Of a stretch of 64,000 nt of DNA, positions 1 to 64,000 are shown piece after piece (within the stretch, counting starts at the first letter, position 1; every line of letters starts with the position of its first letter). The DNA lies in contig LUYM01000006.1 in NCBI GenBank assembly GCA_001603275.1, positions 536,532-600,531 on the forward strand. The letters are read 5' to 3'. The position numbers and the translations under genes were made by a program. Source of the DNA: Actinomycetales bacterium Actino_02. GTDB taxonomy: Bacteria; Actinomycetota; Actinomycetes; Propionibacteriales; Propionibacteriaceae. Below the pieces are notes generated by a model. The model searched no databases. It was not told where the DNA came from and worked only from the letters and a program-made list of their open reading frames with translations.

Positions 1-843
1 CTGTTCCCGCTGCTGTACACCGGCTGGGTGGCCCTCAATAAGTGGAGCCTGGTCAAGGGCAACCAAGGCTTCATCGGCCTTGCCAACTTCCAATACGTGC
101 TGGCCCAGCCCCGCTTCTGGGACGGCGTCACCAACACCTTCTCGATCTTCCTGCTCTCCTCGGTGCCGCAGATCTTCATGGCGATCGGTATCGCCGCGGT
201 GCTGAATGCGAACCTTCGCGCCAAGACCTTCTGGCGGATGGGCGTCCTGGTGCCCTACGTGGTGGCGCCGGTGGCCGTGTCCCTGGTGTTCGGCAAGCTC
301 TTCGCCGACGAGTCCGGCGTCGTCAACGCAATCCTGACCAACATCGGACTGGATCCGATCGGCTGGCACTCCGACCGCTTCTGGTCGCACGTGGCCATCG
401 CCACCATGGTCAACTTCCGCTGGACCGGCTACAACACCTTGATCTTCCTGGCCGCGATGCAGGCCATCCCGAACGACGTCATCGAGGCGGCGATCGTGGA
501 CGGCGCCAACCGCTGGCAGACCTTCTTCTCGGTCACGGTTCCGATGCTGCGACCGACCATCATCTTCGTGGTGATCACCTCGACGATCGGCGGCTTGCAG
601 ATCTTCGATGAGCCGCGACTATTCGACAACTTCTCTCTCGGTGGTCCAGACCGAGAGTGGATGACAGTCACGATGTATCTGTATGAGTTGGGCTGGAACG
701 TCCAGAAGAACCTGGGGAGATCCGCCGCAGTCGCCTGGCTGTTGTTCCTGATCATCGTGATCTTCGCGCTGATCAACTACGCCATCACTCGGCGGATCGC
801 CAGCAGCGATAGCCGCCCGAACCGAAAGGCGCTGGTCAAGTGA
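1..843 (+). CDS. Sugar ABC transporter permease, MalF/UgpA type (5' partial)
   Basis: This is the membrane-spanning half of a carbohydrate importer (binding-protein-dependent transport family, CUT1-like). The reading frame is open from the first base, so the N-terminus and first membrane segment lie outside the window. Several hydrophobic segments are visible. The cytoplasmic EAA loop, which contacts the ATPase, reads EAAIVDGANRWQTFF around residue 160 of the visible part. The TGA stop overlaps the GTG of the next permease by 4 bp, so the two are translationally coupled. The solute-binding protein gene is presumably upstream, off the window. No ATPase gene follows, so a shared MsiK-like ATPase is likely, as is common in actinobacteria. 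The substrate cannot be read from the sequence; the LacI regulator downstream supports a sugar. Confidence 0.9.
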   Translation: MFPLLYTGWVALNKWSLVKGNQGFIGLANFQYVLAQPRFWDGVTNTFSIFLLSSVPQIFMAIGIAAVLNANLRAKTFWRMGVLVPYVVAPVAVSLVFGKLFADESGVVNAILTNIGLDPIGWHSDRFWSHVAIATMVNFRWTGYNTLIFLAAMQAIPNDVIEAAIVDGANRWQTFFSVTVPMLRPTIIFVVITSTIGGLQIFDEPRLFDNFSLGGPDREWMTVTMYLYELGWNVQKNLGRSAAVAWLLFLIIVIFALINYAITRRIASSDSRPNRKALVK

Positions 844-1757
844 GCTCCGTCGCATCCGCCCATCAGCTGGCCGGCGCAGGTGCCGGCCGGGCCGCGGCCC
901 GTCGGCGCCGCCGTGGTTCCCAGATGACCGAAGGGCAGCGCCGTCCGGGCTGGGTCACCTACACCATCCTCGGTGTGGTGATCCTGATCTCGGTGGTCCC
1001 GCTCTATTACGCCTTCCTGCTGTCGGCATCGACGGCAGAGGACATCGCGCGCAACCCGATTCCGTCGCTGATTCCACAGGGACACTTCTTCGAGAACGTG
1101 ATGCGGGTGCTGAACTCCGGCATCGGCTTCTGGGGCGCGATCGGCAACAGCGTGATCGTCAGCGTGATCACCGCAGTCTCGGTGGTGTTCTTCTCCACGT
1201 TGGCCGGTTACTCGTTCGCCAAGCTGCGGTTCCGCGGACGCAACGGACTGCTGACCTTCGTGATCGGCACCATGGCCGTCCCGACGCAGCTGGGCATCAT
1301 CCCGCTGTTCATCATCATGTCCAACCTGGGCTGGACCGGGAAGCTGGTCGCGGTCATCGTGCCGGGAGCGGTCACCGCCTTCGGTGTGTTCTGGATGACC
1401 CAGTACCTGTCGGAGGCATTGCCCTTCGAACTGATTGAGGCGGCTCGCGTCGACGGCTGTTCGATGATCCGGACGTTCTGGCATGTGGCGCTCCCGGCGG
1501 CTCGTCCGGCGGCGGCGATGCTGGCCCTGTTCACCTTCGTCGGCAGCTGGACGAACTTCTTCTGGCCGTTCATCGTGCTCGGCTCGACCAACCCGACTCT
1601 GCCGGTGGCCCTGCAGCTGCTGCAGGCGTCCTACTTCAAGGACATGTCGCTGATCATGGCCGGTGTGGTCCTGGCCACCTTGCCGCTGCTGGCCGTGTTC
1701 GCGGTCGCCGGGCGGCATCTGGTCTCGGGCATCATGGCCGGCGCGGTCAAGGGCTGA
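840..1757 (+). CDS. Sugar ABC transporter permease, MalG type
   Basis: This is the second permease of a CUT1-type carbohydrate importer. The GTG start at 840 overlaps the preceding stop. The N-terminal 30 residues are basic and low-complexity; ATG at 924 (MTEGQRRPGW) is an alternative start but has no clear ribosome binding site. Six hydrophobic segments follow. The EAA loop is EAARVDGCSMIRTFWHVALP, as expected for MalG-like proteins. The protein would have 305 residues from GTG, slightly long for the family because of the extra N-terminus. It pairs with the upstream permease and precedes the LacI-type regulator, so the three form one carbohydrate-uptake locus. Confidence 0.92.
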   Translation: MSSVASAHQLAGAGAGRAAARRRRRGSQMTEGQRRPGWVTYTILGVVILISVVPLYYAFLLSASTAEDIARNPIPSLIPQGHFFENVMRVLNSGIGFWGAIGNSVIVSVITAVSVVFFSTLAGYSFAKLRFRGRNGLLTFVIGTMAVPTQLGIIPLFIIMSNLGWTGKLVAVIVPGAVTAFGVFWMTQYLSEALPFELIEAARVDGCSMIRTFWHVALPAARPAAAMLALFTFVGSWTNFFWPFIVLGSTNPTLPVALQLLQASYFKDMSLIMAGVVLATLPLLAVFAVAGRHLVSGIMAGAVKG

Positions 1758-1922
1758 TCGCGGCCTCTCGGGAAGCAGGTGCAGTGACTCGGTGGTCCAT
1801 GCTGGCGGGTGCTGCCAGGTCGGCCCGATAAGGTTCTGCTGCCTTGTGGTGGTGAGCCCCGGCCGTACGCAGAGGTGTTGTGCAGTGTCGGATGTTCGAT
1901 GGAACGCTCAGGAGGCGTCAAT

Positions 1923-2936
1923 ATGCCGAGGATGATGGCCGCGGCTGGGGTGCCGACTCTCGAAGACGTGGCCAAACTGGCCGGGGTCTCCAGAGCCACT
2001 GTTTCGCGCGTTGTGAACGCGGCACCGCTGGTGGCCGAAGCCACCGTGGTGGCCGTGCAGCGTGCCATCGACGAGCTCGGCTATCAGCCGAACCGCGCAG
2101 CCCGCGCCCTGGTGACCAGGCGAACGGGCGTGGTGGCGGTGCTGGTGGTCGAGACCGACTACCTCGTCTTCCGCGACCCCTACTTCCCGCAGGCCTATCA
2201 CGGCGCGCTGCAGGCCTTCCGGGAGTCGGATACCCAGGTGGTGCTGGCCATGGCCCGTCCGGGGGAGAAGCCCACCGAGATGGTCCGCTATCTCGAGTCC
2301 GGCCATCTGGACGGTGCGATCGTGCTGTCGCACCATGGCCCGGAACTGGCCCAGGCCATAGAAGCGTCCCGCCAGCCCGTGGTCTTCGTCGGTAACCCCG
2401 AGACAGATGGGGTGTGTTACGTCGACCTGGACAATCTGCAGGCAGCCCGGACTGCCACCGAGCACCTGATCGCCGGCGGCTGTCGCAAGATCGCCACCGT
2501 CACCGGCCCGCTGGACATGGTCTCGGGACGCCACCGTCTGCAGGGCTTCGTCGAGGCGATGACCGATGCGGGCCTGGACCCCAGCTGGCAGGTGGAGGGC
2601 GACTACTCCGGGGCGTCCGGACGTCGAGTGGCCCGGTTGCTGGACGAGCACCCCGACATCGACGGCCTGTTTGTGGCCAACGATCTGATGGCCATCGGCG
2701 CGATCTCCGTGCTGCGGGATAATGGTCTTCGAGTACCCGACGACATCAAGTTGGTCGGCTTCGACAACTCCGAGGCCGCTGAGCAGGTGTCGCCACACCT
2801 GACCACGATGACCAACCCGTCCGACGAGCACACCAGGATTGCAGCAGAGATGTTGAAGGAACTGATGGCCGGGGTTCGCCCCGATCCGCCCACAGTCGTG
2901 CTGCCCAGTGAGCTGGTGGTCCGCGAGTCGGCATGA
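1923..2936 (+). CDS. LacI-family transcriptional regulator
   Basis: This is a sugar-responsive repressor of 337 residues. The N-terminal LacI helix-turn-helix is clear (LEDVAKLAGVSRATVSRVVN, about residues 12-31), followed by the hinge and a periplasmic-binding-protein-like effector domain ending in VVLPSELVVRESA. The start at 1923 is chosen because AGGAGG at 1910-1915 sits 7 bp upstream and the HTH begins immediately; the frame extends further upstream without homology. The last 4 bp overlap the start of the PspC-histidine kinase. By position it probably controls the two sugar permeases just upstream; the 165-bp gap before it may hold its own promoter, but I see no clear operator palindrome there. 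Confidence 0.93.
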   Translation: MPRMMAAAGVPTLEDVAKLAGVSRATVSRVVNAAPLVAEATVVAVQRAIDELGYQPNRAARALVTRRTGVVAVLVVETDYLVFRDPYFPQAYHGALQAFRESDTQVVLAMARPGEKPTEMVRYLESGHLDGAIVLSHHGPELAQAIEASRQPVVFVGNPETDGVCYVDLDNLQAARTATEHLIAGGCRKIATVTGPLDMVSGRHRLQGFVEAMTDAGLDPSWQVEGDYSGASGRRVARLLDEHPDIDGLFVANDLMAIGAISVLRDNGLRVPDDIKLVGFDNSEAAEQVSPHLTTMTNPSDEHTRIAAEMLKELMAGVRPDPPTVVLPSELVVRESA

Positions 2937-4171
2937 GCGAGCAGCAGGTCGTCCGATCGACTCGGCCGTTGAGCACGGCCTGGATCGGCGGGGTCTGCGC
3001 CGGGTTGGCCGATCATCTGGGTTGGCCCGTGCTACTGATTCGACTTGCGTTCGTCGTCGTGTCCGCCTTCGCCCTGACTGGGCTCTGGGCCTATCTGGTG
3101 CTGTGGCTGGCTATGCCGCGCACTGTGGCCGAACCCTCGGCGCCGGGGCTTGAAGCGAACTCGCGCGCCGGGATGCGCTCCACGACGGCCGCCAGCTTCA
3201 GCGGCGTCGATCTTGGTCTGGCTACGGCCTTGGCGCTGCTCGGCATCGGCCTGATCTGGATCGTCCAGGTCAGCGGCTGGGGGCTGGCGCCGCGAGTGCT
3301 CGCCGTCGGCATTCTCACCGGTGGCGGCCTGGGCATGATCTGGTGGCAGGCCGACCACGTCTCCACCCGCGAAGTCGTCCGCGGCTCGGGCTGGCAGCGG
3401 CTGGTGGCCCCTCTGGTGCGGCACTGGTCCTCGGTGGTCGGCATTCTGATCGGCCTGATCAGCCTGGCCGCTGCGGTGGCGGTGCTGGTGCTGAGCAGCG
3501 GGCTGGTCGAGCCGAGTCGCACGTTCCTGCTGCTCGGTGCGTCGGTGGCTGCGATCGCTTTGGCGGTGCTGCCGTGGATCATCCGGGTCCGCCACACGCT
3601 GGCCGAAGCCCGGCAGGAGGCGATGCTGGCCGACGCCCGCGCCGACATGGCTGCCCATCTCCACGACTCGGTGCTACAGACCTTGGCGCTGATCCAGCGG
3701 CAGGCAGGCGACCCGAAGAAGGTGACCGCACTGGCCCGGCGCCAGGAGCGGGAGCTGCGCCAGTGGCTCTACGGCGACGCGCCGACCGGCGGCAGTCTGG
3801 TCGAGGCGCTGACAGCGGAACTGCTCGACGTCGAGGACACCCACGGTGTGGACGTGGAGCTGGTCTCGGTCGGCGACACCGAACTCACTCCGGAGCTGGC
3901 GGCCCTGGTTCGGGCCAGCCGGGAGGCCATGGTGAACGCGGCCAAACACTCAGGGGCCGAACGGGTGGACGTGTTTGCCGAGGCCGACGAGGATCTGGTC
4001 AGCGTCTTCATCCGCGACCGGGGCAAGGGTTTCGACTTGGCTGAGATCGACGACGACCGGATGGGCGTGCGGGCGTCCATCGTGGAACGGGTCAAGCGAG
4101 CCGGTGGACGGGCCATAATCAGGACAGCGCCCGGAGAGGGCACCGAAGTCAGACTGGAGTTACCCCGATGA
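2933..4171 (+). CDS. PspC-domain sensor histidine kinase
   Basis: This membrane-bound kinase of a two-component pair has 412 residues. Residues 1-65 form a PspC domain (WIGGVCAGLADHLGWPVLLI), a family linked to envelope stress. Several further membrane segments lie at about 75-205. A HisKA_3 dimerization domain follows, with phospho-acceptor His244 in HLHDSVLQ (HDxxxQ type), and then a HATPase_c domain with an N-box near REAMVNAAKH and a G-box DRGKGF. The ATG overlaps the LacI stop by 4 bp, and the stop overlaps the response regulator by 4 bp. Kinase and regulator are surely partners. The signal is unknown, but the PspC fusion suggests membrane or cell-wall stress, as in other actinobacterial PspC kinases. 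Confidence 0.92.
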   Translation: MSEQQVVRSTRPLSTAWIGGVCAGLADHLGWPVLLIRLAFVVVSAFALTGLWAYLVLWLAMPRTVAEPSAPGLEANSRAGMRSTTAASFSGVDLGLATALALLGIGLIWIVQVSGWGLAPRVLAVGILTGGGLGMIWWQADHVSTREVVRGSGWQRLVAPLVRHWSSVVGILIGLISLAAAVAVLVLSSGLVEPSRTFLLLGASVAAIALAVLPWIIRVRHTLAEARQEAMLADARADMAAHLHDSVLQTLALIQRQAGDPKKVTALARRQERELRQWLYGDAPTGGSLVEALTAELLDVEDTHGVDVELVSVGDTELTPELAALVRASREAMVNAAKHSGAERVDVFAEADEDLVSVFIRDRGKGFDLAEIDDDRMGVRASIVERVKRAGGRAIIRTAPGEGTEVRLELPR

Positions 4172-4830
4172 GTGAGAACGAACCCACCCCGGCCGCCTGG
4201 CGTGTGGTGGTCGTCGATGACCATGCCATGTTCCGCAGTGGGGTGAAGCACGACATCGGCGGACGCGTCCAGCTGGTCGGCGAGGGCGAGGACGTCCCCA
4301 CTGCCGTGGCTGCGATCCTGGCCGCGATGCCCGACGTGGTGCTGCTGGACGTCCATCTGCCCGGCGGGGGTGGCATCGAGGTGATCAAGCAGGTCACCGC
4401 CACCGAGCCGAGCATGAAGTTCCTGGCCCTGTCGGTTTCGGACGCCGCCGAGGACGTGATCGGCGTGATTCGGGCCGGCGCCCGGGGCTATGTGACCAAG
4501 TCGATTTCCGCTGACGAACTGGTCGAGGCGATCGGACGAGTGGCCACCGGTGATGCGGTGTTCTCGCCGCGGCTGGCCGGCTTTGTGTTGGACGCCTTCT
4601 CCGGCGCCATCGACGTGGCCAGCATCGACGAGGACCTGGACCGGCTCTCGGTGCGCGAGCGTGAGGTGCTCCGGCTGATTGCCCGCGGCTATGCCTACAA
4701 GGAGATCGCCAAGGAACTGTTCATCTCGATCAAGACTGTGGAGACCCACGTCTCGTCGGTGTTGCGCAAGCTGCAGCTGTCGAATCGCCACCAGCTGACC
4801 CGCTGGGCGACCGACCGCAAGCTGGTCTGA
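4168..4830 (+). CDS. LuxR/NarL-family response regulator
   Basis: This is the DNA-binding partner of the PspC-type kinase directly upstream, with a 4-bp overlap. It has 220 residues. The receiver domain carries the acidic pair near VVVDDH, phospho-acceptor Asp61 in LLDVHLP, a Ser in LALSVSD and a Lys in VTKSIS. The C-terminal LuxR HTH spans about 152-205 (LSVREREVLRLIARGYAYKE). It ends the five-gene run that begins at the window edge and is followed by a hairpin. Targets cannot be deduced from the sequence; autoregulation or envelope genes are usual for the family. Confidence 0.93.
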   Translation: MSENEPTPAAWRVVVVDDHAMFRSGVKHDIGGRVQLVGEGEDVPTAVAAILAAMPDVVLLDVHLPGGGGIEVIKQVTATEPSMKFLALSVSDAAEDVIGVIRAGARGYVTKSISADELVEAIGRVATGDAVFSPRLAGFVLDAFSGAIDVASIDEDLDRLSVREREVLRLIARGYAYKEIAKELFISIKTVETHVSSVLRKLQLSNRHQLTRWATDRKLV

Positions 4831-4837
4831 CCGGGCC

Positions 4838-4865
4838 GCAGAAAAGGGACAGCCCCCTTCTCTGC
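4838..4865 (+). terminator. Hairpin after the response regulator
   Basis: Inverted arms GCAGAAAAGGG (4838-4848) and CCCCTTCTCTGC (4854-4865) begin 8 bp after the stop codon of the response regulator and could end the transcript. No T tract follows. The core GGGACAGCCCC recurs, inverted, as GGGACTGTCCCC at 5163-5174, and GCAGA also flanks that copy. The two may be the ends of one inserted element. Confidence 0.5.
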
Positions 4866-4939
4866 GAGAGCGTGGCCAGCAGCCCGCGCCACCTCCCTGC
4901 AGTCCGGAGTATGTTCCGCCCGGCAGCGGATCCTGACCT

Positions 4940-5155
4940 GTGGTGACCCCGCCCCGCCGCCGTCAAACCCGATTTCGGTCCCGATATCCGGCTGGCTGCG
5001 GACGCTGGCAAAGTGAGACCCGATTTCGGTCCCGATCCAGGGGGCCGAACGACCCGGATTGGGTACCAAACTCGGGTCTGAGCGAGAGATGGGTCTACGG
5101 CCGACTCAGATCGGGACGAAAGTCGGGTTTGAGCATCAGGAGGACGGCGACCCAC
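4940..5155. repeat. Nested palindromic repeat with four copies of a 19-bp motif
   Basis: This non-coding stretch between the response regulator and the GlsB-like gene holds the motif ACCCGATTTCGGTCCCGAT twice forward (4967-4985, 5018-5036) and twice inverted with mismatches (5058-5077, 5110-5128). Both pairs are symmetric about the same point, near 5047.5, and the spacing between same-strand copies is 51 bp. The outer sequence keeps weaker symmetry to about 4940 and 5155. I see no credible gene here. It resembles a repetitive extragenic palindrome or a small non-autonomous element. Confidence 0.65.
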
Positions 5156-5256
5156 GGAAGGCGGGACTGTCCCCTGCATCTGCGGGACCTGCCGTGGTCT
5201 CGCCTAGCCAGGCAGACCAGTGTGGCCGGGCCGTGGGTCCGGCCACACCGATTCGG

Positions 5257-5514
5257 TCAGCGGCGTCCGCGTCCGGTGATCACTCCGCGCAACCAGAGCA
5301 CCAACACCGAGCCGCCGATCGCCAGCAACCACGACCACGGCGAGAAGAAACCAGTGACGCCGTGATCGAAGACCGCGCTGCCGATCCAGCCGCCGACCAC
5401 GCCACCGATCAGGCCGGTCAGCAGCGTGGAGAGCCAGCCGCCGCCTTCCTTCATGATCGACTTGGCGATCGCGCCGGCGATCAATCCCATCAATATCCAG
5501 CCAATGAAGTTCAT
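5257..5514 (-). CDS. GlsB/YeaQ/YmgE family small membrane protein
   Basis: This 85-residue integral membrane protein (transglycosylase-associated family by name) has three hydrophobic, glycine-rich segments: MNFIGWILMGLIAGAIAKS, a middle LLTGLIGGVVGGWIGSAVF, and a C-terminal WLLAIGGSVLVLWLRG. It ends in a short basic tail. The ATG at 5514 is chosen because the family starts with MxxxxWILMGLIAG; the frame continues upstream without similarity. The length is typical (80-90). Members are often stress-induced, but the biochemical role is unknown. It stands alone, divergent from the helicase gene. Confidence 0.87.
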   Translation of the reverse strand: MNFIGWILMGLIAGAIAKSIMKEGGGWLSTLLTGLIGGVVGGWIGSAVFDHGVTGFFSPWSWLLAIGGSVLVLWLRGVITGRGRR

Positions 5515-5634
5515 GCGATCCACGCTAGGTCGATCCCGCGCCTGCCGATATCGGGGGCCTCCACGACCTGACCCCAGCCGAACCATGGGTCGAGCCCGGT
5601 CTTTGGCAGTGGCTCGGCGTAGGCTTTGCGAGCC

Positions 5635-8040
5635 ATGCCTGATTCGATGCTGCCCAGTCTGTTCGACGACGCCTTTCCGCGACCGGCCGAGGCCACCTCA
5701 GCCCCGGCGGTGGCACCGGAACCCTCGCGGCGAGCAGTGGACGAAGCCGAGCTGCTCGCCGGACTGAACCCGCCGCAGCGCGAGGCAGTCCTGCACGCCG
5801 GATCACCGGTGCTGGTGGTGGCCGGCGCCGGCTCGGGCAAGACCCGGGTACTGACCCGACGGATCGCGCACCTGGTCAGCCAGCGGGGCGTCCATCCCGG
5901 CTCGATCCTGGCGATCACCTTCACCAATAAGGCGGCCGCCGAGATGCGGCACCGGGTGGTCGATCTGGTCGGTAATCGGGCCCGGATCATGTGGGTGTCC
6001 ACCTTCCACTCGGCCTGCGTGCGGATCCTGCGCAGCGACATCAACCGGTTCGGGATGAACCGGACGTTCTCGATCTACGACGACACCGACGCCAAGCGGC
6101 TGATGCAGCTGGTGCTGCGCGATGCCCAGGCCGACCCGAAGCGGTTCCCGCCGCGGGCGGTGCTCAACTGGGTGTCCAACAACAAGAACCAGCTGGTCGA
6201 TTTCGAGATGGCGCGGGCCCAGGCGTCCACCCCGAACGAAGAGGTGTACGCCGACGCCTACGCCGAGTATCAGCGGCGGCTGCGGGCGGCCAACGCGTTG
6301 GACTTCGACGACCTGATCATGACCACCGTGCACCTGCTGCAGTCCTTCCCGGATCTGCGCGAGCAGTACCGGCGCCGGTTCCGGCACGTCCTGGTGGACG
6401 AATACCAGGACACCAACCACGCTCAGTACGCGCTGATCCGCGAGCTGTGCGGTGTCCACCCGGCCGAGCCGGACGCCGTGCTGGTGGAACCGCCCGAACT
6501 GCTCGTCGTGGGCGACTCGGATCAGTCGATCTACGCCTTCCGGGGCGCCACTATCCGCAACATCCTCGACTTCGAGACCGACTTTCCCGGAGCCCGGACC
6601 ATCGTCCTGGAGCAAAACTATCGCTCCACCCAGAACATCCTCAGCGCAGCCAATGCGGTGATCACCCGCAATCCCGATCGTCCGGCTAAGCGGCTGTGGT
6701 CGCAGGCCGGCGATGGCGAGCTGCTGGTCGGCTACGTAGCCGACACCGAGCACGACGAAGCCCAGTTCGTCGCCGACGAGATCGACCGGCTCGCCGATGC
6801 CGGCCTGACCAAGCCCGGCCAAGTCGCGGTGTTCTACCGGACCAACGCCCAGTCGCGAGCCTTCGAGGAGGTGTTCATCCGGGTGGGGATGCCCTATCGC
6901 GTCGTCGGCGGGGTGCGCTTCTACGAGCGCAAGGAGATCCGGGACGCCATCTCCTACCTGCGGGCGATCGCCAACCCCGACGACGACGTGTCGGTGCGCC
7001 GGGTGCTGAACGTGCCCAAGCGGGGCATCGGCGACCGGGCCGAGGCCATGATCGAGGCCTTCGCCTCCAGTCACCAGCTCTCCTTCGGGGCGGCGCTGGA
7101 TCGTGCCGACGAGATCCCCGGGCTGGCGGCGCGCTCGCTCACCCAGGTGAAGCTGTTCGCCGGGCTGCTGGCCGAGCAGCGGGCCGCGGTAGCTGCCGGC
7201 GTCCCGGCCGACCAGATCCTGTCGTCGATCCTGCAGAGCTCCGGTTACACCGACGAGCTGACCGGATCGTCCGACCCGCAGGACGAGACCCGGCTGGAGA
7301 ACCTGGTCGAGCTGGTCAGCGTGGCGCAAGAGTTCGTCGCGGCCGCCCACGCCATCGACCTGCCGCCCGATGACAGCGAGCTGGCCGCGGCCGCCCCCGA
7401 GCCGGACGATTCGCTGCCGGCCTTCCTGGAACGGATCGCCCTGGTCGCCGACTCCGACCAGTTGCCCGACAACGACCCGGACGCGGCCGGCGTGGTCACC
7501 TTGATGACCCTGCACACTGCCAAGGGCCTGGAGTTCGACACGGTGTTTCTCACCGGCTTCGAAGAGGGGATCTTCCCGCACGAACGGGCCATGTTCGACA
7601 AGACCGAACTGGAGGAGGAGCGGCGGCTGGCCTACGTGGGAATCACCCGGGCTCGGCAACGGCTCTACCTGACTCGGGCCACCGTCCGCACGATGTGGGG
7701 CTCGCCGAAGTACAACCCGGCCAGCCGGTTCACCGACGAGATCCCCGAGTCGCTGATCGATTGGCGCCGGCTCGGTGTGGCCCGAACCAGCTTCGTCAGC
7801 AGTTCGGTGACCCGCCAGGCCGAAGCCAGACGTCCGAGCAGCCCATCGTTCGGGAAGTCGGCGCCGATCAAGACCGTTGCCGCGGTCGAGGTGGGGGATC
7901 GGGTGCTGCACACCACCTTCGGCCTAGGCTCGGTGATCGCCACCAGCGGGGTGGGCGATGCGGCCAAGGCGGACGTCGACTTCGGCTCGGCCGGAGTGAA
8001 GCGATTGTCGCTGAAGTATGCGCCGATGGAGAAGCTCTAG
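5635..8040 (+). CDS. pcrA: ATP-dependent DNA helicase PcrA/UvrD
   Basis: This is a superfamily 1A 3'-5' helicase for nucleotide excision repair, mismatch repair and clearing of stalled complexes. Visible motifs in order: Walker A AGAGSGKTRVL, motif Ia TFTNKAAAEM, Walker B VDEYQDTNHAQY, motif III GDSDQSIYAFRGA, the 2B-domain region, motif V TLHTAKGLEFDTVFL, and motif VI YVGITRARQRLYL. The C-terminus carries the Tudor-like RNA-polymerase-binding segment of PcrA (VGDRVLHTTFGLGSVIA). The length of about 800 residues fits actinobacterial PcrA. The ATG at 5635 is taken; TTG 5626 and ATG 5647 are alternatives and none has a strong ribosome site. The 3' end overlaps the convergent ROK gene by 4 bp. 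Confidence 0.95.
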   Translation: MPDSMLPSLFDDAFPRPAEATSAPAVAPEPSRRAVDEAELLAGLNPPQREAVLHAGSPVLVVAGAGSGKTRVLTRRIAHLVSQRGVHPGSILAITFTNKAAAEMRHRVVDLVGNRARIMWVSTFHSACVRILRSDINRFGMNRTFSIYDDTDAKRLMQLVLRDAQADPKRFPPRAVLNWVSNNKNQLVDFEMARAQASTPNEEVYADAYAEYQRRLRAANALDFDDLIMTTVHLLQSFPDLREQYRRRFRHVLVDEYQDTNHAQYALIRELCGVHPAEPDAVLVEPPELLVVGDSDQSIYAFRGATIRNILDFETDFPGARTIVLEQNYRSTQNILSAANAVITRNPDRPAKRLWSQAGDGELLVGYVADTEHDEAQFVADEIDRLADAGLTKPGQVAVFYRTNAQSRAFEEVFIRVGMPYRVVGGVRFYERKEIRDAISYLRAIANPDDDVSVRRVLNVPKRGIGDRAEAMIEAFASSHQLSFGAALDRADEIPGLAARSLTQVKLFAGLLAEQRAAVAAGVPADQILSSILQSSGYTDELTGSSDPQDETRLENLVELVSVAQEFVAAAHAIDLPPDDSELAAAAPEPDDSLPAFLERIALVADSDQLPDNDPDAAGVVTLMTLHTAKGLEFDTVFLTGFEEGIFPHERAMFDKTELEEERRLAYVGITRARQRLYLTRATVRTMWGSPKYNPASRFTDEIPESLIDWRRLGVARTSFVSSSVTRQAEARRPSSPSFGKSAPIKTVAAVEVGDRVLHTTFGLGSVIATSGVGDAAKADVDFGSAGVKRLSLKYAPMEKL

Positions 8041-9221
8041 TCCTCGCCGACCCAGGCACTCAGCGCTGCGGGGCTGAGTGCCTTGTCCAGGGCCAGTTCG
8101 ACAGCTCCGACGAGTGGACCGTCCTCGTTCAGCTCGGCATCGAGAACCGGCGGCGGGCAGCTGCGACGGTAGCTCATCAAGGCTTGGCTGAAGGCTTCCG
8201 CGAAATCGCCGGGGGCTAGTCGCCGCACGTCGGTGGCCAGACCGGAGATGGTGACCAGCTCGGGGTCCACGGCGTTGATCAGTCCGGCCAGGCCGCGACC
8301 TAGCGAAGCCGCCTGCGCCCGCAGCTCGGGTGCAGGGGCGTCCGGGCTTTGGGCGGCCAACCACTCTCGCACGGCGGTGACCTCCTGGACGGGGCCGGCC
8401 AGGTCCAAGGCCAGTTCGCGAGCCAGCGCGCGGGCGCCGAGTTCGACATCCCAGCAGCCGACCGCGCCACAGCTGCACCTGATCGGAGCACGACCGAAGG
8501 GGAGATGACCGTACTCGGCGCTGGCCCCGGTGGCGCCCAGGATCGGGTCGCCGTCTTGGCAGCTGCCGCCCCCGGCGCCGCTGAGCACCATCAGGTGGGT
8601 GCTGACCCGTGCCTGTCGGGCGGCGCCGCGACGCGCCTCGGCGACGCCGGCCAAGGTGGCGTCGTTGTTGCAGAGCAGTGGTCCGCCGGCACCGAGTGAG
8701 CTCAGCTCCACCTGCTGCCAGCCGAGCACCGCCGACTGAACCACCCGGGTGCCGGACAGAGTCCCGGCCAGGGAGACCGAGGTGGCGCTGATTCGGTGTC
8801 GATAGCGGCGGCGGTACCCGTTCAGGGTTGCTTCGACGGCGTCAAGAATCGAGGTGGGGGAGTAGTCGTCATGCGACCCGCCGTGGAGTTCGCCGAGCCG
8901 TCCGTCCACTCCGGCGACGGCGGTCCGCCAGCCGGTGGCGGTGATGTCGGCGGCCAGCACCAGCGGCCCGTCCGGATGGGGTAGCAGCTGAGTGCTCGGA
9001 CGGCCGCGTCCGGTCGGGGCGGCGGCGGTCTCGGTGATCAGCCGGCCGGCATCGAGCCGACTGATCAGGTCGGTCATCGTCCCTGAGCTCAGGTGCAGAC
9101 GCTTGGTCAGCTCGGCGCGGCTCGCCTCCGGCTCACCGCGATAGGCCTTCAGCACGTCCGCGGCCACCGACCAGCGCAGTTCTGCCTGACGGCGTCGGGC
9201 CGGAGGTCGCGAAGGAGCCAT
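8037..9221 (-). CDS. ROK-family transcriptional regulator
   Basis: This is a 394-residue ROK (repressor, ORF, kinase) protein. The N-terminal winged helix, about residues 10-70, contains SRAELTKRLHLSSGTMTDLI. The C-terminal sugar-kinase-like ROK domain has the zinc motif CSCGAVGCW and the preceding GHLPFG segment. Such proteins repress or activate sugar genes in response to sugars or sugar phosphates. It diverges from the MFS transporter gene across 41 bp, so the MFS gene is its most likely target. Its TAG stop is shared in reverse with the pcrA stop (CTAG). Confidence 0.92.
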   Translation of the reverse strand: MAPSRPPARRRQAELRWSVAADVLKAYRGEPEASRAELTKRLHLSSGTMTDLISRLDAGRLITETAAAPTGRGRPSTQLLPHPDGPLVLAADITATGWRTAVAGVDGRLGELHGGSHDDYSPTSILDAVEATLNGYRRRYRHRISATSVSLAGTLSGTRVVQSAVLGWQQVELSSLGAGGPLLCNNDATLAGVAEARRGAARQARVSTHLMVLSGAGGGSCQDGDPILGATGASAEYGHLPFGRAPIRCSCGAVGCWDVELGARALARELALDLAGPVQEVTAVREWLAAQSPDAPAPELRAQAASLGRGLAGLINAVDPELVTISGLATDVRRLAPGDFAEAFSQALMSYRRSCPPPVLDAELNEDGPLVGAVELALDKALSPAALSAWVGED

Positions 9222-9262
9222 GACCCGGATTATACTCGCTGGACGAGCTTAAGAATGGAGTC
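9222..9262. promoter_or_regulatory. Divergent promoter region between ROK regulator and MFS gene
   Basis: Forty-one bases separate the two divergent genes. A TATACT hexamer at 9231-9236 resembles a -10 box. A short inverted repeat, CTCG-ctgga-CGAG, lies next to it and could be the ROK operator. Both assignments rest on inspection only. Confidence 0.4.
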
Positions 9263-10462
9263 GTGGTGAGTCCCGAGGAAGCGGCTGCCGCCCCTGCTGG
9301 CGCCCCTGTGATGACACAGTTTCGGCGCGACGGTGCCACCTGGCTGATCTATCTGGTGTGGGCGGCGCTGGGCTTCGCCGTGAACGGCCTGGGGAGCGTC
9401 CTGCTGCCGCTGAAGGACGAGCTCGGCCTGACCACCGTCCAGACCAGCCTCTACTCGGCCTTCTTCGCCATCGGCTTGGTCCTCACCGGGATTGTCGGGC
9501 ATCGCCTGGTCGACGCAGTGGGACGGCATCGGCTGCTCCTGGTCGTCTTGGGTGTTGTCGGGGGCGGCGCGCTGGTGATGACCTTCGGCACGGTGGTAAC
9601 CACCTTCCTCGGTGCCGCCGGGATCGGCCTGGGCGCCGCACTGATGATTCAGGTGCTGCCGGTCGAGATGGTCAGCCTGCAGCCCGACCACGCGCCGCGC
9701 GCACTGTCCGAAGCCAACTCCCTGTCCAGCATCGCCGGCATGATCGCGCCCTTCGGGGTGGCCTGGGCGTTGGCGTCCGGCCTGGGCTGGAGCTTCGGCT
9801 ACACGATCCCGCTGGCCGTGGCCACCGGTCTGTCGGTGGTCGGCCTCCTGATCGCGCGACGCCGCAGCGATGCTGGGGTGGCCGATGACGTGACCGACGC
9901 GGCGCCGATCGCGACCGCGGTCGAGTCGCCGTGGCGGCCGTGGATCGAGATGGTCGGATCGGTAGCCGTAGAGTTCTGCTTCGTCCTGTGGTCGGCCACG
10001 GCGGTTGCGGCCTGGCATCACGTCGACATCTCGCTGGCCACTTTGATCGCCGGCTGTTTCCTGGTCGGCATGGGCGTGGGCCGCTTCGCCGGGGCCCCGC
10101 TGGCCGACCGTTTCGGCGTCCGCAACACCACCGTGGGTTGCCTGCTGCTCGCCCTGGTCGGATCGTTCGCCTTCTGGTTCGCCGGCGACCAATGGATCGC
10201 CGCCGGCGCATTGCTGATCGGCGGCTTGGGGGTCTCGCTGCTCTATCCGCTGACTCTCTCCCGGCTTCTGGCGGCCGATCCCGGCAACACCGACCGGGCT
10301 ACCTCCCGCAGTGCATTGGCCTCCGGGGTGGCGATCCTGAGCGTCCCGCCACTGCTGGCCGGCCTGGCTGACATCGTCGGCCTGCATCTGGCTTTTCTGG
10401 TGGCGCCGGTGATCCTGGTTGCTCTCATCGTGCGCAATCTGTGGGCCGGGCGGAGTCGGTGA
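9263..10462 (+). CDS. Major facilitator superfamily transporter
   Basis: This is a 399-residue secondary transporter with about twelve hydrophobic segments split by a polar central loop (ARRRSDAGVADDVTDAAPIAT, near 200). The A-motif-like GHRLVDAVGRHRL follows the second segment, and a second copy, GAPLADRFGVRNTT, follows the eighth, as in the MFS two-fold repeat. The GTG at 9263 is the track start; GTG 9266 fits the GGAG at 9255 better, and ATG 9311 is also possible. Divergent from the ROK regulator, it may import or export a sugar or a related small molecule. The substrate is not inferable. Confidence 0.88.
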   Translation: MVSPEEAAAAPAGAPVMTQFRRDGATWLIYLVWAALGFAVNGLGSVLLPLKDELGLTTVQTSLYSAFFAIGLVLTGIVGHRLVDAVGRHRLLLVVLGVVGGGALVMTFGTVVTTFLGAAGIGLGAALMIQVLPVEMVSLQPDHAPRALSEANSLSSIAGMIAPFGVAWALASGLGWSFGYTIPLAVATGLSVVGLLIARRRSDAGVADDVTDAAPIATAVESPWRPWIEMVGSVAVEFCFVLWSATAVAAWHHVDISLATLIAGCFLVGMGVGRFAGAPLADRFGVRNTTVGCLLLALVGSFAFWFAGDQWIAAGALLIGGLGVSLLYPLTLSRLLAADPGNTDRATSRSALASGVAILSVPPLLAGLADIVGLHLAFLVAPVILVALIVRNLWAGRSR

Positions 10463-10554
10463 GGATGCCCGCGATCACAGCCGGGTGAGTAGCGTCCGGA
10501 TCGCTGCTCGGGTGGACGTCCACGCGCCGCACAAGCAGCGACGCGCTCAACTTC

Positions 10555-11433
10555 TCAGTTGTTGGCCGCGTCCTTGACCTGGTTGTCGCCGGCCTTCTTG
10601 GCTTCCTTGTTCCATCCGATGAACTCCATCGGATCGGTGCCGGAGCCGTTCTTGTAGGCCGAGAAGTGCAGGTGGCAGGCGGTGGAGAGGCCGGTGTCGC
10701 CGACGTAACCCACGACGTCGCCCTGGTTGACGTGCTGACCGACCGAGACCACGTAGCGCGACATGTGCAGGTAGCCGGTCTGGACGTCGACACCGTTGAT
10801 GTCGCCGTGGTCGATCCGGACGTTGTTGCCGGAGCCGCCGTTGTAGCCCATCTCGGCCTTGACGACGACGCCGGACTGCGCGGCCCAGATCGGCTGGCCG
10901 CAGGCGCCGCCGATGTCGTCGCCATCGTGCATCCGCCAGTAGTGCAGGATCGGGTGGAACCGCATTCCATAGCCCGAACCCACGCTGCCATCGGTGGGCC
11001 ACATGAACTTGGAGAGGTTCTTCAGCCGGTCAGACTCAGTGGTGATCGCCTTGGCGTTGTCGGTCAGGGCGGAAGCCCGAGCGCTCGCCGCGGCCTGAGC
11101 CACCGCTTCATCGGTACCGGCCTTGGCTTCGGCGAGCGTGCGTGCCCGCGCGGCGGCCATGGCCGGGATGTCCGGAGTGGGAGTGCTGGTGCTGGTGGCG
11201 GAGGCGCTGATTCCCAGCGGGCCGTTGTTCGCGAAGGCTGTGCCGGTGGAGTAGTTGGCCGACGCGGTGAAGGTCACGACGCCCACGGCGGCGATTCCTG
11301 AGACGACCACCACGGTGAGGGCGCGTCGCAGCAGGCTCTGAAGGTGGCTTGCGCCAAGCCGGTGGCTGGGGGTGGAGCCGGGGCCCGGGAGCGCACGTCG
11401 AGGCTTGTCAACCTCGAAGTTCGGATTGCTCAC
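10555..11433 (-). CDS. M23-family metallopeptidase, membrane-anchored
   Basis: This is a 292-residue LytM-type peptidoglycan endopeptidase. A basic N-terminus is followed by one membrane segment or uncleaved signal (about 37-58). Then come a Ser/Thr/Pro-rich linker, an Ala-rich probable coiled coil (about 90-140), and the M23 domain (about 144-260). Zinc ligands are present: His169 and Asp173 in HDGDD, and His254-x-His256 in HLHFS. The N-terminal helix region resembles the coiled coils that hold such enzymes inactive. It should act outside the membrane on cell-wall cross-links during growth or division. The start is GTG. It diverges from sucC over 209 bp. Confidence 0.9.
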   Translation of the reverse strand: MSNPNFEVDKPRRALPGPGSTPSHRLGASHLQSLLRRALTVVVVSGIAAVGVVTFTASANYSTGTAFANNGPLGISASATSTSTPTPDIPAMAAARARTLAEAKAGTDEAVAQAAASARASALTDNAKAITTESDRLKNLSKFMWPTDGSVGSGYGMRFHPILHYWRMHDGDDIGGACGQPIWAAQSGVVVKAEMGYNGGSGNNVRIDHGDINGVDVQTGYLHMSRYVVSVGQHVNQGDVVGYVGDTGLSTACHLHFSAYKNGSGTDPMEFIGWNKEAKKAGDNQVKDAANN

Positions 11434-11642
11434 TGGTTACCTGTTCACTCTTGCTCAATGGGCTGATTCGGCCGCCTCCGAACCAACGAACGAGAGCTTA
11501 GCATTTCTCAGGAACTTTCTCAGGATCCGGTCCAAACTGGGTACTGCTTGGCACTGATTCGGGCTCGGAACCGTGTTCGCGACCCCCGAATACTAGGCTC
11601 GCCGCAGATCGGCCCCCGGGCCGCGCGACAACAGGAGGTCGG
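11434..11642. promoter_or_regulatory. Divergent intergenic region, M23 peptidase / sucC
   Basis: This region holds the promoters of both flanking genes. A direct repeat TTTCTCAGG occurs at 11504-11512 and 11516-11524 (12-bp period), a possible binding site. The sucC ribosome site AGGAGG is at 11632-11637. No known riboswitch pattern was recognised. Confidence 0.4.
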
Positions 11643-12818
11643 GTGGATCTTTTCGAGTACCAAGCTCGAGACCTGTTCCAGGCGTCAGGCGTCCCGGTGT
11701 TGCCGGGCCTGGTGGCCAGCACGCCGCAGGAGGCGGCGGACGCCGCCGAGAAGCTCGGCGCGGAACTGGTGGTGGTGAAGGCCCAGGTGAAGACCGGCGG
11801 ACGCGGCAAGGCCGGCGGAGTCAAGCTGGCCCGCTCGCCGCAGGAGGCCGCCGCCCATGCGTCCGCGATCCTCGGCATGGACATCAAGGGGCACCGGGTC
11901 CACAAGGTGCTGATCGCAGCCGGTGCCGAGATCGACGAGGAGTACTACTTCTCGCTGCTTCTGGATCGCAGTATCGGCGGCTACCTGGCGATGTGCTCCA
12001 AGCAGGGCGGCGTGGAGATCGAGACCTTGGCTGTCGAGCAGCCCGAGGCGCTGGCGAAGCTGCCGATCGACCCGCTGGTCGGGCTGGACCATCCGAAGGC
12101 GCGAGAGCTGGCCCGGCTGGCCGGCTTCACGGCCGAGGAGGCCGGCCCGATCGCCGACGTCCTGGTCAAGCTCGGCGCGGTGTACCGGGACCAGGACGCC
12201 ACCTTGGTCGAGGTGAACCCGCTGGTCAAGACTGCCGCCGGCGACATCATCGCCCTGGACGGCAAGGTCACCCTCGACGGCAATGCGGCCTTCCGGCACC
12301 CGGATTGGGATCAGTACACCGATGCGGCTGCCGAGGATCCGCTGGAATTGCGGGCTCGGGAGAAGGGCCTCAACTACGTGAAGCTGGACGGTTCGGTCGG
12401 GGTGATCGGAAACGGTGCGGGACTGGTGATGAGCACACTGGATGTCGTCGCCGGGGCCGGCGCCGATCTGCCCTCACAGCCGCGTCCGGCGAATTTCCTC
12501 GACATCGGTGGCGGCGCCTCGGCCCAGGTGATGGCGAACGGGCTGGACATCATCTTGTCCGACCCGGACGTCCGCTCGGTGTTCGTGAACGTCTTCGGCG
12601 GGATCACCGCCTGCTCCGAGGTGGCCAAGGGAATCATCGACGCCCTGGCCATCCTGGGGGAGCGGGCTACCAAGCCGATCGTGGTCCGGCTCGACGGCAA
12701 CGCCGTCGAGATCGGCCGGCACATGCTCACCGAGGCGGCCCATCCGCTGGTGCAGCTGGTGGACACCATGGACGCAGCGGCCCGACGGGCCGCCGAACTG
12801 GCCGCCGCGGCCGAATAG
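11643..12818 (+). CDS. sucC: Succinyl-CoA synthetase beta subunit (ADP-forming type)
   Basis: Together with SucD it converts succinyl-CoA, phosphate and NDP into succinate, CoA and NTP in the TCA cycle; in propionic-acid bacteria it also works at the succinyl-CoA node fed by methylmalonyl-CoA mutase. It has 391 residues, typical. The N-terminal ATP-grasp starts with [19 protein letters not shown] and includes [19 protein letters not shown]. The C-terminal CoA-ligase domain shows [10 protein letters not shown] and [16 protein letters not shown]. The GTG start follows a near-perfect AGGAGG. The sucD gene follows after 10 bp. Confidence 0.97.
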
Positions 12819-12828
12819 GAGTTAGCAG

Positions 12829-13707
12829 ATGTCGATCTGGCTCGACCAGCGCGCGAAGGTCATCGTGCAGGGCATGACCGGTAGCGAAGGCCGCAAACAC
12901 ACCCAGCGGATGATCGGATCCGGCACCCGGATCGTCGCCGGGGTCACCCCGGGCAAGGGCGGACAGTCGGTGGTCTTCGAAGAGGATCCGGTGGCCGTCT
13001 ATGACAGCGTCGTGGAAGCCAAGGAGGCGACTGGCGCGAACACGTCGGTGATCTTCGTCCCGGCTGCGCACACCGCGAAAGCCGTGCTCGACGCCATCGA
13101 GGCCGAACTCGAGTTGGTGGTGGTGATCACCGAGGGCATCCCGGTCCGCGACACCGCGGAGTTCGTGGCTGCGGCCAAGCGCAGTGGCAAGACCCGACTG
13201 ATCGGACCCAACTGTCCCGGCCTGATCAGCCCCGGCAAGTCCAATGTCGGCATCATTCCGCCCAACATCGCCGGCCCCGGCCCGATCGGGCTGGTGTCGA
13301 AGTCGGGCACGCTGACCTACCAGATGATGTTCGAGCTGCGTGATTTGGGCTTCTCGTCCGCGGTCGGCATCGGTGGCGACCCGGTGAACGGGACCAGCCA
13401 TATCGACGCGCTGGAGGCATTCGAGGCTGACCCGCAGACCGAGGCCATCGTGCTGATCGGCGAGATCGGCGGGGACGCTGAGGAGCGGGCCGCAGCCTTC
13501 ATCGCCGAGCACGTCACCAAGCCGGTGATCGGCTATGTGGCCGGTTTCACCGCTCCGACCGGCAAGACCATGGGGCACGCCGGCGCCATCGTCACCGGGT
13601 CGTCCGGGACTGCCGCAGCCAAGAAGGTCGCGCTGGAGGCAGCCGGCGTCCGGGTTGGCCGCACGCCGAGCGAGACCGCAGTCCTGGCCCGAGCCGCGCT
13701 GCGCTGA
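12829..13707 (+). CDS. sucD: Succinyl-CoA synthetase alpha subunit
   Basis: This 292-residue partner of SucC binds CoA in the N-terminal Rossmann domain ([19 protein letters not shown]) and carries the phospho-histidine, His250 in [10 protein letters not shown]. The segments [20 protein letters not shown] and [11 protein letters not shown] are family hallmarks. A ribosome site (GGAG) lies in the 10-bp gap after sucC, so the two are one transcript. A GC-rich hairpin follows the stop. Confidence 0.97.
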
Positions 13708-13712
13708 GCCCG

Positions 13713-13727
13713 CCCGTCGCGGACGGG
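13713..13727 (+). terminator. Short hairpin after sucD
   Basis: CCCGTC (13713-13718) pairs with GACGGG (13722-13727) over a 3-base loop, 6 bp after the sucD stop. There is no T tract. About 25 bp on, GGAACCGTCCCC resembles a half-site of the hairpin found at 29592-29656. Confidence 0.4.
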
Positions 13728-13771
13728 TGAGGTCAGGTGGACGGTAATGGAACCGTCCCCGCGGCTGGGAC

Positions 13772-15778
13772 TCAGGGGAGCTGGGTGACTCGCTCAGCTG
13801 CGCGCTGGACGACGTCCTTCCAGGCCTCGTCGGTGAAGTCGAAGTCCTTGGTGGGGTTGGCCAGCACGTAGACCAGGCGCTTGCCGACGGTCACCACGCC
13901 GACCCGATAGACCGGGTTGCTCTGTCCGGTCTTCTGGACCACGTGGTAAGTGCTGCCCGAGAACTTCAGGCTGTTGGCTCCGGAGCCGGACACCTTCGGT
14001 CCATTGTCGACGGTGGCGGTCAGCATCCGGTCCGCGCAGCCGTCGATGTTGGAGTTGATGGTCTTCGCTGCTGCCGCGGCGGCCTTGGCGTCGGCGTAGG
14101 TGTAGATGACCTGGTCCACGCCGAAGCCGGACGGCGCCTTCGGGTCATCGGCCAGCAGCAGGGTGCGCTGAGTATCGGCGGTCGCGCCGGACAGCCGCGT
14201 CAGGTCGACGCCCTCGCAGCCGCTGCCCAGGATGCTCACCGGGTTGTCGGTGGAACTCCAGCGACCGGCCCCCAAAGTGAGCCGAGGCAGGTCGGCCGGG
14301 ACCAACCAGCCTGGCTGGCTTCCGGCCGGCGGCAGGCCGGCCTTGACCTGAATACCGGTCGGGCAGGTTCCGTCTCCGCCGCTGCACTGGCGATTCACCG
14401 AGTTCGAGGCGACGGTGGCCACTGCGGGCACGGCCACCTCACTGCTGGTGGCCAGATCGATCAGACTGACCGTGCGTCCGGTCCGGGTGAGCAGCACCAC
14501 GTGGTGAATCGGTGTGGCGTCCTGCACGGTCAGCTGCACGGCGTTCGCCGAGTCGGTCATTCCATCGATGGTCGAGGCGCTGTCGATCAAGGCGGTGTCG
14601 TTCGCGCAGACGCCGGTCTGCTGCAGCCGCAGGGCATAGGCAGTCGAGGCACTCGTCACGTCGGGGTAGACGTCGACGATCTGCACCAGCGAGTCCGTCG
14701 TGGACGAGGTGGACGGGATTCGGCGGGCGCTGGTCCGCTGCGCAGCCGGGAGTCCATCAGCGGTCGCCGGCAGGCACAACGGCCGTGCTCCGTTGGCCGC
14801 CTCGGCGGTACCCCAGCTCTGTCCGGCCAGGGTGCCCAGATCGGCACTGGTGAGCAGCGGGTCGACCGGCGCCTGCGCCGGGCTGTTGGCCCCGCTGGGT
14901 GCGTTGGAGTGTGCGGTCAGCAGGTAGATCACCGAGATCACCAGCAGCACCACGATCGTCACCGAAGCCACGATGATCAGCACCGGACGGGTCTTGCGCG
15001 GTGCCGGCTGCGCCTCCGGTTCGGCGGCCGCGAACCGCACCGGGCTGGACGGCGACGAGGGCGGGGCAAGCCGGGCGGCTGCGGTCGCAGCCAGCTCCTC
15101 GGGGCTCACCTTGTGGGTATGCCGTTCCTTGCGTGCGGCCTTGGCCTCTGCGGCGGCCTGCCGTGCTGCTTCCTGGTCGGCCTTGCGCTGTTCGGCGGCC
15201 TGACGTTTTGCCTCAGCCTTCTCCGCCTTGAGTCGCTCAGCCTCCGCCTTGCGGGCCTGCCGCGGTGACAACTGCGGCTCGGCGGGGGCGGTCGGTGCGG
15301 TCTCGATCGAGCGGGGAAGGTCGCCCAGGGAGGCCGGGCCCACGGGGGCGGCCGGGGCGTCCAGGCTGCTCAATGGCACGGTCACGGCCGGCGGTGCGCT
15401 GGGACGATTGGGCGGCGGCAGGACCGGATTGAATCCCGCAATCGGCGACAGCGGGCTGGCCGCCGAGCGACGCGGGGCAGCCCACTCGTCGTAGGGAATG
15501 TCGTTGGCCGAGTAGCGGCGGCCGTGGGCCGGCGGCAGCGCGCCTTCGGGGTCGGGCAATACCGGGCGCGGCGGCGGCACCGGAGTGGTCAGCTTGGCAG
15601 GCTCGTCGTCGCGGAACGGCGCCAGCCGTCGCATCAGACCGGTGTCGGTCAGCGGTGAGGGCGCCTCGTAGGAGTAGTCGCCGTCGTCGGGGCTTTGTGG
15701 AGAATGCGTCCAGTCGTCGGGGATGGGGCCGAGCGCCCGCCTCGGAGTGGACGAACCATCATTCGCCACGTTTGCCAT
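13772..15778 (-). CDS. Membrane-anchored protein with two PknH-sensor-like extracytoplasmic domains
   Basis: No specific gene is recognised. The 668 residues fall into four parts: a Pro-rich, acidic cytoplasmic region (1-170); a charged Ala/Lys/Glu-rich probable coiled coil (about 175-225, RQARKAEAERLKAEKAEAKR); one membrane helix (about 270-292, VLIIVASVTIVVLLVISVIY); and a long extracytoplasmic part. The last shows two similar units, each starting with DLPRLTLGAG- or DLGTLAGQSW-like text and having paired cysteines and a YTYADAKAAAAAA or YPDVTSASTAY helix. This pattern resembles the PknH-like extracellular sensor domain of actinobacterial kinases and lipoproteins. There is no kinase domain. 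It is convergent with sucD and divergent from the DUF6350 gene. Confidence 0.65.
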   Translation of the reverse strand: MANVANDGSSTPRRALGPIPDDWTHSPQSPDDGDYSYEAPSPLTDTGLMRRLAPFRDDEPAKLTTPVPPPRPVLPDPEGALPPAHGRRYSANDIPYDEWAAPRRSAASPLSPIAGFNPVLPPPNRPSAPPAVTVPLSSLDAPAAPVGPASLGDLPRSIETAPTAPAEPQLSPRQARKAEAERLKAEKAEAKRQAAEQRKADQEAARQAAAEAKAARKERHTHKVSPEELAATAAARLAPPSSPSSPVRFAAAEPEAQPAPRKTRPVLIIVASVTIVVLLVISVIYLLTAHSNAPSGANSPAQAPVDPLLTSADLGTLAGQSWGTAEAANGARPLCLPATADGLPAAQRTSARRIPSTSSTTDSLVQIVDVYPDVTSASTAYALRLQQTGVCANDTALIDSASTIDGMTDSANAVQLTVQDATPIHHVVLLTRTGRTVSLIDLATSSEVAVPAVATVASNSVNRQCSGGDGTCPTGIQVKAGLPPAGSQPGWLVPADLPRLTLGAGRWSSTDNPVSILGSGCEGVDLTRLSGATADTQRTLLLADDPKAPSGFGVDQVIYTYADAKAAAAAAKTINSNIDGCADRMLTATVDNGPKVSGSGANSLKFSGSTYHVVQKTGQSNPVYRVGVVTVGKRLVYVLANPTKDFDFTDEAWKDVVQRAAERVTQLP

Positions 15779-15871
15779 CCCTTACCTCGACACCGGTTGT
15801 CCGAGCCAGTGTAGTGGCGTCGGGCGTGTCCGGGCCGTAGGCCGCAGCAGGTTGGGTCAGCATGGGTAGCG

Positions 15872-17125
15872 ATGGCCAGAAAGACGACCCGAGGCACGAG
15901 CCGGCTGCAACTGCAGGTGGACAGCGCCCGCACGATCCGCATTCCTCAGCTTGACGGGGAACAACCGCTGCTGCCCTGGCCGCTCGCGGCCATCGGCGGC
16001 GGCCTGCTGGCCGCTCTCGCCGGCTGCCTGGCCGTGGCCGGCATCACCTTCGTCGGCTGGCTCAGTGTGATCGCGATTCCGGTCGCCGACATGCTCACCT
16101 TCGCCGGACGTGGCTGGCTGCTGGTCAACGGTGGCCACCTGGAGGTCGGCTCCGGCGCGATCAGCCTGATGCCGCTCACCGTGACCCTGGCCGTGGCTGC
16201 TCTGGCCGGCTGGGTGGGGGCCTTCAGCTACCGGCAGGTGCGGCTGGCGTTGGACGGTGATCCGGCGCTGACCCGCCGGATCGGTCTGATCGCTCTGACC
16301 GCCGTCCAGGTCAGTCTCGGCTATACGGCGTTCACGGCCGGGGTGGCCTGGGGCGTCGGCGGGCTCGGGGACGGCTCCGGCTTGGCCGGTGCGGCCGCGC
16401 TGAGCCTGCTGTCGGCCCTGATTGGGGCCGTGCTGGCCGACGGCTACCTGCTGGCCCTGCGCTGGCCGCGCTGGCTGCGGGCCGGCGTCCGCGGGGCTGG
16501 TGCCGGCGGTCTCGGTCTGGTGCTGCTGGCCGCGGTGGTGCTCCTCGTTGCGACGATCCAGGGCGTGGGCCAGATCCAGGCGCTGGAGGACGGAGTCGGC
16601 TTCGACACCGGCGGCCTGGTGGTGTGGGCGGTCCTACTGATCGGCTACCTGCCGAACCTGCTCGGCTGGTCCCTGGCCTGGGTGATGGGTGGCGGCTTCA
16701 GTGTGGGCAGTCAGACCCTGGTCTCGCTGTGGACCACTCAGCTGGGGATGCTGCCGGCCATTCCTGCGTTCGGGGCGCTGCCGGCGGACGGGTCGGCCAG
16801 CCCGTGGCTGATGAGTTGGCTCGCCGCGGGGATCGTGGTGGGTGCGTTGGCCGGCCTGGTCGCGGCCCGTGACGTCGGCGGTGAACCGGTGATGGCGATT
16901 GCCGCGGCCGGTTGCGCCGGGCTGCTCGTCGCCGCGATCTTCCTGCTGTGGATGGCGCTGAGCGGTGGCGGGCTCGGGGTGTTTCGAATGGCCGAACTCG
17001 GTCCGCGGCTGCTCGATGCGGCAATGACCGGAGCGCCGTTGCTGCTGTTGTCGGCACTGCTGGCCGGAGCGGTGGTCGCGCTGGTTCAGCGAATCGGCAA
17101 CCGGCGGCGAGTGACGGCCCAGTAG
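15872..17125 (+). CDS. DUF6350-like polytopic membrane protein
   Basis: This 417-residue protein is almost wholly hydrophobic, with nine or ten membrane segments after a basic start (MARKTTRGTSRLQLQVDSAR). Proteins of this kind, named DUF6350 in my recollection, sit between sucCD and purN-purH in many actinobacteria; that conserved position is the main support. Glycine- and alanine-rich helices and few charged residues suggest a channel- or scaffold-like role, but function is unknown. The ATG at 15872 has no strong ribosome site. Confidence 0.75.
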   Translation: MARKTTRGTSRLQLQVDSARTIRIPQLDGEQPLLPWPLAAIGGGLLAALAGCLAVAGITFVGWLSVIAIPVADMLTFAGRGWLLVNGGHLEVGSGAISLMPLTVTLAVAALAGWVGAFSYRQVRLALDGDPALTRRIGLIALTAVQVSLGYTAFTAGVAWGVGGLGDGSGLAGAAALSLLSALIGAVLADGYLLALRWPRWLRAGVRGAGAGGLGLVLLAAVVLLVATIQGVGQIQALEDGVGFDTGGLVVWAVLLIGYLPNLLGWSLAWVMGGGFSVGSQTLVSLWTTQLGMLPAIPAFGALPADGSASPWLMSWLAAGIVVGALAGLVAARDVGGEPVMAIAAAGCAGLLVAAIFLLWMALSGGGLGVFRMAELGPRLLDAAMTGAPLLLLSALLAGAVVALVQRIGNRRRVTAQ

Positions 17126-17191
17126 TCGGCCCGCTCGTCCGGGCTTCGGTGCGACCGGCTGCCCTTGGCCGGTTTCGATAGGGTCTGGGGC

Positions 17192-17763
17192 ATGCCGTTG
17201 CGTGTGGTGGTCCTGATTTCGGGAACCGGCACCCTGTTGCAGGCACTGCTGGATGCGCAGTCCCAGGGACGGCTGGACGCGCAAGTGGTGGCGGTCGGCT
17301 CGGATCGCCCTGGCATCGCCGGACTCCAGCGCGCCGCAACCGCCGGTGTGCCCAGCTTCGTCCATCCGCTGGCCAAGGGTGCCGACCGGGCGGCGTGGGA
17401 CCGAGAGCTCGCCGAGCTGGTCGGGGCCTACCGGCCCGACCTGGTGGTCAGCGCCGGCTTCATGAAGCTGCTCGGTGCCGCGTTCCTCGACCGTTTCGGC
17501 GATCGCACCATCAACACCCACCCGGCGCTGCTACCGGCCTTCCCCGGGATGCATGCCGTTGCCGAGGCGCTGGCCCACGGCGTCCAGACCACGGGGGCCA
17601 CCGTCTTCCGGGTGGACGCCGGTGTCGACTCCGGTGAGATTCTTGCTCAGGAGTCGGTTCCGGTCCTTGCCGGTGATGACGTCGAGAGCCTGCATGAACG
17701 CATCAAGATCGTCGAGCGGCGCCTGCTGGTCGACACCGTGAACCAACTCAGCCGAGGGAGATC

Positions 17764-17767
<4 letters not shown>
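17192..17767 (+). CDS. purN: Phosphoribosylglycinamide formyltransferase
   Basis: This enzyme transfers a formyl group from 10-formyl-THF to GAR, step 3 of purine synthesis. It has 191 residues from ATG 17192; the frame opens earlier with TTG 17165 but family similarity begins at [19 protein letters not shown]. The catalytic Asn/His are in [12 protein letters not shown] and the catalytic Asp in VDSGEIL. The phosphate loop reads SGTGTLL rather than the common SGxGSNL, a mild variation. The stop overlaps the purH start by 4 bp. Confidence 0.95.
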
Positions 17768-19323
<1,556 letters not shown>

Positions 19324-19332
19324 AGGGGCCCG

Positions 19333-20184
19333 ATGAGCGCACAGAAGCTGGACGGCACGGCCGTCGCCGCAGCCATCAAGGCTGAGCTCACCCAGCGGGT
19401 GGCGGCCCTGGCCGAGCGCGGCATCCGTCCGGGTCTGGGGACGGTGCTGGTCGGCGACGACCCGGGCAGTCGCTCCTACGTCGGAATGAAGCACCGCGAC
19501 TGTGCCGAGGTCGGGATCACCTCGATCCGGGTCGACCTGCCCGCCGACGCGTCCGCCGCTCAGGTGGCCGAGTCGATCACGGTGCTGAACGAGGACCCGG
19601 CCTGTACCGGCTACATCGTCCAGCTGCCGCTGCCGCGCCACCTCGACGAGAACGCCATGCTGGCGCTGATTGATCCGGCCAAGGATGCCGACGGACTGCA
19701 CCCGATCAACCTGGGCAAGCTCGTGTTGAACGAGCCGGCACCGCTGCCGTGCACGCCGCGCGGAATCGTCGAGCTGTTGCGTCGGCACCAGATCGAGCTG
19801 GCCGGCGCTGAGGTCTGTGTGGTCGGTCGTGGCATCACCGTCGGACGTCCGCTGGGGCTGATTCTGACCCGGCGCAGCGAGAACTCCACGGTCACCTTGT
19901 GCCACACCGGTACCCGTGAGCTGGCGGCGCACACGCGGCGGGCGGACATCGTGGTGGCCGCAGCCGGGGTTCCCGGCCTGATCACCGCTGACCTGATCGC
20001 GGAGGGGGCGGTCGTGTTGGACGTCGGCGTCAGCCGAGTGGACGGGAAGCTGGCCGGTGACGTCGCCGCCGATGTCTGGGAGAAGGCGTCCTGGGTGGCG
20101 CCGAACCCCGGCGGAGTCGGCCCGATGACGCGGGCCATGCTGTTGAGCAATGTCGTGGACCGGGCAGAGGCGCTGGCCCGATGA
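19333..20184 (+). CDS. folD: Methylenetetrahydrofolate dehydrogenase / methenyl-THF cyclohydrolase
   Basis: This bifunctional enzyme interconverts 5,10-methylene- and 10-formyl-THF using NADP, feeding purN and purH just upstream. It has 283 residues. The catalytic tyrosine and lysine lie in [15 protein letters not shown]; the substrate loop is [10 protein letters not shown]; the Rossmann part shows [13 protein letters not shown]; and the C-terminal [12 protein letters not shown] is a signature. The start is ATG. The 3' end overlaps the next small membrane gene by 4 bp. Confidence 0.97.
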
Positions 20185-20489
20185 CCACCCCCACGTCACT
20201 GCCACCGGCCAAGGGGCCGGTGCAGGCGGTGCTGGGACAATGGCCGTTGGCCCTGGTCCTGAGCGGGGTGGCGCTGGCCCTGGCGGTGGTCGGGCTGACC
20301 GGACACTGGCGGATCGGCTGCACGATGCTGGGTGCCGCGGTGACGCTGGGCGGCGTGCTCCGGCTGCTGATGCCGAACAAGCTGGTCGGGCTGTTGGCCG
20401 TCCGGAACCGGCTGATCGACACGGTGCTGCTGCTCGGCAGCGGGGTCGGCATTCTGGTGCTGACCTGGGCCATGCCGCTGTCTCGCTGA
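20181..20489 (+). CDS. DUF3017-like small membrane protein
   Basis: This 102-residue protein has three hydrophobic segments (about 19-40, 47-65 and 74-98) and a conserved-looking [20 protein letters not shown] between the second and third. A DUF3017 protein follows folD in many actinobacteria, and both arrangement and length fit. The ATG start overlaps the folD stop. Function is unknown; it is presumably co-transcribed with purN-purH-folD. Confidence 0.8.
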
Positions 20490-20612
20490 GGGTGAGCAGT
20501 CGCCGCCCGAACCGGCGGTGGGCATTAGGCTGAGCACTGCCCGCGTCGCCAGGCCGGTCGCGGGTCAGGCTCACGCCAGACCGGTGCCAGGCCGACCGGT
20601 GGATGGTGAATC

Positions 20613-22001
20613 ATGACCTCACAAACAACCTCCCAGCCCATCGACCGCGCCCGGATCGCCGAGTTGACCGCCATCGAGCAGCTGCGGCTGGATCAGCGGA
20701 CGACGGCCTCCAAGGTGATGTACGCCCAGGCCAATCAGCACCTGTCCGGCGGCGTCGCATCGTCCTACCAGGGACGCGACCCGTGGCCGATCTACATCGA
20801 CCGCGGCGAGGGCCCCAAGATCTGGGACATCGACGGCACCGAGTACCACGACTTCCACAACGGCTTCGGCTCGATGGTGCAGGGCCACGCGCATCCGGTC
20901 ATCGGCGCCGCGGTGGCCGCCCGCTACCCGCTGGGCACCCACTTCGGCTGCGCGGTGCCGGACAGTGTGATCGTCGCCGACCACCTGGCCCAGCGCTGGG
21001 GGCTGCCGAAGTGGCGGTTCACTAACTCGGGCTCGGAGTCCACGATGGACGCGATCCGGATCGCCCGCGCCTTCACCGGCCGGGACACCGTGATGAAGAT
21101 CTTCGGCTCCTACCACGGCCACCACGACACCGTGATGGTCTCGATCGGCGTCCCCTACGACGCGATCGGCGACCGGGAGAACTACGCCTCGCTGCCCTAT
21201 GGCGCAGGCATTCCGCAGGCTGTGGTCGACATGACCGTTGCGGTGCCGTTCAATGACGCCCCGGCCATGGAGCGCCGGATCCAGCGCCTGGAGAAGGAAG
21301 GCCGGCTCCCGGCCTGCGTGATCATGGAAGCGGCCATGATGAACCTCGGCGTGGTGCTTCCCGAGCCGGGCTACCTGGAGGCCGTCCGCGAGATCACGGC
21401 CCGCTACGGCATCGTGCTGATCTTCGACGAGGTGAAGACCGGCCTGTGTGTGGCGCCGGGTGGGGCCACCGACCGGTTCGGCGTCCTTCCCGACCTGGTC
21501 ACCTTGGCCAAGTCGCTGGGTGGCGGTCTGCCGTCGGGTGCGATCGGCGGCAGCGAGGAAGTGATGGCGATCGTCGAGAGCGGCAAGGTCTACCAGGTGG
21601 GCACCTACAACGGCAACCCGCTGTCGATGGCAGCCGCCCGGGCGTCCCTGGAGCAGGTGCTCACCCCCGAGGGCTATGCGCATCTGGACCACCTGAACGA
21701 CAAGATCCTCACCGGTGCTCGAGAGATCATCGCTCGCTACGACCTGCCCGGCTATGCGGTCGGGATCGGCTCCAAGGGCTGCGTCACGTTCTCCGAGGTT
21801 CCGGTTCGCGATTACGAGTCCTACAAGGAGAATCAGGACGTCCCGCTGACCGAGCTGACCTGGTTGTGGAACATGAACCGGGGCATCTTCGCGACCCCGG
21901 GTCGCGAGGAGGAGTGGACGCTGTCGGTCACTCACACCGACGAGGCCATCGACCACTACCTGGCCGTCTTCGACGAACTTGCCGCGGCCCTGCGCGCCTG
22001 A
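20613..22001 (+). CDS. Class III aminotransferase, HemL-like (glutamate-1-semialdehyde aminomutase family)
   Basis: This is a PLP enzyme of 462 residues. The active-site lysine is Lys300 in LVTLAKSLGGGLPSGAIGG. The cofactor loop FTNSGSESTMDAIRIARAFTG and the FDEVKTG motif are present. Overall it matches the GSA-aminomutase branch, but the N-terminus is long and the C-terminal half carries unusual text (SYKENQDVPLTELTWLWNMN), so it is probably not the housekeeping HemL; no other haem genes are nearby. More likely it is an aminotransferase or aminomutase of unknown substrate. A GGATGG lies 7-8 bp before the ATG. It stands in its own unit, convergent with a TetR gene. Confidence 0.72.
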   Translation: MTSQTTSQPIDRARIAELTAIEQLRLDQRTTASKVMYAQANQHLSGGVASSYQGRDPWPIYIDRGEGPKIWDIDGTEYHDFHNGFGSMVQGHAHPVIGAAVAARYPLGTHFGCAVPDSVIVADHLAQRWGLPKWRFTNSGSESTMDAIRIARAFTGRDTVMKIFGSYHGHHDTVMVSIGVPYDAIGDRENYASLPYGAGIPQAVVDMTVAVPFNDAPAMERRIQRLEKEGRLPACVIMEAAMMNLGVVLPEPGYLEAVREITARYGIVLIFDEVKTGLCVAPGGATDRFGVLPDLVTLAKSLGGGLPSGAIGGSEEVMAIVESGKVYQVGTYNGNPLSMAAARASLEQVLTPEGYAHLDHLNDKILTGAREIIARYDLPGYAVGIGSKGCVTFSEVPVRDYESYKENQDVPLTELTWLWNMNRGIFATPGREEEWTLSVTHTDEAIDHYLAVFDELAAALRA

Positions 22002-22019
22002 GGTGCCGGGCGAACTGAC

Positions 22020-22733
22020 CTACTGATCGGTCGGGCCCGGCAGGTTGGTGGCCGAGCCCGACCGGTCAGTGCTCGGAGCCGCCTGTACCAGCCGGGCGAG
22101 CAGCTCACCGAACAACTCGGGGGTGGACGCCTCCGGGTCGATCAGCGATTCGAGCCCGAGGCCGTTGGACAGGGCAAGAGTCGCCGTGGCCAAGGCCAGG
22201 GCCTCGTCGGGGTCGAGTTCGGCCCCGAATCGGGCAGCCTGGTTCGAGAAGGCTTCGGCGATCCGGGCACGCATCGCCCGTCGTTTGTGGGCGAGCTTGG
22301 TGCGCAAAGCGTCATTGGCTTGACAGCGCAGCCAGAACTCGATGAAGAGTTGCTGCCAGCCCGGATCCGCCTGGCCGATTCCGCCCAGCTCCCGCCCTGC
22401 GCTGCGGGCCAACTCGGTGAGCGGGTTCTGGACGGCGTCGAGATCGCCGGTCTTCTCCAATACACGGCTGAGCGCCTCGATTCGGGCATCGATCTCGACG
22501 CCCACCAACTCGAAGAGGAGCTCCTCCTTGCTGACGAAGTTGGAGTAGATCGCCCCCTTGCTGAAGCCGGCCTCCTCCGCGATCCGTTCCAGGCTCGCCT
22601 CCGCATACCCGACGTCGGTGAACAGTCGGTGCGCCGAGCGCAATAGTCGTGCTCGGACCTCATCGCGGGGCAGTCGGCGCTGCCGCGCGGGAGGAGCGTC
22701 GAGGGGCTCTGCTGGTTTGTCGGGGGCAGCCAC
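22020..22733 (-). CDS. TetR-family transcriptional regulator
   Basis: This 237-residue regulator has the TetR HTH at about 30-75 (SLERIAEEAGFSKGAIYSNF followed by VSKEELLFEL), then a helical ligand domain and a disordered C-terminal tail. The start is GTG. It diverges from the acyltransferase gene across 72 bp that contain a 43-bp two-layer palindrome, almost certainly its operator, so it should repress itself and the acyltransferase. Confidence 0.9.
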   Translation of the reverse strand: MAAPDKPAEPLDAPPARQRRLPRDEVRARLLRSAHRLFTDVGYAEASLERIAEEAGFSKGAIYSNFVSKEELLFELVGVEIDARIEALSRVLEKTGDLDAVQNPLTELARSAGRELGGIGQADPGWQQLFIEFWLRCQANDALRTKLAHKRRAMRARIAEAFSNQAARFGAELDPDEALALATATLALSNGLGLESLIDPEASTPELFGELLARLVQAAPSTDRSGSATNLPGPTDQ

Positions 22734-22743
22734 CCTCGGATCT

Positions 22744-22786
22744 TACCGCCAGTATGCGATACCGACGGTATTGAATACTGGCGGTA
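22744..22786. promoter_or_regulatory. Two-layer palindromic operator between TetR and acyltransferase genes
   Basis: Outer arms TACCGCCAGTAT (22744-22755) and ATACTGGCGGTA (22775-22786) are perfect inverted repeats. Inside them ATACCGACGGTAT (22759-22771) is a second perfect palindrome on the same centre, base 22765. Such a wide site could bind two TetR dimers, as known for QacR. It lies within the divergent promoter region. Confidence 0.8.
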
Positions 22787-22805
22787 GCAAGACTACGGTG
22801 AAGCC

Positions 22806-24098
22806 ATGGACTATCCCGTCGAGCCTTGTGACCTTCTGCAGCAGGCCTTCGCGACCCGAGGCCTGAATGACCACATGCTGCACGCGCGGCTGAGGTTCGA
22901 CTCGGGCCCAGGAATCGACTCCGCCCTGCTCACCCGCGCCCTGGTCGCCAACTTGGTCGCGATCCCGATCCTCGGCACTCGCCTCGACGAGACGGGCCGG
23001 CGTCCGTGGTGGCGTGACGGTGAGCGTGAGGATTGGCGCCGGGCTGTCCGCGTCGTGGCCGATCCGCACGAATGGGAGGCGCTCTTTCTGCAGCCAGTGG
23101 ACTCGGCAACAGCCCCACAGGTGCGGTTGATCCTGTCCACCGACGGGCGGCAGCTCGGCGTGGTGATGAATCACATGATCACCGATGGGGTGGGGTTCAC
23201 GGGCTACCTGTCGTTCCTCGCTGCGACCTATTCGGGCCTTCAGTCAGACCCCGACTTCGTGCCGCGGCCGATTACTGGCGGCCGGGGGCTGGGGCGAGTG
23301 CTGGGCGCCTTCCCGTGGTGGCGGCGCGCAGCCGCGCTCCTGGCCCGCACCGGCACCTCACCCGCAAGCCGGGTTCAGCTGGGGTTCTCCACCGAGCCCG
23401 GCACCGCTTTCCTGGCAACGAGAAGGCTGGACGCTGCGCTCGTCCGCCAGCTCCGGACGGCCTGCCATACCCGTGGGGCCACGCTCAACGACGCCCTGCT
23501 GGCGGCGCTCTATCGTGTTCTGGCCTCGCAGTTGGGGATGAGGGGAGAGGTCGAGCTGGTCATCCCCATCATGGTTGACATGCGTCGCTATCTGCCCGGG
23601 GGAAGGTCCGACTCTCTGGGGAACCTGGCCTCGACGGTTCCCACCTCCCTCCGATTCGCCGCAGATGAGCCGTACCCGGTGACGCTGGCAGCGATTCGGG
23701 AGATCACCAGCGAGCTCAAGCGGGCCGACATCGGACTGGTGTCGCTGGCCAAGCTCGGCGCGATCTTCGCGGTCGCAGGGCTGAAGCTGGGTCGCAGGGC
23801 GCTGGAGCGGCGGCTGGAGTGGCCGAACCTGTGCATGACCAACCTGGGGCGCATCGATGACGCGAGTCTCGCCTTCGGGTCTGAACGGCCCACCGCCGCG
23901 TTCGCCTGTGGCTCGATCAAGGCCAGGCCGGGCTTCCAGCTCGCCGTCAGTGAGTACGCGGGAACGGTCACGCTCAGCGCGGGCAACATCGGTGCCGACG
24001 GTGACCGAGTGCTGGTCGATCAGATTCTGGCCGGAGTCTGCGACCAGCTGCTGCAGTTCACCGAAGCGTCGATGGGGGAGTCCGCGCTCCGTGCCTGA
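22806..24098 (+). CDS. Condensation-type acyltransferase (WS/DGAT or PapA-like)
   Basis: This 430-residue member of the CoA-dependent acyltransferase superfamily has its catalytic motif HMITDG at 123-128 (HxxxDG type), preceded by Asn rather than the second His of classic HHxxxDG wax-ester synthases. The C-terminal part (LCMTNLGRIDD, then a beta-rich VTLSAGNIGAD) resembles alcohol acetyltransferase and PapA proteins. The product is likely an ester or acylated lipid, but substrate cannot be assigned. It is controlled by the divergent TetR palindrome and ends 12 bp from the convergent acyl-CoA synthetase gene, a plausible supplier of acyl-CoA. Confidence 0.65.
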   Translation: MDYPVEPCDLLQQAFATRGLNDHMLHARLRFDSGPGIDSALLTRALVANLVAIPILGTRLDETGRRPWWRDGEREDWRRAVRVVADPHEWEALFLQPVDSATAPQVRLILSTDGRQLGVVMNHMITDGVGFTGYLSFLAATYSGLQSDPDFVPRPITGGRGLGRVLGAFPWWRRAAALLARTGTSPASRVQLGFSTEPGTAFLATRRLDAALVRQLRTACHTRGATLNDALLAALYRVLASQLGMRGEVELVIPIMVDMRRYLPGGRSDSLGNLASTVPTSLRFAADEPYPVTLAAIREITSELKRADIGLVSLAKLGAIFAVAGLKLGRRALERRLEWPNLCMTNLGRIDDASLAFGSERPTAAFACGSIKARPGFQLAVSEYAGTVTLSAGNIGADGDRVLVDQILAGVCDQLLQFTEASMGESALRA

Positions 24099-24109
24099 CC
24101 ACCGCAGCG

Positions 24110-25822
24110 TCAGCGGAAGTCGCGCTCCCAGAACTGCCCGGTGCTGTCGTGCGCGGCCACCCGGACGGCTTCGCGCTCACGCAACTCGACGCGTCGGATC
24201 TTGCCGGAGATCGTCTTGGGAAGCTCGGTGACGAACTCGACGATCCGCACGCGCTGGTAGCCGGACAGTCGGCTCTGCGCGTGCTCGAAGATCGCCCGTG
24301 CCGCCTCCACCTGGCGGCCGGCGGCGTCGGCGACCAGGCAGATGAACGCCTTCGGAACGGCTGCTCGCACCGGGTCCGGGCTGGGCACGATCGCCACCTC
24401 GGTGACGTAGGGGTGCTCCAGCAGGATCGACTCCAGTTCGAACGGGGAGATCTTGTAGTCCGAGGCCTTGAAGACGTCGTCGGCCCGGCCGACGTAGGTG
24501 AGGTAGCCGTCGGCGTCCATCGAGGCGATATCGCCGGTGTGGTAGAAGCCGTTGCGGCAGGCCTCGGCGGTCATCTCGGGGTCGTTGTGGTAGCCGTCCA
24601 TCAAGCCCAGGATCGGCTGGGAGAGGTCCAGGCAAATCTCGCCCTCATCGGAGCGGCGCTCGCCGGTGACCGGGTCCAGCAGGACCACCGGGTAGCCGGG
24701 CATCGGACGTCCCATCGACCCGTCCTTGACCAGTTGGCCAGGGGAGTTGCCGATGCAGCAGGTCATCTCGGTCTGGCCGAAGCCGTCCCGGATGGTGGCG
24801 CCCCAGGCCTGACGCACCTTGGTGATCACCTCAGGGTTGAGCGGCTCGCCGGCGCCGAGCAGTTCGCGCGGCGGGTGGGACAGCTGGGTCAGATCGGCCT
24901 GGATCAGCATTCGCCACACCGTCGGCGGTGCACAGAAGGTGGTCACCTGGTGGGCGTCCATCACCTTCATCAAGGCGGCGGCGTCGAAGCGCTCGTAGTT
25001 GAACACGAAGACCGTGGCCTGGGCCAGGAACGGCGCGAAGAAGTTGCTCCAGGCATGCTTGCCCCAGCCGGGGGAGGAGATGTTCAGGTGGACATCCCCG
25101 GGCTGGACGCCGAGCCACCACATCGTCGACAGGTGCCCAACCGGGTAGGAGACCTGAGTGTGCCGGACCAGTTTCGGCCGCGAGGTGGTGCCGGAGGTGA
25201 AGTAGAGCAGGCTCGGATCGCCGGCCGGCGTCGGTTGGTCGGGCTCGAAGGTGGTCGATGCCGACAGTGAGTCCGCCACCGTCACCCAGCCCGAGGGGAG
25301 ATCCGGCCCGACGCCGATCCGGATCAGACTCTCATCGAGATCGCCGAATCGTCCGGCCAGGGCGGTGGGGGCCACCACGGCGGAGGCCCCGCCGTGCTCG
25401 CAGCGGTAGGCCAGGTCGGTGGCCGACAGCAGCGTCGAGGTCGGAATGGCGACCGCGCCGATCTTGTAGATGCCGAGCATCACCTCCCACAGCTCGATGG
25501 TGTTGTTCAGCATCACGATCAGCTTCGAGCCGCGGCGCACGCCCAGGCTGAGCAGCCAGTTGGCCACCTGATCCGAGCGCCGGGACAGCTCGGCGTAGCT
25601 CCAGGAACGGGCGGTGAGGTCGGCGGAGACGATGGTGACCGCGGCCCGGCCGGGATGCTCGGCAGCCACGACGTCGAACCACTCCAGGGCGAAGTTGAAC
25701 TCAGTGAGCTCCGGCCAGTGGAATCCGGCCAGGGTGGCCGCATAGTCGGTTCGGTTCGCCAGCAGGAAGTCGCGGACATCGCGAACTGCCTGGGTGGCGG
25801 GGGTGGCGGTGCGGCCGGTCAT
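24110..25822 (-). CDS. AMP-forming acyl-CoA synthetase
   Basis: This adenylate-forming ligase has 570 residues and activates a carboxylic acid to its CoA thioester. Motifs: the P-loop-like YFTSGTTSRPK, the adenine-binding GFGQTEMT, the hinge region YHTGDIASMDADGYLTYVGR, and the C-terminal catalytic lysine in LPKTISGKIRR. The ATG at 25822 is chosen because GGAG precedes it and similarity begins there; the frame runs about 47 codons further upstream without similarity. It is closest by eye to the acetyl/medium-chain acyl-CoA synthetase branch. It diverges from the second TetR gene and may be repressed through that operator. Confidence 0.9.
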   Translation of the reverse strand: MTGRTATPATQAVRDVRDFLLANRTDYAATLAGFHWPELTEFNFALEWFDVVAAEHPGRAAVTIVSADLTARSWSYAELSRRSDQVANWLLSLGVRRGSKLIVMLNNTIELWEVMLGIYKIGAVAIPTSTLLSATDLAYRCEHGGASAVVAPTALAGRFGDLDESLIRIGVGPDLPSGWVTVADSLSASTTFEPDQPTPAGDPSLLYFTSGTTSRPKLVRHTQVSYPVGHLSTMWWLGVQPGDVHLNISSPGWGKHAWSNFFAPFLAQATVFVFNYERFDAAALMKVMDAHQVTTFCAPPTVWRMLIQADLTQLSHPPRELLGAGEPLNPEVITKVRQAWGATIRDGFGQTEMTCCIGNSPGQLVKDGSMGRPMPGYPVVLLDPVTGERRSDEGEICLDLSQPILGLMDGYHNDPEMTAEACRNGFYHTGDIASMDADGYLTYVGRADDVFKASDYKISPFELESILLEHPYVTEVAIVPSPDPVRAAVPKAFICLVADAAGRQVEAARAIFEHAQSRLSGYQRVRIVEFVTELPKTISGKIRRVELREREAVRVAAHDSTGQFWERDFR

Positions 25823-25948
25823 CAATCTCCAGCTTTCAGAGGTCAGGCGTTCTCCGCAATGGTACTGACTACGGCTACGGAACCGTAACTTAGCTGCCAG
25901 ATGAGCATGGATCGCGGGCGCGTTTGACGGACGCGATGCTCTCTCAAT

Positions 25949-25970
25949 AATGTAAGCAAGCACTTACATT
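25949..25970. promoter_or_regulatory. TetR operator palindrome
   Basis: AATGTAAG (25949-25956) and CTTACATT (25963-25970) are perfect inverted arms around a 6-base centre. The site lies just before the ribosome site AGGAG (25972-25976) of the TetR gene and upstream of the divergent acyl-CoA synthetase, as expected for an autoregulatory TetR operator. Confidence 0.75.
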
Positions 25971-25981
25971 CAGGAGTGAAG

Positions 25982-26569
25982 ATGTCATCACCAGCAGCCG
26001 ACAAGGTCTTGGACGCGGCCGCGCAGCTGTTCGCCGAGCGGGGCTACCAGGCCACCACAACCCGGCAGCTCGCCGAGCGGGCCGGGGTCAATGAGGTCAG
26101 CGTCTTTCGCGGCTTCGGCACCAAGCAGGGGGTCCTCGCCGCGGTCGTTCAGCGGGTGGTGGCCGAACAGCCCGGACGGGCCGCGTCCGCGCTGGCCGAA
26201 CTGCCGCTTGCCGAAGCGGTGAGCGAGTTGGCTCGACGTGAGGTGACCAACGGTCTCCGCGATGGCGGGCTGATGACCCGGTTGGCCTTCGAAGCGCGCA
26301 CGGTGCCGGAGGTGGCAGAGATCTTCGCGGGCGGGCCTCAGGCCAACCTGGCAGCGATGACGGCCTTCTTCGCGCAGCGGCAGGGCCGCGGCGAGGTGCG
26401 TGCCGATCTGGCGGCCGAGACCATCGCCGAGGCATTCTTCAGCCTGACCTCCAGTTTCGTGATCATGCGGACGGTGCTCGGTTTCGAGGCCGGCTCTGCG
26501 CAGGCGGTGGAGCAGTCGGTGTCCGACCTTGTCGCGTTGTTCCTCGGCGGAGCGCAGGTGCAGCGATGA
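25982..26569 (+). CDS. TetR-family transcriptional regulator
   Basis: This 195-residue regulator has an N-terminal HTH at about 8-55 (TTRQLAERAGVNEVSVFRGF), with the Tyr usual in the recognition helix end replaced by Arg-Gly-Phe. The ligand domain is alpha-helical. ATG 25982 is preferred over an upstream in-frame GTG because AGGAG lies 5 bp before it. The stop overlaps the next membrane-protein gene by 4 bp. It probably binds the AATGTAAG palindrome immediately upstream and controls this pair and the divergent acyl-CoA synthetase. Confidence 0.9.
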   Translation: MSSPAADKVLDAAAQLFAERGYQATTTRQLAERAGVNEVSVFRGFGTKQGVLAAVVQRVVAEQPGRAASALAELPLAEAVSELARREVTNGLRDGGLMTRLAFEARTVPEVAEIFAGGPQANLAAMTAFFAQRQGRGEVRADLAAETIAEAFFSLTSSFVIMRTVLGFEAGSAQAVEQSVSDLVALFLGGAQVQR

Positions 26570-27447
26570 GCCGCCGGGACCTCACCCTGGCCGTCCATAC
26601 GGCCGGTGTCGGGCTGCTGGCGGCCGCCACTGCCGCGCTGGGCGTCTTCGGCCGCGGCGCCGGCCAGGTATCGTCCGCGACGTCAATTCGGGGCGAGCAC
26701 TTCGACTACGTCACCGACGGCATCTACGCCTACAACCCGGTGCGGGTTGTCGCGGAGGGCATCGGCTGGGACGTGGTCACCTTGTTCGGGGTGGCACCGG
26801 CTCTGTTGGTGGTCGCCTGGTTCGTTGCGCGCGGCTCGGTCCGCGGACGCCTGGCTGCCACCGGGTTGCTGGGCTACGTGGCCTACCAGTACCTGATGTA
26901 TGCGATGTTCTGGGCGATCGGGCCGCTCTTCGTGGCGTTCGTCCTGCTCTACCCACTGGCCATCTGGGGCATCGTCCGCCTGGTTGCGGCGACCGATCTC
27001 GGCGACCTCTCGGCGCGGCTCGGGCCAGGCTTCCCGCGCCGAGCCACGGCCTGGTTCTCCGTGGCCATGGCGCTACTGCTGGTGGCGATGTGGGTGCCGC
27101 GGATCGCCACGGCGCTGTCCGGCGATCTGGCCGGAGCCGGGCTGCTCGGCACCCCGACTCTGGTCGTCCAAGCCCTCGACCTGGGCATCGTGGTGCCGCT
27201 GGCTTTGGCGGCGGCATGGACGCTGTGGCGGCGCCACCGAGCCGCCCCGGTGCTGGCCGGGCTGCTGATGGTCAAGGCGGTCAGTATGGCCGTGGCCATC
27301 ATGGCCATGCTGGTCTCGGCGTGGCAGGTGGAGGGCAGCCTCGAGGTGGTGCCGTTCGCGATCTTCGCGGTGGCCGCAGCTTTCGCCGGTTGGCTGGCTG
27401 CGCGCGTGCTGCTCTCGATTCGGCCGGACGCCGTCGCCGTCGGCTGA
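26566..27447 (+). CDS. Polytopic membrane protein of unknown function
   Basis: I do not recognise this family. The protein has 293 residues and about eight hydrophobic segments, with a longer extracytoplasmic loop after the first (about 35-60, containing SATSIRGEHFDYVTDGIYAYN). It is coupled to the TetR gene by a 4-bp overlap, so it is likely the regulated partner, perhaps for transport, export or sensing of the TetR ligand. There is no enzyme motif. Confidence 0.7.
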   Translation: MSRRDLTLAVHTAGVGLLAAATAALGVFGRGAGQVSSATSIRGEHFDYVTDGIYAYNPVRVVAEGIGWDVVTLFGVAPALLVVAWFVARGSVRGRLAATGLLGYVAYQYLMYAMFWAIGPLFVAFVLLYPLAIWGIVRLVAATDLGDLSARLGPGFPRRATAWFSVAMALLLVAMWVPRIATALSGDLAGAGLLGTPTLVVQALDLGIVVPLALAAAWTLWRRHRAAPVLAGLLMVKAVSMAVAIMAMLVSAWQVEGSLEVVPFAIFAVAAAFAGWLAARVLLSIRPDAVAVG

Positions 27448-27467
27448 GCCTCGGCATCGGCCAGGGG

Positions 27468-28166
27468 TCACTCGGCTTCGCCGTCGACAGGTCGGGCCGA
27501 GGCCGGTGGCGTGCCGATCTCGTCGACGGTGTGCCCGGAGCACGGCTCGGCGGTGACCCGGGCCCGGTCGATCCGGGCCATTCGGAACCAGCGCATCGCG
27601 TTGCGCAGTCGGCACCAGCCGATCAGGTGCCATTCCCCGTTGGCCGCGGCGAAGATCACCGGCTCCACATCGCGGGTGGTGGTCACGTCGTTCTTGTCGG
27701 TGAATCGAATCCGGACGACCCGCTGGTCGGCCATGGCCTCCTCGATCGCCGAGCGCACCGTCCGCAGCGCGGGCGGGCCGGCGTTGACCCACACGCGGTG
27801 GGCAAGTTCGTGGGCTTTGGCCCGGGTGGCCGGATCCAGCACATCGACGATCTTGGCGACGGCGGCCGTGGCCAGGTCGGAGTAGGGGGCGTCCGGTGCG
27901 GCGGACACGGCGGCGAACAGGGCCACCGCCTGGGCCGGGGTCAGGCTGACCGGAGGCAGGCTGGTCCGCCCGGCCAGGCCGTAGCCGCCACCCGGGCCTG
28001 GACGCGACCAGATCGGAGTCCCGCTGCTCTCCAGTGCGGCGAGGTCACGCTTGACGGTGCGCACCGACACCCCGAACTCCGCGGCCAGTCGCTGCGCGGT
28101 GCACCCGCGGGCGCCGCGACGGCGCAGCAACTCGGATATGGCGTGCAGTCGTTCGGTTCGCTTCAC
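27468..28166 (-). CDS. HTH and WYL domain transcriptional regulator (YafY-like)
   Basis: This protein has 232 residues. The N-terminal HTH_11/DeoR-like domain is MKRTERLHAISELLRRRG followed by TAQRLAAEFGVSVRTVKRDL. The WYL domain follows (VRIRFTDKN ... EPVIFAAANGEWHLIGWCRL), with the WHLIGWC segment standing for the WYL core. The GTG at 28166 is chosen because the HTH begins right after; the upstream frame has no similarity. WYL proteins often bind nucleotides or small ligands. It diverges from an alpha/beta hydrolase, its likely target. Confidence 0.88.
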   Translation of the reverse strand: MKRTERLHAISELLRRRGARGCTAQRLAAEFGVSVRTVKRDLAALESSGTPIWSRPGPGGGYGLAGRTSLPPVSLTPAQAVALFAAVSAAPDAPYSDLATAAVAKIVDVLDPATRAKAHELAHRVWVNAGPPALRTVRSAIEEAMADQRVVRIRFTDKNDVTTTRDVEPVIFAAANGEWHLIGWCRLRNAMRWFRMARIDRARVTAEPCSGHTVDEIGTPPASARPVDGEAE

Positions 28167-28238
28167 CGGACAATGATCGCAAATTAGTGCCAGAAATAGT
28201 GACATGCCGCTGCCCGCGGAACCTCGGATCATCGAGGC
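28167..28238. promoter_or_regulatory. Divergent promoter region, WYL regulator / hydrolase
   Basis: This 72-bp gap is comparatively AT-rich. It holds TTAGTGCCAGAAATAGTGACAT, in which TAGTG occurs twice 12 bp apart, a possible direct-repeat operator. No further structure is clear. Confidence 0.35.
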
Positions 28239-28982
28239 ATGCAGACACAGCAGAGCACTCGTCCCATCCTCCTGATCGCCGGCCACTGGCTCGGCGCCTG
28301 GGCCTGGGACGAGGTCGCAGAACACCTCAGCACGGTCAGCCGGCCGGCGCTCGCCCTCACCCTCCCCGGGCTCGATCCCGACGACCCGGATCGACGTTCG
28401 CGCACCCTCGACGACCAGGCCGACGCCATTGTCGTGGCCTTGCGGCAAGCCGGCGCCCGCGCTGAATGGCCTGCGATCCTGGTCGGCCACAGCGGCGCCA
28501 ACGGCCCGATCAGCCTGGTCGCGGATCGGCACCCCGAGCTCATCGGCCGGCTGATCTGGGTGGACAGCGGCCCCTTGGCCCCCGGCTCCGGGTTTGCGCC
28601 GGACGCCCCGGATCAGCTCACCGAGTTGCCGCTGCCATCATTCGAGGAACTGCGGCAGCAGGCCAGTCTGGATGGGCTGAGCCCCGCGGCTTTGGATCGC
28701 TTCCGGCTCCGGGCCGTCCCCGAGCCCGGGCCGGTGCTGCGGCAGCGAGTCGAGCTGGGCAACGACGTCCGTCGTGCGATCCCTACCACCGTGGTGTGCT
28801 GCTCCATCTCCGGCGCACGGGTGATGGAGCTGGCGGCGGCCGGGCACCCCATGTTTGCCGAGGTGGCCATGCTGCAGCAGGTGGACGTGATCGAGCTGCC
28901 GACCGGGCACTGGCCGATGTGGAGCCGACCAGCCGAGCTGGCCGAGATCATCGTCGCGGCGGCCGACCGCACGCCGCGCTGA
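28239..28982 (+). CDS. Alpha/beta hydrolase
   Basis: This 247-residue serine hydrolase has the oxyanion segment GHWLGAWAWDEVAEHL, nucleophile Ser85 in GHSGANG, and a likely catalytic His224 in LPTGHWPMWS; the acid is probably an Asp or Glu near 195-215. The length and the HWxGAWxW start place it in the haloalkane dehalogenase/lactonase/esterase-like fold group with small substrates. ATG 28239. It is divergent from the WYL regulator. The substrate is unknown. Confidence 0.85.
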   Translation: MQTQQSTRPILLIAGHWLGAWAWDEVAEHLSTVSRPALALTLPGLDPDDPDRRSRTLDDQADAIVVALRQAGARAEWPAILVGHSGANGPISLVADRHPELIGRLIWVDSGPLAPGSGFAPDAPDQLTELPLPSFEELRQQASLDGLSPAALDRFRLRAVPEPGPVLRQRVELGNDVRRAIPTTVVCCSISGARVMELAAAGHPMFAEVAMLQQVDVIELPTGHWPMWSRPAELAEIIVAAADRTPR

Positions 28983-29001
28983 GCCGGCTCGCCTGGCCGG
29001 T

Positions 29002-29520
29002 TCAGTCGTCGGCGAGGCGCTGGAACAGGATGTGGTCGGTGTAGGCGCCGGCGATCTGCAGATAGCGCGGCGCATAGCCGAACCGGACGAAGCCGTTGCG
29101 GGCCAGGACGGCCTGAGAGCGCAGGTTGTGCGGGATCGTCCCGGCCTCCAGCCGATGCAGGCCGAGCTCGGTGAAGGCGAATTCGACGAGCTCGGCAACA
29201 GCCTGGGTGGCCAGGCCGCGTCCGCCGGCCGATTCGGCCAGCCAATAGCCGACGCTGGCGCTCTGGAATGGTCCGCGGACGATGTTGTTGAGGTTGATCC
29301 GGCCGACCACGGCGCCGTCCTCGTCAAGGATGACCCGCGGGTTGGTCAGGCCGGCGTCCATGGCTTCCAGAGCGGCCTGGGTGAGCTGCACCTGGCCCTC
29401 GTCTGTGAAGTACGACTCGTCTCGCACGGGCTCCCACGGATCGAGGAAGGCGCGATTGCGGCGAATCAGTTCGGCGAGGACAGGGGCATCGGCGGGGGCC
29501 AGCAGGCGGGTTCGACTCAC
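29002..29520 (-). CDS. GNAT-family N-acetyltransferase (RimJ/RimL type)
   Basis: This 172-residue acetyl-CoA-dependent acetyltransferase begins MSRTRLLAPADAPVLAELI. The CoA-binding loop reads SAGGRGLATQAVAELVEFAF and the C-terminal part RLEAGTIPHNLRSQAVLARNGF, typical of RimJ/RimL ribosomal-protein or small-molecule acetyltransferases. The GTG at 29520 is chosen over a TTG 30 bp upstream because similarity starts there; neither has a strong ribosome site. It lies downstream of mdh on the same strand, but a strong inverted repeat separates them. Confidence 0.85.
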   Translation of the reverse strand: MSRTRLLAPADAPVLAELIRRNRAFLDPWEPVRDESYFTDEGQVQLTQAALEAMDAGLTNPRVILDEDGAVVGRINLNNIVRGPFQSASVGYWLAESAGGRGLATQAVAELVEFAFTELGLHRLEAGTIPHNLRSQAVLARNGFVRFGYAPRYLQIAGAYTDHILFQRLADD

Positions 29521-29591
29521 CGATTCAGTTTGCCAGGCTCCAGGACGCAACTCAGCCCCGGCCGTGTGGCCGAGGCTGGCATGGTTCTGGG

Positions 29592-29656
29592 ACGTAACAG
29601 GAACCGTCCCCTTTCGCCCCGCGGGGGGGAAGAAAGGGGACGGATCGGTGTTACGT
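29592..29656. repeat. Inverted repeat / terminator-like hairpin downstream of mdh
   Basis: The left arm (29592-29615) begins ACGTAAC and ends CCGTCCCCTTTC; the right arm (29632-29656) is its near-perfect inverse, starting GAAAGGGGACGG and ending GTTACGT. The arms are 24-25 bases with a 16-base G/C-rich loop. It lies 22 bp beyond the mdh stop on the minus strand. It may terminate mdh transcription, but it also resembles a repetitive palindrome, because the GGAACCGTCCCC core recurs after sucD. Confidence 0.65.
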
Positions 29657-29677
29657 ATCGGAAGAGGTCGTGGCGAG

Positions 29678-30667
29678 TCAGATCAGACCGAGTTCGGTGA
29701 CCGCGGCCCGCTCGTCGGCGAGCTCGGCGACCGAGGCGTCGATCTTGGCCTTGGAGAACTCGTCGAGTTCCAGGCCCTGGACGATCGAGACCTTGCCGTC
29801 CGCGATGGTGACCGGGAAGGACGAGATCAGGCCCTCCGGGACGCCGTAGGAGCCGTCCGACGGGATCGCCATGGACGTCCAGTCGCCGGCCGGGGTGCCC
29901 AGCGCCCAGTCGTGCAGGCACTCGACGGTGGCGTTGGCCGCAGAGGCTGCCGAGGACGAGCCGCGGGCCTCGATGATGGCCGCACCGCGCTTGGCGACGG
30001 TCGGGATGAAGGTGTCGGCGATCCAGGCCTGGTCGTTGATCACCTCGGCGGCGTTCTTGCCGTCGATCTGGGCGTGGAAGACGTCGGGGTACTGGGTGGC
30101 CGAGTGGTTGCCCCAGATGGTCATGTGGCTGACCGAGGTGACCGCGACGCCGGCCTTCTGGGCGATCTGGGTGATTGCCCGGTTGTGGTCGAGCCGGGTC
30201 AGAGCGGCGAAGCGCTCATTGGGGATGTCGGGGGCGTTGTTCATGGCGATCAGCGCGTTGGTGTTGGCCGGGTTGCCGGTCACCAGCACCTTGATGTCGT
30301 CGGCGGCCACCTCGTTGAGGGCCTTGCCCTGGGCGGTGAAGATGGCGCCGTTGGCGCTGAGCAGGTCGCCGCGCTCCATGCCCGCGGTGCGCGGACGGGC
30401 GCCGACCAGCATGGCCAGGTTCACGCCGTCGAAGACCTTCTTGGCGTCATCGCCGATCTCGACCTTGCTCAGCAGCGGGAAAGCGCAATCGTCCAGCTCC
30501 ATGACCACTCCCTGCAGCGCCTTCAGCGCGGGGGTGATTTCGAGCAGACGAAGCTCCACGGGCTGGTCGGGGCCGAGCAGGGCGCCGCTGGCGATGCGGA
30601 ACAGCAGGCTGTAGCAGATCTGACCGGCGGCGCCGGTGACTGCGACCTTCACGGGGGTTTTGCTCAC
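29678..30667 (-). CDS. mdh: Malate dehydrogenase
   Basis: This NAD-dependent enzyme interconverts malate and oxaloacetate in the TCA cycle and, running reductively, in succinate/propionate formation. It has 329 residues, the cytosolic (group 2) type. The NAD loop is [21 protein letters not shown]. Substrate-binding arginines are present ([24 protein letters not shown]), [13 protein letters not shown] is conserved, and the catalytic His lies in [13 protein letters not shown]. The GTG start has GAGGAG 6 bp upstream. Confidence 0.97.
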
Positions 30668-31119
30668 GGTTTGCTCCTCAGTGAGTCGATGTTGCTGCGA
30701 GACGATTCGACGCTAGCAGTTCGTCCGGCCACCGCGAATCCCGAGGCCGAGGAACGGAAGGAGTGCGGTGCCGATCTGGATATGTGCACATCGGGCCAGC
30801 GACGTCCCCTCAGGAGGACCTCGCAAAGTCGCCCACGATGGGAATGTTGCGCGCCGGTGAATTTCGGCAGACTTATTGACGGCAACGTTCGAGGTTGCAG
30901 GCCCGGCGCCTGGGTTTGGTTGTACCGCCAGGGCCCCCTCGGATGTCACCACATGGGGTGGGTGACAGCTGCCGGTTCTCCGGTCGGAGGACACCGAGGC
31001 TCGACGGCCCTTCTGGGGGGAGGGCGTCGAGCTGTTCGGGTTTTCGGACGGTTCTTCCTCGCGGTCAGCGCCTCGTCCCGGTTCGAATCACGCCTTGTAG
31101 CTGGCGTACGCTGCCACGC
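30668..31119. other. Intergenic region between mdh and the histidine phosphatase gene
   Basis: These 452 bases hold no convincing gene. They contain the divergent promoters, a GTCACC...GGTGAC inverted pair near 30947-30967, and a strong hairpin at 31000-31031. Reading frames across it have no recognisable protein. Confidence 0.5.
31000..31031. other. Strong hairpin with following T run in a gene-free region
   Basis: CTCGACGGCCCT (31000-31011) pairs with AGGGCGTCGAG (31021-31031) with one bulged base and a G-rich loop. CTGTTCGGGTTTT follows within 15 bases. This is the shape of an intrinsic terminator, yet no annotated gene ends here, so a small RNA ending at this point is possible. Confidence 0.4.
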
Positions 31120-31737
31120 ATGCGTCTGATCTTGATCCGTCATGGCCGCACTGCGTCCAACACCAGCTTCGTGCTGGACACCGCCTTCCCCGGCGCCGAT
31201 CTGGACGAGCTGGGTCGCGAGCAGGCCGAGTCGCTGGTCGAGCGGCTGGCTGCCGAGCCGATCGAGGCCATCTATGTCTCGAATCTGGTGCGCACCCAGC
31301 AGACCGCGGCTCCGCTGGCCGCGGCCCGCGGCCTGGTGCCGGTGATCCTGCCCGGCCTGCGCGAGATCTCCGCCGGTGACGACGAGCTGTCCATAGACTC
31401 GACCCGCTACGTGGAGACGCTGCTGAAGTGGCACGCCGGCGAGCTGGACGCTCGGCTGCCCGGCGGTGAGGATGCCGCTGAGTTCTTCGCCCGCTACGAC
31501 GAGGCGATCGCCACGATCGCCGGCGCCGGGCATCTGGCGGCCGCCCTGGTCAGCCACGGCGCCGCACTTCGGGTCTGGGCCGCCGAACGGGTGGACGGCT
31601 TCTCGGTGGCGTTGGGCGCAGCCCACCTGGACAACACCGGGGTGCTGGTCGTCGAAGGGACGCCGGCCGACGGCTGGCAGCTGCTCAGCCTGGATGGGGT
31701 CACCGACTGGCGTTCGGCCGACTTCGAGCCGGCCTGA
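31120..31737 (+). CDS. Histidine phosphatase family protein (phosphoglycerate mutase-like)
   Basis: This protein has 205 residues. The RHG motif with the phospho-accepting His is at the start (MRLILIRHGRTASN), and the second catalytic His is in LVSHGAALRVW. Acid phosphatase or cofactor-dependent mutase chemistry is expected; the exact substrate is unclear because the family is broad. ATG 31120 is chosen as the point where similarity begins, although the frame is open far upstream. It is convergent with purU. Confidence 0.88.
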   Translation: MRLILIRHGRTASNTSFVLDTAFPGADLDELGREQAESLVERLAAEPIEAIYVSNLVRTQQTAAPLAAARGLVPVILPGLREISAGDDELSIDSTRYVETLLKWHAGELDARLPGGEDAAEFFARYDEAIATIAGAGHLAAALVSHGAALRVWAAERVDGFSVALGAAHLDNTGVLVVEGTPADGWQLLSLDGVTDWRSADFEPA

Positions 31738-31755
31738 GCCTGAGCGTCCGCCGTC

Positions 31756-32607
31756 TCAGCGGAAGATGACCGTCCGGTTCCCGTCGAGCAGGACCCGGTG
31801 TTCGGCGAAGAGCTTGACCGCCTCGGTCAGCGTCCGGCTCTCCTGCTCCTGGCCGATCGCCATCAGCTGCGGCACTTCCATCGTGTGATCGACCCGACGG
31901 ACGTTCTGCTCGATGATCGGGCCCTCGTCCAAGTCGCTGGTGACGAAGTGGGCAGTGGCGCCGATCAGCTTCACCCCGCGCGAGTGAGCCTGTCGGTAGG
32001 GGTTGGCGCCCTTGAAACCGGGCAGGAACGAGTGGTGGATGTTGATGGCGCGACCGCTGAGTTCAGCGCACAGCTCCGGCGACAGCACCTGCATGTAGCG
32101 AGCCAGGACGACCAACTCGATGTCGTACTCGGCGACCACGTCCATGATGTGTCGCTCGACCGCCGCCTTGGTGTCGGGGTTCACCGAGTGCGTCTCGAAA
32201 GGGATCGAGTAGAAGTTGGCCAGATCGCCGAGATCGGGGTGGTTGGCGATGATCAGCGGGATGCTGATCGGCAGGTAGCCCGAGCGCTGGCGGAACAGCA
32301 GATCGTTGAGGCAGTGACCGGCCTTGGAGGCCAGTACCAGCGTGCGGCGACGGCGCCCGACGTAGTCGAGGACCCATTGAGCGGCCAGATCGTCCGCGAT
32401 GGCTGCGAAGACCCGTTCGAACTCGGACCGGTCGAACCCGGTCTGCACCTGAACCCGCATGAAGAAGCGGCCCGACTCGGTCGAGGTGAACTGCTGCAGT
32501 TCGGTGATGTTGCCGCTGGCCGCGACGATCGCTCCGGTGACCCGATGGACGATGCCAGGTTGGTCAGCGCAGGACAGGGTCAGCAGCCAGTGGGTCGAGT
32601 CGATCAC
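31756..32607 (-). CDS. purU: Formyltetrahydrofolate deformylase
   Basis: This enzyme hydrolyses 10-formyl-THF to formate and THF, balancing one-carbon pools. It has 283 residues. The N-terminal ACT-like domain begins IDSTHWLLTLSCADQPGIV. The formyltransferase-fold catalytic domain follows, with INIHHSFLPGFKGANPYRQA and the catalytic Asp in SDLDEGPIIEQ. The GTG at 32607 is chosen as the family start; the frame runs upstream without similarity. It diverges from icd across 185 bp. Confidence 0.95.
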   Translation of the reverse strand: MIDSTHWLLTLSCADQPGIVHRVTGAIVAASGNITELQQFTSTESGRFFMRVQVQTGFDRSEFERVFAAIADDLAAQWVLDYVGRRRRTLVLASKAGHCLNDLLFRQRSGYLPISIPLIIANHPDLGDLANFYSIPFETHSVNPDTKAAVERHIMDVVAEYDIELVVLARYMQVLSPELCAELSGRAINIHHSFLPGFKGANPYRQAHSRGVKLIGATAHFVTSDLDEGPIIEQNVRRVDHTMEVPQLMAIGQEQESRTLTEAVKLFAEHRVLLDGNRTVIFR

Positions 32608-32674
32608 GGCTGACAGGTTAGCGGGCTGACGCCGGGCCGGGAGCGGTGGCCAGTCGCCGACATAGCCGATCCGC

Positions 32675-32695
32675 GCACCCGTCCGCAACGGGTGC
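32675..32695. promoter_or_regulatory. Perfect 8-bp hairpin in the purU-icd divergent region
   Basis: GCACCCGT (32675-32682) and ACGGGTGC (32688-32695) enclose a 5-base loop. It lies about 75 bp upstream of a possible icd -10 box (TATCTT near 32757). It could be an operator or a leader element; nothing more can be said. Confidence 0.4.
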
Positions 32696-32792
32696 CGGTC
32701 GGCTCGGCGTAGGTAGTGAAGCGGAGGTGTGCGGGCTCCGACCGGGGTGGCTGGGCTATCTTTTCAGGGCAGACGCGAGAAGGAGGATCGGG

Positions 32793-34010
32793 ATGGGCAA
32801 GATCAAGGTCACCGGGACAGTCGTCGAACTCGACGGCGATGAGATGACCCGGATCATCTGGCAGTTCATCAAGGAGCGCCTGATCCACCCGTATCTGGAT
32901 GTGAACCTGGAGTACTACGACCTCGGCATCGAAAACCGGGACGCCACCGAAGACCAGGTCACCATCGACTCTGCGCTCGCCATCAAGCGCCACGGCGTCG
33001 GCGTCAAGTGCGCCACCATCACCCCTGACGAAGCCCGCGTCGAGGAGTTCGGCCTGAAGAAGATGTGGCTGTCCCCGAACGGGACGATCCGCAACATCCT
33101 CGGTGGCGTCGTCTTCCGCGAGCCGATCATCATCTCCAACATTCCGCGGCTGGTGCCGGGCTGGACCAAGCCGATCGTGATCGGCCGTCACGCGCACGGC
33201 GATCAGTACAAGGCGGCCAACTTCAAGGTGCCCGGCGCCGGCAAGGTGACCATCACCTTCACTCCCGAGGACGGCTCGGCACCCATCGAGCACCTGGTGG
33301 CCAACTACGGCCCCGACGGCGGCGTGGCCATGGGCATGTACAACTTCAACGACTCGATCCGCGACTTCGCCCGGGCGTCCTTCTCCTACGGCCTGCTGCG
33401 CAACTACCCGGTCTACCTGTCCACGAAGAACACGATTCTGAAGGCCTACGACGGTGCCTTCAAGGACATCTTCGCCGAGGTGTTCGAGGCAGAGTACGCC
33501 GCCGATTTCGCCGCCCGCGGGCTCACCTACGAGCACCGGCTGATCGACGACATGGTGGCCTCCTGCCTGAAGTGGGAAGGCGGCTACGTCTGGGCCTGCA
33601 AGAACTACGACGGGGATGTCCAGTCCGACACCGTCGCCCAGGGCTTCGGCTCGCTGGGCCTGATGACCTCGGTGCTGATGACCCCCGACGGCAAGACCGT
33701 CGAGGCGGAGGCCGCCCACGGCACGGTGACCCGGCACTACCGCCAGCACCAGCAGGGAAAGCCGACCTCGACCAACCCGATCGCGTCCATCTACGCCTGG
33801 ACCGGCGGCCTCAAGCACCGCGGCAAGCTGGACGGCACTCCTGAGGTGATCGGCTTCGCCGAGGCGTTGGAGCAGGTCTGCGTCTCCACCGTCGAGGCTG
33901 GCAAGATGACTAAGGATCTGGCCCTGCTGGTCGGCCCGGATCAGGAGTGGCTGACCACCGAAGGCTTCCTGGCCGCACTGGACGAGGGCCTGGCCGCGAA
34001 GCTCAGCTGA
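32793..34010 (+). CDS. icd: NADP-dependent isocitrate dehydrogenase, homodimeric (eukaryote-like) type
   Basis: This enzyme oxidatively decarboxylates isocitrate to 2-oxoglutarate with NADPH production. It has 405 residues, as in the ~400-residue subfamily shared with mitochondrial IDH, not the monomeric 740-residue form common in other actinobacteria. Motifs: [14 protein letters not shown] at the N-terminus, the substrate loop [20 protein letters not shown], metal-binding aspartates in LIDDMVA, and the NADP segment [24 protein letters not shown] at 32780-32786 precedes the ATG by 6 bp. Confidence 0.96.
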
Positions 34011-34067
34011 GTCGCAGCGTGGTGCGCCTGGCGCAGAGCCGACCGTGCTGCCGCTAGCATCGTCGGG

Positions 34068-34937
34068 ATGAGCATCCAGCCGAAAATCGGAGTCGTCGTC
34101 CTGACGATGGGAACTCGGCCGGTGGAGCTGGCGAAGGCGCTGGACACGCTTTCCGAACAGGTCGGTGTCGAGATGGACACGATCATCGTCGGAAACGGCT
34201 GGGCGCCCGAAGGCCTGCCGGACTGGGTTCGGGTGCTTGCCCTGCCCGAGAACGTCGGCATACCGGAGGGGCGCAACATCGGTGCAGCCCACACCGAGGG
34301 CGAGCTGATCTTCTTCTACGACGACGACGCCTTCCTGCCGACCCCGGACGTCCTGGCCCGGATGGCGGCCACCTTCGCCGCCGACGACCGAGTCGCCGTT
34401 TGTCAGCCGCGCGGGATGGACCCGGATGGACGTCCCTCGCCGCGACGTTGGGTGCCCCGGCTGCGGACCGCAGGCGGCGGACGGCCCGGCGAAGCCGCCG
34501 TCTTCTGGGAGGCGTTGTGCATGATCCGGCGCTCGGCTTTCGACGAGGTCGGTGGCTGGCCGGGCCACTTCTGGTACGGCCATGAGGGCATCGACTTGTC
34601 GATGCGGCTGCTGGACGCCGGCTGGTCACTGATGTACGCCGCCGACATCGAGGCGTGCCACCCGGCCACTCAGGCCACTCGCCATGCGGTGTTCTACCGG
34701 ATGAATGCCCGCAACCGGGTCTGGCTGGCCCGGCGCAACCTGCCGGCCGTGCTGATCCCGATCTACTGCGGAGTTTGGCTGTGTGCGGCGCTGCTGCGCA
34801 CCGGCAGCCTGAAGAACCTGCAGATCTGGATGGCGGGCTTCCGGGAGGGGATGACCACCGACCCGGGGCCGCGGCATCCGATGAGCTGGAAGACCGTGGC
34901 CCGGATGACCCGGCTGGGCCGTCCGCCGATCTTCTAG
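34068..34937 (+). CDS. Glycosyltransferase family 2
   Basis: This GT-A glycosyltransferase of 289 residues begins IGVVVLTMGTRPVELAKAL. The nucleotide-sugar region PENVGIPEGRNIGAAHTEG is followed by the metal-binding FFYDDDAF. The acceptor-side EALCMIRRSAFDEVGGWPG and the C-terminal LSMRLLDAGWSLMYA are as in rhamnosyl- and galactofuranosyl-type cell-wall transferases. A hydrophobic segment (VLIPIYCGVWLCAALL) lies near the C-terminus. It is convergent with another GT2, the two stops overlapping by 4 bp. Confidence 0.88.
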   Translation: MSIQPKIGVVVLTMGTRPVELAKALDTLSEQVGVEMDTIIVGNGWAPEGLPDWVRVLALPENVGIPEGRNIGAAHTEGELIFFYDDDAFLPTPDVLARMAATFAADDRVAVCQPRGMDPDGRPSPRRWVPRLRTAGGGRPGEAAVFWEALCMIRRSAFDEVGGWPGHFWYGHEGIDLSMRLLDAGWSLMYAADIEACHPATQATRHAVFYRMNARNRVWLARRNLPAVLIPIYCGVWLCAALLRTGSLKNLQIWMAGFREGMTTDPGPRHPMSWKTVARMTRLGRPPIF

Positions 34938-35986
34938 CCTGCCGAGGGTCCGGCGGCGACGCGGGAGGTGTCGACCACCGATTCGGCGCCGGCCACCCAA
35001 CCGCGCAGGAAGCCCACTCCCCAGCTGAGATGGACGATGGTCAGCACCACGGCGTTCAGCACCTTGTCTTTCACCGTCCGGCCACCCAGGGACACGGCGG
35101 ACACCACAGCGATCCCGCCGAAATAGCCGAGCCAGGACAGATGGACGAGCTTGAGCAGCGCGGTCGGCCCGTCCTTGGCCACGCCGAACAGCTGCAGCAC
35201 CAAGACCAGCAACGAGCAGGCCAGCGCGATCACCACGGCCGGCGGGGCCAGGTACTTCAGCGGGGTCCGGCCCTGCTTGCGCACCAAGTGCCCGCGCCAC
35301 ACCCCGGTGGCCAGCATCTGCCGGGCCAGTTTCGACGGAGTGGCCCGCGGACGGTACTCGACCTCGACGTCCGGGGTGAACCAGATCAGATGCCCGGCGG
35401 CCCGGATCCGGGAGTTCAACTCCCAGTCCTGAGCGCGGCGCATCGTCTCGTCGAACAGTCCGACCTCTTCCAGGACCTCACGGCGGAAGACGCCCAGGTA
35501 GGCGGTCTCGGCCGGACCGGCCTGGCTGGAACCGTGGAACTGGCCTCCGCCCAAGCCCCACGGCGAGTTGTAGACCCGGGCGACCGCCTGCTGGAAGCCG
35601 GTGGTCCCGACGGCCCGCATCACGCCGCCCACGTTGGCCGCACCGGTCTCCAGGAGCAGGGTGACCAGCCGTCGCGAGTAGTCGTTGGGTAGCACTGCGT
35701 GGGCGTCCACCCTGATCACGATCGGGTACTTGCTGGCTCGGATGGCGCGGTTCAGGCCGATTGGCACGTCATTGGACGGGTTGTCGACCAGGGTGATCCG
35801 GGGGTCGGCAGCGGCTAGCTCCGCGGCGATCTGGTTGGTGTTGTCGGTCGAACTGCCCAGCGCCACCACGACTTCCTGCGCGGACGGGTAGTCCTGGCCC
35901 AGCACCGAGGCGACCGCTTCGGCCAGGTGGTCAGCCTCGTTCAGTACCGGGATCACATAGGAGACCGGGGGGAGGTCGACGCTCAC
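34934..35986 (-). CDS. Glycosyltransferase family 2 with C-terminal membrane segments
   Basis: This protein has 350 residues. The GT-A start is VSYVIPVLNEADHLAEAVAS; the metal motif is IRVDAHAVLP; and TAYLGVFRREVLEEVGLFD with RAQDWELNSRIRAAG follows. Three or four hydrophobic segments make up the last 100 residues, so the enzyme is membrane-bound. It is like ExoA-type transferases and probably builds an exopolysaccharide or wall glycan. The GTG start is followed upstream by the CDP-alcohol transferase gene on the same strand (37 bp apart). Confidence 0.88.
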   Translation of the reverse strand: MSVDLPPVSYVIPVLNEADHLAEAVASVLGQDYPSAQEVVVALGSSTDNTNQIAAELAAADPRITLVDNPSNDVPIGLNRAIRASKYPIVIRVDAHAVLPNDYSRRLVTLLLETGAANVGGVMRAVGTTGFQQAVARVYNSPWGLGGGQFHGSSQAGPAETAYLGVFRREVLEEVGLFDETMRRAQDWELNSRIRAAGHLIWFTPDVEVEYRPRATPSKLARQMLATGVWRGHLVRKQGRTPLKYLAPPAVVIALACSLLVLVLQLFGVAKDGPTALLKLVHLSWLGYFGGIAVVSAVSLGGRTVKDKVLNAVVLTIVHLSWGVGFLRGWVAGAESVVDTSRVAAGPSAG

Positions 35987-36023
35987 CGGGCGAGGATAGC
36001 ATCGCGGCCGGACCGGTCAGCGC

Positions 36024-36836
36024 TCAGTTGCCGGCCTCCGGAGCCCGCAGCTTCGAGGAGCTCATGATCGCCACGAAGTGGCCGACCAGGGTCAGCGCGG
36101 CGAGCGGAGTGAGGATGGCCAGCAGCCCGATGGCTGCCGGCTGCTGCCCGGTGAACAGCCCGACGATCCCGGCCAGCAGGCACCAGAAGGTGAGCTCGAC
36201 CCAGTGGAACAGCCGATGAATCGGCACCAGGTTGGCCAGGTTGCGCAGTCGGCGCAGTCCCGACCGGGTCGGGGCGGACGCCTGCGGATCGTCCCTGATC
36301 ATGGTCAGCCCGTACTTGGTCCTGGCCACGTGAACCATCTCGTTGAGCACCTTGTTGTAGATCAGCAGCAGGCTGAGCAGGCCGCCCAGGGCCGCCCACT
36401 GCCACTGCGGCTGGCCGAGGGCGAAGGTGGCCCGCAGGCCGAGGAACAGCGGCACTAGGCCCTCGGCCGTGTAGTGGCCCACGGCGTCCAGGAAGATGCC
36501 CTTGGGGGAGGTCAGCTTGCGCCAGCGGGCCACCTCGCCGTCGGCGCAGTCGAGCAACAGCTGCACCTGGCCGAAGACGAAGCACAGCACCGGACCCCAC
36601 ACCCCGGGGATCAGCAGCGAACCGGCCGCAGCGAATGCGGCCACGGTCATCAGCCCGGTCACCTGGTTCGGGCTCATCCCCAGCTGGACGCAGGCTCGGG
36701 AGAGGTACGGCGAGACATGCCGCATCAACACCGGCCCGAGCCAGTGCTCGCTGTTGGCTCGGCCGAGGATCTCCGGCGGCTGGACGACCTGTCGGAACTC
36801 GCGAATGTTCGGGACGCCAGCGCTCTGGTTCGGCAT
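36024..36836 (-). CDS. CDP-alcohol phosphatidyltransferase family protein
   Basis: This 270-residue membrane enzyme condenses a CDP-alcohol with a second alcohol. The signature runs Asp96, Asp99-Gly100, Ala103-Arg104, Gly113 and Asp117, but the last catalytic Asp expected at 121 is His (LDAVGHY). Six hydrophobic segments surround it. ATG 36836 starts the recognisable sequence (MPNQSAGVPN). Downstream on the same strand is a glycosyltransferase; the pair likely works on a phospholipid or phosphate-linked glycan. Product unknown. Confidence 0.82.
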   Translation of the reverse strand: MPNQSAGVPNIREFRQVVQPPEILGRANSEHWLGPVLMRHVSPYLSRACVQLGMSPNQVTGLMTVAAFAAAGSLLIPGVWGPVLCFVFGQVQLLLDCADGEVARWRKLTSPKGIFLDAVGHYTAEGLVPLFLGLRATFALGQPQWQWAALGGLLSLLLIYNKVLNEMVHVARTKYGLTMIRDDPQASAPTRSGLRRLRNLANLVPIHRLFHWVELTFWCLLAGIVGLFTGQQPAAIGLLAILTPLAALTLVGHFVAIMSSSKLRAPEAGN

Positions 36837-36938
36837 GGCGGCATTATGCCAGCGCGCCCGGTCCCAGCTCCGGCCGGGTCGGCGAGGCCCACTCGGTAGA
36901 ATCCACGCCGTGAGTCCGTCACCTGCCCTGGCCCTGGC

Positions 36939-38261
36939 ATGAGTTCGACCTTTGGCGATATCGCCCTGATTGCGCTGTTCATCGTGATCGGTGGCGTCTT
37001 CGCGGCCGCAGAGATGGCGCTGGTCTCGCTGCGCGAGTCGCAGATCCGCCAACTCAGCGGACGCGGCCAGCGCGGACGCACCGTGGCGAATCTGACCGCC
37101 GACCCGAACCGCTTCCTCTCTGCAGTGCAGATCGGCGTCACCCTGGCCGGCTTCCTTTCCGCCGCCTTCGGTGGCGCCACTCTGGCCGACGCGCTGGCCG
37201 GCTGGCTGACCGGGCTGGGCCTTGCCTCTCCGGTGGCCGGACCGCTCAGCCTGGTGCTGGTGACGCTGGCGATCTCCTACTTCTCCATCGTCTTGGGCGA
37301 GTTGGCCGCCAAACGGCTGGCCATGCAGCGCGCCGAGGCGTTTGCGCTGGCCCTGGCCCCACTGGTCAGCGCCATCGCGTGGCTGGCCACGCCGGTGATC
37401 TGGTTCCTGGGCAAGTCCACCGACCTGGTCGTCCGGGTATTCGGCGGCGACCCCAAGGCCGGCCGCGAAGAAGTCACCGACGAAGAGTTGCGGGCCATGG
37501 TCGGCTCCTCGGCCACCCTGGGTGACGAGGAGCGGCAGATCGTCGACGAGGTGTTTGCGGCCGGCGAGGTGAGCCTGCGCGAGGCGATGGTTCCGCGCAC
37601 CGAGGTCGACTTCCTGGACGGCGACCTGACCGTGCACCAGGCCTATCTCGAGGTGCAGCAGGCGACCCACAGCCGCTATCCGGTGATCGGCGAGGACTCC
37701 GACGATGTGCTCGGCTTCGTCCACATCCGCGACCTGGCTGTGCTGGATCCGCAGCTGCGCAAGCAGCCGGTGCGGGATCTGGTGCGTCCGGTGATGTCGC
37801 TGCCGCAGTCGGTCAGGATCCTGCGGGCACTGTCGGAGATGCGGCAGAACAAGCAGCACCTGGTGATCGTCCGCGACGAGTACGGCGGCACCGCGGGCAT
37901 CGTCACCATCGAGGATCTGGTCGAGGAGCTGATCGGCGACATCACCGACGAGTTCGACGCCGAAGCCGAGCCCACCCGCAGCGGACGTGACCGGGCCGAA
38001 CTCGACGGTCTGATGACTCTGCAGGACTTCGCCGACGAGTTCGGCTACGTCCTGCCCGAAGGCCCCTACGACACGGCGGCCGGTTTCCTGATGGCCCAGC
38101 TCGGCGCCTTGCCGGAGCTCGGCGACTCCTGCCAGGTCGTCCTGGAACCGGTCGAGGAGGGGGTGGCCGCCACCTTCGAGCTGACCGTCACCGAACTCGA
38201 CGGACGCCGCGCCGCAAGACTCCGACTCGTCAATCTCGGACCACAGCCCGCCGCCGAGTAG
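36939..38261 (+). CDS. CNNM/CBS/CorC-HlyC family membrane protein
   Basis: This 440-residue member of the family formerly called hemolysin C or CorC has a CNNM (DUF21) domain with four membrane segments at 1-195 (FAAAEMALVSLRESQIRQL is characteristic). A CBS pair follows at about 215-335 (MVPRTEVDFLD; IVRDEYGGTAGIVTIEDLVE), and a CorC_HlyC domain at about 350-435. It is linked to Mg/Co efflux or homeostasis. The ATG at 36939 overlaps the intergenic end of the divergent CDP-alcohol gene's promoter. There is no evidence for toxin function despite the old name. Confidence 0.93.
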   Translation: MSSTFGDIALIALFIVIGGVFAAAEMALVSLRESQIRQLSGRGQRGRTVANLTADPNRFLSAVQIGVTLAGFLSAAFGGATLADALAGWLTGLGLASPVAGPLSLVLVTLAISYFSIVLGELAAKRLAMQRAEAFALALAPLVSAIAWLATPVIWFLGKSTDLVVRVFGGDPKAGREEVTDEELRAMVGSSATLGDEERQIVDEVFAAGEVSLREAMVPRTEVDFLDGDLTVHQAYLEVQQATHSRYPVIGEDSDDVLGFVHIRDLAVLDPQLRKQPVRDLVRPVMSLPQSVRILRALSEMRQNKQHLVIVRDEYGGTAGIVTIEDLVEELIGDITDEFDAEAEPTRSGRDRAELDGLMTLQDFADEFGYVLPEGPYDTAAGFLMAQLGALPELGDSCQVVLEPVEEGVAATFELTVTELDGRRAARLRLVNLGPQPAAE

Positions 38262-38291
38262 TCTTCTGCCGTCACGACGAGGAGGTGGGGC

Positions 38292-39512
38292 GTGTCGATC
38301 GCCGACCCGGATGGTGCGGTGCTGCTCACTTCCGATGAGGTTGGACCGCTGCTGAGCGCTGCGGTGAGCCATGCCGGCGGCGAGCTGGTGTCCTGGTCGC
38401 TGGACCACGTGGACGCCAATCCGTCCCAATCCACCACCGCGACCTACTCCGCCTTGATCGACTGGCCCTATGGCCGCCGCGAGGAGCTGCTCGGCGTCAG
38501 CGCCCGCGCTTCCGGTCCGGCCGACACCGATACCGCCGCCGAGATCTTCGGTGATGGCCGTCGCGAGGTCGCCGTCTGGATCTACCCGCAGGATCCGGAT
38601 CTGCCCGGGCTGGCCCGCGCCGCCTATGCCGAGTCGATGGCCGAGGTCTGCAACAGTCATCAGGTCTTCTCCGCACCGGTCAGTCCGGCCGATCTGCAGC
38701 TGCAGATGATCGGCTACCGGCCGCGCCGCCGGGCGGTGGTCAAGGTCGATCGGACGGCCACCGGCGAGGTCGTCTACGTCAAGGTGCTGCGCGCGAAGCT
38801 GCTCGACGAGGTGGTCGGCCGGCATCGGCTGCTGGCCGCCGGCGGGGTACCGGTCGCCCCGATCGCCGCCGTCACCGAGGATCATCTGCTGATCCTGCGT
38901 GAGTTATCCGGGGTCTCCTTGGCCAAGGCCATCTTCGATCCGGTGGATCCGTGCACGGCCGAGTCGCTGATCGATCTGCTTGACCGGATGCCGTCCACGG
39001 TCTCGTCGCTGACCAGGCGTCCGCCCTGGTCGGACGCGGTGGACCACTATGCCCGGGTGGTCTCCCAGGCGATGCCGTCGCTGGAGCCGAAGCTGAACTG
39101 GCTGGTCGAGGTGATCCAGTCCGGGCTGGCCCCGATCCCGGTCGGCAGTGAGCCGACCCACGGCGACTTCCACGAGGGTCAGGTGCACGTGCAGGGCGGA
39201 CGGATCTGCGGCCTGTTGGACACCGACACGATCGGTCCGGGGCGCCGTGCCGATGATCTGGCCTGCCTGGTCGCGCATCTGTCGACGATTCAGCGGATGA
39301 ATGCCGCGCAGGAGGCTCGCGTTCACCAGCTGATTCGTACCTGGGTGCCGGTCTTCGACACCCGAGTCGACCCCACTGAGCTGCGGCTGCGCTCGGCTGC
39401 GGTGATCATCTCGCTGGCCACCGGGCCGTTCCGCGGCCAGGAGCCGGACTGGGAGCGGGAGACCGCGGCTATGATCGGCTCGGCCGAGGCGCTGGTTCGC
39501 CAGGTTCGCTAG
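38292..39512 (+). CDS. APH-like phosphotransferase
   Basis: This protein has 406 residues. The C-terminal half has the aminoglycoside-phosphotransferase/choline-kinase catalytic loop THGDFHEGQVHV, with Gln where Asn is common, and the metal Asp in GLLDTDTIGPGRRADDLA. The N-terminal half is less clear and may hold a degenerate nucleotide-binding lobe (VYVKVLRAK). Small-molecule kinase activity is likely; substrate unknown. Its GTG start has AGGAGG just upstream. The SAHH-like gene starts 40 bp on, so co-transcription is possible. Confidence 0.83.
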   Translation: MSIADPDGAVLLTSDEVGPLLSAAVSHAGGELVSWSLDHVDANPSQSTTATYSALIDWPYGRREELLGVSARASGPADTDTAAEIFGDGRREVAVWIYPQDPDLPGLARAAYAESMAEVCNSHQVFSAPVSPADLQLQMIGYRPRRRAVVKVDRTATGEVVYVKVLRAKLLDEVVGRHRLLAAGGVPVAPIAAVTEDHLLILRELSGVSLAKAIFDPVDPCTAESLIDLLDRMPSTVSSLTRRPPWSDAVDHYARVVSQAMPSLEPKLNWLVEVIQSGLAPIPVGSEPTHGDFHEGQVHVQGGRICGLLDTDTIGPGRRADDLACLVAHLSTIQRMNAAQEARVHQLIRTWVPVFDTRVDPTELRLRSAAVIISLATGPFRGQEPDWERETAAMIGSAEALVRQVR

Positions 39513-39552
39513 CTGCGCCGTCGGCGGCGCTTGCTTGTACGGTGTGCACGTG

Positions 39553-40923
39553 GTGACCTCTGAGCTGGGCTGGGCCGAGCTGGTGCTGCGGCGCTACGCC
39601 AGGCAGACCAACCAATTGCTGGCCGGACGCAGCTTCGCCGTCCCCGGCGCGGGGCCGCGGGCCGCCGCCCTACAGCTGGCCCTGACCCGAATCGGCGCTC
39701 AGCTGGTCGCGGCCGACGACCCGCGCGCGGCGGCGGTCTTCGCCGCCGATGCCCCGGAGGTCGACTTCGCCGGGAGCCGGGACACTGCCGCCGAGCGGAT
39801 CGACTATGCCGCAGCCCGGATGCCGGCGGTGATTGCCGCGGGCCGGCGACTGGCCGCGTCCGGAAAGCTGGCCGGGTTGCGAGTCGGGCTCTCCCTGGTG
39901 CTGGAGCCCAAGACCGCGGTGCTGGCGCTCGCGCTGCAGGGCGCGGGCGCCCAGGTGAGCCTGCTCGGGCGCTGGGCCGAGACCGACCAGGCCGTCGCCG
40001 CCGAACTGGCTCGCCGCGGCCTCACCCTCTTCGCCACCGACGACCAGAGCCAGGACGATGCGCTGGCCGACGCCTTCCTGAGGCAACGGCTGCACATCCT
40101 GCTGGACGATGGCTCGCGGCTGATCCGAATGCTGCTCGAGCGTCCCGACGATGCTGCCGACCTGATCGGCGCGGCAGAGGAAACCACCAGCGGATTGTGG
40201 GGGCTGGAAGGGCACTCGCTGCCGTTCCCGGTGATCGCTGTAAACGACGCCGGCTCCAAGCTGTGGTTCGACAATGCCCACGGCACCGGCCAGTCGTGCC
40301 TGTTCACGATCGCCGATCTGGTCGCGCCCGAGGCTGCCTGGCTGCAGGGCCGGGTCGTGGCGCTGGCCGGTTTCGGCGCGGTCGGTGAGGGCTTCGCTCG
40401 GCATGCCGCCGCGCTGGGCGCCGACGTCCGGGTCGCCGAGATTGATCCGCGAGCCGAGCTGCGGGCCCGTTTCGCGGGCTTCGTCACCGGTTCACTGACC
40501 GAACTGGCCGCTCAGGCAGACCTGATCGTGTCGGCCACCGGGCGGGCAGGAACGATTGGCGTGGACGTCATGGAGGCCGCGGCCGACGGGGCTGTCCTAG
40601 CCGTGGCAGGCGGAGTGGATGGCGAGGTAAATCTGGCCGGAGCGTTGGCGGACGGCTGGCAGCTGGACGAGGTCGCACCGAAGATCGCCGATCTCGTCAA
40701 GGACGGACGCCGACTGCGGCTGCTGGATCGTGGCGAGTGCATCAACTGCACGGCGGGGGAGGGCAACCCGATCGAGATCATGGATCTGTCGCTGGCCGTC
40801 CAGGCTTCTGCGGTGGAGTACCTCCTGGAGGCCGACCTCGCCCCCGGGCTGATCGATTTGCCGCTGGCCGCCGACCAGCGAGTGGCGCGCACCGCACTGG
40901 AGCATTGGGAGGAGCCTCGATGA
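39553..40923 (+). CDS. Divergent S-adenosyl-L-homocysteine hydrolase-like protein
   Basis: It has 456 residues. The catalytic core is like SAHH: EETTSGLWGLE, NDAGSKLWFDN (the Asn, Lys and Asp of human N181/K186/D190 are all kept), and the NAD loop VVALAGFGAVGEGFA. The substrate-side HPSF motif of normal SAHH is missing (GEGNPIEIMDLSL instead), and the C-terminal KPDxYRY tail is absent. It is therefore probably not the housekeeping enzyme and may act on a modified substrate such as S-inosylhomocysteine. Start uncertain: GTG 39553 taken; TTG 39535 and GTG 39550 are alternatives. It overlaps the amidohydrolase gene by 4 bp. Confidence 0.72.
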   Translation: MTSELGWAELVLRRYARQTNQLLAGRSFAVPGAGPRAAALQLALTRIGAQLVAADDPRAAAVFAADAPEVDFAGSRDTAAERIDYAAARMPAVIAAGRRLAASGKLAGLRVGLSLVLEPKTAVLALALQGAGAQVSLLGRWAETDQAVAAELARRGLTLFATDDQSQDDALADAFLRQRLHILLDDGSRLIRMLLERPDDAADLIGAAEETTSGLWGLEGHSLPFPVIAVNDAGSKLWFDNAHGTGQSCLFTIADLVAPEAAWLQGRVVALAGFGAVGEGFARHAAALGADVRVAEIDPRAELRARFAGFVTGSLTELAAQADLIVSATGRAGTIGVDVMEAAADGAVLAVAGGVDGEVNLAGALADGWQLDEVAPKIADLVKDGRRLRLLDRGECINCTAGEGNPIEIMDLSLAVQASAVEYLLEADLAPGLIDLPLAADQRVARTALEHWEEPR

Positions 40924-42233
40924 GCGAGGTGGTGGTCTATTCCGCCGACGTGATCGTCCCGGTCACCGCACCGGCCGTCCGCCACGGGGCGGTCGCCGTG
41001 GCCGAGGGGCGGATCCTGCACCTGGGCACTCGGGATTGGGTGCTATCGGTGCTGGAGGGACACCCCGACGTCCGTGAGGTCCACTGGCCCGGCGTTCTGC
41101 TGCCCGGCCTGATCAACGCGCACACCCACCTGCAGTACACCCGGATGGCCGAGGTGGGGCTGCGCCAATACCACGGCTTCGACGATTGGGGGCAGGCCTT
41201 CGACGCGGCCTACTCCGTCGACGGCCATCGCTGGGACCAGGCGGCGGCCGAGGGAGCCAAGCTCTCCATCGCAGCGGGCGTCACCGGCCTTGCCGATGTG
41301 GTCACCGACCTGCCCGCGGTCAGCGCGCTGCACGATCACGGGCTGCGCGGGGTCGCCTACTGGGAGATCTACGGCTGGGCCAACGAACGCTGGCGTCGCG
41401 AGGGGGCCCGGATCGAGGCCGAACTCGACCAGGTGCCGACCCCGCCGGCTCGCGGGGTCTCGCCGCACGCCCCGTACTCTCTCGACGTCGAACCGCTGCT
41501 CGATCTGCCCGACCTGGCCCGCCGCCGCGGTGCCCGGCTGCACATTCATCTGGGCGAGTCGAAGCTGGAGGAGTTGCATCCCAGCGCGGCCCGCGACGAC
41601 GCCTGGCGCACCGTGGACGCCGAGAGCTACCGCGCTTTGCGCCGGGACGGCTTCGACGCCAGTGCCACCGACTTCGTCGACCAGCTCGGCGTGCTCGGCC
41701 CGGACTGCCATATCGCCCACGGCGTCTACCTGAATGCGCACGACCGGGCCGTGCTGCGAGCTCGGATGACCGCGGTCGCCCTGTGCCCGCGCTCCAATGC
41801 GGTGATCGGGTTGGACGAGCCGCCGGTCGCCGCCTACCTCAACGAGGGCAACCTGATCGCGGTCGGCACCGACTCGCTGGCCTCGTCCCCGTCTCTGGAC
41901 TTGTTGGCTGACGTCGCCGAACTGCACCGACTCGCGCTGCGCCAGGGCTACACCGAGCCGGATCTGGCCAATCGGCTGCTCCGGGCCGCCACCCTGGGTG
42001 GTGCCGTGGCGCTGGGCATGTCGACCGGCCCGGATCGAGTGGGCCAGTTGCAGGTCGGCTCGCTGGCGGATCTGGTCTTCGTGGACGTCCCGGCCGGCGG
42101 CGTCCACGATGCGATCGAGAACGTCGTCCGCGACGGTGCCGGACGAGTGGCCGCCACGCTGCTCGGCGGCGCGCTGGCTGCCTCGACTCCGGCCTGGACC
42201 GCCCAGGCCGGTCAATCGAAGGGAATCGCATGA
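40920..42233 (+). CDS. Amidohydrolase, SAH/MTA or aminodeoxyfutalosine deaminase-like
   Basis: This metal-dependent hydrolase of 437 residues has all ligands expected of the MtaD/TrzA/MqnX group: HxH at His68/His70 (NAHTHL), His183 in SPHAPYSL, His210 and Glu213 in HLGES, His267 in AHGVYL, and Asp318 in GTDSLAS. Adenine-type deamination is the family norm. The ATG overlaps the SAHH-like stop (ATGA), so the two are coupled; the cupin follows with another 4-bp overlap. The pairing suggests deamination of S-adenosylhomocysteine before cleavage, but a futalosine-pathway role or other nucleoside is not excluded. Confidence 0.8.
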   Translation: MSEVVVYSADVIVPVTAPAVRHGAVAVAEGRILHLGTRDWVLSVLEGHPDVREVHWPGVLLPGLINAHTHLQYTRMAEVGLRQYHGFDDWGQAFDAAYSVDGHRWDQAAAEGAKLSIAAGVTGLADVVTDLPAVSALHDHGLRGVAYWEIYGWANERWRREGARIEAELDQVPTPPARGVSPHAPYSLDVEPLLDLPDLARRRGARLHIHLGESKLEELHPSAARDDAWRTVDAESYRALRRDGFDASATDFVDQLGVLGPDCHIAHGVYLNAHDRAVLRARMTAVALCPRSNAVIGLDEPPVAAYLNEGNLIAVGTDSLASSPSLDLLADVAELHRLALRQGYTEPDLANRLLRAATLGGAVALGMSTGPDRVGQLQVGSLADLVFVDVPAGGVHDAIENVVRDGAGRVAATLLGGALAASTPAWTAQAGQSKGIA

Positions 42234-42649
42234 CCATCCCTGAACGCGCCGCGGCTCTGGGCATGGAGCCGCACCCCGAAGGTGGCTGGTTCGTCCGCAC
42301 CTGGACCTCGACCGAGCGAATCGCCACCCAGGGCGGGCCGCGACCGGCCGCCACCTTGATCCACTACCTGCTCGAGGCCGGCGAGGCCTCGTCCTGGCAT
42401 CTGGTCAGCTCCGACGAGGTCTGGCTGTGGCACGGTCCGGGCAGTCTCGACCTGCAGCTGGGCGGGAGTGGACCTGCTCCCGAGGAGGGGCTGCTGCAGC
42501 GCCTGGGCGGCGGCGCGGACGAGCTGGCGCAGGTCTTGGTGCCGGCCGGCACCTGGCAGCGCAGTCTGCCCGCGGCCAAAGAGGTTCTGGTGAGTTGCCT
42601 GGTCAGCCCCGGTTTCGACTACGCAGACTGGACCTTGCTCGAGGGCTGA
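42230..42649 (+). CDS. Cupin, DUF985 (cupin_5) family
   Basis: This small beta-barrel protein has 139 residues. The family marks are HPEGGWFVRTW near the start, TLIHYLLEAGEASSWHLVSSDEVW in the middle (split here as TLIHYLLE and SSWHLV...EVW), and VLVSCLVSPGFDYADW at the end. Metal or ligand binding by the two His is possible. It is translationally coupled to the amidohydrolase, which suggests a shared pathway. Function unknown. Confidence 0.88.
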   Translation: MTIPERAAALGMEPHPEGGWFVRTWTSTERIATQGGPRPAATLIHYLLEAGEASSWHLVSSDEVWLWHGPGSLDLQLGGSGPAPEEGLLQRLGGGADELAQVLVPAGTWQRSLPAAKEVLVSCLVSPGFDYADWTLLEG

Positions 42650-42766
42650 GGGCGTCCGGCTGACGGCCACGTGCGTACGTCTGTGCACAGGACCCGTACG
42701 CTTTCCTCGCTCAGCCAGCCGGACAAGGACGTGCGGCCGCATCACCTAAGAAAGGACAAGGGGACC

Positions 42767-43666
42767 ATGACTCGGTATCTCACACGTGTCGTTGCCGCCG
42801 CCGCATCCGCGGCATTCGCGCTTGGCCTCGCGGCCTGTTCGACGGGAGTGGCCGCGTCCACCTCGCCTTCGAGCTCGCCGGCCGCCAGCGAGTCGACCAG
42901 TGCCAGCGCCACCCCGACAGCCGTCGACGTGAAGACGCTGACCGTCACTCCGGGCAAGCTCACCATCGCCACCGGCAAGCCGGCCTACTCACCGTGGGTC
43001 GAGGACGACAAGCCCGAAAGCGGTAAGGGCTTCGAGGCTGCGGTGGCCTACGCGGTCGCTGAGAAGCTCGGCTTCGCCAAGGAGGACGTGGTCTGGAAGC
43101 GGACCACCTTCGACGAGGCCATCGCTCCCGGACCGAAGGCGTGGGACTTCAACCTGCAGCAGTACTCGATCACCGACGAGCGCAAGAAGGCCGTCGACTT
43201 CTCCAGCTCGTACTACACCACCTCGCAGGCGGTACTGACCTACGCCGGTTCGCCGGCCGAGAAGGCCACCTCGATCGCCGATCTGAAGTCGGTGAAGTTC
43301 GGTGTGGCGATCGGCACTACCAGCCAGAAGGCGCTGACCACGATCATCGCCCCGACCAGCCAGCCGAAGATCTTCAACTCCAACGACGACCTGGTTCAGG
43401 CGCTGAAGAGCAAGCAGATCGAGGCGCTGGTGGTCGACCTGCCGACCGCCCTGTACCTGGCTGCAGCCGAGATCGACAACGGCAAGATCGTCGGCCAGCT
43501 GGCCGACACCTCCGGCGGCGACCAGTTCGGCCTGGTGCTGGCCAAGGGCTCCAAGCTCACTGAGCCGGTCACGGCCGCCGTGGACGCCCTCAAGGCCGAC
43601 GGCACCCTGGCAGCCCTGGAGAAGCAGTGGCTGTCGGACTCGATCAAGGTTCCGGTTCTTCAGTAA
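42767..43666 (+). CDS. Amino-acid ABC transporter solute-binding lipoprotein
   Basis: This 299-residue extracytoplasmic binding protein (family 3) has a signal peptide with lipobox LAAC (Cys24), followed by a Ser/Ala-rich linker and the binding domain (TIATGKPAYSPWVEDDK ... FNLQQYSITDERKKAVDFS), typical of polar amino acids. ATG 42767 follows AAGGAC; the frame opens earlier without similarity. First gene of a three-gene importer. Confidence 0.92.
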   Translation: MTRYLTRVVAAAASAAFALGLAACSTGVAASTSPSSSPAASESTSASATPTAVDVKTLTVTPGKLTIATGKPAYSPWVEDDKPESGKGFEAAVAYAVAEKLGFAKEDVVWKRTTFDEAIAPGPKAWDFNLQQYSITDERKKAVDFSSSYYTTSQAVLTYAGSPAEKATSIADLKSVKFGVAIGTTSQKALTTIIAPTSQPKIFNSNDDLVQALKSKQIEALVVDLPTALYLAAAEIDNGKIVGQLADTSGGDQFGLVLAKGSKLTEPVTAAVDALKADGTLAALEKQWLSDSIKVPVLQ

Positions 43667-43669
43667 CAC

Positions 43670-44557
43670 GTGACCACCACTTCAGCTGTGTCGGGGGCAG
43701 GCGCTGAGGCCCTGCCCCCGATCAGCGCACTCGAACTCGATCGGCGGCGCTACCGCCGCAACCGCACCGGACAGTCGGTGCTGATCAGCCTGGTCAGCAC
43801 GGCCGTGGTGGCGGTGATCATCTGGCAGTTTCTGATCCACTCGCCGGGCTGGAAGGTCACTCAAGAGACCTTCTTCAGCCCCGAGTACTTCATGGCGGCG
43901 CTCCCGCTGGTCTGGGACGGCCTGCTGTTGAACATGCGGGTGCTGGTCTTCGCGGTGATCGGGGTGGCGATCTGGGCGACCATCCTGGCCGGACTGCGCA
44001 GCTTGCGCGGACCGATCTTCTTCCCGCTGCGGATGCTGGCCTCCGGCTACACCGACCTCTTCCGGGGGATGCCCTTCCTGATCGTGCTCTACCTGATCGG
44101 GCTCGGCATTCCGGCATTGGGGCTGACCGACCAGATCATCCCGGTCGAACTGCTGGGCACCGTGGCTTTGGTGCTGACCTACTCCTCCTATGTGGCCGAG
44201 GTGCTGCGGGCCGGCATCGAGGCCGTCCATCCGTCCCAGCGGCTGGCGGCACGTTCGCTGGGGCTGAGTCACTACGGCACCCTGCGCCTGGTGGTGCTGC
44301 CGCAGGCGGTCCGCAAGGTGACCCCCGCGCTGATGAACGACTTCATCTCCATGCAGAAGGACGTCGGACTGATCTCGGTGCTGGGGGCGGTGGACGCCGT
44401 CCGGCAGGCCCAGATACAGGTGGCCATGACCTACAACTACACCGCCTATGTGGTGGCCGGGCTGATGTTCGTGGCCTTCAGTTGGCCGTTCATTCGGTTC
44501 ACCGACTGGCTGACCGCTCGGCAGCAAGCCCGCGAGCAGATCGGGGGGTTGGTCTGA
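43670..44557 (+). CDS. Amino-acid ABC transporter permease
   Basis: This HisM/GlnP-type permease of 295 residues has five or six membrane segments and the EAA loop EAVHPSQRLAARSLGLSHYG followed by LPQAVRKVTPALMNDF. A positively charged N-terminus (DRRRYRRNRTGQS) precedes the first segment. GTG 43670 lies 3 bp after the binding-protein stop. It is the only permease here, so it probably forms a homodimer. The stop shares one base with the ATPase start. Confidence 0.92.
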   Translation: MTTTSAVSGAGAEALPPISALELDRRRYRRNRTGQSVLISLVSTAVVAVIIWQFLIHSPGWKVTQETFFSPEYFMAALPLVWDGLLLNMRVLVFAVIGVAIWATILAGLRSLRGPIFFPLRMLASGYTDLFRGMPFLIVLYLIGLGIPALGLTDQIIPVELLGTVALVLTYSSYVAEVLRAGIEAVHPSQRLAARSLGLSHYGTLRLVVLPQAVRKVTPALMNDFISMQKDVGLISVLGAVDAVRQAQIQVAMTYNYTAYVVAGLMFVAFSWPFIRFTDWLTARQQAREQIGGLV

Positions 44558-45294
44558 TGAGCCAACCGGTGCTCGAGATGCGCGGCATCGTGAAGGTCTA
44601 CGGCAATCATCCGGTGCTGCGCGGGGTCGACCTGGCCGTCCGCAAGCACGAGGTGGTGGTGCTGATCGGAGCCTCCGGTTCGGGAAAGTCGACGCTGCTG
44701 AAGACTGCGAACCTGCTGGAGCGGATCGACGACGGCCAGATCTTCCTGTCCGGAACCGACATCAGCGATCCCCGAGTGAAGGCGGACGCCGTCCGAGCCC
44801 GGATCGGGGTGGTGTTCCAGCACTACAACCTGTTCCCGCACCTGTCGGTGCTGGACAACGTCACTCTGGCGTTGCGCAAGGTCCACGGCGTGAGCAAGGA
44901 CGAGGCCGCCGAACGCGGACGGGCGGTGCTGGCCCGGATCGGCCTGGCCGATCGTGGTTCGTCCTTCCCGGATCGGCTCTCCGGTGGCCAGCAGCAGCGG
45001 GTGGCCATTGCCCGGGCGATCGCCACCGACCCCGAGCTGCTGTTGCTCGACGAGATCACCAGCGCGCTGGATCCGATGCTGGTCGGTGAGGTGCTGGACC
45101 TGGTCGGTGAGTTGAAGGCGGGCGGCTCGACGATTCTGATGGCCACCCACGAGATGGATTTCGCCAGTCAGGTGGCTGACCGGGTGGTGTTCCTCTCCGG
45201 TGGCCGGGTCATCGAAGAGGGCCCGGCGGCCCAGGTGCTCGGCGCACCCCAGCAGCCCGAGACGATCGAGTTCCTCAGCCGCACGATGCGCTGA
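44557..45294 (+). CDS. Amino-acid ABC transporter ATP-binding protein
   Basis: This 245-residue ATPase has Walker A GASGSGKSTLLK, Q-loop VFQHYNLFPHLSV, signature LSGGQQQRVAIARA, Walker B LLLDEITSALD, and H-loop ATHEM. The GlnQ/HisP-type length and the pairing with a one-permease importer fit polar amino acids. The ATG overlaps the permease stop by 1 bp (TGATG). A 59-bp inverted repeat follows 12 bp after its stop. Confidence 0.95.
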   Translation: MSQPVLEMRGIVKVYGNHPVLRGVDLAVRKHEVVVLIGASGSGKSTLLKTANLLERIDDGQIFLSGTDISDPRVKADAVRARIGVVFQHYNLFPHLSVLDNVTLALRKVHGVSKDEAAERGRAVLARIGLADRGSSFPDRLSGGQQQRVAIARAIATDPELLLLDEITSALDPMLVGEVLDLVGELKAGGSTILMATHEMDFASQVADRVVFLSGGRVIEEGPAAQVLGAPQQPETIEFLSRTMR

Positions 45295-45306
45295 TCAGTC
45301 CCAGAC

Positions 45307-45365
45307 AAGTCGCAAGGTGGACAGTTCCTCGCCGTCTGGGCGAGAGAGTGTCCACTTTGCGACTT
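45307..45365. repeat. Two-stem inverted repeat between the ABC operon and mutA
   Basis: AAGTCGCAAGGTGGACA (45307-45323) pairs with TGTCCACTTTGCGACTT (45349-45365), 17 bases with one mismatch. An inner stem CTCGCC (45328-45333) / GGCGAG (45339-45344) sits within. It can end the ABC transcript but looks more like a repetitive palindrome. The remaining 145 bp to mutA must hold its promoter; I saw no cobalamin riboswitch there. Confidence 0.65.
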
Positions 45366-45510
45366 TTCGGGGCGAGTGAGGGCGGCCAGTCGGTGGCCGG
45401 ACGTGCAGGGTAGGAGTGCTGCGTCCAACATATGAGCGACCTCTTGCGGTGCGCATTCCGAAATGGTTCGACCATAAGGCTGGGCCGGTCCGGGGAGATA
45501 TGGTGAACTC

Positions 45511-47361
45511 ATGACCGACACGCCGTTGCTTCTTGCCGGCGACTTCGCCACTCCCTCCGCAGCTGATTGGGAGGTTGAGGTCCTCAAGGTCCTCAACCGG
45601 CGGCGTCCAGAAGGCACAGAACTCACCGTTGAGCAGGCGATGGCCCGACTCCGCACCACCACAGCGGACGGGCTTCGCATCGAGCCTCTCTATACCGAAT
45701 CCGACATCCCGCTGGGACACCCCGGAGTAATGCCGTTCACCCGCGGCACCATGACCAAGACCAGTCCGGCCACCGGCTGGGACGTCCGTCAGCTCCATGA
45801 GGATCCTGATGTGGCCTACACCAAGGCTCAGATCCTGGCTGACCTCGAGCGCGGCGCCACCTCGGTGTGGCTGCGGCTCGGCTCGGACGCCATCGCGCCG
45901 TCCGACCTGGCCGCCGTGCTCGACGAGGTCGATCCCAACCTGGCCCCGATCTCGGTGAGCAGCATCGAAGATCAGGTGGCTGCAGCGAAGGCGCTGGCCG
46001 ACTTCCTGACGGCCAAGGGTGCCCACCACGCCGCCGGTAGCTTCGGCCTGGACGCGCTGGGCGCGGCCGCTCGCACCGGTGCTGCCGCCGACCTCGGCCC
46101 GCAGGCCGAATGGGTGGCCAAGGCCCTGGCCGAGTTCCCGGGCGTCCGGGCACTCACCGTGGACGCGCTGCCCTACGACGACGCCGGAGCCGGCGACATC
46201 GATCAGCTTGCGTTCGCCATCGCCACCGGCGTGGCCTACCTGCGCGACCTGGAAGCCGCCGGGATCTCCCCGGAGAAGGCCTTCGGCCAGTTCGCCTTCC
46301 GGGTCAGCGCCAACACTGACCAGTTCACCACCATCGCCCGGCTGCGCGCGCTGCGCCGCCTGTGGGCGCGGGTCGGCGAGGTCAGTGGCGTCCCGGCGAA
46401 TGCCCGCGGCGCTGTTCAGCACGCGGTCACCAGCTGGCGGATGATCACCCGCGACGATCCGTGGGTCAACCTGCTCCGCGGCACGATCGCCACCTTCGCC
46501 GCCGCCGTCGGCGGTGCCGAGATCGTCACCACGCTGCCCTTCGACACCGCCTGGGGTCTGCCGGACGAGTTCAGCCGCCGGATGGCGCGCAACACTCAGC
46601 TGGTCGCCGCAGAGGAGTCCAACATCGGACGGGTCACCGACCCGGCCGGCGGCTCCTGGTACGTCGAGCAGCTCACCGATCAGCTGGCCAACAAGGCCTG
46701 GGCGACCTTCGTCGAGATCGAGGCCGCCGGTGGCATGGTCGCCGCGCTGTCCTCGGGCCTGGTCGCCGACAAGATCGCCGGCGTCAGCGCCGAGCGGGCC
46801 AAGCGGCTGTCCACCCGCAAGCTGCCGCTGACCGGCGTCAGCATGTTCCCCAAGGCCGACGAAGAGCCGGTCAAGGCCAAGCCGCGTCCGACCGCTCCGG
46901 CACGGGCCGGGCTGGCCCCGCACCGCGACGCCGAGGTCTTCGAGGCGCTCCGGGATCGGGCCGCTGCCGCTGCCAGCAAGCCGGAAGTCTTCCTGGCCTG
47001 CCTGGGTGCGCGTCGCGACTTCGGTGGCCGGGAGACCTTCACCGCAGCCCTGCTCGGCGTCGGTGGCATCGCCACCCCGTCCAGCGAGGGTGGAACGCCC
47101 GAGGAGATCGCCGCCAAGGCGTCCGCCGCGGGTGCCAAGTTCGCGATCCTGTGCTCCTCGGCCAAGGTCTACGCCGACCAGGCGGTCCCGGTGGCTCGGG
47201 CGCTGAAGGAGGCCGGTGTGGGCACCGTCTACATCGCCGGACGCAAGAAGGAGACCGCAGCCGATGACGTCGATGACGTGATCGACGGCGAGGTCTTCGA
47301 CGGGATGGATGTGGTCGCCTTCCTTGGCGAGGCCATGGACCGGATGGGAGTTGCCAAATGA
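45511..47361 (+). CDS. mutA: Methylmalonyl-CoA mutase small (beta) subunit
   Basis: This non-catalytic partner of MutB in the adenosylcobalamin-dependent conversion of succinyl-CoA and methylmalonyl-CoA has 616 residues. The TIM-barrel part shows [10 protein letters not shown] and the C-terminal B12-like domain lacks the DxHxxG cobalt motif, as expected for the small subunit. The known Propionibacterium freudenreichii protein is of similar length (about 640). ATG 45511. The stop overlaps mutB by 4 bp. Confidence 0.95.
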
Positions 47362-49547
47362 GCACGATCCCCAACTTCGCTGGCATCGAGCTGGGCGCCC
47401 CGCTGCCCCCGGCCGATTCGGCCGCGCAGTTCCAGGCGATCCTGGAGGCCGGCACCCACACCGAGGGGTGGCAGACCCCGGAGCACATCCTGGTGCCGCC
47501 GCTGTTCGACGAGAGCGCCTATGAGGGTCTGGACTTCCTGAAGACCTATCCGGGCATTCCGCCGTTCCTGCGTGGCCCCTACGCCACCATGTACGTCAAT
47601 CAGCCGTGGACGATCCGGCAGTACGCCGGCTTCTCCACCGCCGAGGAGTCCAACGCCTTCTACCGGCGCAACCTGGCTGCCGGCCAGAAGGGCCTGTCGA
47701 TCGCCTTCGACCTGGCCACCCACCGTGGCTACGACTCCGATCACCCGCGGGTGACCGGTGACGTCGGCATGGCCGGTGTAGCCGTGGACTCGATCCTGGA
47801 CATGCGTCAGCTGTTCGACGGCATTCCGCTGGATCAGATGTCGGTGTCGATGACCATGAACGGCGCGGTGCTGCCGGTCCTGGCTCTGTACGTCGTCGCG
47901 GCCGAGGAGCAGGGGGTGAAGTTGGAGCAGCTGCAGGGAACGATCCAGAACGACATCCTCAAGGAGTTCATGGTTCGTAACACCTACATCTACCCGCCGA
48001 CCCCGTCCATGCGGATCATCGCCGACATCTTCTCGTTCACTTCTGCAAACATGCCGAAGTTCAACTCGATCTCGATCTCCGGGTACCACATGCAGGAGGC
48101 CGGCGCGACCGCCGACATCGAGATGGCCTACACCCTGGCCGACGGCGTGGAGTACATCCGCGCCGGTGAGTCGGTGGGCCTGAAGGTCGATCAGTTCGCA
48201 CCGCGACTGAGCTTCTTCTGGGCCGTCGGCATGAACTTCTTCATGGAGGTGGCCAAGTTCCGCGCGGCCCGCCTGCTGTGGGCCCGCCTGGTGCGCCAGT
48301 TCGAGCCGAAGAACCCCAAGTCGATGAGCCTGCGGACGCACAGCCAGACCTCTGGCTGGTCGCTGACGGCTCAGGACGTATTCAACAACGTGATGCGCAC
48401 CTGCCTGGAGGCCATGGCCGCCACCCAGGGGCACACCCAGTCGTTGCACACCAACGCCTTGGACGAGGCCATCGCCCTGCCGACCGACTTCTCGGCCCGG
48501 ATCGCCCGCAACACCCAGCTGTTCATTCAGCAGGAGTCGGGCACCTGCCGCACCGTCGATCCGTGGGCCGGCAGCGCCTACATCGAGCGGCTGACCTACG
48601 ACCTGGCCAAGAAGGGCTGGGATTTGATCCAGGAGGTCGAGGCGGCCGGCGGTATGGCCAAGGCGATCGAGGCCGGTATCCCGAAGATGCGCATCGAGGA
48701 GGCTGCGGCCCGTACCCAGGCTCGAATCGACTCGGGTCGTCAGCCGCTGATCGGCGTCAACAAGTACACCGTCGACAACGATGTGCTGCCGGAGGTGCTG
48801 AAGGTCGACAACGCTCGGGTTCGTGATGAGCAGATCGCCAAGCTGCAGCGGCTGCGTGCCGAGCGCGACCAGGCGGCCACCGATGCCGCGCTGGAGAAGC
48901 TCACCTGGGCTGCGGCGAACCCCGACCCGACCGATGCCGATCGCAACCTGCTGAAGCTGGCCATCGACGCGGCTCGCGCCAAGGCCAGTGTCGGTGAGAT
49001 CTCCGACGCGCTGGAGAAGGTGTTCGGCCGCTACACGGCGAACATCCGTACCATCTCCGGTGTGTACAACTCCGAATCCGGCTCCACCGAAGCTGTCACC
49101 AAGGCTCGCGCCCTGGTGGACGACTTCGAGAAGGCTGAGGGACGTCGTCCCCGGATCCTGGTGGCCAAGATGGGCCAGGACGGGCACGACCGTGGCCAGA
49201 AGGTGATTTCGACCGCCTTCGCCGATCTCGGCTTCACCGTGGACGTCGGCCCGCTGTTCCAGACTCCTGAGGAGACCGCTCGGCAGGCTGTCGAGTCCGA
49301 CGTGCACGTGGTCGGAGTGTCCTCGCTGGCTGCCGGTCACCTCACCTTGGTGCCGGCGCTGCGCAAGGCGCTGGACGACCTGGGCCGTCCGGACATGATG
49401 ATCGTGGTCGGTGGCGTGATCCCGCCGCAGGACTTCGACGAGCTGTACGCCAACGGCGCCGACGCGATCTACCCGCCCGGCACCGTGATTCCGGATTCGG
49501 CGATCGGTCTGCTCACCAAGCTGCGTGAGCGTCTCGACGCCGTCTAG
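47358..49547 (+). CDS. mutB: Methylmalonyl-CoA mutase large (alpha) subunit
   Basis: This catalytic subunit of 729 residues carries the substrate-binding TIM barrel ([33 protein letters not shown]) and a C-terminal cobalamin domain with DGHDRG; the cobalt-ligand His is residue 610, the same number as in the well-studied P. freudenreichii enzyme. In propionic fermenters it links succinyl-CoA to propionyl-CoA. Translationally coupled to mutA. A strong hairpin follows the stop. Confidence 0.97.
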
Positions 49548-49560
49548 TCGAGCAGTAACG

Positions 49561-49594
49561 GGTCGAGCCTGCTGGGTTTCCGGCAGGCTCGACC
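49561..49594 (+). terminator. Hairpin terminator after mutB
   Basis: GGTCGAGCCTGC (49561-49572) and GCAGGCTCGACC (49583-49594) form a perfect 12-bp stem with a 10-base loop, 13 bp after the mutB stop. There is no clear T tract. It likely ends or partly ends the mutAB transcript before meaB. Confidence 0.75.
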
Positions 49595-49699
49595 TGTCTG
49601 GAGCCCGGCCCGCAGATACTGGACATGTCCGGCATCTGCACCGGGTTCGGTCAACCGAATAGGCGTGTCCGCCACCAGTACGCGACGAACGAGCAGAGT

Positions 49700-50815
49700 A
49701 TGGACGAGATGACTGAAGCCAAGGAGCCGCTCTACCTGCGCTCGGACCCGACCCCAGGACGCCAGTACGGGGACGCCGCGCCGCCTGCCCCGAACCCGGC
49801 AGTCGTACGGCGGCCGAAGCTCGACCCGCAGGTGCTGGCCGAGCAGATCCGAGCCGGCGAGCGGACCGCGATCGCGCGAGCGATCACCCTTGTCGAGTCC
49901 AGTAAGCCGGCCCATCACGACCTGGCCGCCGACCTGCTGCGGATCCTGCGCCCGGACACCGGCAAGGCGATCCGGGTCGGCATCACCGGCGTCCCCGGTG
50001 CCGGCAAATCCACCTTCATCGACGCGCTCGGCCGCCGGCTGATCGACCAGGGGCACCGGATCGCGGTACTGGCCGTCGACCCGACCTCGGCCAAGACCGG
50101 TGGATCGATCCTGGGCGACCGGACCCGGATGGGGGAGTTGGCCCAATCCGATCAGGCCTTCATTCGTCCCTCACCGGCGGGCAGCCACCTGGGTGGCGTG
50201 GCCCGCACCACGCGCGAATCGATGCTGGTGCTGGAGGCGGCCGGCTACGACGTCGTCCTGGTCGAGACCGTCGGCGTCGGCCAGTCCGAGGTTGCCGTGG
50301 CCGGCATGGTCGACACCTTCTTGCTGATTACCCTGGCCCGCGCCGGGGATCAGCTGCAGGGGATCAAACGCGGCATTCTCGAGATGGCTGACGTGATCAC
50401 CGTGAACAAGGCCGATGGCGACCATGAGTCCGAGGCCCGGGTCACCGCCCGGGAGCTGTCCATCGCCATGAAGCTGATCACCTCCGACCCCAAGGCCACC
50501 CGTCCGCCGGTGCTGACCTCGAGCTCGCTGACCGGCAAGGGCCTGGACGAGGTCTGGCAGGCGATCCTGGATCACCGTGCGCGCCTGGAGGCCGCCGGCC
50601 AGCTGCAGGCCCGCCGGGCCAAGCAGCAGCGCGAATGGCTGTGGGCCCTGGTCCACGGCGAACTCGAGGACGCCCTGCGCGTCTCTCCGGCGGTGAACGC
50701 GATCCGCGCCCAGCTGGAAGCCGAGGTCGAGTCCGGCGAGCTCTCCGCGCTGGAGGCCTCGGACGCCATCCTGGCTGCCTTCGTTCGCGACGCCGAGGAT
50801 CTGCTGCGTCACTAG
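49700..50815 (+). CDS. meaB: Methylmalonyl-CoA mutase-associated GTPase MeaB (ArgK family)
   Basis: This G3E-type GTPase protects and reactivates methylmalonyl-CoA mutase by gating cofactor loading. It has 371 residues from ATG 49700. Motifs: P-loop GVPGAGKS (97-104), base/switch region DPTSAKTGGSILGDRTRM, ETVGVGQSE, and the base-recognition NKAD. C-terminal helices serve dimerization. The start is uncertain; ATG 49709 is as good and the frame extends upstream. Separated from mutB by a hairpin and 152 bp but clearly the partner gene. Confidence 0.94.
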   Translation: MDEMTEAKEPLYLRSDPTPGRQYGDAAPPAPNPAVVRRPKLDPQVLAEQIRAGERTAIARAITLVESSKPAHHDLAADLLRILRPDTGKAIRVGITGVPGAGKSTFIDALGRRLIDQGHRIAVLAVDPTSAKTGGSILGDRTRMGELAQSDQAFIRPSPAGSHLGGVARTTRESMLVLEAAGYDVVLVETVGVGQSEVAVAGMVDTFLLITLARAGDQLQGIKRGILEMADVITVNKADGDHESEARVTARELSIAMKLITSDPKATRPPVLTSSSLTGKGLDEVWQAILDHRARLEAAGQLQARRAKQQREWLWALVHGELEDALRVSPAVNAIRAQLEAEVESGELSALEASDAILAAFVRDAEDLLRH

Positions 50816-50937
50816 CTTCTCGCCACCGCATCGGACGGTTCGAGGACGATCTCAGCTGAGGCGCTGGCGCAGCAGCCTGGATGCTACAAGCTACTGCTGT
50901 CGGCATCGACTGTTGGCCGCGCCCGGAGGTGGACATC

Positions 50938-51456
50938 GTGAGAGACGTAGCAGGGGCATTGCGGGCGTTCCTCAAGTACAGCGTCCCGCGGCCACCCACC
51001 AAGGATGATCCCTTTCGGCTCACATGCTCACTTGAAGAGCCAGCAACCGAGACGGAGATTCGTCGGGCTTGGCCAGACGCGATAGTCCCAACGGAGTTGG
51101 CTGATGCATGGCTGGCAAGCCGGCGATCGATGCTGTTTCAGGACGTCGACTACGGGCAGTGGGGATTGGTGATCTTGTCTCCCGACCAAGCTGCCGAACG
51201 TACGGCCTGGGAGCGATCGCAGCGTCCGGAGGACTTTCCTTTCGGCGACATCGTCGCCGGTGAGTTCCTCGGGGACTTGGAGTTGCTGATCGCGACACCT
51301 CGGGATGACGGTTCCTGCCAGATCCGAATCGCACTGCCGCTGGATCCCCGCGGCGACTGGTATGTCGCGGCCGAGAGCCTGGCCGAGTTCTTGCAGAGGT
51401 ACCTGGTCGCGAGGGGCGACAAGTACTGGGAGCCTCACTACCGACCCCAGACGTGA
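50938..51456 (+). CDS. SMI1/KNR4 (SUKH)-like protein
   Basis: This 172-residue protein of uncertain family shows TETEIRRAWPDAIVPTELADAW followed by an aromatic LFQDVDYGQWGLVILSP (read as separate parts), a pattern like SUKH-domain proteins, many of which are immunity proteins to contact toxins. GTG 50938 is preferred because GGAGG lies 8 bp upstream; the frame extends a further 19 codons. No toxin gene is adjacent, so it may be an orphan immunity protein or a housekeeping SUKH protein. Codon use looks slightly less GC-rich than its neighbours. Confidence 0.5.
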   Translation: MRDVAGALRAFLKYSVPRPPTKDDPFRLTCSLEEPATETEIRRAWPDAIVPTELADAWLASRRSMLFQDVDYGQWGLVILSPDQAAERTAWERSQRPEDFPFGDIVAGEFLGDLELLIATPRDDGSCQIRIALPLDPRGDWYVAAESLAEFLQRYLVARGDKYWEPHYRPQT

Positions 51457-51518
51457 CCGGGTCGACATGCAGCAGCCCCCGCGAGGTCTACCCAGGTCGA
51501 CGACTGCGAGCCTCCTCG

Positions 51519-51634
51519 CGCAGGTGCTGCTTCAGCTCCAGGATGATCGGAACCTGGCTGGCCGGGACGCCCGGCAGCTGCAGAGTCACCGGGATTGGCG
51601 TGCCGACCGCAGCTGCCGCGGCAATGCGTTCGTG
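51519..51634 (-). pseudogene. C-terminal fragment of a DUF3788-like gene
   Basis: On the minus strand this stretch reads HERIAAAAAVGTPIPVTLQ, then ASQVPIILELKQHLREE, closely matching the last 37 residues of the intact gene at 52370-52780 (RIAAAAPVGKSLPVTLH, ASQVPVVLELKQRLR). The DNA over 116 bases is roughly four-fifths identical by eye. The upstream part is missing; instead a 51-bp repeat unit abuts it at about 51625-51675. It is a broken partial duplicate. Confidence 0.8.
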
Positions 51635-51703
51635 TGGGAGCCCGGCCTCAGCACGGCCTCGATGACAACGAAATCGGCGGCCGGAACGAGATCGAGCAGT
51701 GGG

Positions 51704-52300
51704 TCAGGCGGGGTCGAGCTCGCCGACCCGCAGGCTCGCCACGATCTGTTCCCACAGCCCCGCGTCAACATCGGTACCGATGATCACGGCGATGTTGGGC
51801 GAGACCTGGGCGGCGACGGCGGAGCAGTCGACCGGCTTGTGGGCGCGCACTCCGGCGACTTCCAGCCTGGCTGCGTCGTCGGCGCCGGGGACGTCCACCG
51901 GCTTGGTCCGGCCGGTGAGGCTCTCCGCGATGTCGACGCCGGTCGCCTCTCTCACCAGGCGGGGGAGTGCGATCTCCAGGTAGGAGGATGCGGTGTATGC
52001 GGGCTCGCTCGGCGGCGAGTCCTCCTTGATGGCCTCTCTGACCACCACGGTGATGGTGGCGTCGCCTTCGGGATCGGCCAGCTGAAGGACACCCTCGACA
52101 TGCCGCTTCTTCCAGGTGGTGGGCACGGAGATGGTGACCCCGCTGGCAGTCTGCGTGGCAAGGGCGATCGAAGGTCCAACCGACGGGAGATCCCGCGCGG
52201 ACGGTGACTCAGTCGAGAGCGGGCCGGAAGCGCAACCGCTGAGAGTGAGGGCCGCGCACAGCGCCAGCACCACCGATCCGAGTCCATGTCCGCCGCGCAT
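51704..52300 (-). CDS. Secreted lipoprotein of unknown function
   Basis: This 198-residue protein has a signal peptide with lipobox LSGC (Cys23), then about 175 residues of extracytoplasmic domain (ASGVTISVPTTWKKR ... LPRLVREATGVDIAESL). The pattern, with an early SVPTTW and a basic Lys-Lys-Arg, recalls small actinobacterial surface lipoproteins of the LpqN/LpqT type; that is tentative. ATG 52300 starts it. It lies between the intact and the broken DUF3788-like copies. Confidence 0.7.
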   Translation of the reverse strand: MRGGHGLGSVVLALCAALTLSGCASGPLSTESPSARDLPSVGPSIALATQTASGVTISVPTTWKKRHVEGVLQLADPEGDATITVVVREAIKEDSPPSEPAYTASSYLEIALPRLVREATGVDIAESLTGRTKPVDVPGADDAARLEVAGVRAHKPVDCSAVAAQVSPNIAVIIGTDVDAGLWEQIVASLRVGELDPA

Positions 52301-52369
52301 ACCGTTCCGGCTCCTCTCACTCCGCTCCCACAGTAGTCACTGGCTCGCCCGGCCACCGGTTCAGCGGCG

Positions 52370-52780
52370 CTAGCGCAGACGCTGCTTCAACTCCAGGACG
52401 ACCGGAACCTGGCTGGCTGGGAAGTCCGGTAGGTGCAGAGTGACCGGGAGCGATTTCCCGACCGGAGCAGCTGCGGCGATGCGTTCGCGCAGGGTGTCGT
52501 CCAGGTCGGGGCTGGCCAGGATCGTGTCGCGTAGCCGGGCCGGGAAGTAGAAGGTGATCCGGGCCAGGCCGGGCTCGACGCTCATCCAGGCCATCGTGGC
52601 CTTGCCGCGGGTGGCCTTGGCTAGCCAGCCGCCATCGCGGTAGTAGCGCCAGGCCACGTCCACCCCGGCGTCGGCGAAGGCGCCCAGGGCTTCCTGCCAG
52701 GCGGCATCGGCGTCGCCGAGCGCCTCGGCGATGGCCTTGGGGGTCGGTGGCTGGGATTGGTCGGGGAACGCTTGGCCCAT
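52370..52780 (-). CDS. DUF3788-like protein
   Basis: This 136-residue protein starts MGQAFPDQSQPPTPKAIAEA. The core DVAWRYYRDGGWLAKATRGKATMAWMS and the following ITFYFPARLRDTIL (given as two parts) resemble the DUF3788 family, whose function is unknown. ATG 52780 is chosen; the frame runs upstream another 33 codons without similarity. A damaged second copy of its 3' end lies at 51519-51634. Confidence in the family name is moderate. Confidence 0.6.
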   Translation of the reverse strand: MGQAFPDQSQPPTPKAIAEALGDADAAWQEALGAFADAGVDVAWRYYRDGGWLAKATRGKATMAWMSVEPGLARITFYFPARLRDTILASPDLDDTLRERIAAAAPVGKSLPVTLHLPDFPASQVPVVLELKQRLR

Positions 52781-52865
52781 GGCGCAACGATAGGACGACG
52801 GCGTCGCGAGCGTCGGCGAGTTGGCCCGGTCGCCGACCCGATCCCCGAGCAAGGAGCAATCCCCG

Positions 52866-53465
52866 ATGAGTGACCGCATTCTGGTGGTGGTCGGCCACCC
52901 GCTGGCCGGCAGTCTCAGCCACGAGCTGGGCCAGCGCTACGCCGAGGCGGCCCGCGCTGCCGGAGCCGAGGTGCGGGTGCGGGATCTGTCCGAGCGTCAG
53001 CCGCAGAACCCGCCGGATCGGGCCAGCCTGCGCTCGGTGCGCGAGGATCGCAGCTGGCTGGAGCCGTCCGTGGCCGCCGACCTGTCCGAGCTGGAGTGGG
53101 CGCAACACATCCTGATCGTCTTCCCGCAGTGGTGGGGGCTGTATCCGGCCGTGCTGAAGGCCTGGATCGATCGCACCTTCGTCTCCGGAGCGACCTACCG
53201 CTCAACGGCCGGCTACCGCTGGGAGCCTCTGCTGACCGGACGCACGGCTCGGCTGATCATGACCTGCGATGTGCCTCGGTTCTACAACCAGCTGGTCTAC
53301 CGGGACGCCGCCATCACCGCGCTGCGCCGGGCCACCCTGGGTTACTGCGGCATCAAGACCATTGGTGCCAGCCGGTTCACCCCGGTGAAGACCTCCACGC
53401 CGGAGCTGCGAGCGAAGTGGCTGGCCAAGGCCGAGCAGTTCGGCACTGCGGACGCCCGGCGCTAG
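52866..53465 (+). CDS. Flavodoxin-fold NAD(P)H oxidoreductase
   Basis: This 199-residue protein of the NAD(P)H dehydrogenase (quinone)/KefF/MdaB type has the FMN-binding start ILVVVGHPLAGSLSHELG, the loop FPQWWGLYPAVLKAWIDR, and TFVSGATYR. It probably reduces quinones or other electron acceptors by two electrons. ATG 52866 has AAGGAG about 10 bp upstream. Divergent from the DUF3788-like gene. Confidence 0.88.
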   Translation: MSDRILVVVGHPLAGSLSHELGQRYAEAARAAGAEVRVRDLSERQPQNPPDRASLRSVREDRSWLEPSVAADLSELEWAQHILIVFPQWWGLYPAVLKAWIDRTFVSGATYRSTAGYRWEPLLTGRTARLIMTCDVPRFYNQLVYRDAAITALRRATLGYCGIKTIGASRFTPVKTSTPELRAKWLAKAEQFGTADARR

Positions 53466-53552
53466 CCGCCTGAGGCGACACGCGGCACTCGGATCAGGCC
53501 GGCTCGGGGCTTCGTCTGTGCGGGATGCCCCCTGTGAGACGCGCCCGTCCTC

Positions 53553-53724
53553 ATCTCGACTCCGAGTTTGTCGTTATCAGGCGGGTCTCGGACGCCCGAG
53601 CCGGCGCGAGCTCCGATGTTGCTGCTATGAGCTGCACAAGAGGCCTCCATAGCGACGAAGTCGGAGCTCGCGTGTGAACTGGCCTCAAACACGGCCCTGA
53701 TAACGATGAAGTCGAAGTCCAGGT
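53553..53724. repeat. 172-bp imperfect palindrome built of 51-bp repeat units
   Basis: The symmetry centre is 53638.5. Outer arms GAGTTTGTCGTTATCAG (53564-53580) and CTGATAACGATGAAGTC (53697-53713) and inner arms at 53606-53629 and 53648-53671 (GCGAGCTCCGA ... TCGGAGCTCGC ends) share that centre. On either strand a 17-codon (51-bp) unit reads roughly DFIVIRAVFEASSHASS, then DFVAMEASCAAHSSNIG. A third unit, DFVVIEAVLRPGSHTN, sits at 51627-51675. The 53466-53786 gap contains no credible gene. Confidence 0.75.
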
Positions 53725-53786
53725 CGGTCAGACGGCGAGCCTCATGTTTCGGAGGGTGCGCCCAGGCTTCGCGGCGCGGTACTCGG

Positions 53787-54638
53787 CTAGATCACCAGGA
53801 GCTGGAAGTCGCCCTGGTTGCGCAGTACCTCGGCGTAGTGGGCGCGCTGTTCGGCGGTCGGCTCGACCAGCGGCACCGGGGACGGACGGACGCCATGAGC
53901 CCGAAAGCCGATGAGCTTCAGCCGCATTTTCGGGTCGATCCCAGCCAGCCAGGTGCCGGTGCGTTTCAGCAGCTCGTCGGAGTCGTTGACCCCGGCGGCC
54001 AGCAGCAGGCGCACCTCGTGCAGCTTGCCGCGGCCGGCCAGCAGCCGGATCGACTCCAGCACCTGCGCATTGCCCGAGCCGACCAGTTCGCGGTGAATGG
54101 CGTCGTCAAAGCACTTCAGATCGATCATGGCTGCATCCAACACCGGGTCGAGCTCGTCCCAGACCGACCGGGGCGCGGCCCCATTCGAGTCCACGAAGCA
54201 GGTCAGTCGGGACAGCGTCGGGTCGGCCTTGATCGCCGCGAACAGGGCGGCCACGAAGCCCGACTGCTGGGTGGCCTCGCCGCCGGAGACGGTCACCCCG
54301 GAGATGAACGGGACGTTCGGACGCAGCCGCTCCAGCACCTCGGCCACCCGCAGCGGGCCTGCCTTCGGCGTGGAGTCGTAGGGGCAGATCCGGATGCAGG
54401 CATCCTCACCGGTGCAGCGGTCGGGGTTCCAGACCACACGTCCGCCGACCACGTCCAGCGCCGACGAACCACAGGCGTCCACGCACACTCCGCAGTCATT
54501 GCAGAGATTGATGGTGTAGGGGTTGTGGCAGGCCAGGCAGTTGAAGTTGCAGCCCTGGGTGAACAGCACGAACCGATTCCCCGGCCCATCGACGGCGGAG
54601 AACTCGATGACGCCGCTGATCTGTCCGGTCAGGCTCAC
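53787..54638 (-). CDS. YjjW-like glycyl radical enzyme activase
   Basis: This radical-SAM protein of 283 residues should generate the glycyl radical on the partner enzyme encoded just upstream. The SAM cluster is Cys30, Cys34, Cys37 (GCNFNCLACHNP). A ferredoxin-like insert carries Cys46/49/52/56 (CNDCGVCVDAC) and Cys75/81/85 (CTGEDACIRICP) for additional Fe-S clusters. SGGEATQQ is a core radical-SAM segment. The GTG start overlaps the enzyme's stop by 4 bp. Like E. coli YjjW by arrangement. Confidence 0.88.
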   Translation of the reverse strand: MSLTGQISGVIEFSAVDGPGNRFVLFTQGCNFNCLACHNPYTINLCNDCGVCVDACGSSALDVVGGRVVWNPDRCTGEDACIRICPYDSTPKAGPLRVAEVLERLRPNVPFISGVTVSGGEATQQSGFVAALFAAIKADPTLSRLTCFVDSNGAAPRSVWDELDPVLDAAMIDLKCFDDAIHRELVGSGNAQVLESIRLLAGRGKLHEVRLLLAAGVNDSDELLKRTGTWLAGIDPKMRLKLIGFRAHGVRPSPVPLVEPTAEQRAHYAEVLRNQGDFQLLVI

Positions 54639-56185
54639 CCGCGGGGGCTCGATTCGGTCGAAACCACTCGCTTCACCGCGCGCGTGGTGACCGTGTGATT
54701 GATCTCGGCGGTGGCGGCCAGGTAGTCGCTGGAATGCCGGGCGCCGTGCTCGGCGATCCCGACCAGGTCGGACTTGCGCACCAGGTAGCCGGTGATCCGG
54801 ATGAACTCGTTGGAATCCAGGTTGAAGGTGAAGTCCCGCATCCCGATCGACAGCGCGCCGCGGATCACGTCCACCATGGCGGCCGGGTTGTTCTTCACGG
54901 TGTCCTCGACATGGAAGATGTCGGAGATGCCGGCCGAGAAGTACTCGTGGTGCGGCGCCACCACGCTGATGTGCTCGCGCAGTCCCGGCTCATCACCGAT
55001 CGGGATCCGAGTGCCGGCGGTGGTGTCCATATCGAGGTCAATGCCGCTTTGCGAGTGCAAGTACGCGAAACCGTTGCCGCCGCCGCAGTAGGGCAGTGGA
55101 CGCTCGGCGACCAACCCGGCAATCCGGCGGACGATCTGAGCCGACACCTCGTTGGCCCGCTGGTCGTGGCCATAGCGGGCCTCGGGACGTCCCTCGCGGA
55201 CCATCAGTTCGTTCACACACTCGGCCAGGCCGAAGATGCCGAACATCAGCGAGAACCGGTCCAGGTCGATCAGGCCCTCGGTGGCCAGGAAGTGCGACTC
55301 GAAGAAGCCGGCATCCTCGACCAGTGAGCGGATCCGAGCCTCGCCGAGCTCTGCGGTCAGCTCGACCCAGTGCGGCAGCGACTCGGAGCAGAAGCCGTCG
55401 ACGGTGCCGTCGTACCTGGCCACCGCCTCTTTCAGGTTCAGCCGGACCAGGCTGTGCGCACCACCGCGAACCTTCAACGAGTTGTAGCAGCTGACCGCCG
55501 CGTACTCTTCGCCGTGGTCGGCGACCATCATGGGGTGGTTCACGAAGTGCGGCTTGCCGGTCTCGAAGACGGTCTTCACGGCATCCACGATCAGGTCGTC
55601 CGGAGTCTCCGGCGACACCTTCAGGGTCAGGTTCGGCACCACCTGGCGCAGCGAGCGCTCCACCCGCCAGATCGAACGGATCACCCGACCGTCGCGGGGG
55701 CCGACATCGGCGTGGGCGAAAGCGTCGGGGAACAGCCGATCGAGCTGGATCCAGAAGCGGCGCAGCTTGGCGTCCAGCTCGGCGTCGCTGAGTTCGTCGG
55801 TGACGTAGGGCTCCAGTAGAGCGTCCAGGTCGCCGAAGTAGACCGGATAGGTGGTCACCGAGGGGACCTGGGAGTACAAGATGATCAGGAAGGCCAGGGC
55901 ATCGTCGAGGTTGTGCGGCGACTCAAGTTCGAGGTAGGCCACCCCGTTGCGCAGCGCTTTGGCGTAGTCAGGCAACACATAGCGGGGGGTGAACGGGCGG
56001 TTGCCCTCGTACATGTCGCAGATCACCCGGGCCTGCAGCGCCTCGGTGCACAGCGGCGACAGCTGCGGGTAGGGCAGCGCGTTCACCGCCAGCGACGAGA
56101 GCCGACGCAGCTTCTGGTCGTAACCCAGGCTGCGGTCGTTGACAAGGCCGCGGGCCTGCGTCTGGAAGTCTTCGATGTCCACCAC
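54635..56185 (-). CDS. YjjI-like glycyl radical enzyme
   Basis: This 516-residue glycyl radical enzyme lacks an assigned reaction. The C-terminal glycyl loop is IRITGYLVRKSDL with the radical site at about Gly466, and a probable thiyl-radical Cys at 233 in AVSCYNSLKVRGG. The family is shorter than pyruvate formate-lyase and is related in fold to anaerobic ribonucleotide reductase. GTG 56185 (or the next GTG). It is followed by its activase with a 4-bp overlap. Expected to be oxygen-sensitive and used under anaerobic conditions. Confidence 0.86.
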   Translation of the reverse strand: MVDIEDFQTQARGLVNDRSLGYDQKLRRLSSLAVNALPYPQLSPLCTEALQARVICDMYEGNRPFTPRYVLPDYAKALRNGVAYLELESPHNLDDALAFLIILYSQVPSVTTYPVYFGDLDALLEPYVTDELSDAELDAKLRRFWIQLDRLFPDAFAHADVGPRDGRVIRSIWRVERSLRQVVPNLTLKVSPETPDDLIVDAVKTVFETGKPHFVNHPMMVADHGEEYAAVSCYNSLKVRGGAHSLVRLNLKEAVARYDGTVDGFCSESLPHWVELTAELGEARIRSLVEDAGFFESHFLATEGLIDLDRFSLMFGIFGLAECVNELMVREGRPEARYGHDQRANEVSAQIVRRIAGLVAERPLPYCGGGNGFAYLHSQSGIDLDMDTTAGTRIPIGDEPGLREHISVVAPHHEYFSAGISDIFHVEDTVKNNPAAMVDVIRGALSIGMRDFTFNLDSNEFIRITGYLVRKSDLVGIAEHGARHSSDYLAATAEINHTVTTRAVKRVVSTESSPRG

Positions 56186-56333
56186 TCAATGCTAACCCGA
56201 GGCGCGCTGCTTACTTTTGGATAACGGTTTGTCACAGCCGAGCCCTGGCAACCCCGCCCGTAACATCGCGGGTCTAGAGTCACAGCGTTCGGCGCGTGAG
56301 CCGCGCTCGGAATGAACCCAAAAGGAGAGTCCC

Positions 56334-57392
56334 TTGCAAAAGGTGATCAAGACCATCATCGCGGCCGGGGCCGCTGCCATGATGCTTACCGCTTGTAGCT
56401 CCGGTGCGACGCCTAGCGCCACCAGTGCTGCACCGTCCGCCTCCACCAGCGCGTCTTCGGAAGCCCCGAAGATCAAGGTCGGTATGGCTTACGACGTCGG
56501 CGGCCGTGGCGACCAGTCCTTCAACGACTCCGCCGCTGCCGGCCTGGACAAGGCCGCCAAGGAGTTCGGCGTTGACATCAAGGAGTCGGCAGCCACCAAT
56601 GGCGAGGCTGCTTCGGCTCGCGAGGAGCGCCTGAACCAGCTGATCGATGCCGGCTACACCAACATCGTCGCCGTGGGCTTCGCCTACGCCGAGTCGGTGA
56701 AGAAGGTCGCTGCAGCCAACCCCGACGTCAAGTTCGCCATCGTCGACGACAGCTCGATCACCGCCGACAACGTCATGAACCTGACCTTCGCTGCCAACCA
56801 GGGTTCGTTCCTGGTCGGTGCTGCTGCGGCCCTGACCTCGAAGACCAAGCACGTCGGCTTCGTGGGCGGCGTCGAGACCGATCTGATCAAGAGCTTCGAG
56901 GCTGGCTTCGATGCCGGTGTCAAGGCCGTCGATCCCAGCATCAAGATCGACTCCAAGTACCTGACCCAGCCGCCGGACTTCTCCGGCTTCGGCGACGTTG
57001 CCAAGGGCAAGGCTGCTGCTGAGGGCATGTACCAGTCCGGCGCCGACGTGGTCTACCACGCAGCCGGTGGTTCCGGTGGCGGCGTCTTCACTGCGGCCAA
57101 GGCTGCGGGGAAGTGGGCCATCGGTGTCGACTCCGACCAGGCGCTGACCGCTCCTGAGGATGTTCGCTCGGTCATCCTGACCTCGATGATCAAGCGCGTC
57201 GACGTCGGCGTGTACACCTTCATCAAGTCCGTGCACGACGGTTCCTTCAAGGGCGGCACCACCCTGTTCGACCTGAAGGCCGACGGCGTTGGCTACTCCA
57301 CCACTGGTGGCCACGTGGACGCGATCAAGGACAAGCTGGAGGCCTTCAAGGCTGACATCATCTCCGGGAAGATCACCGTTCCGGAGAAGTGA
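56334..57392 (+). CDS. BMP-family nucleoside-binding lipoprotein (PnrA-like)
   Basis: This solute-binding protein for purine/pyrimidine nucleosides has 352 residues. Signal peptide with lipobox LTAC (Cys21), Ser/Ala linker, then KVGMAYDVGGRGDQSFNDSA, the BMP hallmark, and GSFLVGAAAAL. TTG 56334 is accepted as the start because AAAGGAG lies 6-7 bp upstream and the signal peptide begins at once. It heads the importer operon, but a strong hairpin separates it from the ATPase gene. Confidence 0.93.
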   Translation: MQKVIKTIIAAGAAAMMLTACSSGATPSATSAAPSASTSASSEAPKIKVGMAYDVGGRGDQSFNDSAAAGLDKAAKEFGVDIKESAATNGEAASAREERLNQLIDAGYTNIVAVGFAYAESVKKVAAANPDVKFAIVDDSSITADNVMNLTFAANQGSFLVGAAAALTSKTKHVGFVGGVETDLIKSFEAGFDAGVKAVDPSIKIDSKYLTQPPDFSGFGDVAKGKAAAEGMYQSGADVVYHAAGGSGGGVFTAAKAAGKWAIGVDSDQALTAPEDVRSVILTSMIKRVDVGVYTFIKSVHDGSFKGGTTLFDLKADGVGYSTTGGHVDAIKDKLEAFKADIISGKITVPEK

Positions 57393-57421
57393 AGTCCGCT
57401 TCACTGACGAAGTAAGCAACC

Positions 57422-57449
57422 GGCCTGGGCGACACGCGTCGCCCAGGCC
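57422..57449 (+). terminator. Strong hairpin between binding protein and ATPase genes
   Basis: GGCCTGGGCGAC (57422-57433) and GTCGCCCAGGCC (57438-57449) form a perfect 12-bp stem with a 4-base loop, 29 bp after the stop. A smaller stem AGTGAA/TTCACT overlaps the stop codon. It may partly end transcription or protect the 3' end, keeping the binding protein more abundant than the rest of the importer. Confidence 0.75.
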
Positions 57450-57611
57450 GTCGCTTCCCATGAGACCACCATGCCGAGACCGCAGCTGTCCCGCGGCTTT
57501 GGTGAGGAGTCCCGACAATGGCCGCGTCAGCGGCCGTTGGAATAGAGTGCCCGTCGAGACTGGCATCGGCGCTGGCCTCTACCAGTCGAACCCGACCAGG
57601 AGTTCCCATCG

Positions 57612-59156
57612 ATGAGTGCCGCGCTCTTTGCACAGCCGACCAGTCTCGAGCCGTTGGCTGTTGAGCTGACGGGCATCACCAAGCGCTTCCCCGGGGTGGT
57701 CGCCAACCGCGACATCAGCCTGCAGGTGCGCAAGGGCACCATCCACGCCATCGTCGGCGAGAACGGTGCGGGCAAGTCCACCCTGATGAAGATCCTCTAC
57801 GGCGTCCAAGCTCCCGACGAGGGAACGATCGCCATCAACGGTGCCCCGGTGCACCTGAAGAGCCCGACCGAGGCGATCCGCGCCGGCATCGGCATGGTTT
57901 TCCAGCACTTCATGCTGGCCGACAACTTCACGGTCTTGGAGAACGTCGTCCTGGGTGCGGAGAAGCTGTACGGAATCGGTGACGCCGCCCGTGCTCAGAT
58001 TCGCAAGATCTCCGACGACTACGGCCTGCGCGTCGAGCCGGACGATCTGGTCGCCGACCTGGGAGTCGGTGATCGGCAGCGGATCGAGATCCTCAAGGTG
58101 CTCTACCGCGGCGCCAAGATCCTGATCCTCGACGAGCCGACGGCCGTCCTCGTTCCGCAAGAAGTGACCGAGCTTTTCAGCAACCTCCGTGACCTCAAGG
58201 CCGAGGGCCTGACCGTGATCTTCATCTCGCACAAGCTGGACGAGGTGCTCTCTGTGGCCGACGACATCACGGTGATCCGGCGTGGCACCACGGTGGCCGC
58301 CGTCGATCCCAAGAAGGTCACCGCTCGCCAGCTCGCCGAACTGATGGTCGGCTCCGAACTGCCGTCCCCGCAGACCGAGGAGTCCACGGTCACCGATGAG
58401 GTTCGTTTGGAACTGCGCGGGGTCAGCCTGGCCGGCCATGGCCAGGCCAAGGTGCTGGACAACATCGACCTGGTGATCCATGCCGGTGAGATCCTCGGCA
58501 TCGCCGGCGTCGAGGGAAACGGCCAGGCCGAACTCGTCGAGACGGTGATCGGCATGCGGCGCCCGGATGCCGGTCAGGTGTTGCTGGAGGGCTCCGAGAT
58601 CACCGGGGCCGGAGTCCGGGAGATCCGGCAGGCCGGTGTCGGCTACATCCCTGAGGATCGGCATCGTCACGGACTGCTGCTCGAGGCGCCGCTGTGGGAG
58701 AACATGATCCTTGGCCACCAGACCGAGGCTCCCAACGTGAAGGGCCCGCTGATCGACGCCAAGGCCGCCAAGGCCGACACCGAGCAGGTTGTCACCAAGT
58801 TCGACGTGCGGACGCCGTCCATCCTGGTCACGGCCGGTTCGCTGTCGGGCGGCAATCAGCAGAAGCTGATCGTCGGGCGCGAGATGAGCCACAAGCCGCG
58901 CGTCCTGATCGCTGCCCATCCCACCCGCGGCGTCGATGTCGGAGCGCAGGCCGCCATCTGGGACCTGATCAAGGCTGCCCGTCGCGAGGGAATGGCGGTA
59001 CTGCTGATTTCGGCCGATCTGGAGGAGCTGGTCGGTCTGTCCGACACGATCGTGGTGATCCTGCGCGGAAAGCTCAGTGGGCAGTTCGACCCGGACGTGG
59101 TGACCCGAGAACAGCTGGGTGCGGCGATGACCGGTGCCGACCAGGAGGATGAGTGA
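57612..59156 (+). CDS. Nucleoside ABC transporter ATP-binding protein (double ATPase)
   Basis: This protein has 514 residues and two ABC domains. The first has Walker A GENGAGKSTLMKIL, signature LGVGDRQRIEILK, and Walker B ILILDEPTAVL. The second has a degenerate A-loop (GVEGNGQAEL) and LSGGNQQKLIVGRE. Such tandem ATPases serve sugar and BMP-linked nucleoside importers (YufO type). The stop is shared with the start of permease 1 by one base. Confidence 0.94.
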   Translation: MSAALFAQPTSLEPLAVELTGITKRFPGVVANRDISLQVRKGTIHAIVGENGAGKSTLMKILYGVQAPDEGTIAINGAPVHLKSPTEAIRAGIGMVFQHFMLADNFTVLENVVLGAEKLYGIGDAARAQIRKISDDYGLRVEPDDLVADLGVGDRQRIEILKVLYRGAKILILDEPTAVLVPQEVTELFSNLRDLKAEGLTVIFISHKLDEVLSVADDITVIRRGTTVAAVDPKKVTARQLAELMVGSELPSPQTEESTVTDEVRLELRGVSLAGHGQAKVLDNIDLVIHAGEILGIAGVEGNGQAELVETVIGMRRPDAGQVLLEGSEITGAGVREIRQAGVGYIPEDRHRHGLLLEAPLWENMILGHQTEAPNVKGPLIDAKAAKADTEQVVTKFDVRTPSILVTAGSLSGGNQQKLIVGREMSHKPRVLIAAHPTRGVDVGAQAAIWDLIKAARREGMAVLLISADLEELVGLSDTIVVILRGKLSGQFDPDVVTREQLGAAMTGADQEDE

Positions 59157-60271
59157 TGAAGGTCGATTTCCGCCGGCTTGGCCTCGGGGTAGCTGCTCCA
59201 GTCCTGGCGATTGTCGTTGCATTGGTGTTGACCACCCTGATCCTGCTGGTCGCCGGAGACCCGGTGCTGGCTGTGTGGCAGGTGCTGTTCAAGGTGCCGC
59301 TGCCGCGCCAGATCGTCGCCATCGTCAATGAGGCGACCGTGCTCTACCTCTCAGCTGTGGCGGTAGCGATCGGGTTCAAGATGAACCTGTTCAACATCGG
59401 CGTGGACGGCCAGTACCGGATCGCCTCCTTCGCTGCCGCCGTCTTCGCCGGCGCACACTTCCTGCCGGGCTGGCTGAACATCATCGTCGCGATCCTGGTT
59501 TCGATGCTCACCGGCGCAGTGTGGGCACTGATCGCCGGTGTGCTGAAAGTGACCCGAGGGGTGTCGGAGGTGATCAGCACCATCATGCTGAACTACATCG
59601 CCACCTACCTGGTCGCCTTCATGCTCAGGGGTGCCGCGGTGAAGGTGGAGGGCTCGAACGCCACTAGTACCCAGATCCTCGCCGAGGACTCCCGGGTGCC
59701 CGGTATCAGCATCAGCTGGCTGGCCAACACCTCCAACAAGGTCTACGGCCTGGTTCTGCTGGCGATCCTGATCGGTTTCCTGTACTGGTTCGTGCTGGCC
59801 AAGACCCGGTTCGGCTTCGACTTGCGGGCGACCGGACAGTCGGAGAGTGCGGCAGTGGCCAGCGGTGTCAACGTGAAGCGGATGATCGTCACCTCCATGG
59901 TGCTGTCCGGTGCGGCGGCCGGCCTGATCGGCATGCCGCTGCTGTTCGGCCAGGACTACGCCTACGGCGACACCGTCCAGGCTGGACTCGGCTTCGCGGG
60001 CATGTCGGTGGCTCTGCTCGGCCGCAACCATCCAATCGGCATGGCGGTCTCGGCGCTGCTGTGGGGCTACCTCAACCAGCTGAGCAACGGACTGCAGATC
60101 GGGGCCGGTGTCTCCGATCGGCTGGTGCTGATCATCCAGGGAATCATCGTCTTGTCGGTGGTCGTCGCCTACGAAGTCGTCCGTCGGGCCAGACAGCGCT
60201 TGGAGCAGGGCAGAGTGGCCCGTGAGCTCGCCATGCAAGCCGCTCCCGCAACTAAGGAGGTGGCGGCATGA
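59156..60271 (+). CDS. Nucleoside ABC transporter permease 1
   Basis: This 371-residue permease of the BMP/YufP type has about eight to ten membrane segments. The family marks include FKMNLFNIGVDGQYRIASFA and the later TGQSESAAVASGVNVKRM. ATG 59156 is preferred to GTG 59153 because AGGAGG at 59143-59148 gives ideal spacing. The end overlaps the next permease by 4 bp. Confidence 0.93.
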   Translation: MKVDFRRLGLGVAAPVLAIVVALVLTTLILLVAGDPVLAVWQVLFKVPLPRQIVAIVNEATVLYLSAVAVAIGFKMNLFNIGVDGQYRIASFAAAVFAGAHFLPGWLNIIVAILVSMLTGAVWALIAGVLKVTRGVSEVISTIMLNYIATYLVAFMLRGAAVKVEGSNATSTQILAEDSRVPGISISWLANTSNKVYGLVLLAILIGFLYWFVLAKTRFGFDLRATGQSESAAVASGVNVKRMIVTSMVLSGAAAGLIGMPLLFGQDYAYGDTVQAGLGFAGMSVALLGRNHPIGMAVSALLWGYLNQLSNGLQIGAGVSDRLVLIIQGIIVLSVVVAYEVVRRARQRLEQGRVARELAMQAAPATKEVAA

Positions 60272-61530
60272 GCACTCAGACCGAGCTCTCCGCGACGATC
60301 CCGCAGACCCGGACGGGGCGTCCGTCCTGGTACTGGCCGGTGATTATCATCGGCTCAATCCTGGTGATCTCGACGGTTCGAGTGCTCACTGGGGCCCATG
60401 ACATCGACTCCTCCGGTGCCCTCACCGCCGCGATCGGCCTGGCGATGCCGCTGGCCCTGGCCGGGCTGGGTGGCCTGTGGTCGGAGCGGGCCGGCGTGAC
60501 CAACATCGGCCTGGAAGGCATGATGATTCTCGGCACCTGGGGAGCCGGCTTCTTCGGCTTCCACTACGGCCCGTGGGTCGGCATCCTTGGCGCCGTCGTG
60601 ATGGGCATCCTCGGCGGTGCGATTCATGCGTTGGCCACCGTGGTGTTCGGCGTTGACCACATCGTCTCCGGTGTTGCCATCAACCTGCTGGGCGCGGGCG
60701 CCGGCTCCTATCTCGCGGTTCGCACCTTCACCGGGCTACCCGGGGGTGGGCCGACCCAGTCGCCGGCCCTGCAGCAACTGCCGTTCATTTCGGTGCCTGG
60801 GCTGGGTGACTGGCTGCAGCAGCTGGAGAACTCGCACACCTGGCTGGTGGCCGACCTGGCCGGCATCCTGCGCACGCTGACCACCAACGTCAACGCACTG
60901 ACGCTGATCGCGATCGCACTGATGATCGGCTCGGCCTGGCTGCTGTGGCGCACGCCGATCGGGCTGCGGCTGCGCTCGGTGGGCGAGGCCCCGCACGCCG
61001 CCGAGACCCTCGGTGTGAACGTGCTGCGCTACAAGTTCATGGCGGTGCTGGTCTCCGGCGGTCTGGCCGGTCTGGCCGGCGGCTTCCTGGTGCTGGTGGC
61101 GTCCAATCTGTACCGCGAAGGTCAGACCGGCGGACGCGGCTACATCGGCCTGGCCGCGATGATCTTCGGCAACTGGCGTCCCGGTGGTCTGGCGGCCGGC
61201 GCCATGCTGTTCGGCTACGCCGACGCCGTCCAGCTGCGCGGGCGTGGCGACGTGATCCACGCCTACCTGCTGCCGATCGGTCTTGCGCTGCTCGGCTGGG
61301 CGATCTGGCAGCTGATCCGGCACCGCCAGGGCAAGCCGATCACCGGCATCGTCCAGGTCGCCATTGCGCTGGGTGTGCTGGTTTGGTTCGCCCTGACCAG
61401 CGAGGTGCCGGCCGAGTTCACCAACATGACCCCGTACGTGGCCACGCTGCTGGTGCTGGCCTTCTCGGCGCAGCGGCTGCGGATGCCGGCCGCCGACGGG
61501 CAGGTGTACCGAAAGGGAGAAGCCAATTAG
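60268..61530 (+). CDS. Nucleoside ABC transporter permease 2
   Basis: This 420-residue permease of the YufQ type has TNIGLEGMMILGTWGAGF, the family hallmark, and GEAPHAAETLGVNVLRYKFM in the coupling region. It pairs with permease 1 as a heterodimer. The ATG overlaps the previous stop by 4 bp. The TAG stop overlaps the apparent ATT start of cdd by 5 bp. Confidence 0.93.
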   Translation: MSTQTELSATIPQTRTGRPSWYWPVIIIGSILVISTVRVLTGAHDIDSSGALTAAIGLAMPLALAGLGGLWSERAGVTNIGLEGMMILGTWGAGFFGFHYGPWVGILGAVVMGILGGAIHALATVVFGVDHIVSGVAINLLGAGAGSYLAVRTFTGLPGGGPTQSPALQQLPFISVPGLGDWLQQLENSHTWLVADLAGILRTLTTNVNALTLIAIALMIGSAWLLWRTPIGLRLRSVGEAPHAAETLGVNVLRYKFMAVLVSGGLAGLAGGFLVLVASNLYREGQTGGRGYIGLAAMIFGNWRPGGLAAGAMLFGYADAVQLRGRGDVIHAYLLPIGLALLGWAIWQLIRHRQGKPITGIVQVAIALGVLVWFALTSEVPAEFTNMTPYVATLLVLAFSAQRLRMPAADGQVYRKGEAN

Positions 61531-61933
61531 CGACATCGACTGGGAGGGGCTGCGGGCCCGGGCTCGGGAGCTTGCCGGACGGGCCTACGCGCCGTACTCG
61601 AAGTTCCCGGTCGGTGCCGCCGGCCTGGCCGAGGATGGACGGGTGGTCGCCGGCTGCAATGTCGAGAACGCCGGCTACGGAGTCGCCCTGTGCGCCGAGT
61701 GCGGGCTGGTGTCGGAGCTGGTCGCCACCGGCGGTGGACGTCTGGTGGCGGTCACCTGCTGCAATGCCAACGGTGACCAGCTGATGCCCTGCGGACGCTG
61801 CCGCCAGCTGCTGTGGGAGCACGGCGGCGCCGGCCTGTTGGTGGACACCCCGAAGGGCATACAGCCGATGGATCAGGTGCTGCCGCAGGCTTTCGGCATC
61901 GACGACCTGCGTGGCGTCGTCGGAGAGATCTAG
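61526..61933 (+). CDS. cdd: Cytidine deaminase, with apparent ATT start codon
   Basis: This enzyme deaminates cytidine and deoxycytidine to uridine forms. It has about 135 residues, the homotetramer type. The zinc ligands are Cys56 (CAECG), Cys89 and Cys92 (PCGRCRQ), with catalytic Glu58; APYSKFPVGAAG and NVENAGYG are family text. No ATG, GTG or TTG exists in frame before an internal GTG at 61643, which would cut off the substrate loop. ATT at 61526 gives (M)SDIDWEGLRAR, as in relatives, with AGGGAG at 61514-61519 six bases ahead. Confidence 0.88.
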   Translation: MSDIDWEGLRARARELAGRAYAPYSKFPVGAAGLAEDGRVVAGCNVENAGYGVALCAECGLVSELVATGGGRLVAVTCCNANGDQLMPCGRCRQLLWEHGGAGLLVDTPKGIQPMDQVLPQAFGIDDLRGVVGEI

Positions 61934-62997
61934 TGGCCGTCTCACTGGAGCTGTGCCGGGCCGTCCCGAAGATCGCCCTGCATGACCACTTGGACGGAGG
62001 GCTGCGTCCGGCCACCATCGTGGAGCTGGCCGCCGAGGTGGGCCATGTGCTGCCCGAGACCGACCCGGACGCGCTGGGCCGGTGGTTCTTCGATGCGGCC
62101 GATTCCGGGTCGTTGGTGCGCTATCTGGAGACCTTTGTGCACACCATCGCGGTGATGCAGACGGCCGCCCAGTTGCGCCGGGTGGCCAGGGAGTTCGTCG
62201 AGGATCAGGCCGCAGACGGGGTCATTTACGCCGAGGCGCGGTGGGCTCCTGAGCAGCATCTGGCCGGCGGGCTCAGCCTGGCCGAGGCCGTTTCCGCTGT
62301 CCGGGACGGACTGGCCGAGGGGATGGCGTCGGCGGCGGCGTCGGGTCGGACGATCATCGCCCGGCAGATCCTGACCTCGATGCGCCACGCCAGCCCGACC
62401 ACCGAGATCGCCGAGTTGGCTGTGGCCTTCCGCAACGACTCGGTGTGCGGTTTCGATATCGCCGGAGCGGAGGACGGTTTCCCGCCGAGCCGCTTCGTCG
62501 AAGCCTTCGACTACCTCAAGCGGCACAACTTCGAGTTCACCATTCACGCCGGCGAGGCGTTCGGGCTGCCCTCGATCTGGGAGGCCGTCCAGCTGTGCGG
62601 GGCCTCCCGGCTGGGCCACGGCGTCCGGCTGATCGAGGATGTGGCACCGGACGGGAGCCTGGGCGAGCTGGCCAGCTACGTCCGCAATCGTCGGATCGCG
62701 TTGGAGCTGTGCCCGAGCTCGAACCTGCAGACCGGCATCTGCACCACGATCGCCGAGCACCCCTTCGGGCGGCTCGCCGAGCTCGACTTCCGGGTGACGG
62801 TCTCCTGCGACAACCGGCTGATGAGCGCCACGACGTTGAGCCGGGAGTATCACCTGCTCAGCGAGGCCTTCGGCTACGGAATGGACGACCTGCGGCGGTT
62901 CAGCCGCAATGCCGCCAAGAGTGCCTTCCTACCCTGGGATCAGCGGTTGGAGCTGATTCGACGAGTCGAGCAGGGGTTCAGCGCTCTGGCCGAGTGA
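61933..62997 (+). CDS. add: Adenosine deaminase
   Basis: This zinc enzyme of 354 residues converts adenosine to inosine. Metal ligands and catalysts: His17 and His19 in HDHLDGGLRP, the HAGEAFG loop, GHGVRL, SSNLQTG, and CDNRLMSATTLSREY with Asp. The GTG at 61933 uses the last base of the cdd stop (TAGTG). The last of the nucleoside uptake and salvage genes, it pairs with cdd to process imported nucleosides. Confidence 0.95.
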   Translation: MAVSLELCRAVPKIALHDHLDGGLRPATIVELAAEVGHVLPETDPDALGRWFFDAADSGSLVRYLETFVHTIAVMQTAAQLRRVAREFVEDQAADGVIYAEARWAPEQHLAGGLSLAEAVSAVRDGLAEGMASAAASGRTIIARQILTSMRHASPTTEIAELAVAFRNDSVCGFDIAGAEDGFPPSRFVEAFDYLKRHNFEFTIHAGEAFGLPSIWEAVQLCGASRLGHGVRLIEDVAPDGSLGELASYVRNRRIALELCPSSNLQTGICTTIAEHPFGRLAELDFRVTVSCDNRLMSATTLSREYHLLSEAFGYGMDDLRRFSRNAAKSAFLPWDQRLELIRRVEQGFSALAE

Positions 62998-63017
62998 GCG
63001 GCAGGAGTTGGTTCATC

Positions 63018-63035
63018 GTTCACCCAACGGTGAAC
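63018..63035 (+). terminator. Small hairpin after add
   Basis: GTTCACC (63018-63024) and GGTGAAC (63029-63035) form a perfect 7-bp stem with loop CAAC, 20 bp after the add stop, a plausible end for the nucleoside operon. T run absent. Confidence 0.5.
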
Positions 63036-63078
63036 CGTAGTTGGCGGGCTGGCTGACTGGGCTGCCTACTTTTCAAGG

Positions 63079-64000
63079 GTGATCCCCGCCGAGCTGACCA
63101 CGCCGACCCTGACGGTCGCGCTGCTGGCCGACACCGATAGTCGGTGGAAGTGGGGAGCCCGGCTGGCGGCTCGACTCGGCTCCGAGGTCGAGCTGATCGG
63201 CTACCAGCTATGGACCCATGACCTGCCTAGCCACCGGCAGTTGCTCGAGGCAGGTGTCGGTCCGGAGCGGGTGCGCCAGCTCGGCCCGTCCGGCTTCCTG
63301 GAGGCGCTGGCCACTGATCATCCGGACGTTCTGATCGTGGCCGCGCCCGGCGGCGGCTGCCAGGCGATCCTGCAGCTGCTCGCCACCGCCCGGCTGGAAC
63401 CACGTCCGCTGGTGCTCACCGGCTATGTCGGTGTGGTCTACGAGAATCTCGTCGACGGCCTGCTGTTGCGCGCCGGCGCCGACCTGATCGGGGCGAACAG
63501 CCCGGCCGACCTCGAGCAGTTCGCCCGCGTCCTGACCAGTGTGGGGGCCGGCGCTGATGCCCTGGTGCGCACCCAGCTGCCCTTCCTGGAGGATCCGGCA
63601 CCGCGGACGCCAAGCGCCCGGTTCACGGTGACCTTCGCCGGCCAGCCCGGCGTGCCGGCCAGTCGGGCCGAGCGCCAGTATCTGGTGCAGCGGCTGGCCG
63701 ATCACGCGCGCCGGCACCCCGAGCGGGACGTGCTGGTCAAGCTGCGGAACCTGCCCGGTGAGGTGGCCACTCACCCCGAGCCCTACCCCTACGACGAGTT
63801 GATCCGTGGCCTGGGCAGCCAGCGTCCGGCCAATCTCAAAGTGATCGGCGGTCTGATGAGCCGGGCGCTGAGCCGGACCGACCTGCTGGTCACGGTGAGC
63901 TCCACGGCCGCGGTCGAAGCCGTCCATGCCGAGGTGCCGGCCGCGGTGCTCACCGACTTCGGAATCCGGGAGGCGCTGGGCAACACCTACTTCCTCGGTT
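63079..64000 (+). CDS. Putative glycosyltransferase, DUF6716-like (3' partial)
   Basis: A frame open from GTG 63079 to the window end encodes at least 307 residues: a Rossmann-like start (LTVALLADTDSRWKWGARLA), a nucleotide-binding-like GGGCQAILQLLATA, and a second domain with DLLVTVSSTAAVEAVHAEVP and LTDFGIREALGN. The two-domain shape and the ...SSTAAxEA... segment are as in GT-B transferases; DUF6716 is my recollection of the family. The C-terminus is cut off by the window. Activity unproven. Confidence 0.65.
   Translation, partial: MIPAELTTPTLTVALLADTDSRWKWGARLAARLGSEVELIGYQLWTHDLPSHRQLLEAGVGPERVRQLGPSGFLEALATDHPDVLIVAAPGGGCQAILQLLATARLEPRPLVLTGYVGVVYENLVDGLLLRAGADLIGANSPADLEQFARVLTSVGAGADALVRTQLPFLEDPAPRTPSARFTVTFAGQPGVPASRAERQYLVQRLADHARRHPERDVLVKLRNLPGEVATHPEPYPYDELIRGLGSQRPANLKVIGGLMSRALSRTDLLVTVSSTAAVEAVHAEVPAAVLTDFGIREALGNTYFLG

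Follow-up and report, generated by a model that had tools for sequence, protein, structure and literature searches.

S-Adenosylhomocysteine (SAH) hydrolases (SAHHs) are among the best-studied enzymes, and several systems built from related parts have been described. Enzymes carrying the HxExK motif favor S-inosylhomocysteine as substrate, with the lysine of the motif contacting the C6 oxygen of hypoxanthine (PMC10978960). The SAHH homologue AgmF, an angustmycin dehydratase, uses this fold for an altered reaction, and the mutations H56A, D129A, K184A, D188A and H299A each abolish its activity (PMC8599513). In yeast, the DUF985 cupin Cff1 (YML079w) and its residue Glu44 are required for MHF, which is a breakdown product of DPD (PMC8092285). 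We describe here a bacterial operon that unites homologues of such proteins with a polar-amino-acid ABC importer. It is a new and conserved form of the S-inosylhomocysteine-type SAHH systems, set apart by changed catalytic residues and an importer of its own. Our literature search, which covered the gene set, the names of ECF S components and SAH uptake, found neither a description of this system nor any transport-linked system for SAH uptake.

Gene organization

The operon resides in a 64,000-nucleotide stretch of DNA (the window) from Actinomycetales bacterium Actino_02 (contig LUYM01000006.1), in which its genes carry piecemeal annotation as ordinary genes. All features described below are on the forward strand. 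The first gene (P0001, positions 39550..40923) has a GTG start and encodes a 457-residue SAHH-like protein that matches PF00670 (74.7 bits) and PF05221 (51.3 bits); a second GTG at 39553 is the start chosen in a first-pass annotation of this DNA. Genes for an amidohydrolase (P0002, 40920..42233, ATG start; PF01979, 113 bits) and a DUF985/Cupin_5 protein of the Cff1/YML079w family (P0003, 42230..42649, ATG start; PF06172, 125 bits versus a cut-off of 25) follow in the same direction, with a 4-bp ATGA overlap at each join. Both the overlaps and the cupin assignment had been recognized in the first-pass annotation. However, the three-gene operon that it proposed, while real, is too small a unit. 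Beyond a 117-base gap lie genes for an SBP_bac_3 solute-binding protein of the polar-amino-acid type (42767..43666; PF00497, 75.3 bits), an ABC permease of the HEQRo 3-TM type (43670..44557) and an ABC ATPase (44557..45294), the latter two assigned by their domain families and all three by their order in related loci. The operon therefore comprises six genes extending to 45294. The importer portion (42767-45294) had been overlooked, as had the histidine replacements at V117 and G355 and the N-terminal ~75 residues of the SAHH-like protein, which are discussed below.

An upstream gene for an APH-like kinase (38292..39512) had been suggested to take part in the pathway. This gene is missing from 80 of 80 related loci, and we place it outside the system. 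A terminator-like hairpin downstream of the kinase gene (39515-39530) is no stronger than expected by chance from shuffled sequences, and the promoter and terminator scan of the locus likewise revealed nothing exceeding shuffles. Riboswitch control of the operon was also considered and ruled out, as an Rfam search of window positions 36000-46000 (E≤1) gave zero matches and the sole match in 11 related loci was a tRNA.

Conservation of the gene set

Scanning GTDB genomes for the SAHH-like protein recovered 80 actinobacterial loci, which are non-independent samples given that many come from Microbacterium and Curtobacterium. They span Actinomycetaceae, Propionibacteriaceae, Microbacteriaceae, Demequinaceae and others. 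The amidohydrolase gene adjoins the SAHH-like gene in every one of the 80, a pairing that exceeds chance. The exact order SAHH-like protein, amidohydrolase, cupin, binding protein, permease and ATPase, all in one direction, is present in 58 of the 80. A cupin gene is found in 69 loci, and some lineages lack it. The operon is rare within the order to which the window belongs (3 of 198 genomes, including that of the window), and one further locus (G444) emerged when 397 genomes from across the phylum were searched with DNA patterns.

Ten of the 80 loci carry an ECF importer instead of the ABC importer. The ECF set, which consists of fused ATPases, an S component and a T component, sits between the SAHH-like and amidohydrolase genes. 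Loci of this type occur in Mycobacteriaceae, Nocardia, Nonomuraea, Rhizohabitans, Cryobacterium and Rathayibacter. A third arrangement is found in Roseateles, whose operon includes a sugar-type ABC importer and an inosine-uridine nucleoside hydrolase. That two unrelated types of importer, and in Roseateles a sugar-type one as well, have been swapped around the same enzymes argues for substrate import being an inherent part of what the system does.

Active-site residues of the SAHH-like protein

The window protein has the SAHH fold in a structural model (pLDDT 93.9) whose best PDB matches are SAHH and SIHH structures, with a TM-score of about 0.85 to S-inosyl-L-homocysteine hydrolase and archaeal-type SAHHs (Methanococcus, Pyrococcus, Thermotoga). 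It shares homologous domains and the NAD site with canonical SAHH (AhcY), but it scores only 223.5 bits against the TIGR00936 equivalog cut-off of 497.6, and has VLEPK where the canonical enzyme has HxTxE/Q. In a maximum-likelihood tree, the window protein and its relatives, which lack two catalytic histidines as detailed below, form a single clade (support 100/100) that groups with archaeal-type and S-inosylhomocysteine-type enzymes, apart from canonical SAHH. The His-less clade lies inside the archaeal/S-inosylhomocysteine-type branch and arose from S-inosylhomocysteine-type hydrolases. The check proposed in the first-pass annotation, whether the protein would fall among housekeeping SAHHs, accordingly places it outside them.

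Residues were mapped by alignment to Pyrococcus SAHH (7r37). Residues E57 and K59 of the Pyrococcus HxExK motif are both kept, as E119 and K121. Furthermore, D128 corresponds to D187, E152/E153 to E210/E211, K183 to K237, D187 to D241 and N188 to N242, and the NAD-binding GxGxxG is retained. All of these aligned residues (E119, K121, D187, E210/E211, K237, D241 and N242), together with both glycines, are invariant among 83 family members. The invariance of K237, D241, N242, D187 and E210/E211 implies that the NAD redox and C4′ chemistry is kept.

The histidines are another matter. Catalytic His55 of the Pyrococcus enzyme is replaced by V117, which leaves a V117-L-E119-P-K121 version of the HxExK motif (39898..39912) defined by alignment and family conservation; the position is occupied by V, T, F, I or M in the family. 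The gate residues H298 and Phe299 are replaced by G355 (40612..40614; Gly in 83/83) and V356, and none of the 83 members carries a histidine at either catalytic position. The His of GHP is replaced by N406 (40765..40767), which yields GEGNP rather than the xxGHP(S/A) of SAHH, although the conservation of N406 is biased because the locus search patterns included the peptide EGNPIEIM. Positions V117, E119, K121 and G355 are outside every pattern. A Rubrobacter homologue that was found without use of a pattern carries P and G in place of the two histidines and keeps GHP. Finally, the C-terminal tail is absent, with the window protein stopping just past the helix aligned to Pfu chain position 417. 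The first-pass annotation had been accurate on the retained Lys/Asp/Asn set and NAD loop, and on the loss of the HPSF-type motif and C-terminal tail.

Judged from these alignments, the family retains the parts of the active site that handle redox chemistry and base recognition, and has lost both residues that act on the 5′ leaving group and on water. In this respect it differs from S-inosyl-L-homocysteine hydrolase, with which it otherwise shares the E-x-K base motif, the NAD redox residues and a deaminase partner, and also from AgmF, which keeps and needs both histidines. Loss of both could signify a different reaction or zero catalysis. A widespread clade in which the redox half of SAHH catalysis is retained and the 5′-acid/base half dropped raises the question of whether this fold can stop at elimination.

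A tandem paralogue and the N-terminal extension

Two distant loci, one on a plasmid of Roseateles sp. XES5 (L087) and the other in a genome from another class of the phylum (G444, also L096), encode an SAHH with all histidines followed by the His-less copy, and both also carry the amidohydrolase and importer genes. The intact copies cluster together (100/100) and so represent one paralogue. Such tandems, when considered with the two lost catalytic residues, are what might be expected if the His-less protein were a non-catalytic subunit or sensor that binds NAD and a nucleoside, with the intact paralogue carrying out the chemistry in some species. We consider this improbable, as most actinobacteria have lost the intact paralogue while their His-less copy keeps every redox residue.

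The fate of the paralogue may be visible elsewhere. In Mycobacterium, Nocardia, Cryobacterium and Rathayibacter, an ORF of 184-271 amino acids is located directly upstream of the SAHH-like gene. A profile of this ORF aligns with the SAHH NAD domain along 107 columns (E 1.3e-10), and SAHHs are both its best sequence matches in the PDB (E 8e-8) and the top fold matches of its model. In the window, the N-terminal ~75 residues of the SAHH-like protein lie outside the SAHH catalytic domain, and we define this extension as residues 1-78 (39550..39783; pLDDT 75-96). As aligned with hhalign, the fused N-termini match the stand-alone ORFs (8.8e-13), the NAD domain of SAHH (E=7e-8) and the NAD domain of their own family (4e-5). 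The extension is a probable remnant of the cofactor domain of the lost SAHH paralogue. An internal duplication would be a less likely source because the match to the intact-SAHH NAD domain is better than that to the family's own. We read this as a stepwise decay of the paralogue, from intact twin to lone cofactor domain to fused half-domain, which offers a graded series for the study of partner-subunit decay. That the extension holds the oligomer together is a guess. This probable remnant domain and the linkage to an importer further distinguish the system from S-inosyl-L-homocysteine hydrolase.

Amidohydrolase, importer and cupin partners

The amidohydrolase resembles MTA/SAH deaminases and DadD in having every metal and catalytic ligand of this superfamily (HxH, H..E, H, D). 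The set comprises H68, H70, H210, E213, H267 and D318, each present in at least 98% of 85 homologues, in agreement with the earlier claim that the ligands are complete. The closest solved structures are 4dyk and 4gbd, the latter of which we take to be the Pseudomonas MTA deaminase PA3170, and the MTA/SAH deaminase 4f0r is also among the matches. Unlike these enzymes, the family has conserved motifs of its own (CPRSN and GTDSLxSxPSLD). None of the NCBIfam equivalog cut-offs for deaminases is reached (86 versus 522 bits and 52 versus 779 bits), and 8-oxoguanine deaminase scores about equal to the adenine-type deaminases. Our assignment as a predicted adenine-nucleoside deaminase therefore draws on context for the substrate.

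The binding protein has the SBP_bac_3 fold of polar-amino-acid importers (GlnH/FliY type). The Arg and Asp of GlnBP hold the α-amino acid part of its ligand, and in the operon protein the α-carboxylate Arg aligns with R139 (62/62) and the α-amino Asp with D224 (60/62). With these ligands retained, the importer probably carries an adenosyl amino acid, be it SAH or another. The protein differs from the GlnH/FliY type in its own conserved pocket (W77, W110 and QQF/Y131-133) and in its linkage to nucleoside enzymes.

The sugar-type importer of Roseateles suggests that the cargo there may be without an amino acid. This importer and the nucleoside hydrolase beside it would also suit a scheme in which another nucleoside, such as a natural-product or modified adenine nucleoside, is imported and catabolized, and in which the SAHH-like protein conducts a 3′-oxidation-driven dehydration, epimerization or base elimination with no C-S cleavage. 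The disappearance of both 5′-serving histidines fits this scheme, and AgmF demonstrates that the fold is able to change its reaction. Moreover, other SAHH-like proteins occur in nucleoside-catabolic clusters of Vibrio (L090) and Salinibacterium (L098), which include a nucleoside hydrolase, adenosine deaminase and a nucleoside or ABC transporter. However, the main importer type conserves amino-acid ligands and the family has kept, without exception, the E-x-K pocket of S-inosylhomocysteine enzymes, and we regard the scheme as possible but doubtful. Because SAHH homologues such as AgmF serve natural-product biosynthesis, we also weighed whether the operon makes a nucleoside natural product. This is very improbable for an operon that has importers rather than exporters, lacks tailoring enzymes and is widespread in plain heterotrophs.

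The cupin shares PF06172 and the HPEGG glutamate with Cff1, and differs in residing in an operon with SAHH-like and deaminase genes. HPEGG is conserved among the operon cupins, and its Glu is presumably equivalent to Cff1 E44. The operon also places DUF985 cupins in a candidate pathway context; yeast requires its member of this family to form an AI-2 mimic.

SAH routes of the hosts

The first-pass annotation had asked whether the genome carries a second, normal SAHH, and the window genome (3.05 Mb, 31 contigs) does. This separate, full-length canonical gene is on another contig and scores 461 bits, whereas fragments of the window copy score 31 and 21 bits. Canonical SAHH is present in 14 of 24 other operon hosts and absent in 10, nine of which have LuxS. 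PNP/MTAN-type phosphorylases or nucleosidases are present in 25 of 25 genomes. SAH disposal is therefore already covered in these hosts, and the operon adds to either route. Replacement of housekeeping SAHH by the operon was rejected, since the operon occurs both with and without the canonical enzyme.

These data bear on the earlier proposal of an alternative SAH pathway, taken here as an internal, housekeeping route from SAH through S-inosylhomocysteine to inosine, as in Methanocaldococcus, that would serve general methyl-cycle turnover with possible help from the upstream kinase. The protein does belong to the same branch as S-inosylhomocysteine hydrolases and does have a deaminase partner, and deamination before cleavage still fits. 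A plain repeat of the archaeal pathway is doubtful because both catalytic histidines are missing and the operon includes an importer; these features favor scavenging over a route for internal SAH. With nearly all hosts already equipped with canonical SAHH or MTAN/LuxS, and with the kinase absent from the 80 related loci, we find internal turnover quite unlikely.

A proposed scavenging pathway

From the gene content and order, motifs, phylogeny and importer type, we infer a substrate, an order of steps, a lyase chemistry and a role for the cupin. Our tentative preference is for an operon that scavenges an extracellular adenosyl amino acid, most likely SAH, by import, deamination and a lyase-like split of the C5′-S bond. 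The ABC importer, or the ECF importer in other lineages, would take up SAH or a similar adenosyl amino acid, and the amidohydrolase would convert adenine to hypoxanthine to yield S-inosylhomocysteine. The SAHH-like protein with its bound NAD+ would then oxidize the 3′-hydroxyl, remove the C4′ proton and expel the sulfur amino acid from C5′. With both 5′-serving histidines lost, we suspect that the addition of water, the other half of the normal reaction, proceeds weakly or not at all, and that the protein may act as a thioether lyase that leaves a 4′,5′-unsaturated nucleoside. After re-reduction, 4′,5′-didehydro-5′-deoxyinosine is a plausible product. General nucleosidases could then cleave the base to give 5-deoxy-pentos-4-ulose (C5H8O4), an isomer of DPD that would suit a cupin isomerase, and the cupin may rearrange this deoxy-sugar. 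The nucleoside hydrolase in the Roseateles operon was counted in favor of this scavenging pathway, as was the need for Cff1 in forming a DPD/MHF-type deoxypentose product in yeast (PMC8092285).

A more specific version, in which the His-less protein is a homocysteine lyase acting on S-inosylhomocysteine and the DUF985 cupin isomerizes the 5-deoxy-pentosulose left after base removal to DPD/MHF-type compounds, seems unlikely to us. If true, enzymes could lead from SAH to AI-2-like molecules without LuxS, and the bacterial Cff1 family would gain a role.

The Mycobacterium locus has additional neighbors. Here the cluster adjoins genes for a type 2A encapsulin and an aminotransferase class V (cysteine desulfurase-like) protein, and is followed by a gene for a luciferase-like monooxygenase, which suggests a possible sulfur theme.

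SAHH homologues in other gene neighbourhoods

A second SAHH-like protein of Salinibacterium sp. SWN167 (positions 6842-8020 of its locus) carries the motifs MHLEPKTA and GHFD, and the Lys and Asp of KxxxFDN are altered, such that this stretch reads DDNPLTVINEN. The protein represents a separate SAHH-like clade of nucleoside catabolism. Its gene lies in a nucleoside neighbourhood (35-9882) where, by gene names read from the sequences, the surrounding genes encode nucleoside ABC permeases, cytidine deaminase, thymidine phosphorylase, nucleoside hydrolase, an IclR regulator and adenosine deaminase. On a conjugative plasmid of Vibrio nigripulchritudo, a cluster at 7043-14269 comprises genes for a nucleoside hydrolase, an SAHH-like protein, adenosine deaminase, ribokinase, a DeoR regulator and a NupC transporter; this SAHH-like protein has HIEPKTA, and the Asp of FDN is replaced by Glu.

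The SAHH homologue of a Rubrobacter radiotolerans plasmid (7947-9212) carries PIEAKTA and GGVD, yet keeps GHP, and on these motifs it stands between the intact forms and those lacking the catalytic and gate histidines. Its gene adjoins those for a HAD hydrolase and a member of the bile acid:sodium symporter family.

Nonomuraea gerenzanensis has two SAHH genes in direct succession (about 7219-10146): the first is canonical, and the next encodes an archaeal-type enzyme whose histidines are intact. Adjacent second copies of a similar kind occur in two further Streptosporangiales genomes.

Variation in the operon and its surroundings

A genome from the same genus as the window (G196) has the same enzymes as the operon (5049-10849), but with the ABC importer genes on the opposite strand. 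Its SAHH-like protein is unusually divergent, reading IVEPKTS and forming the longest branch of the clade.

In the region described for Mycolicibacterium porcinum (2779-13286), genes for a type 2A encapsulin (SrpI-like) and a class V aminotransferase lie directly 5′ of the operon, here in its ECF form, and a luciferase-like monooxygenase gene is located downstream. This neighbourhood possibly relates to sulfur storage. The upstream gene clusters recur at two further Mycobacteriaceae loci (L031 and L067).
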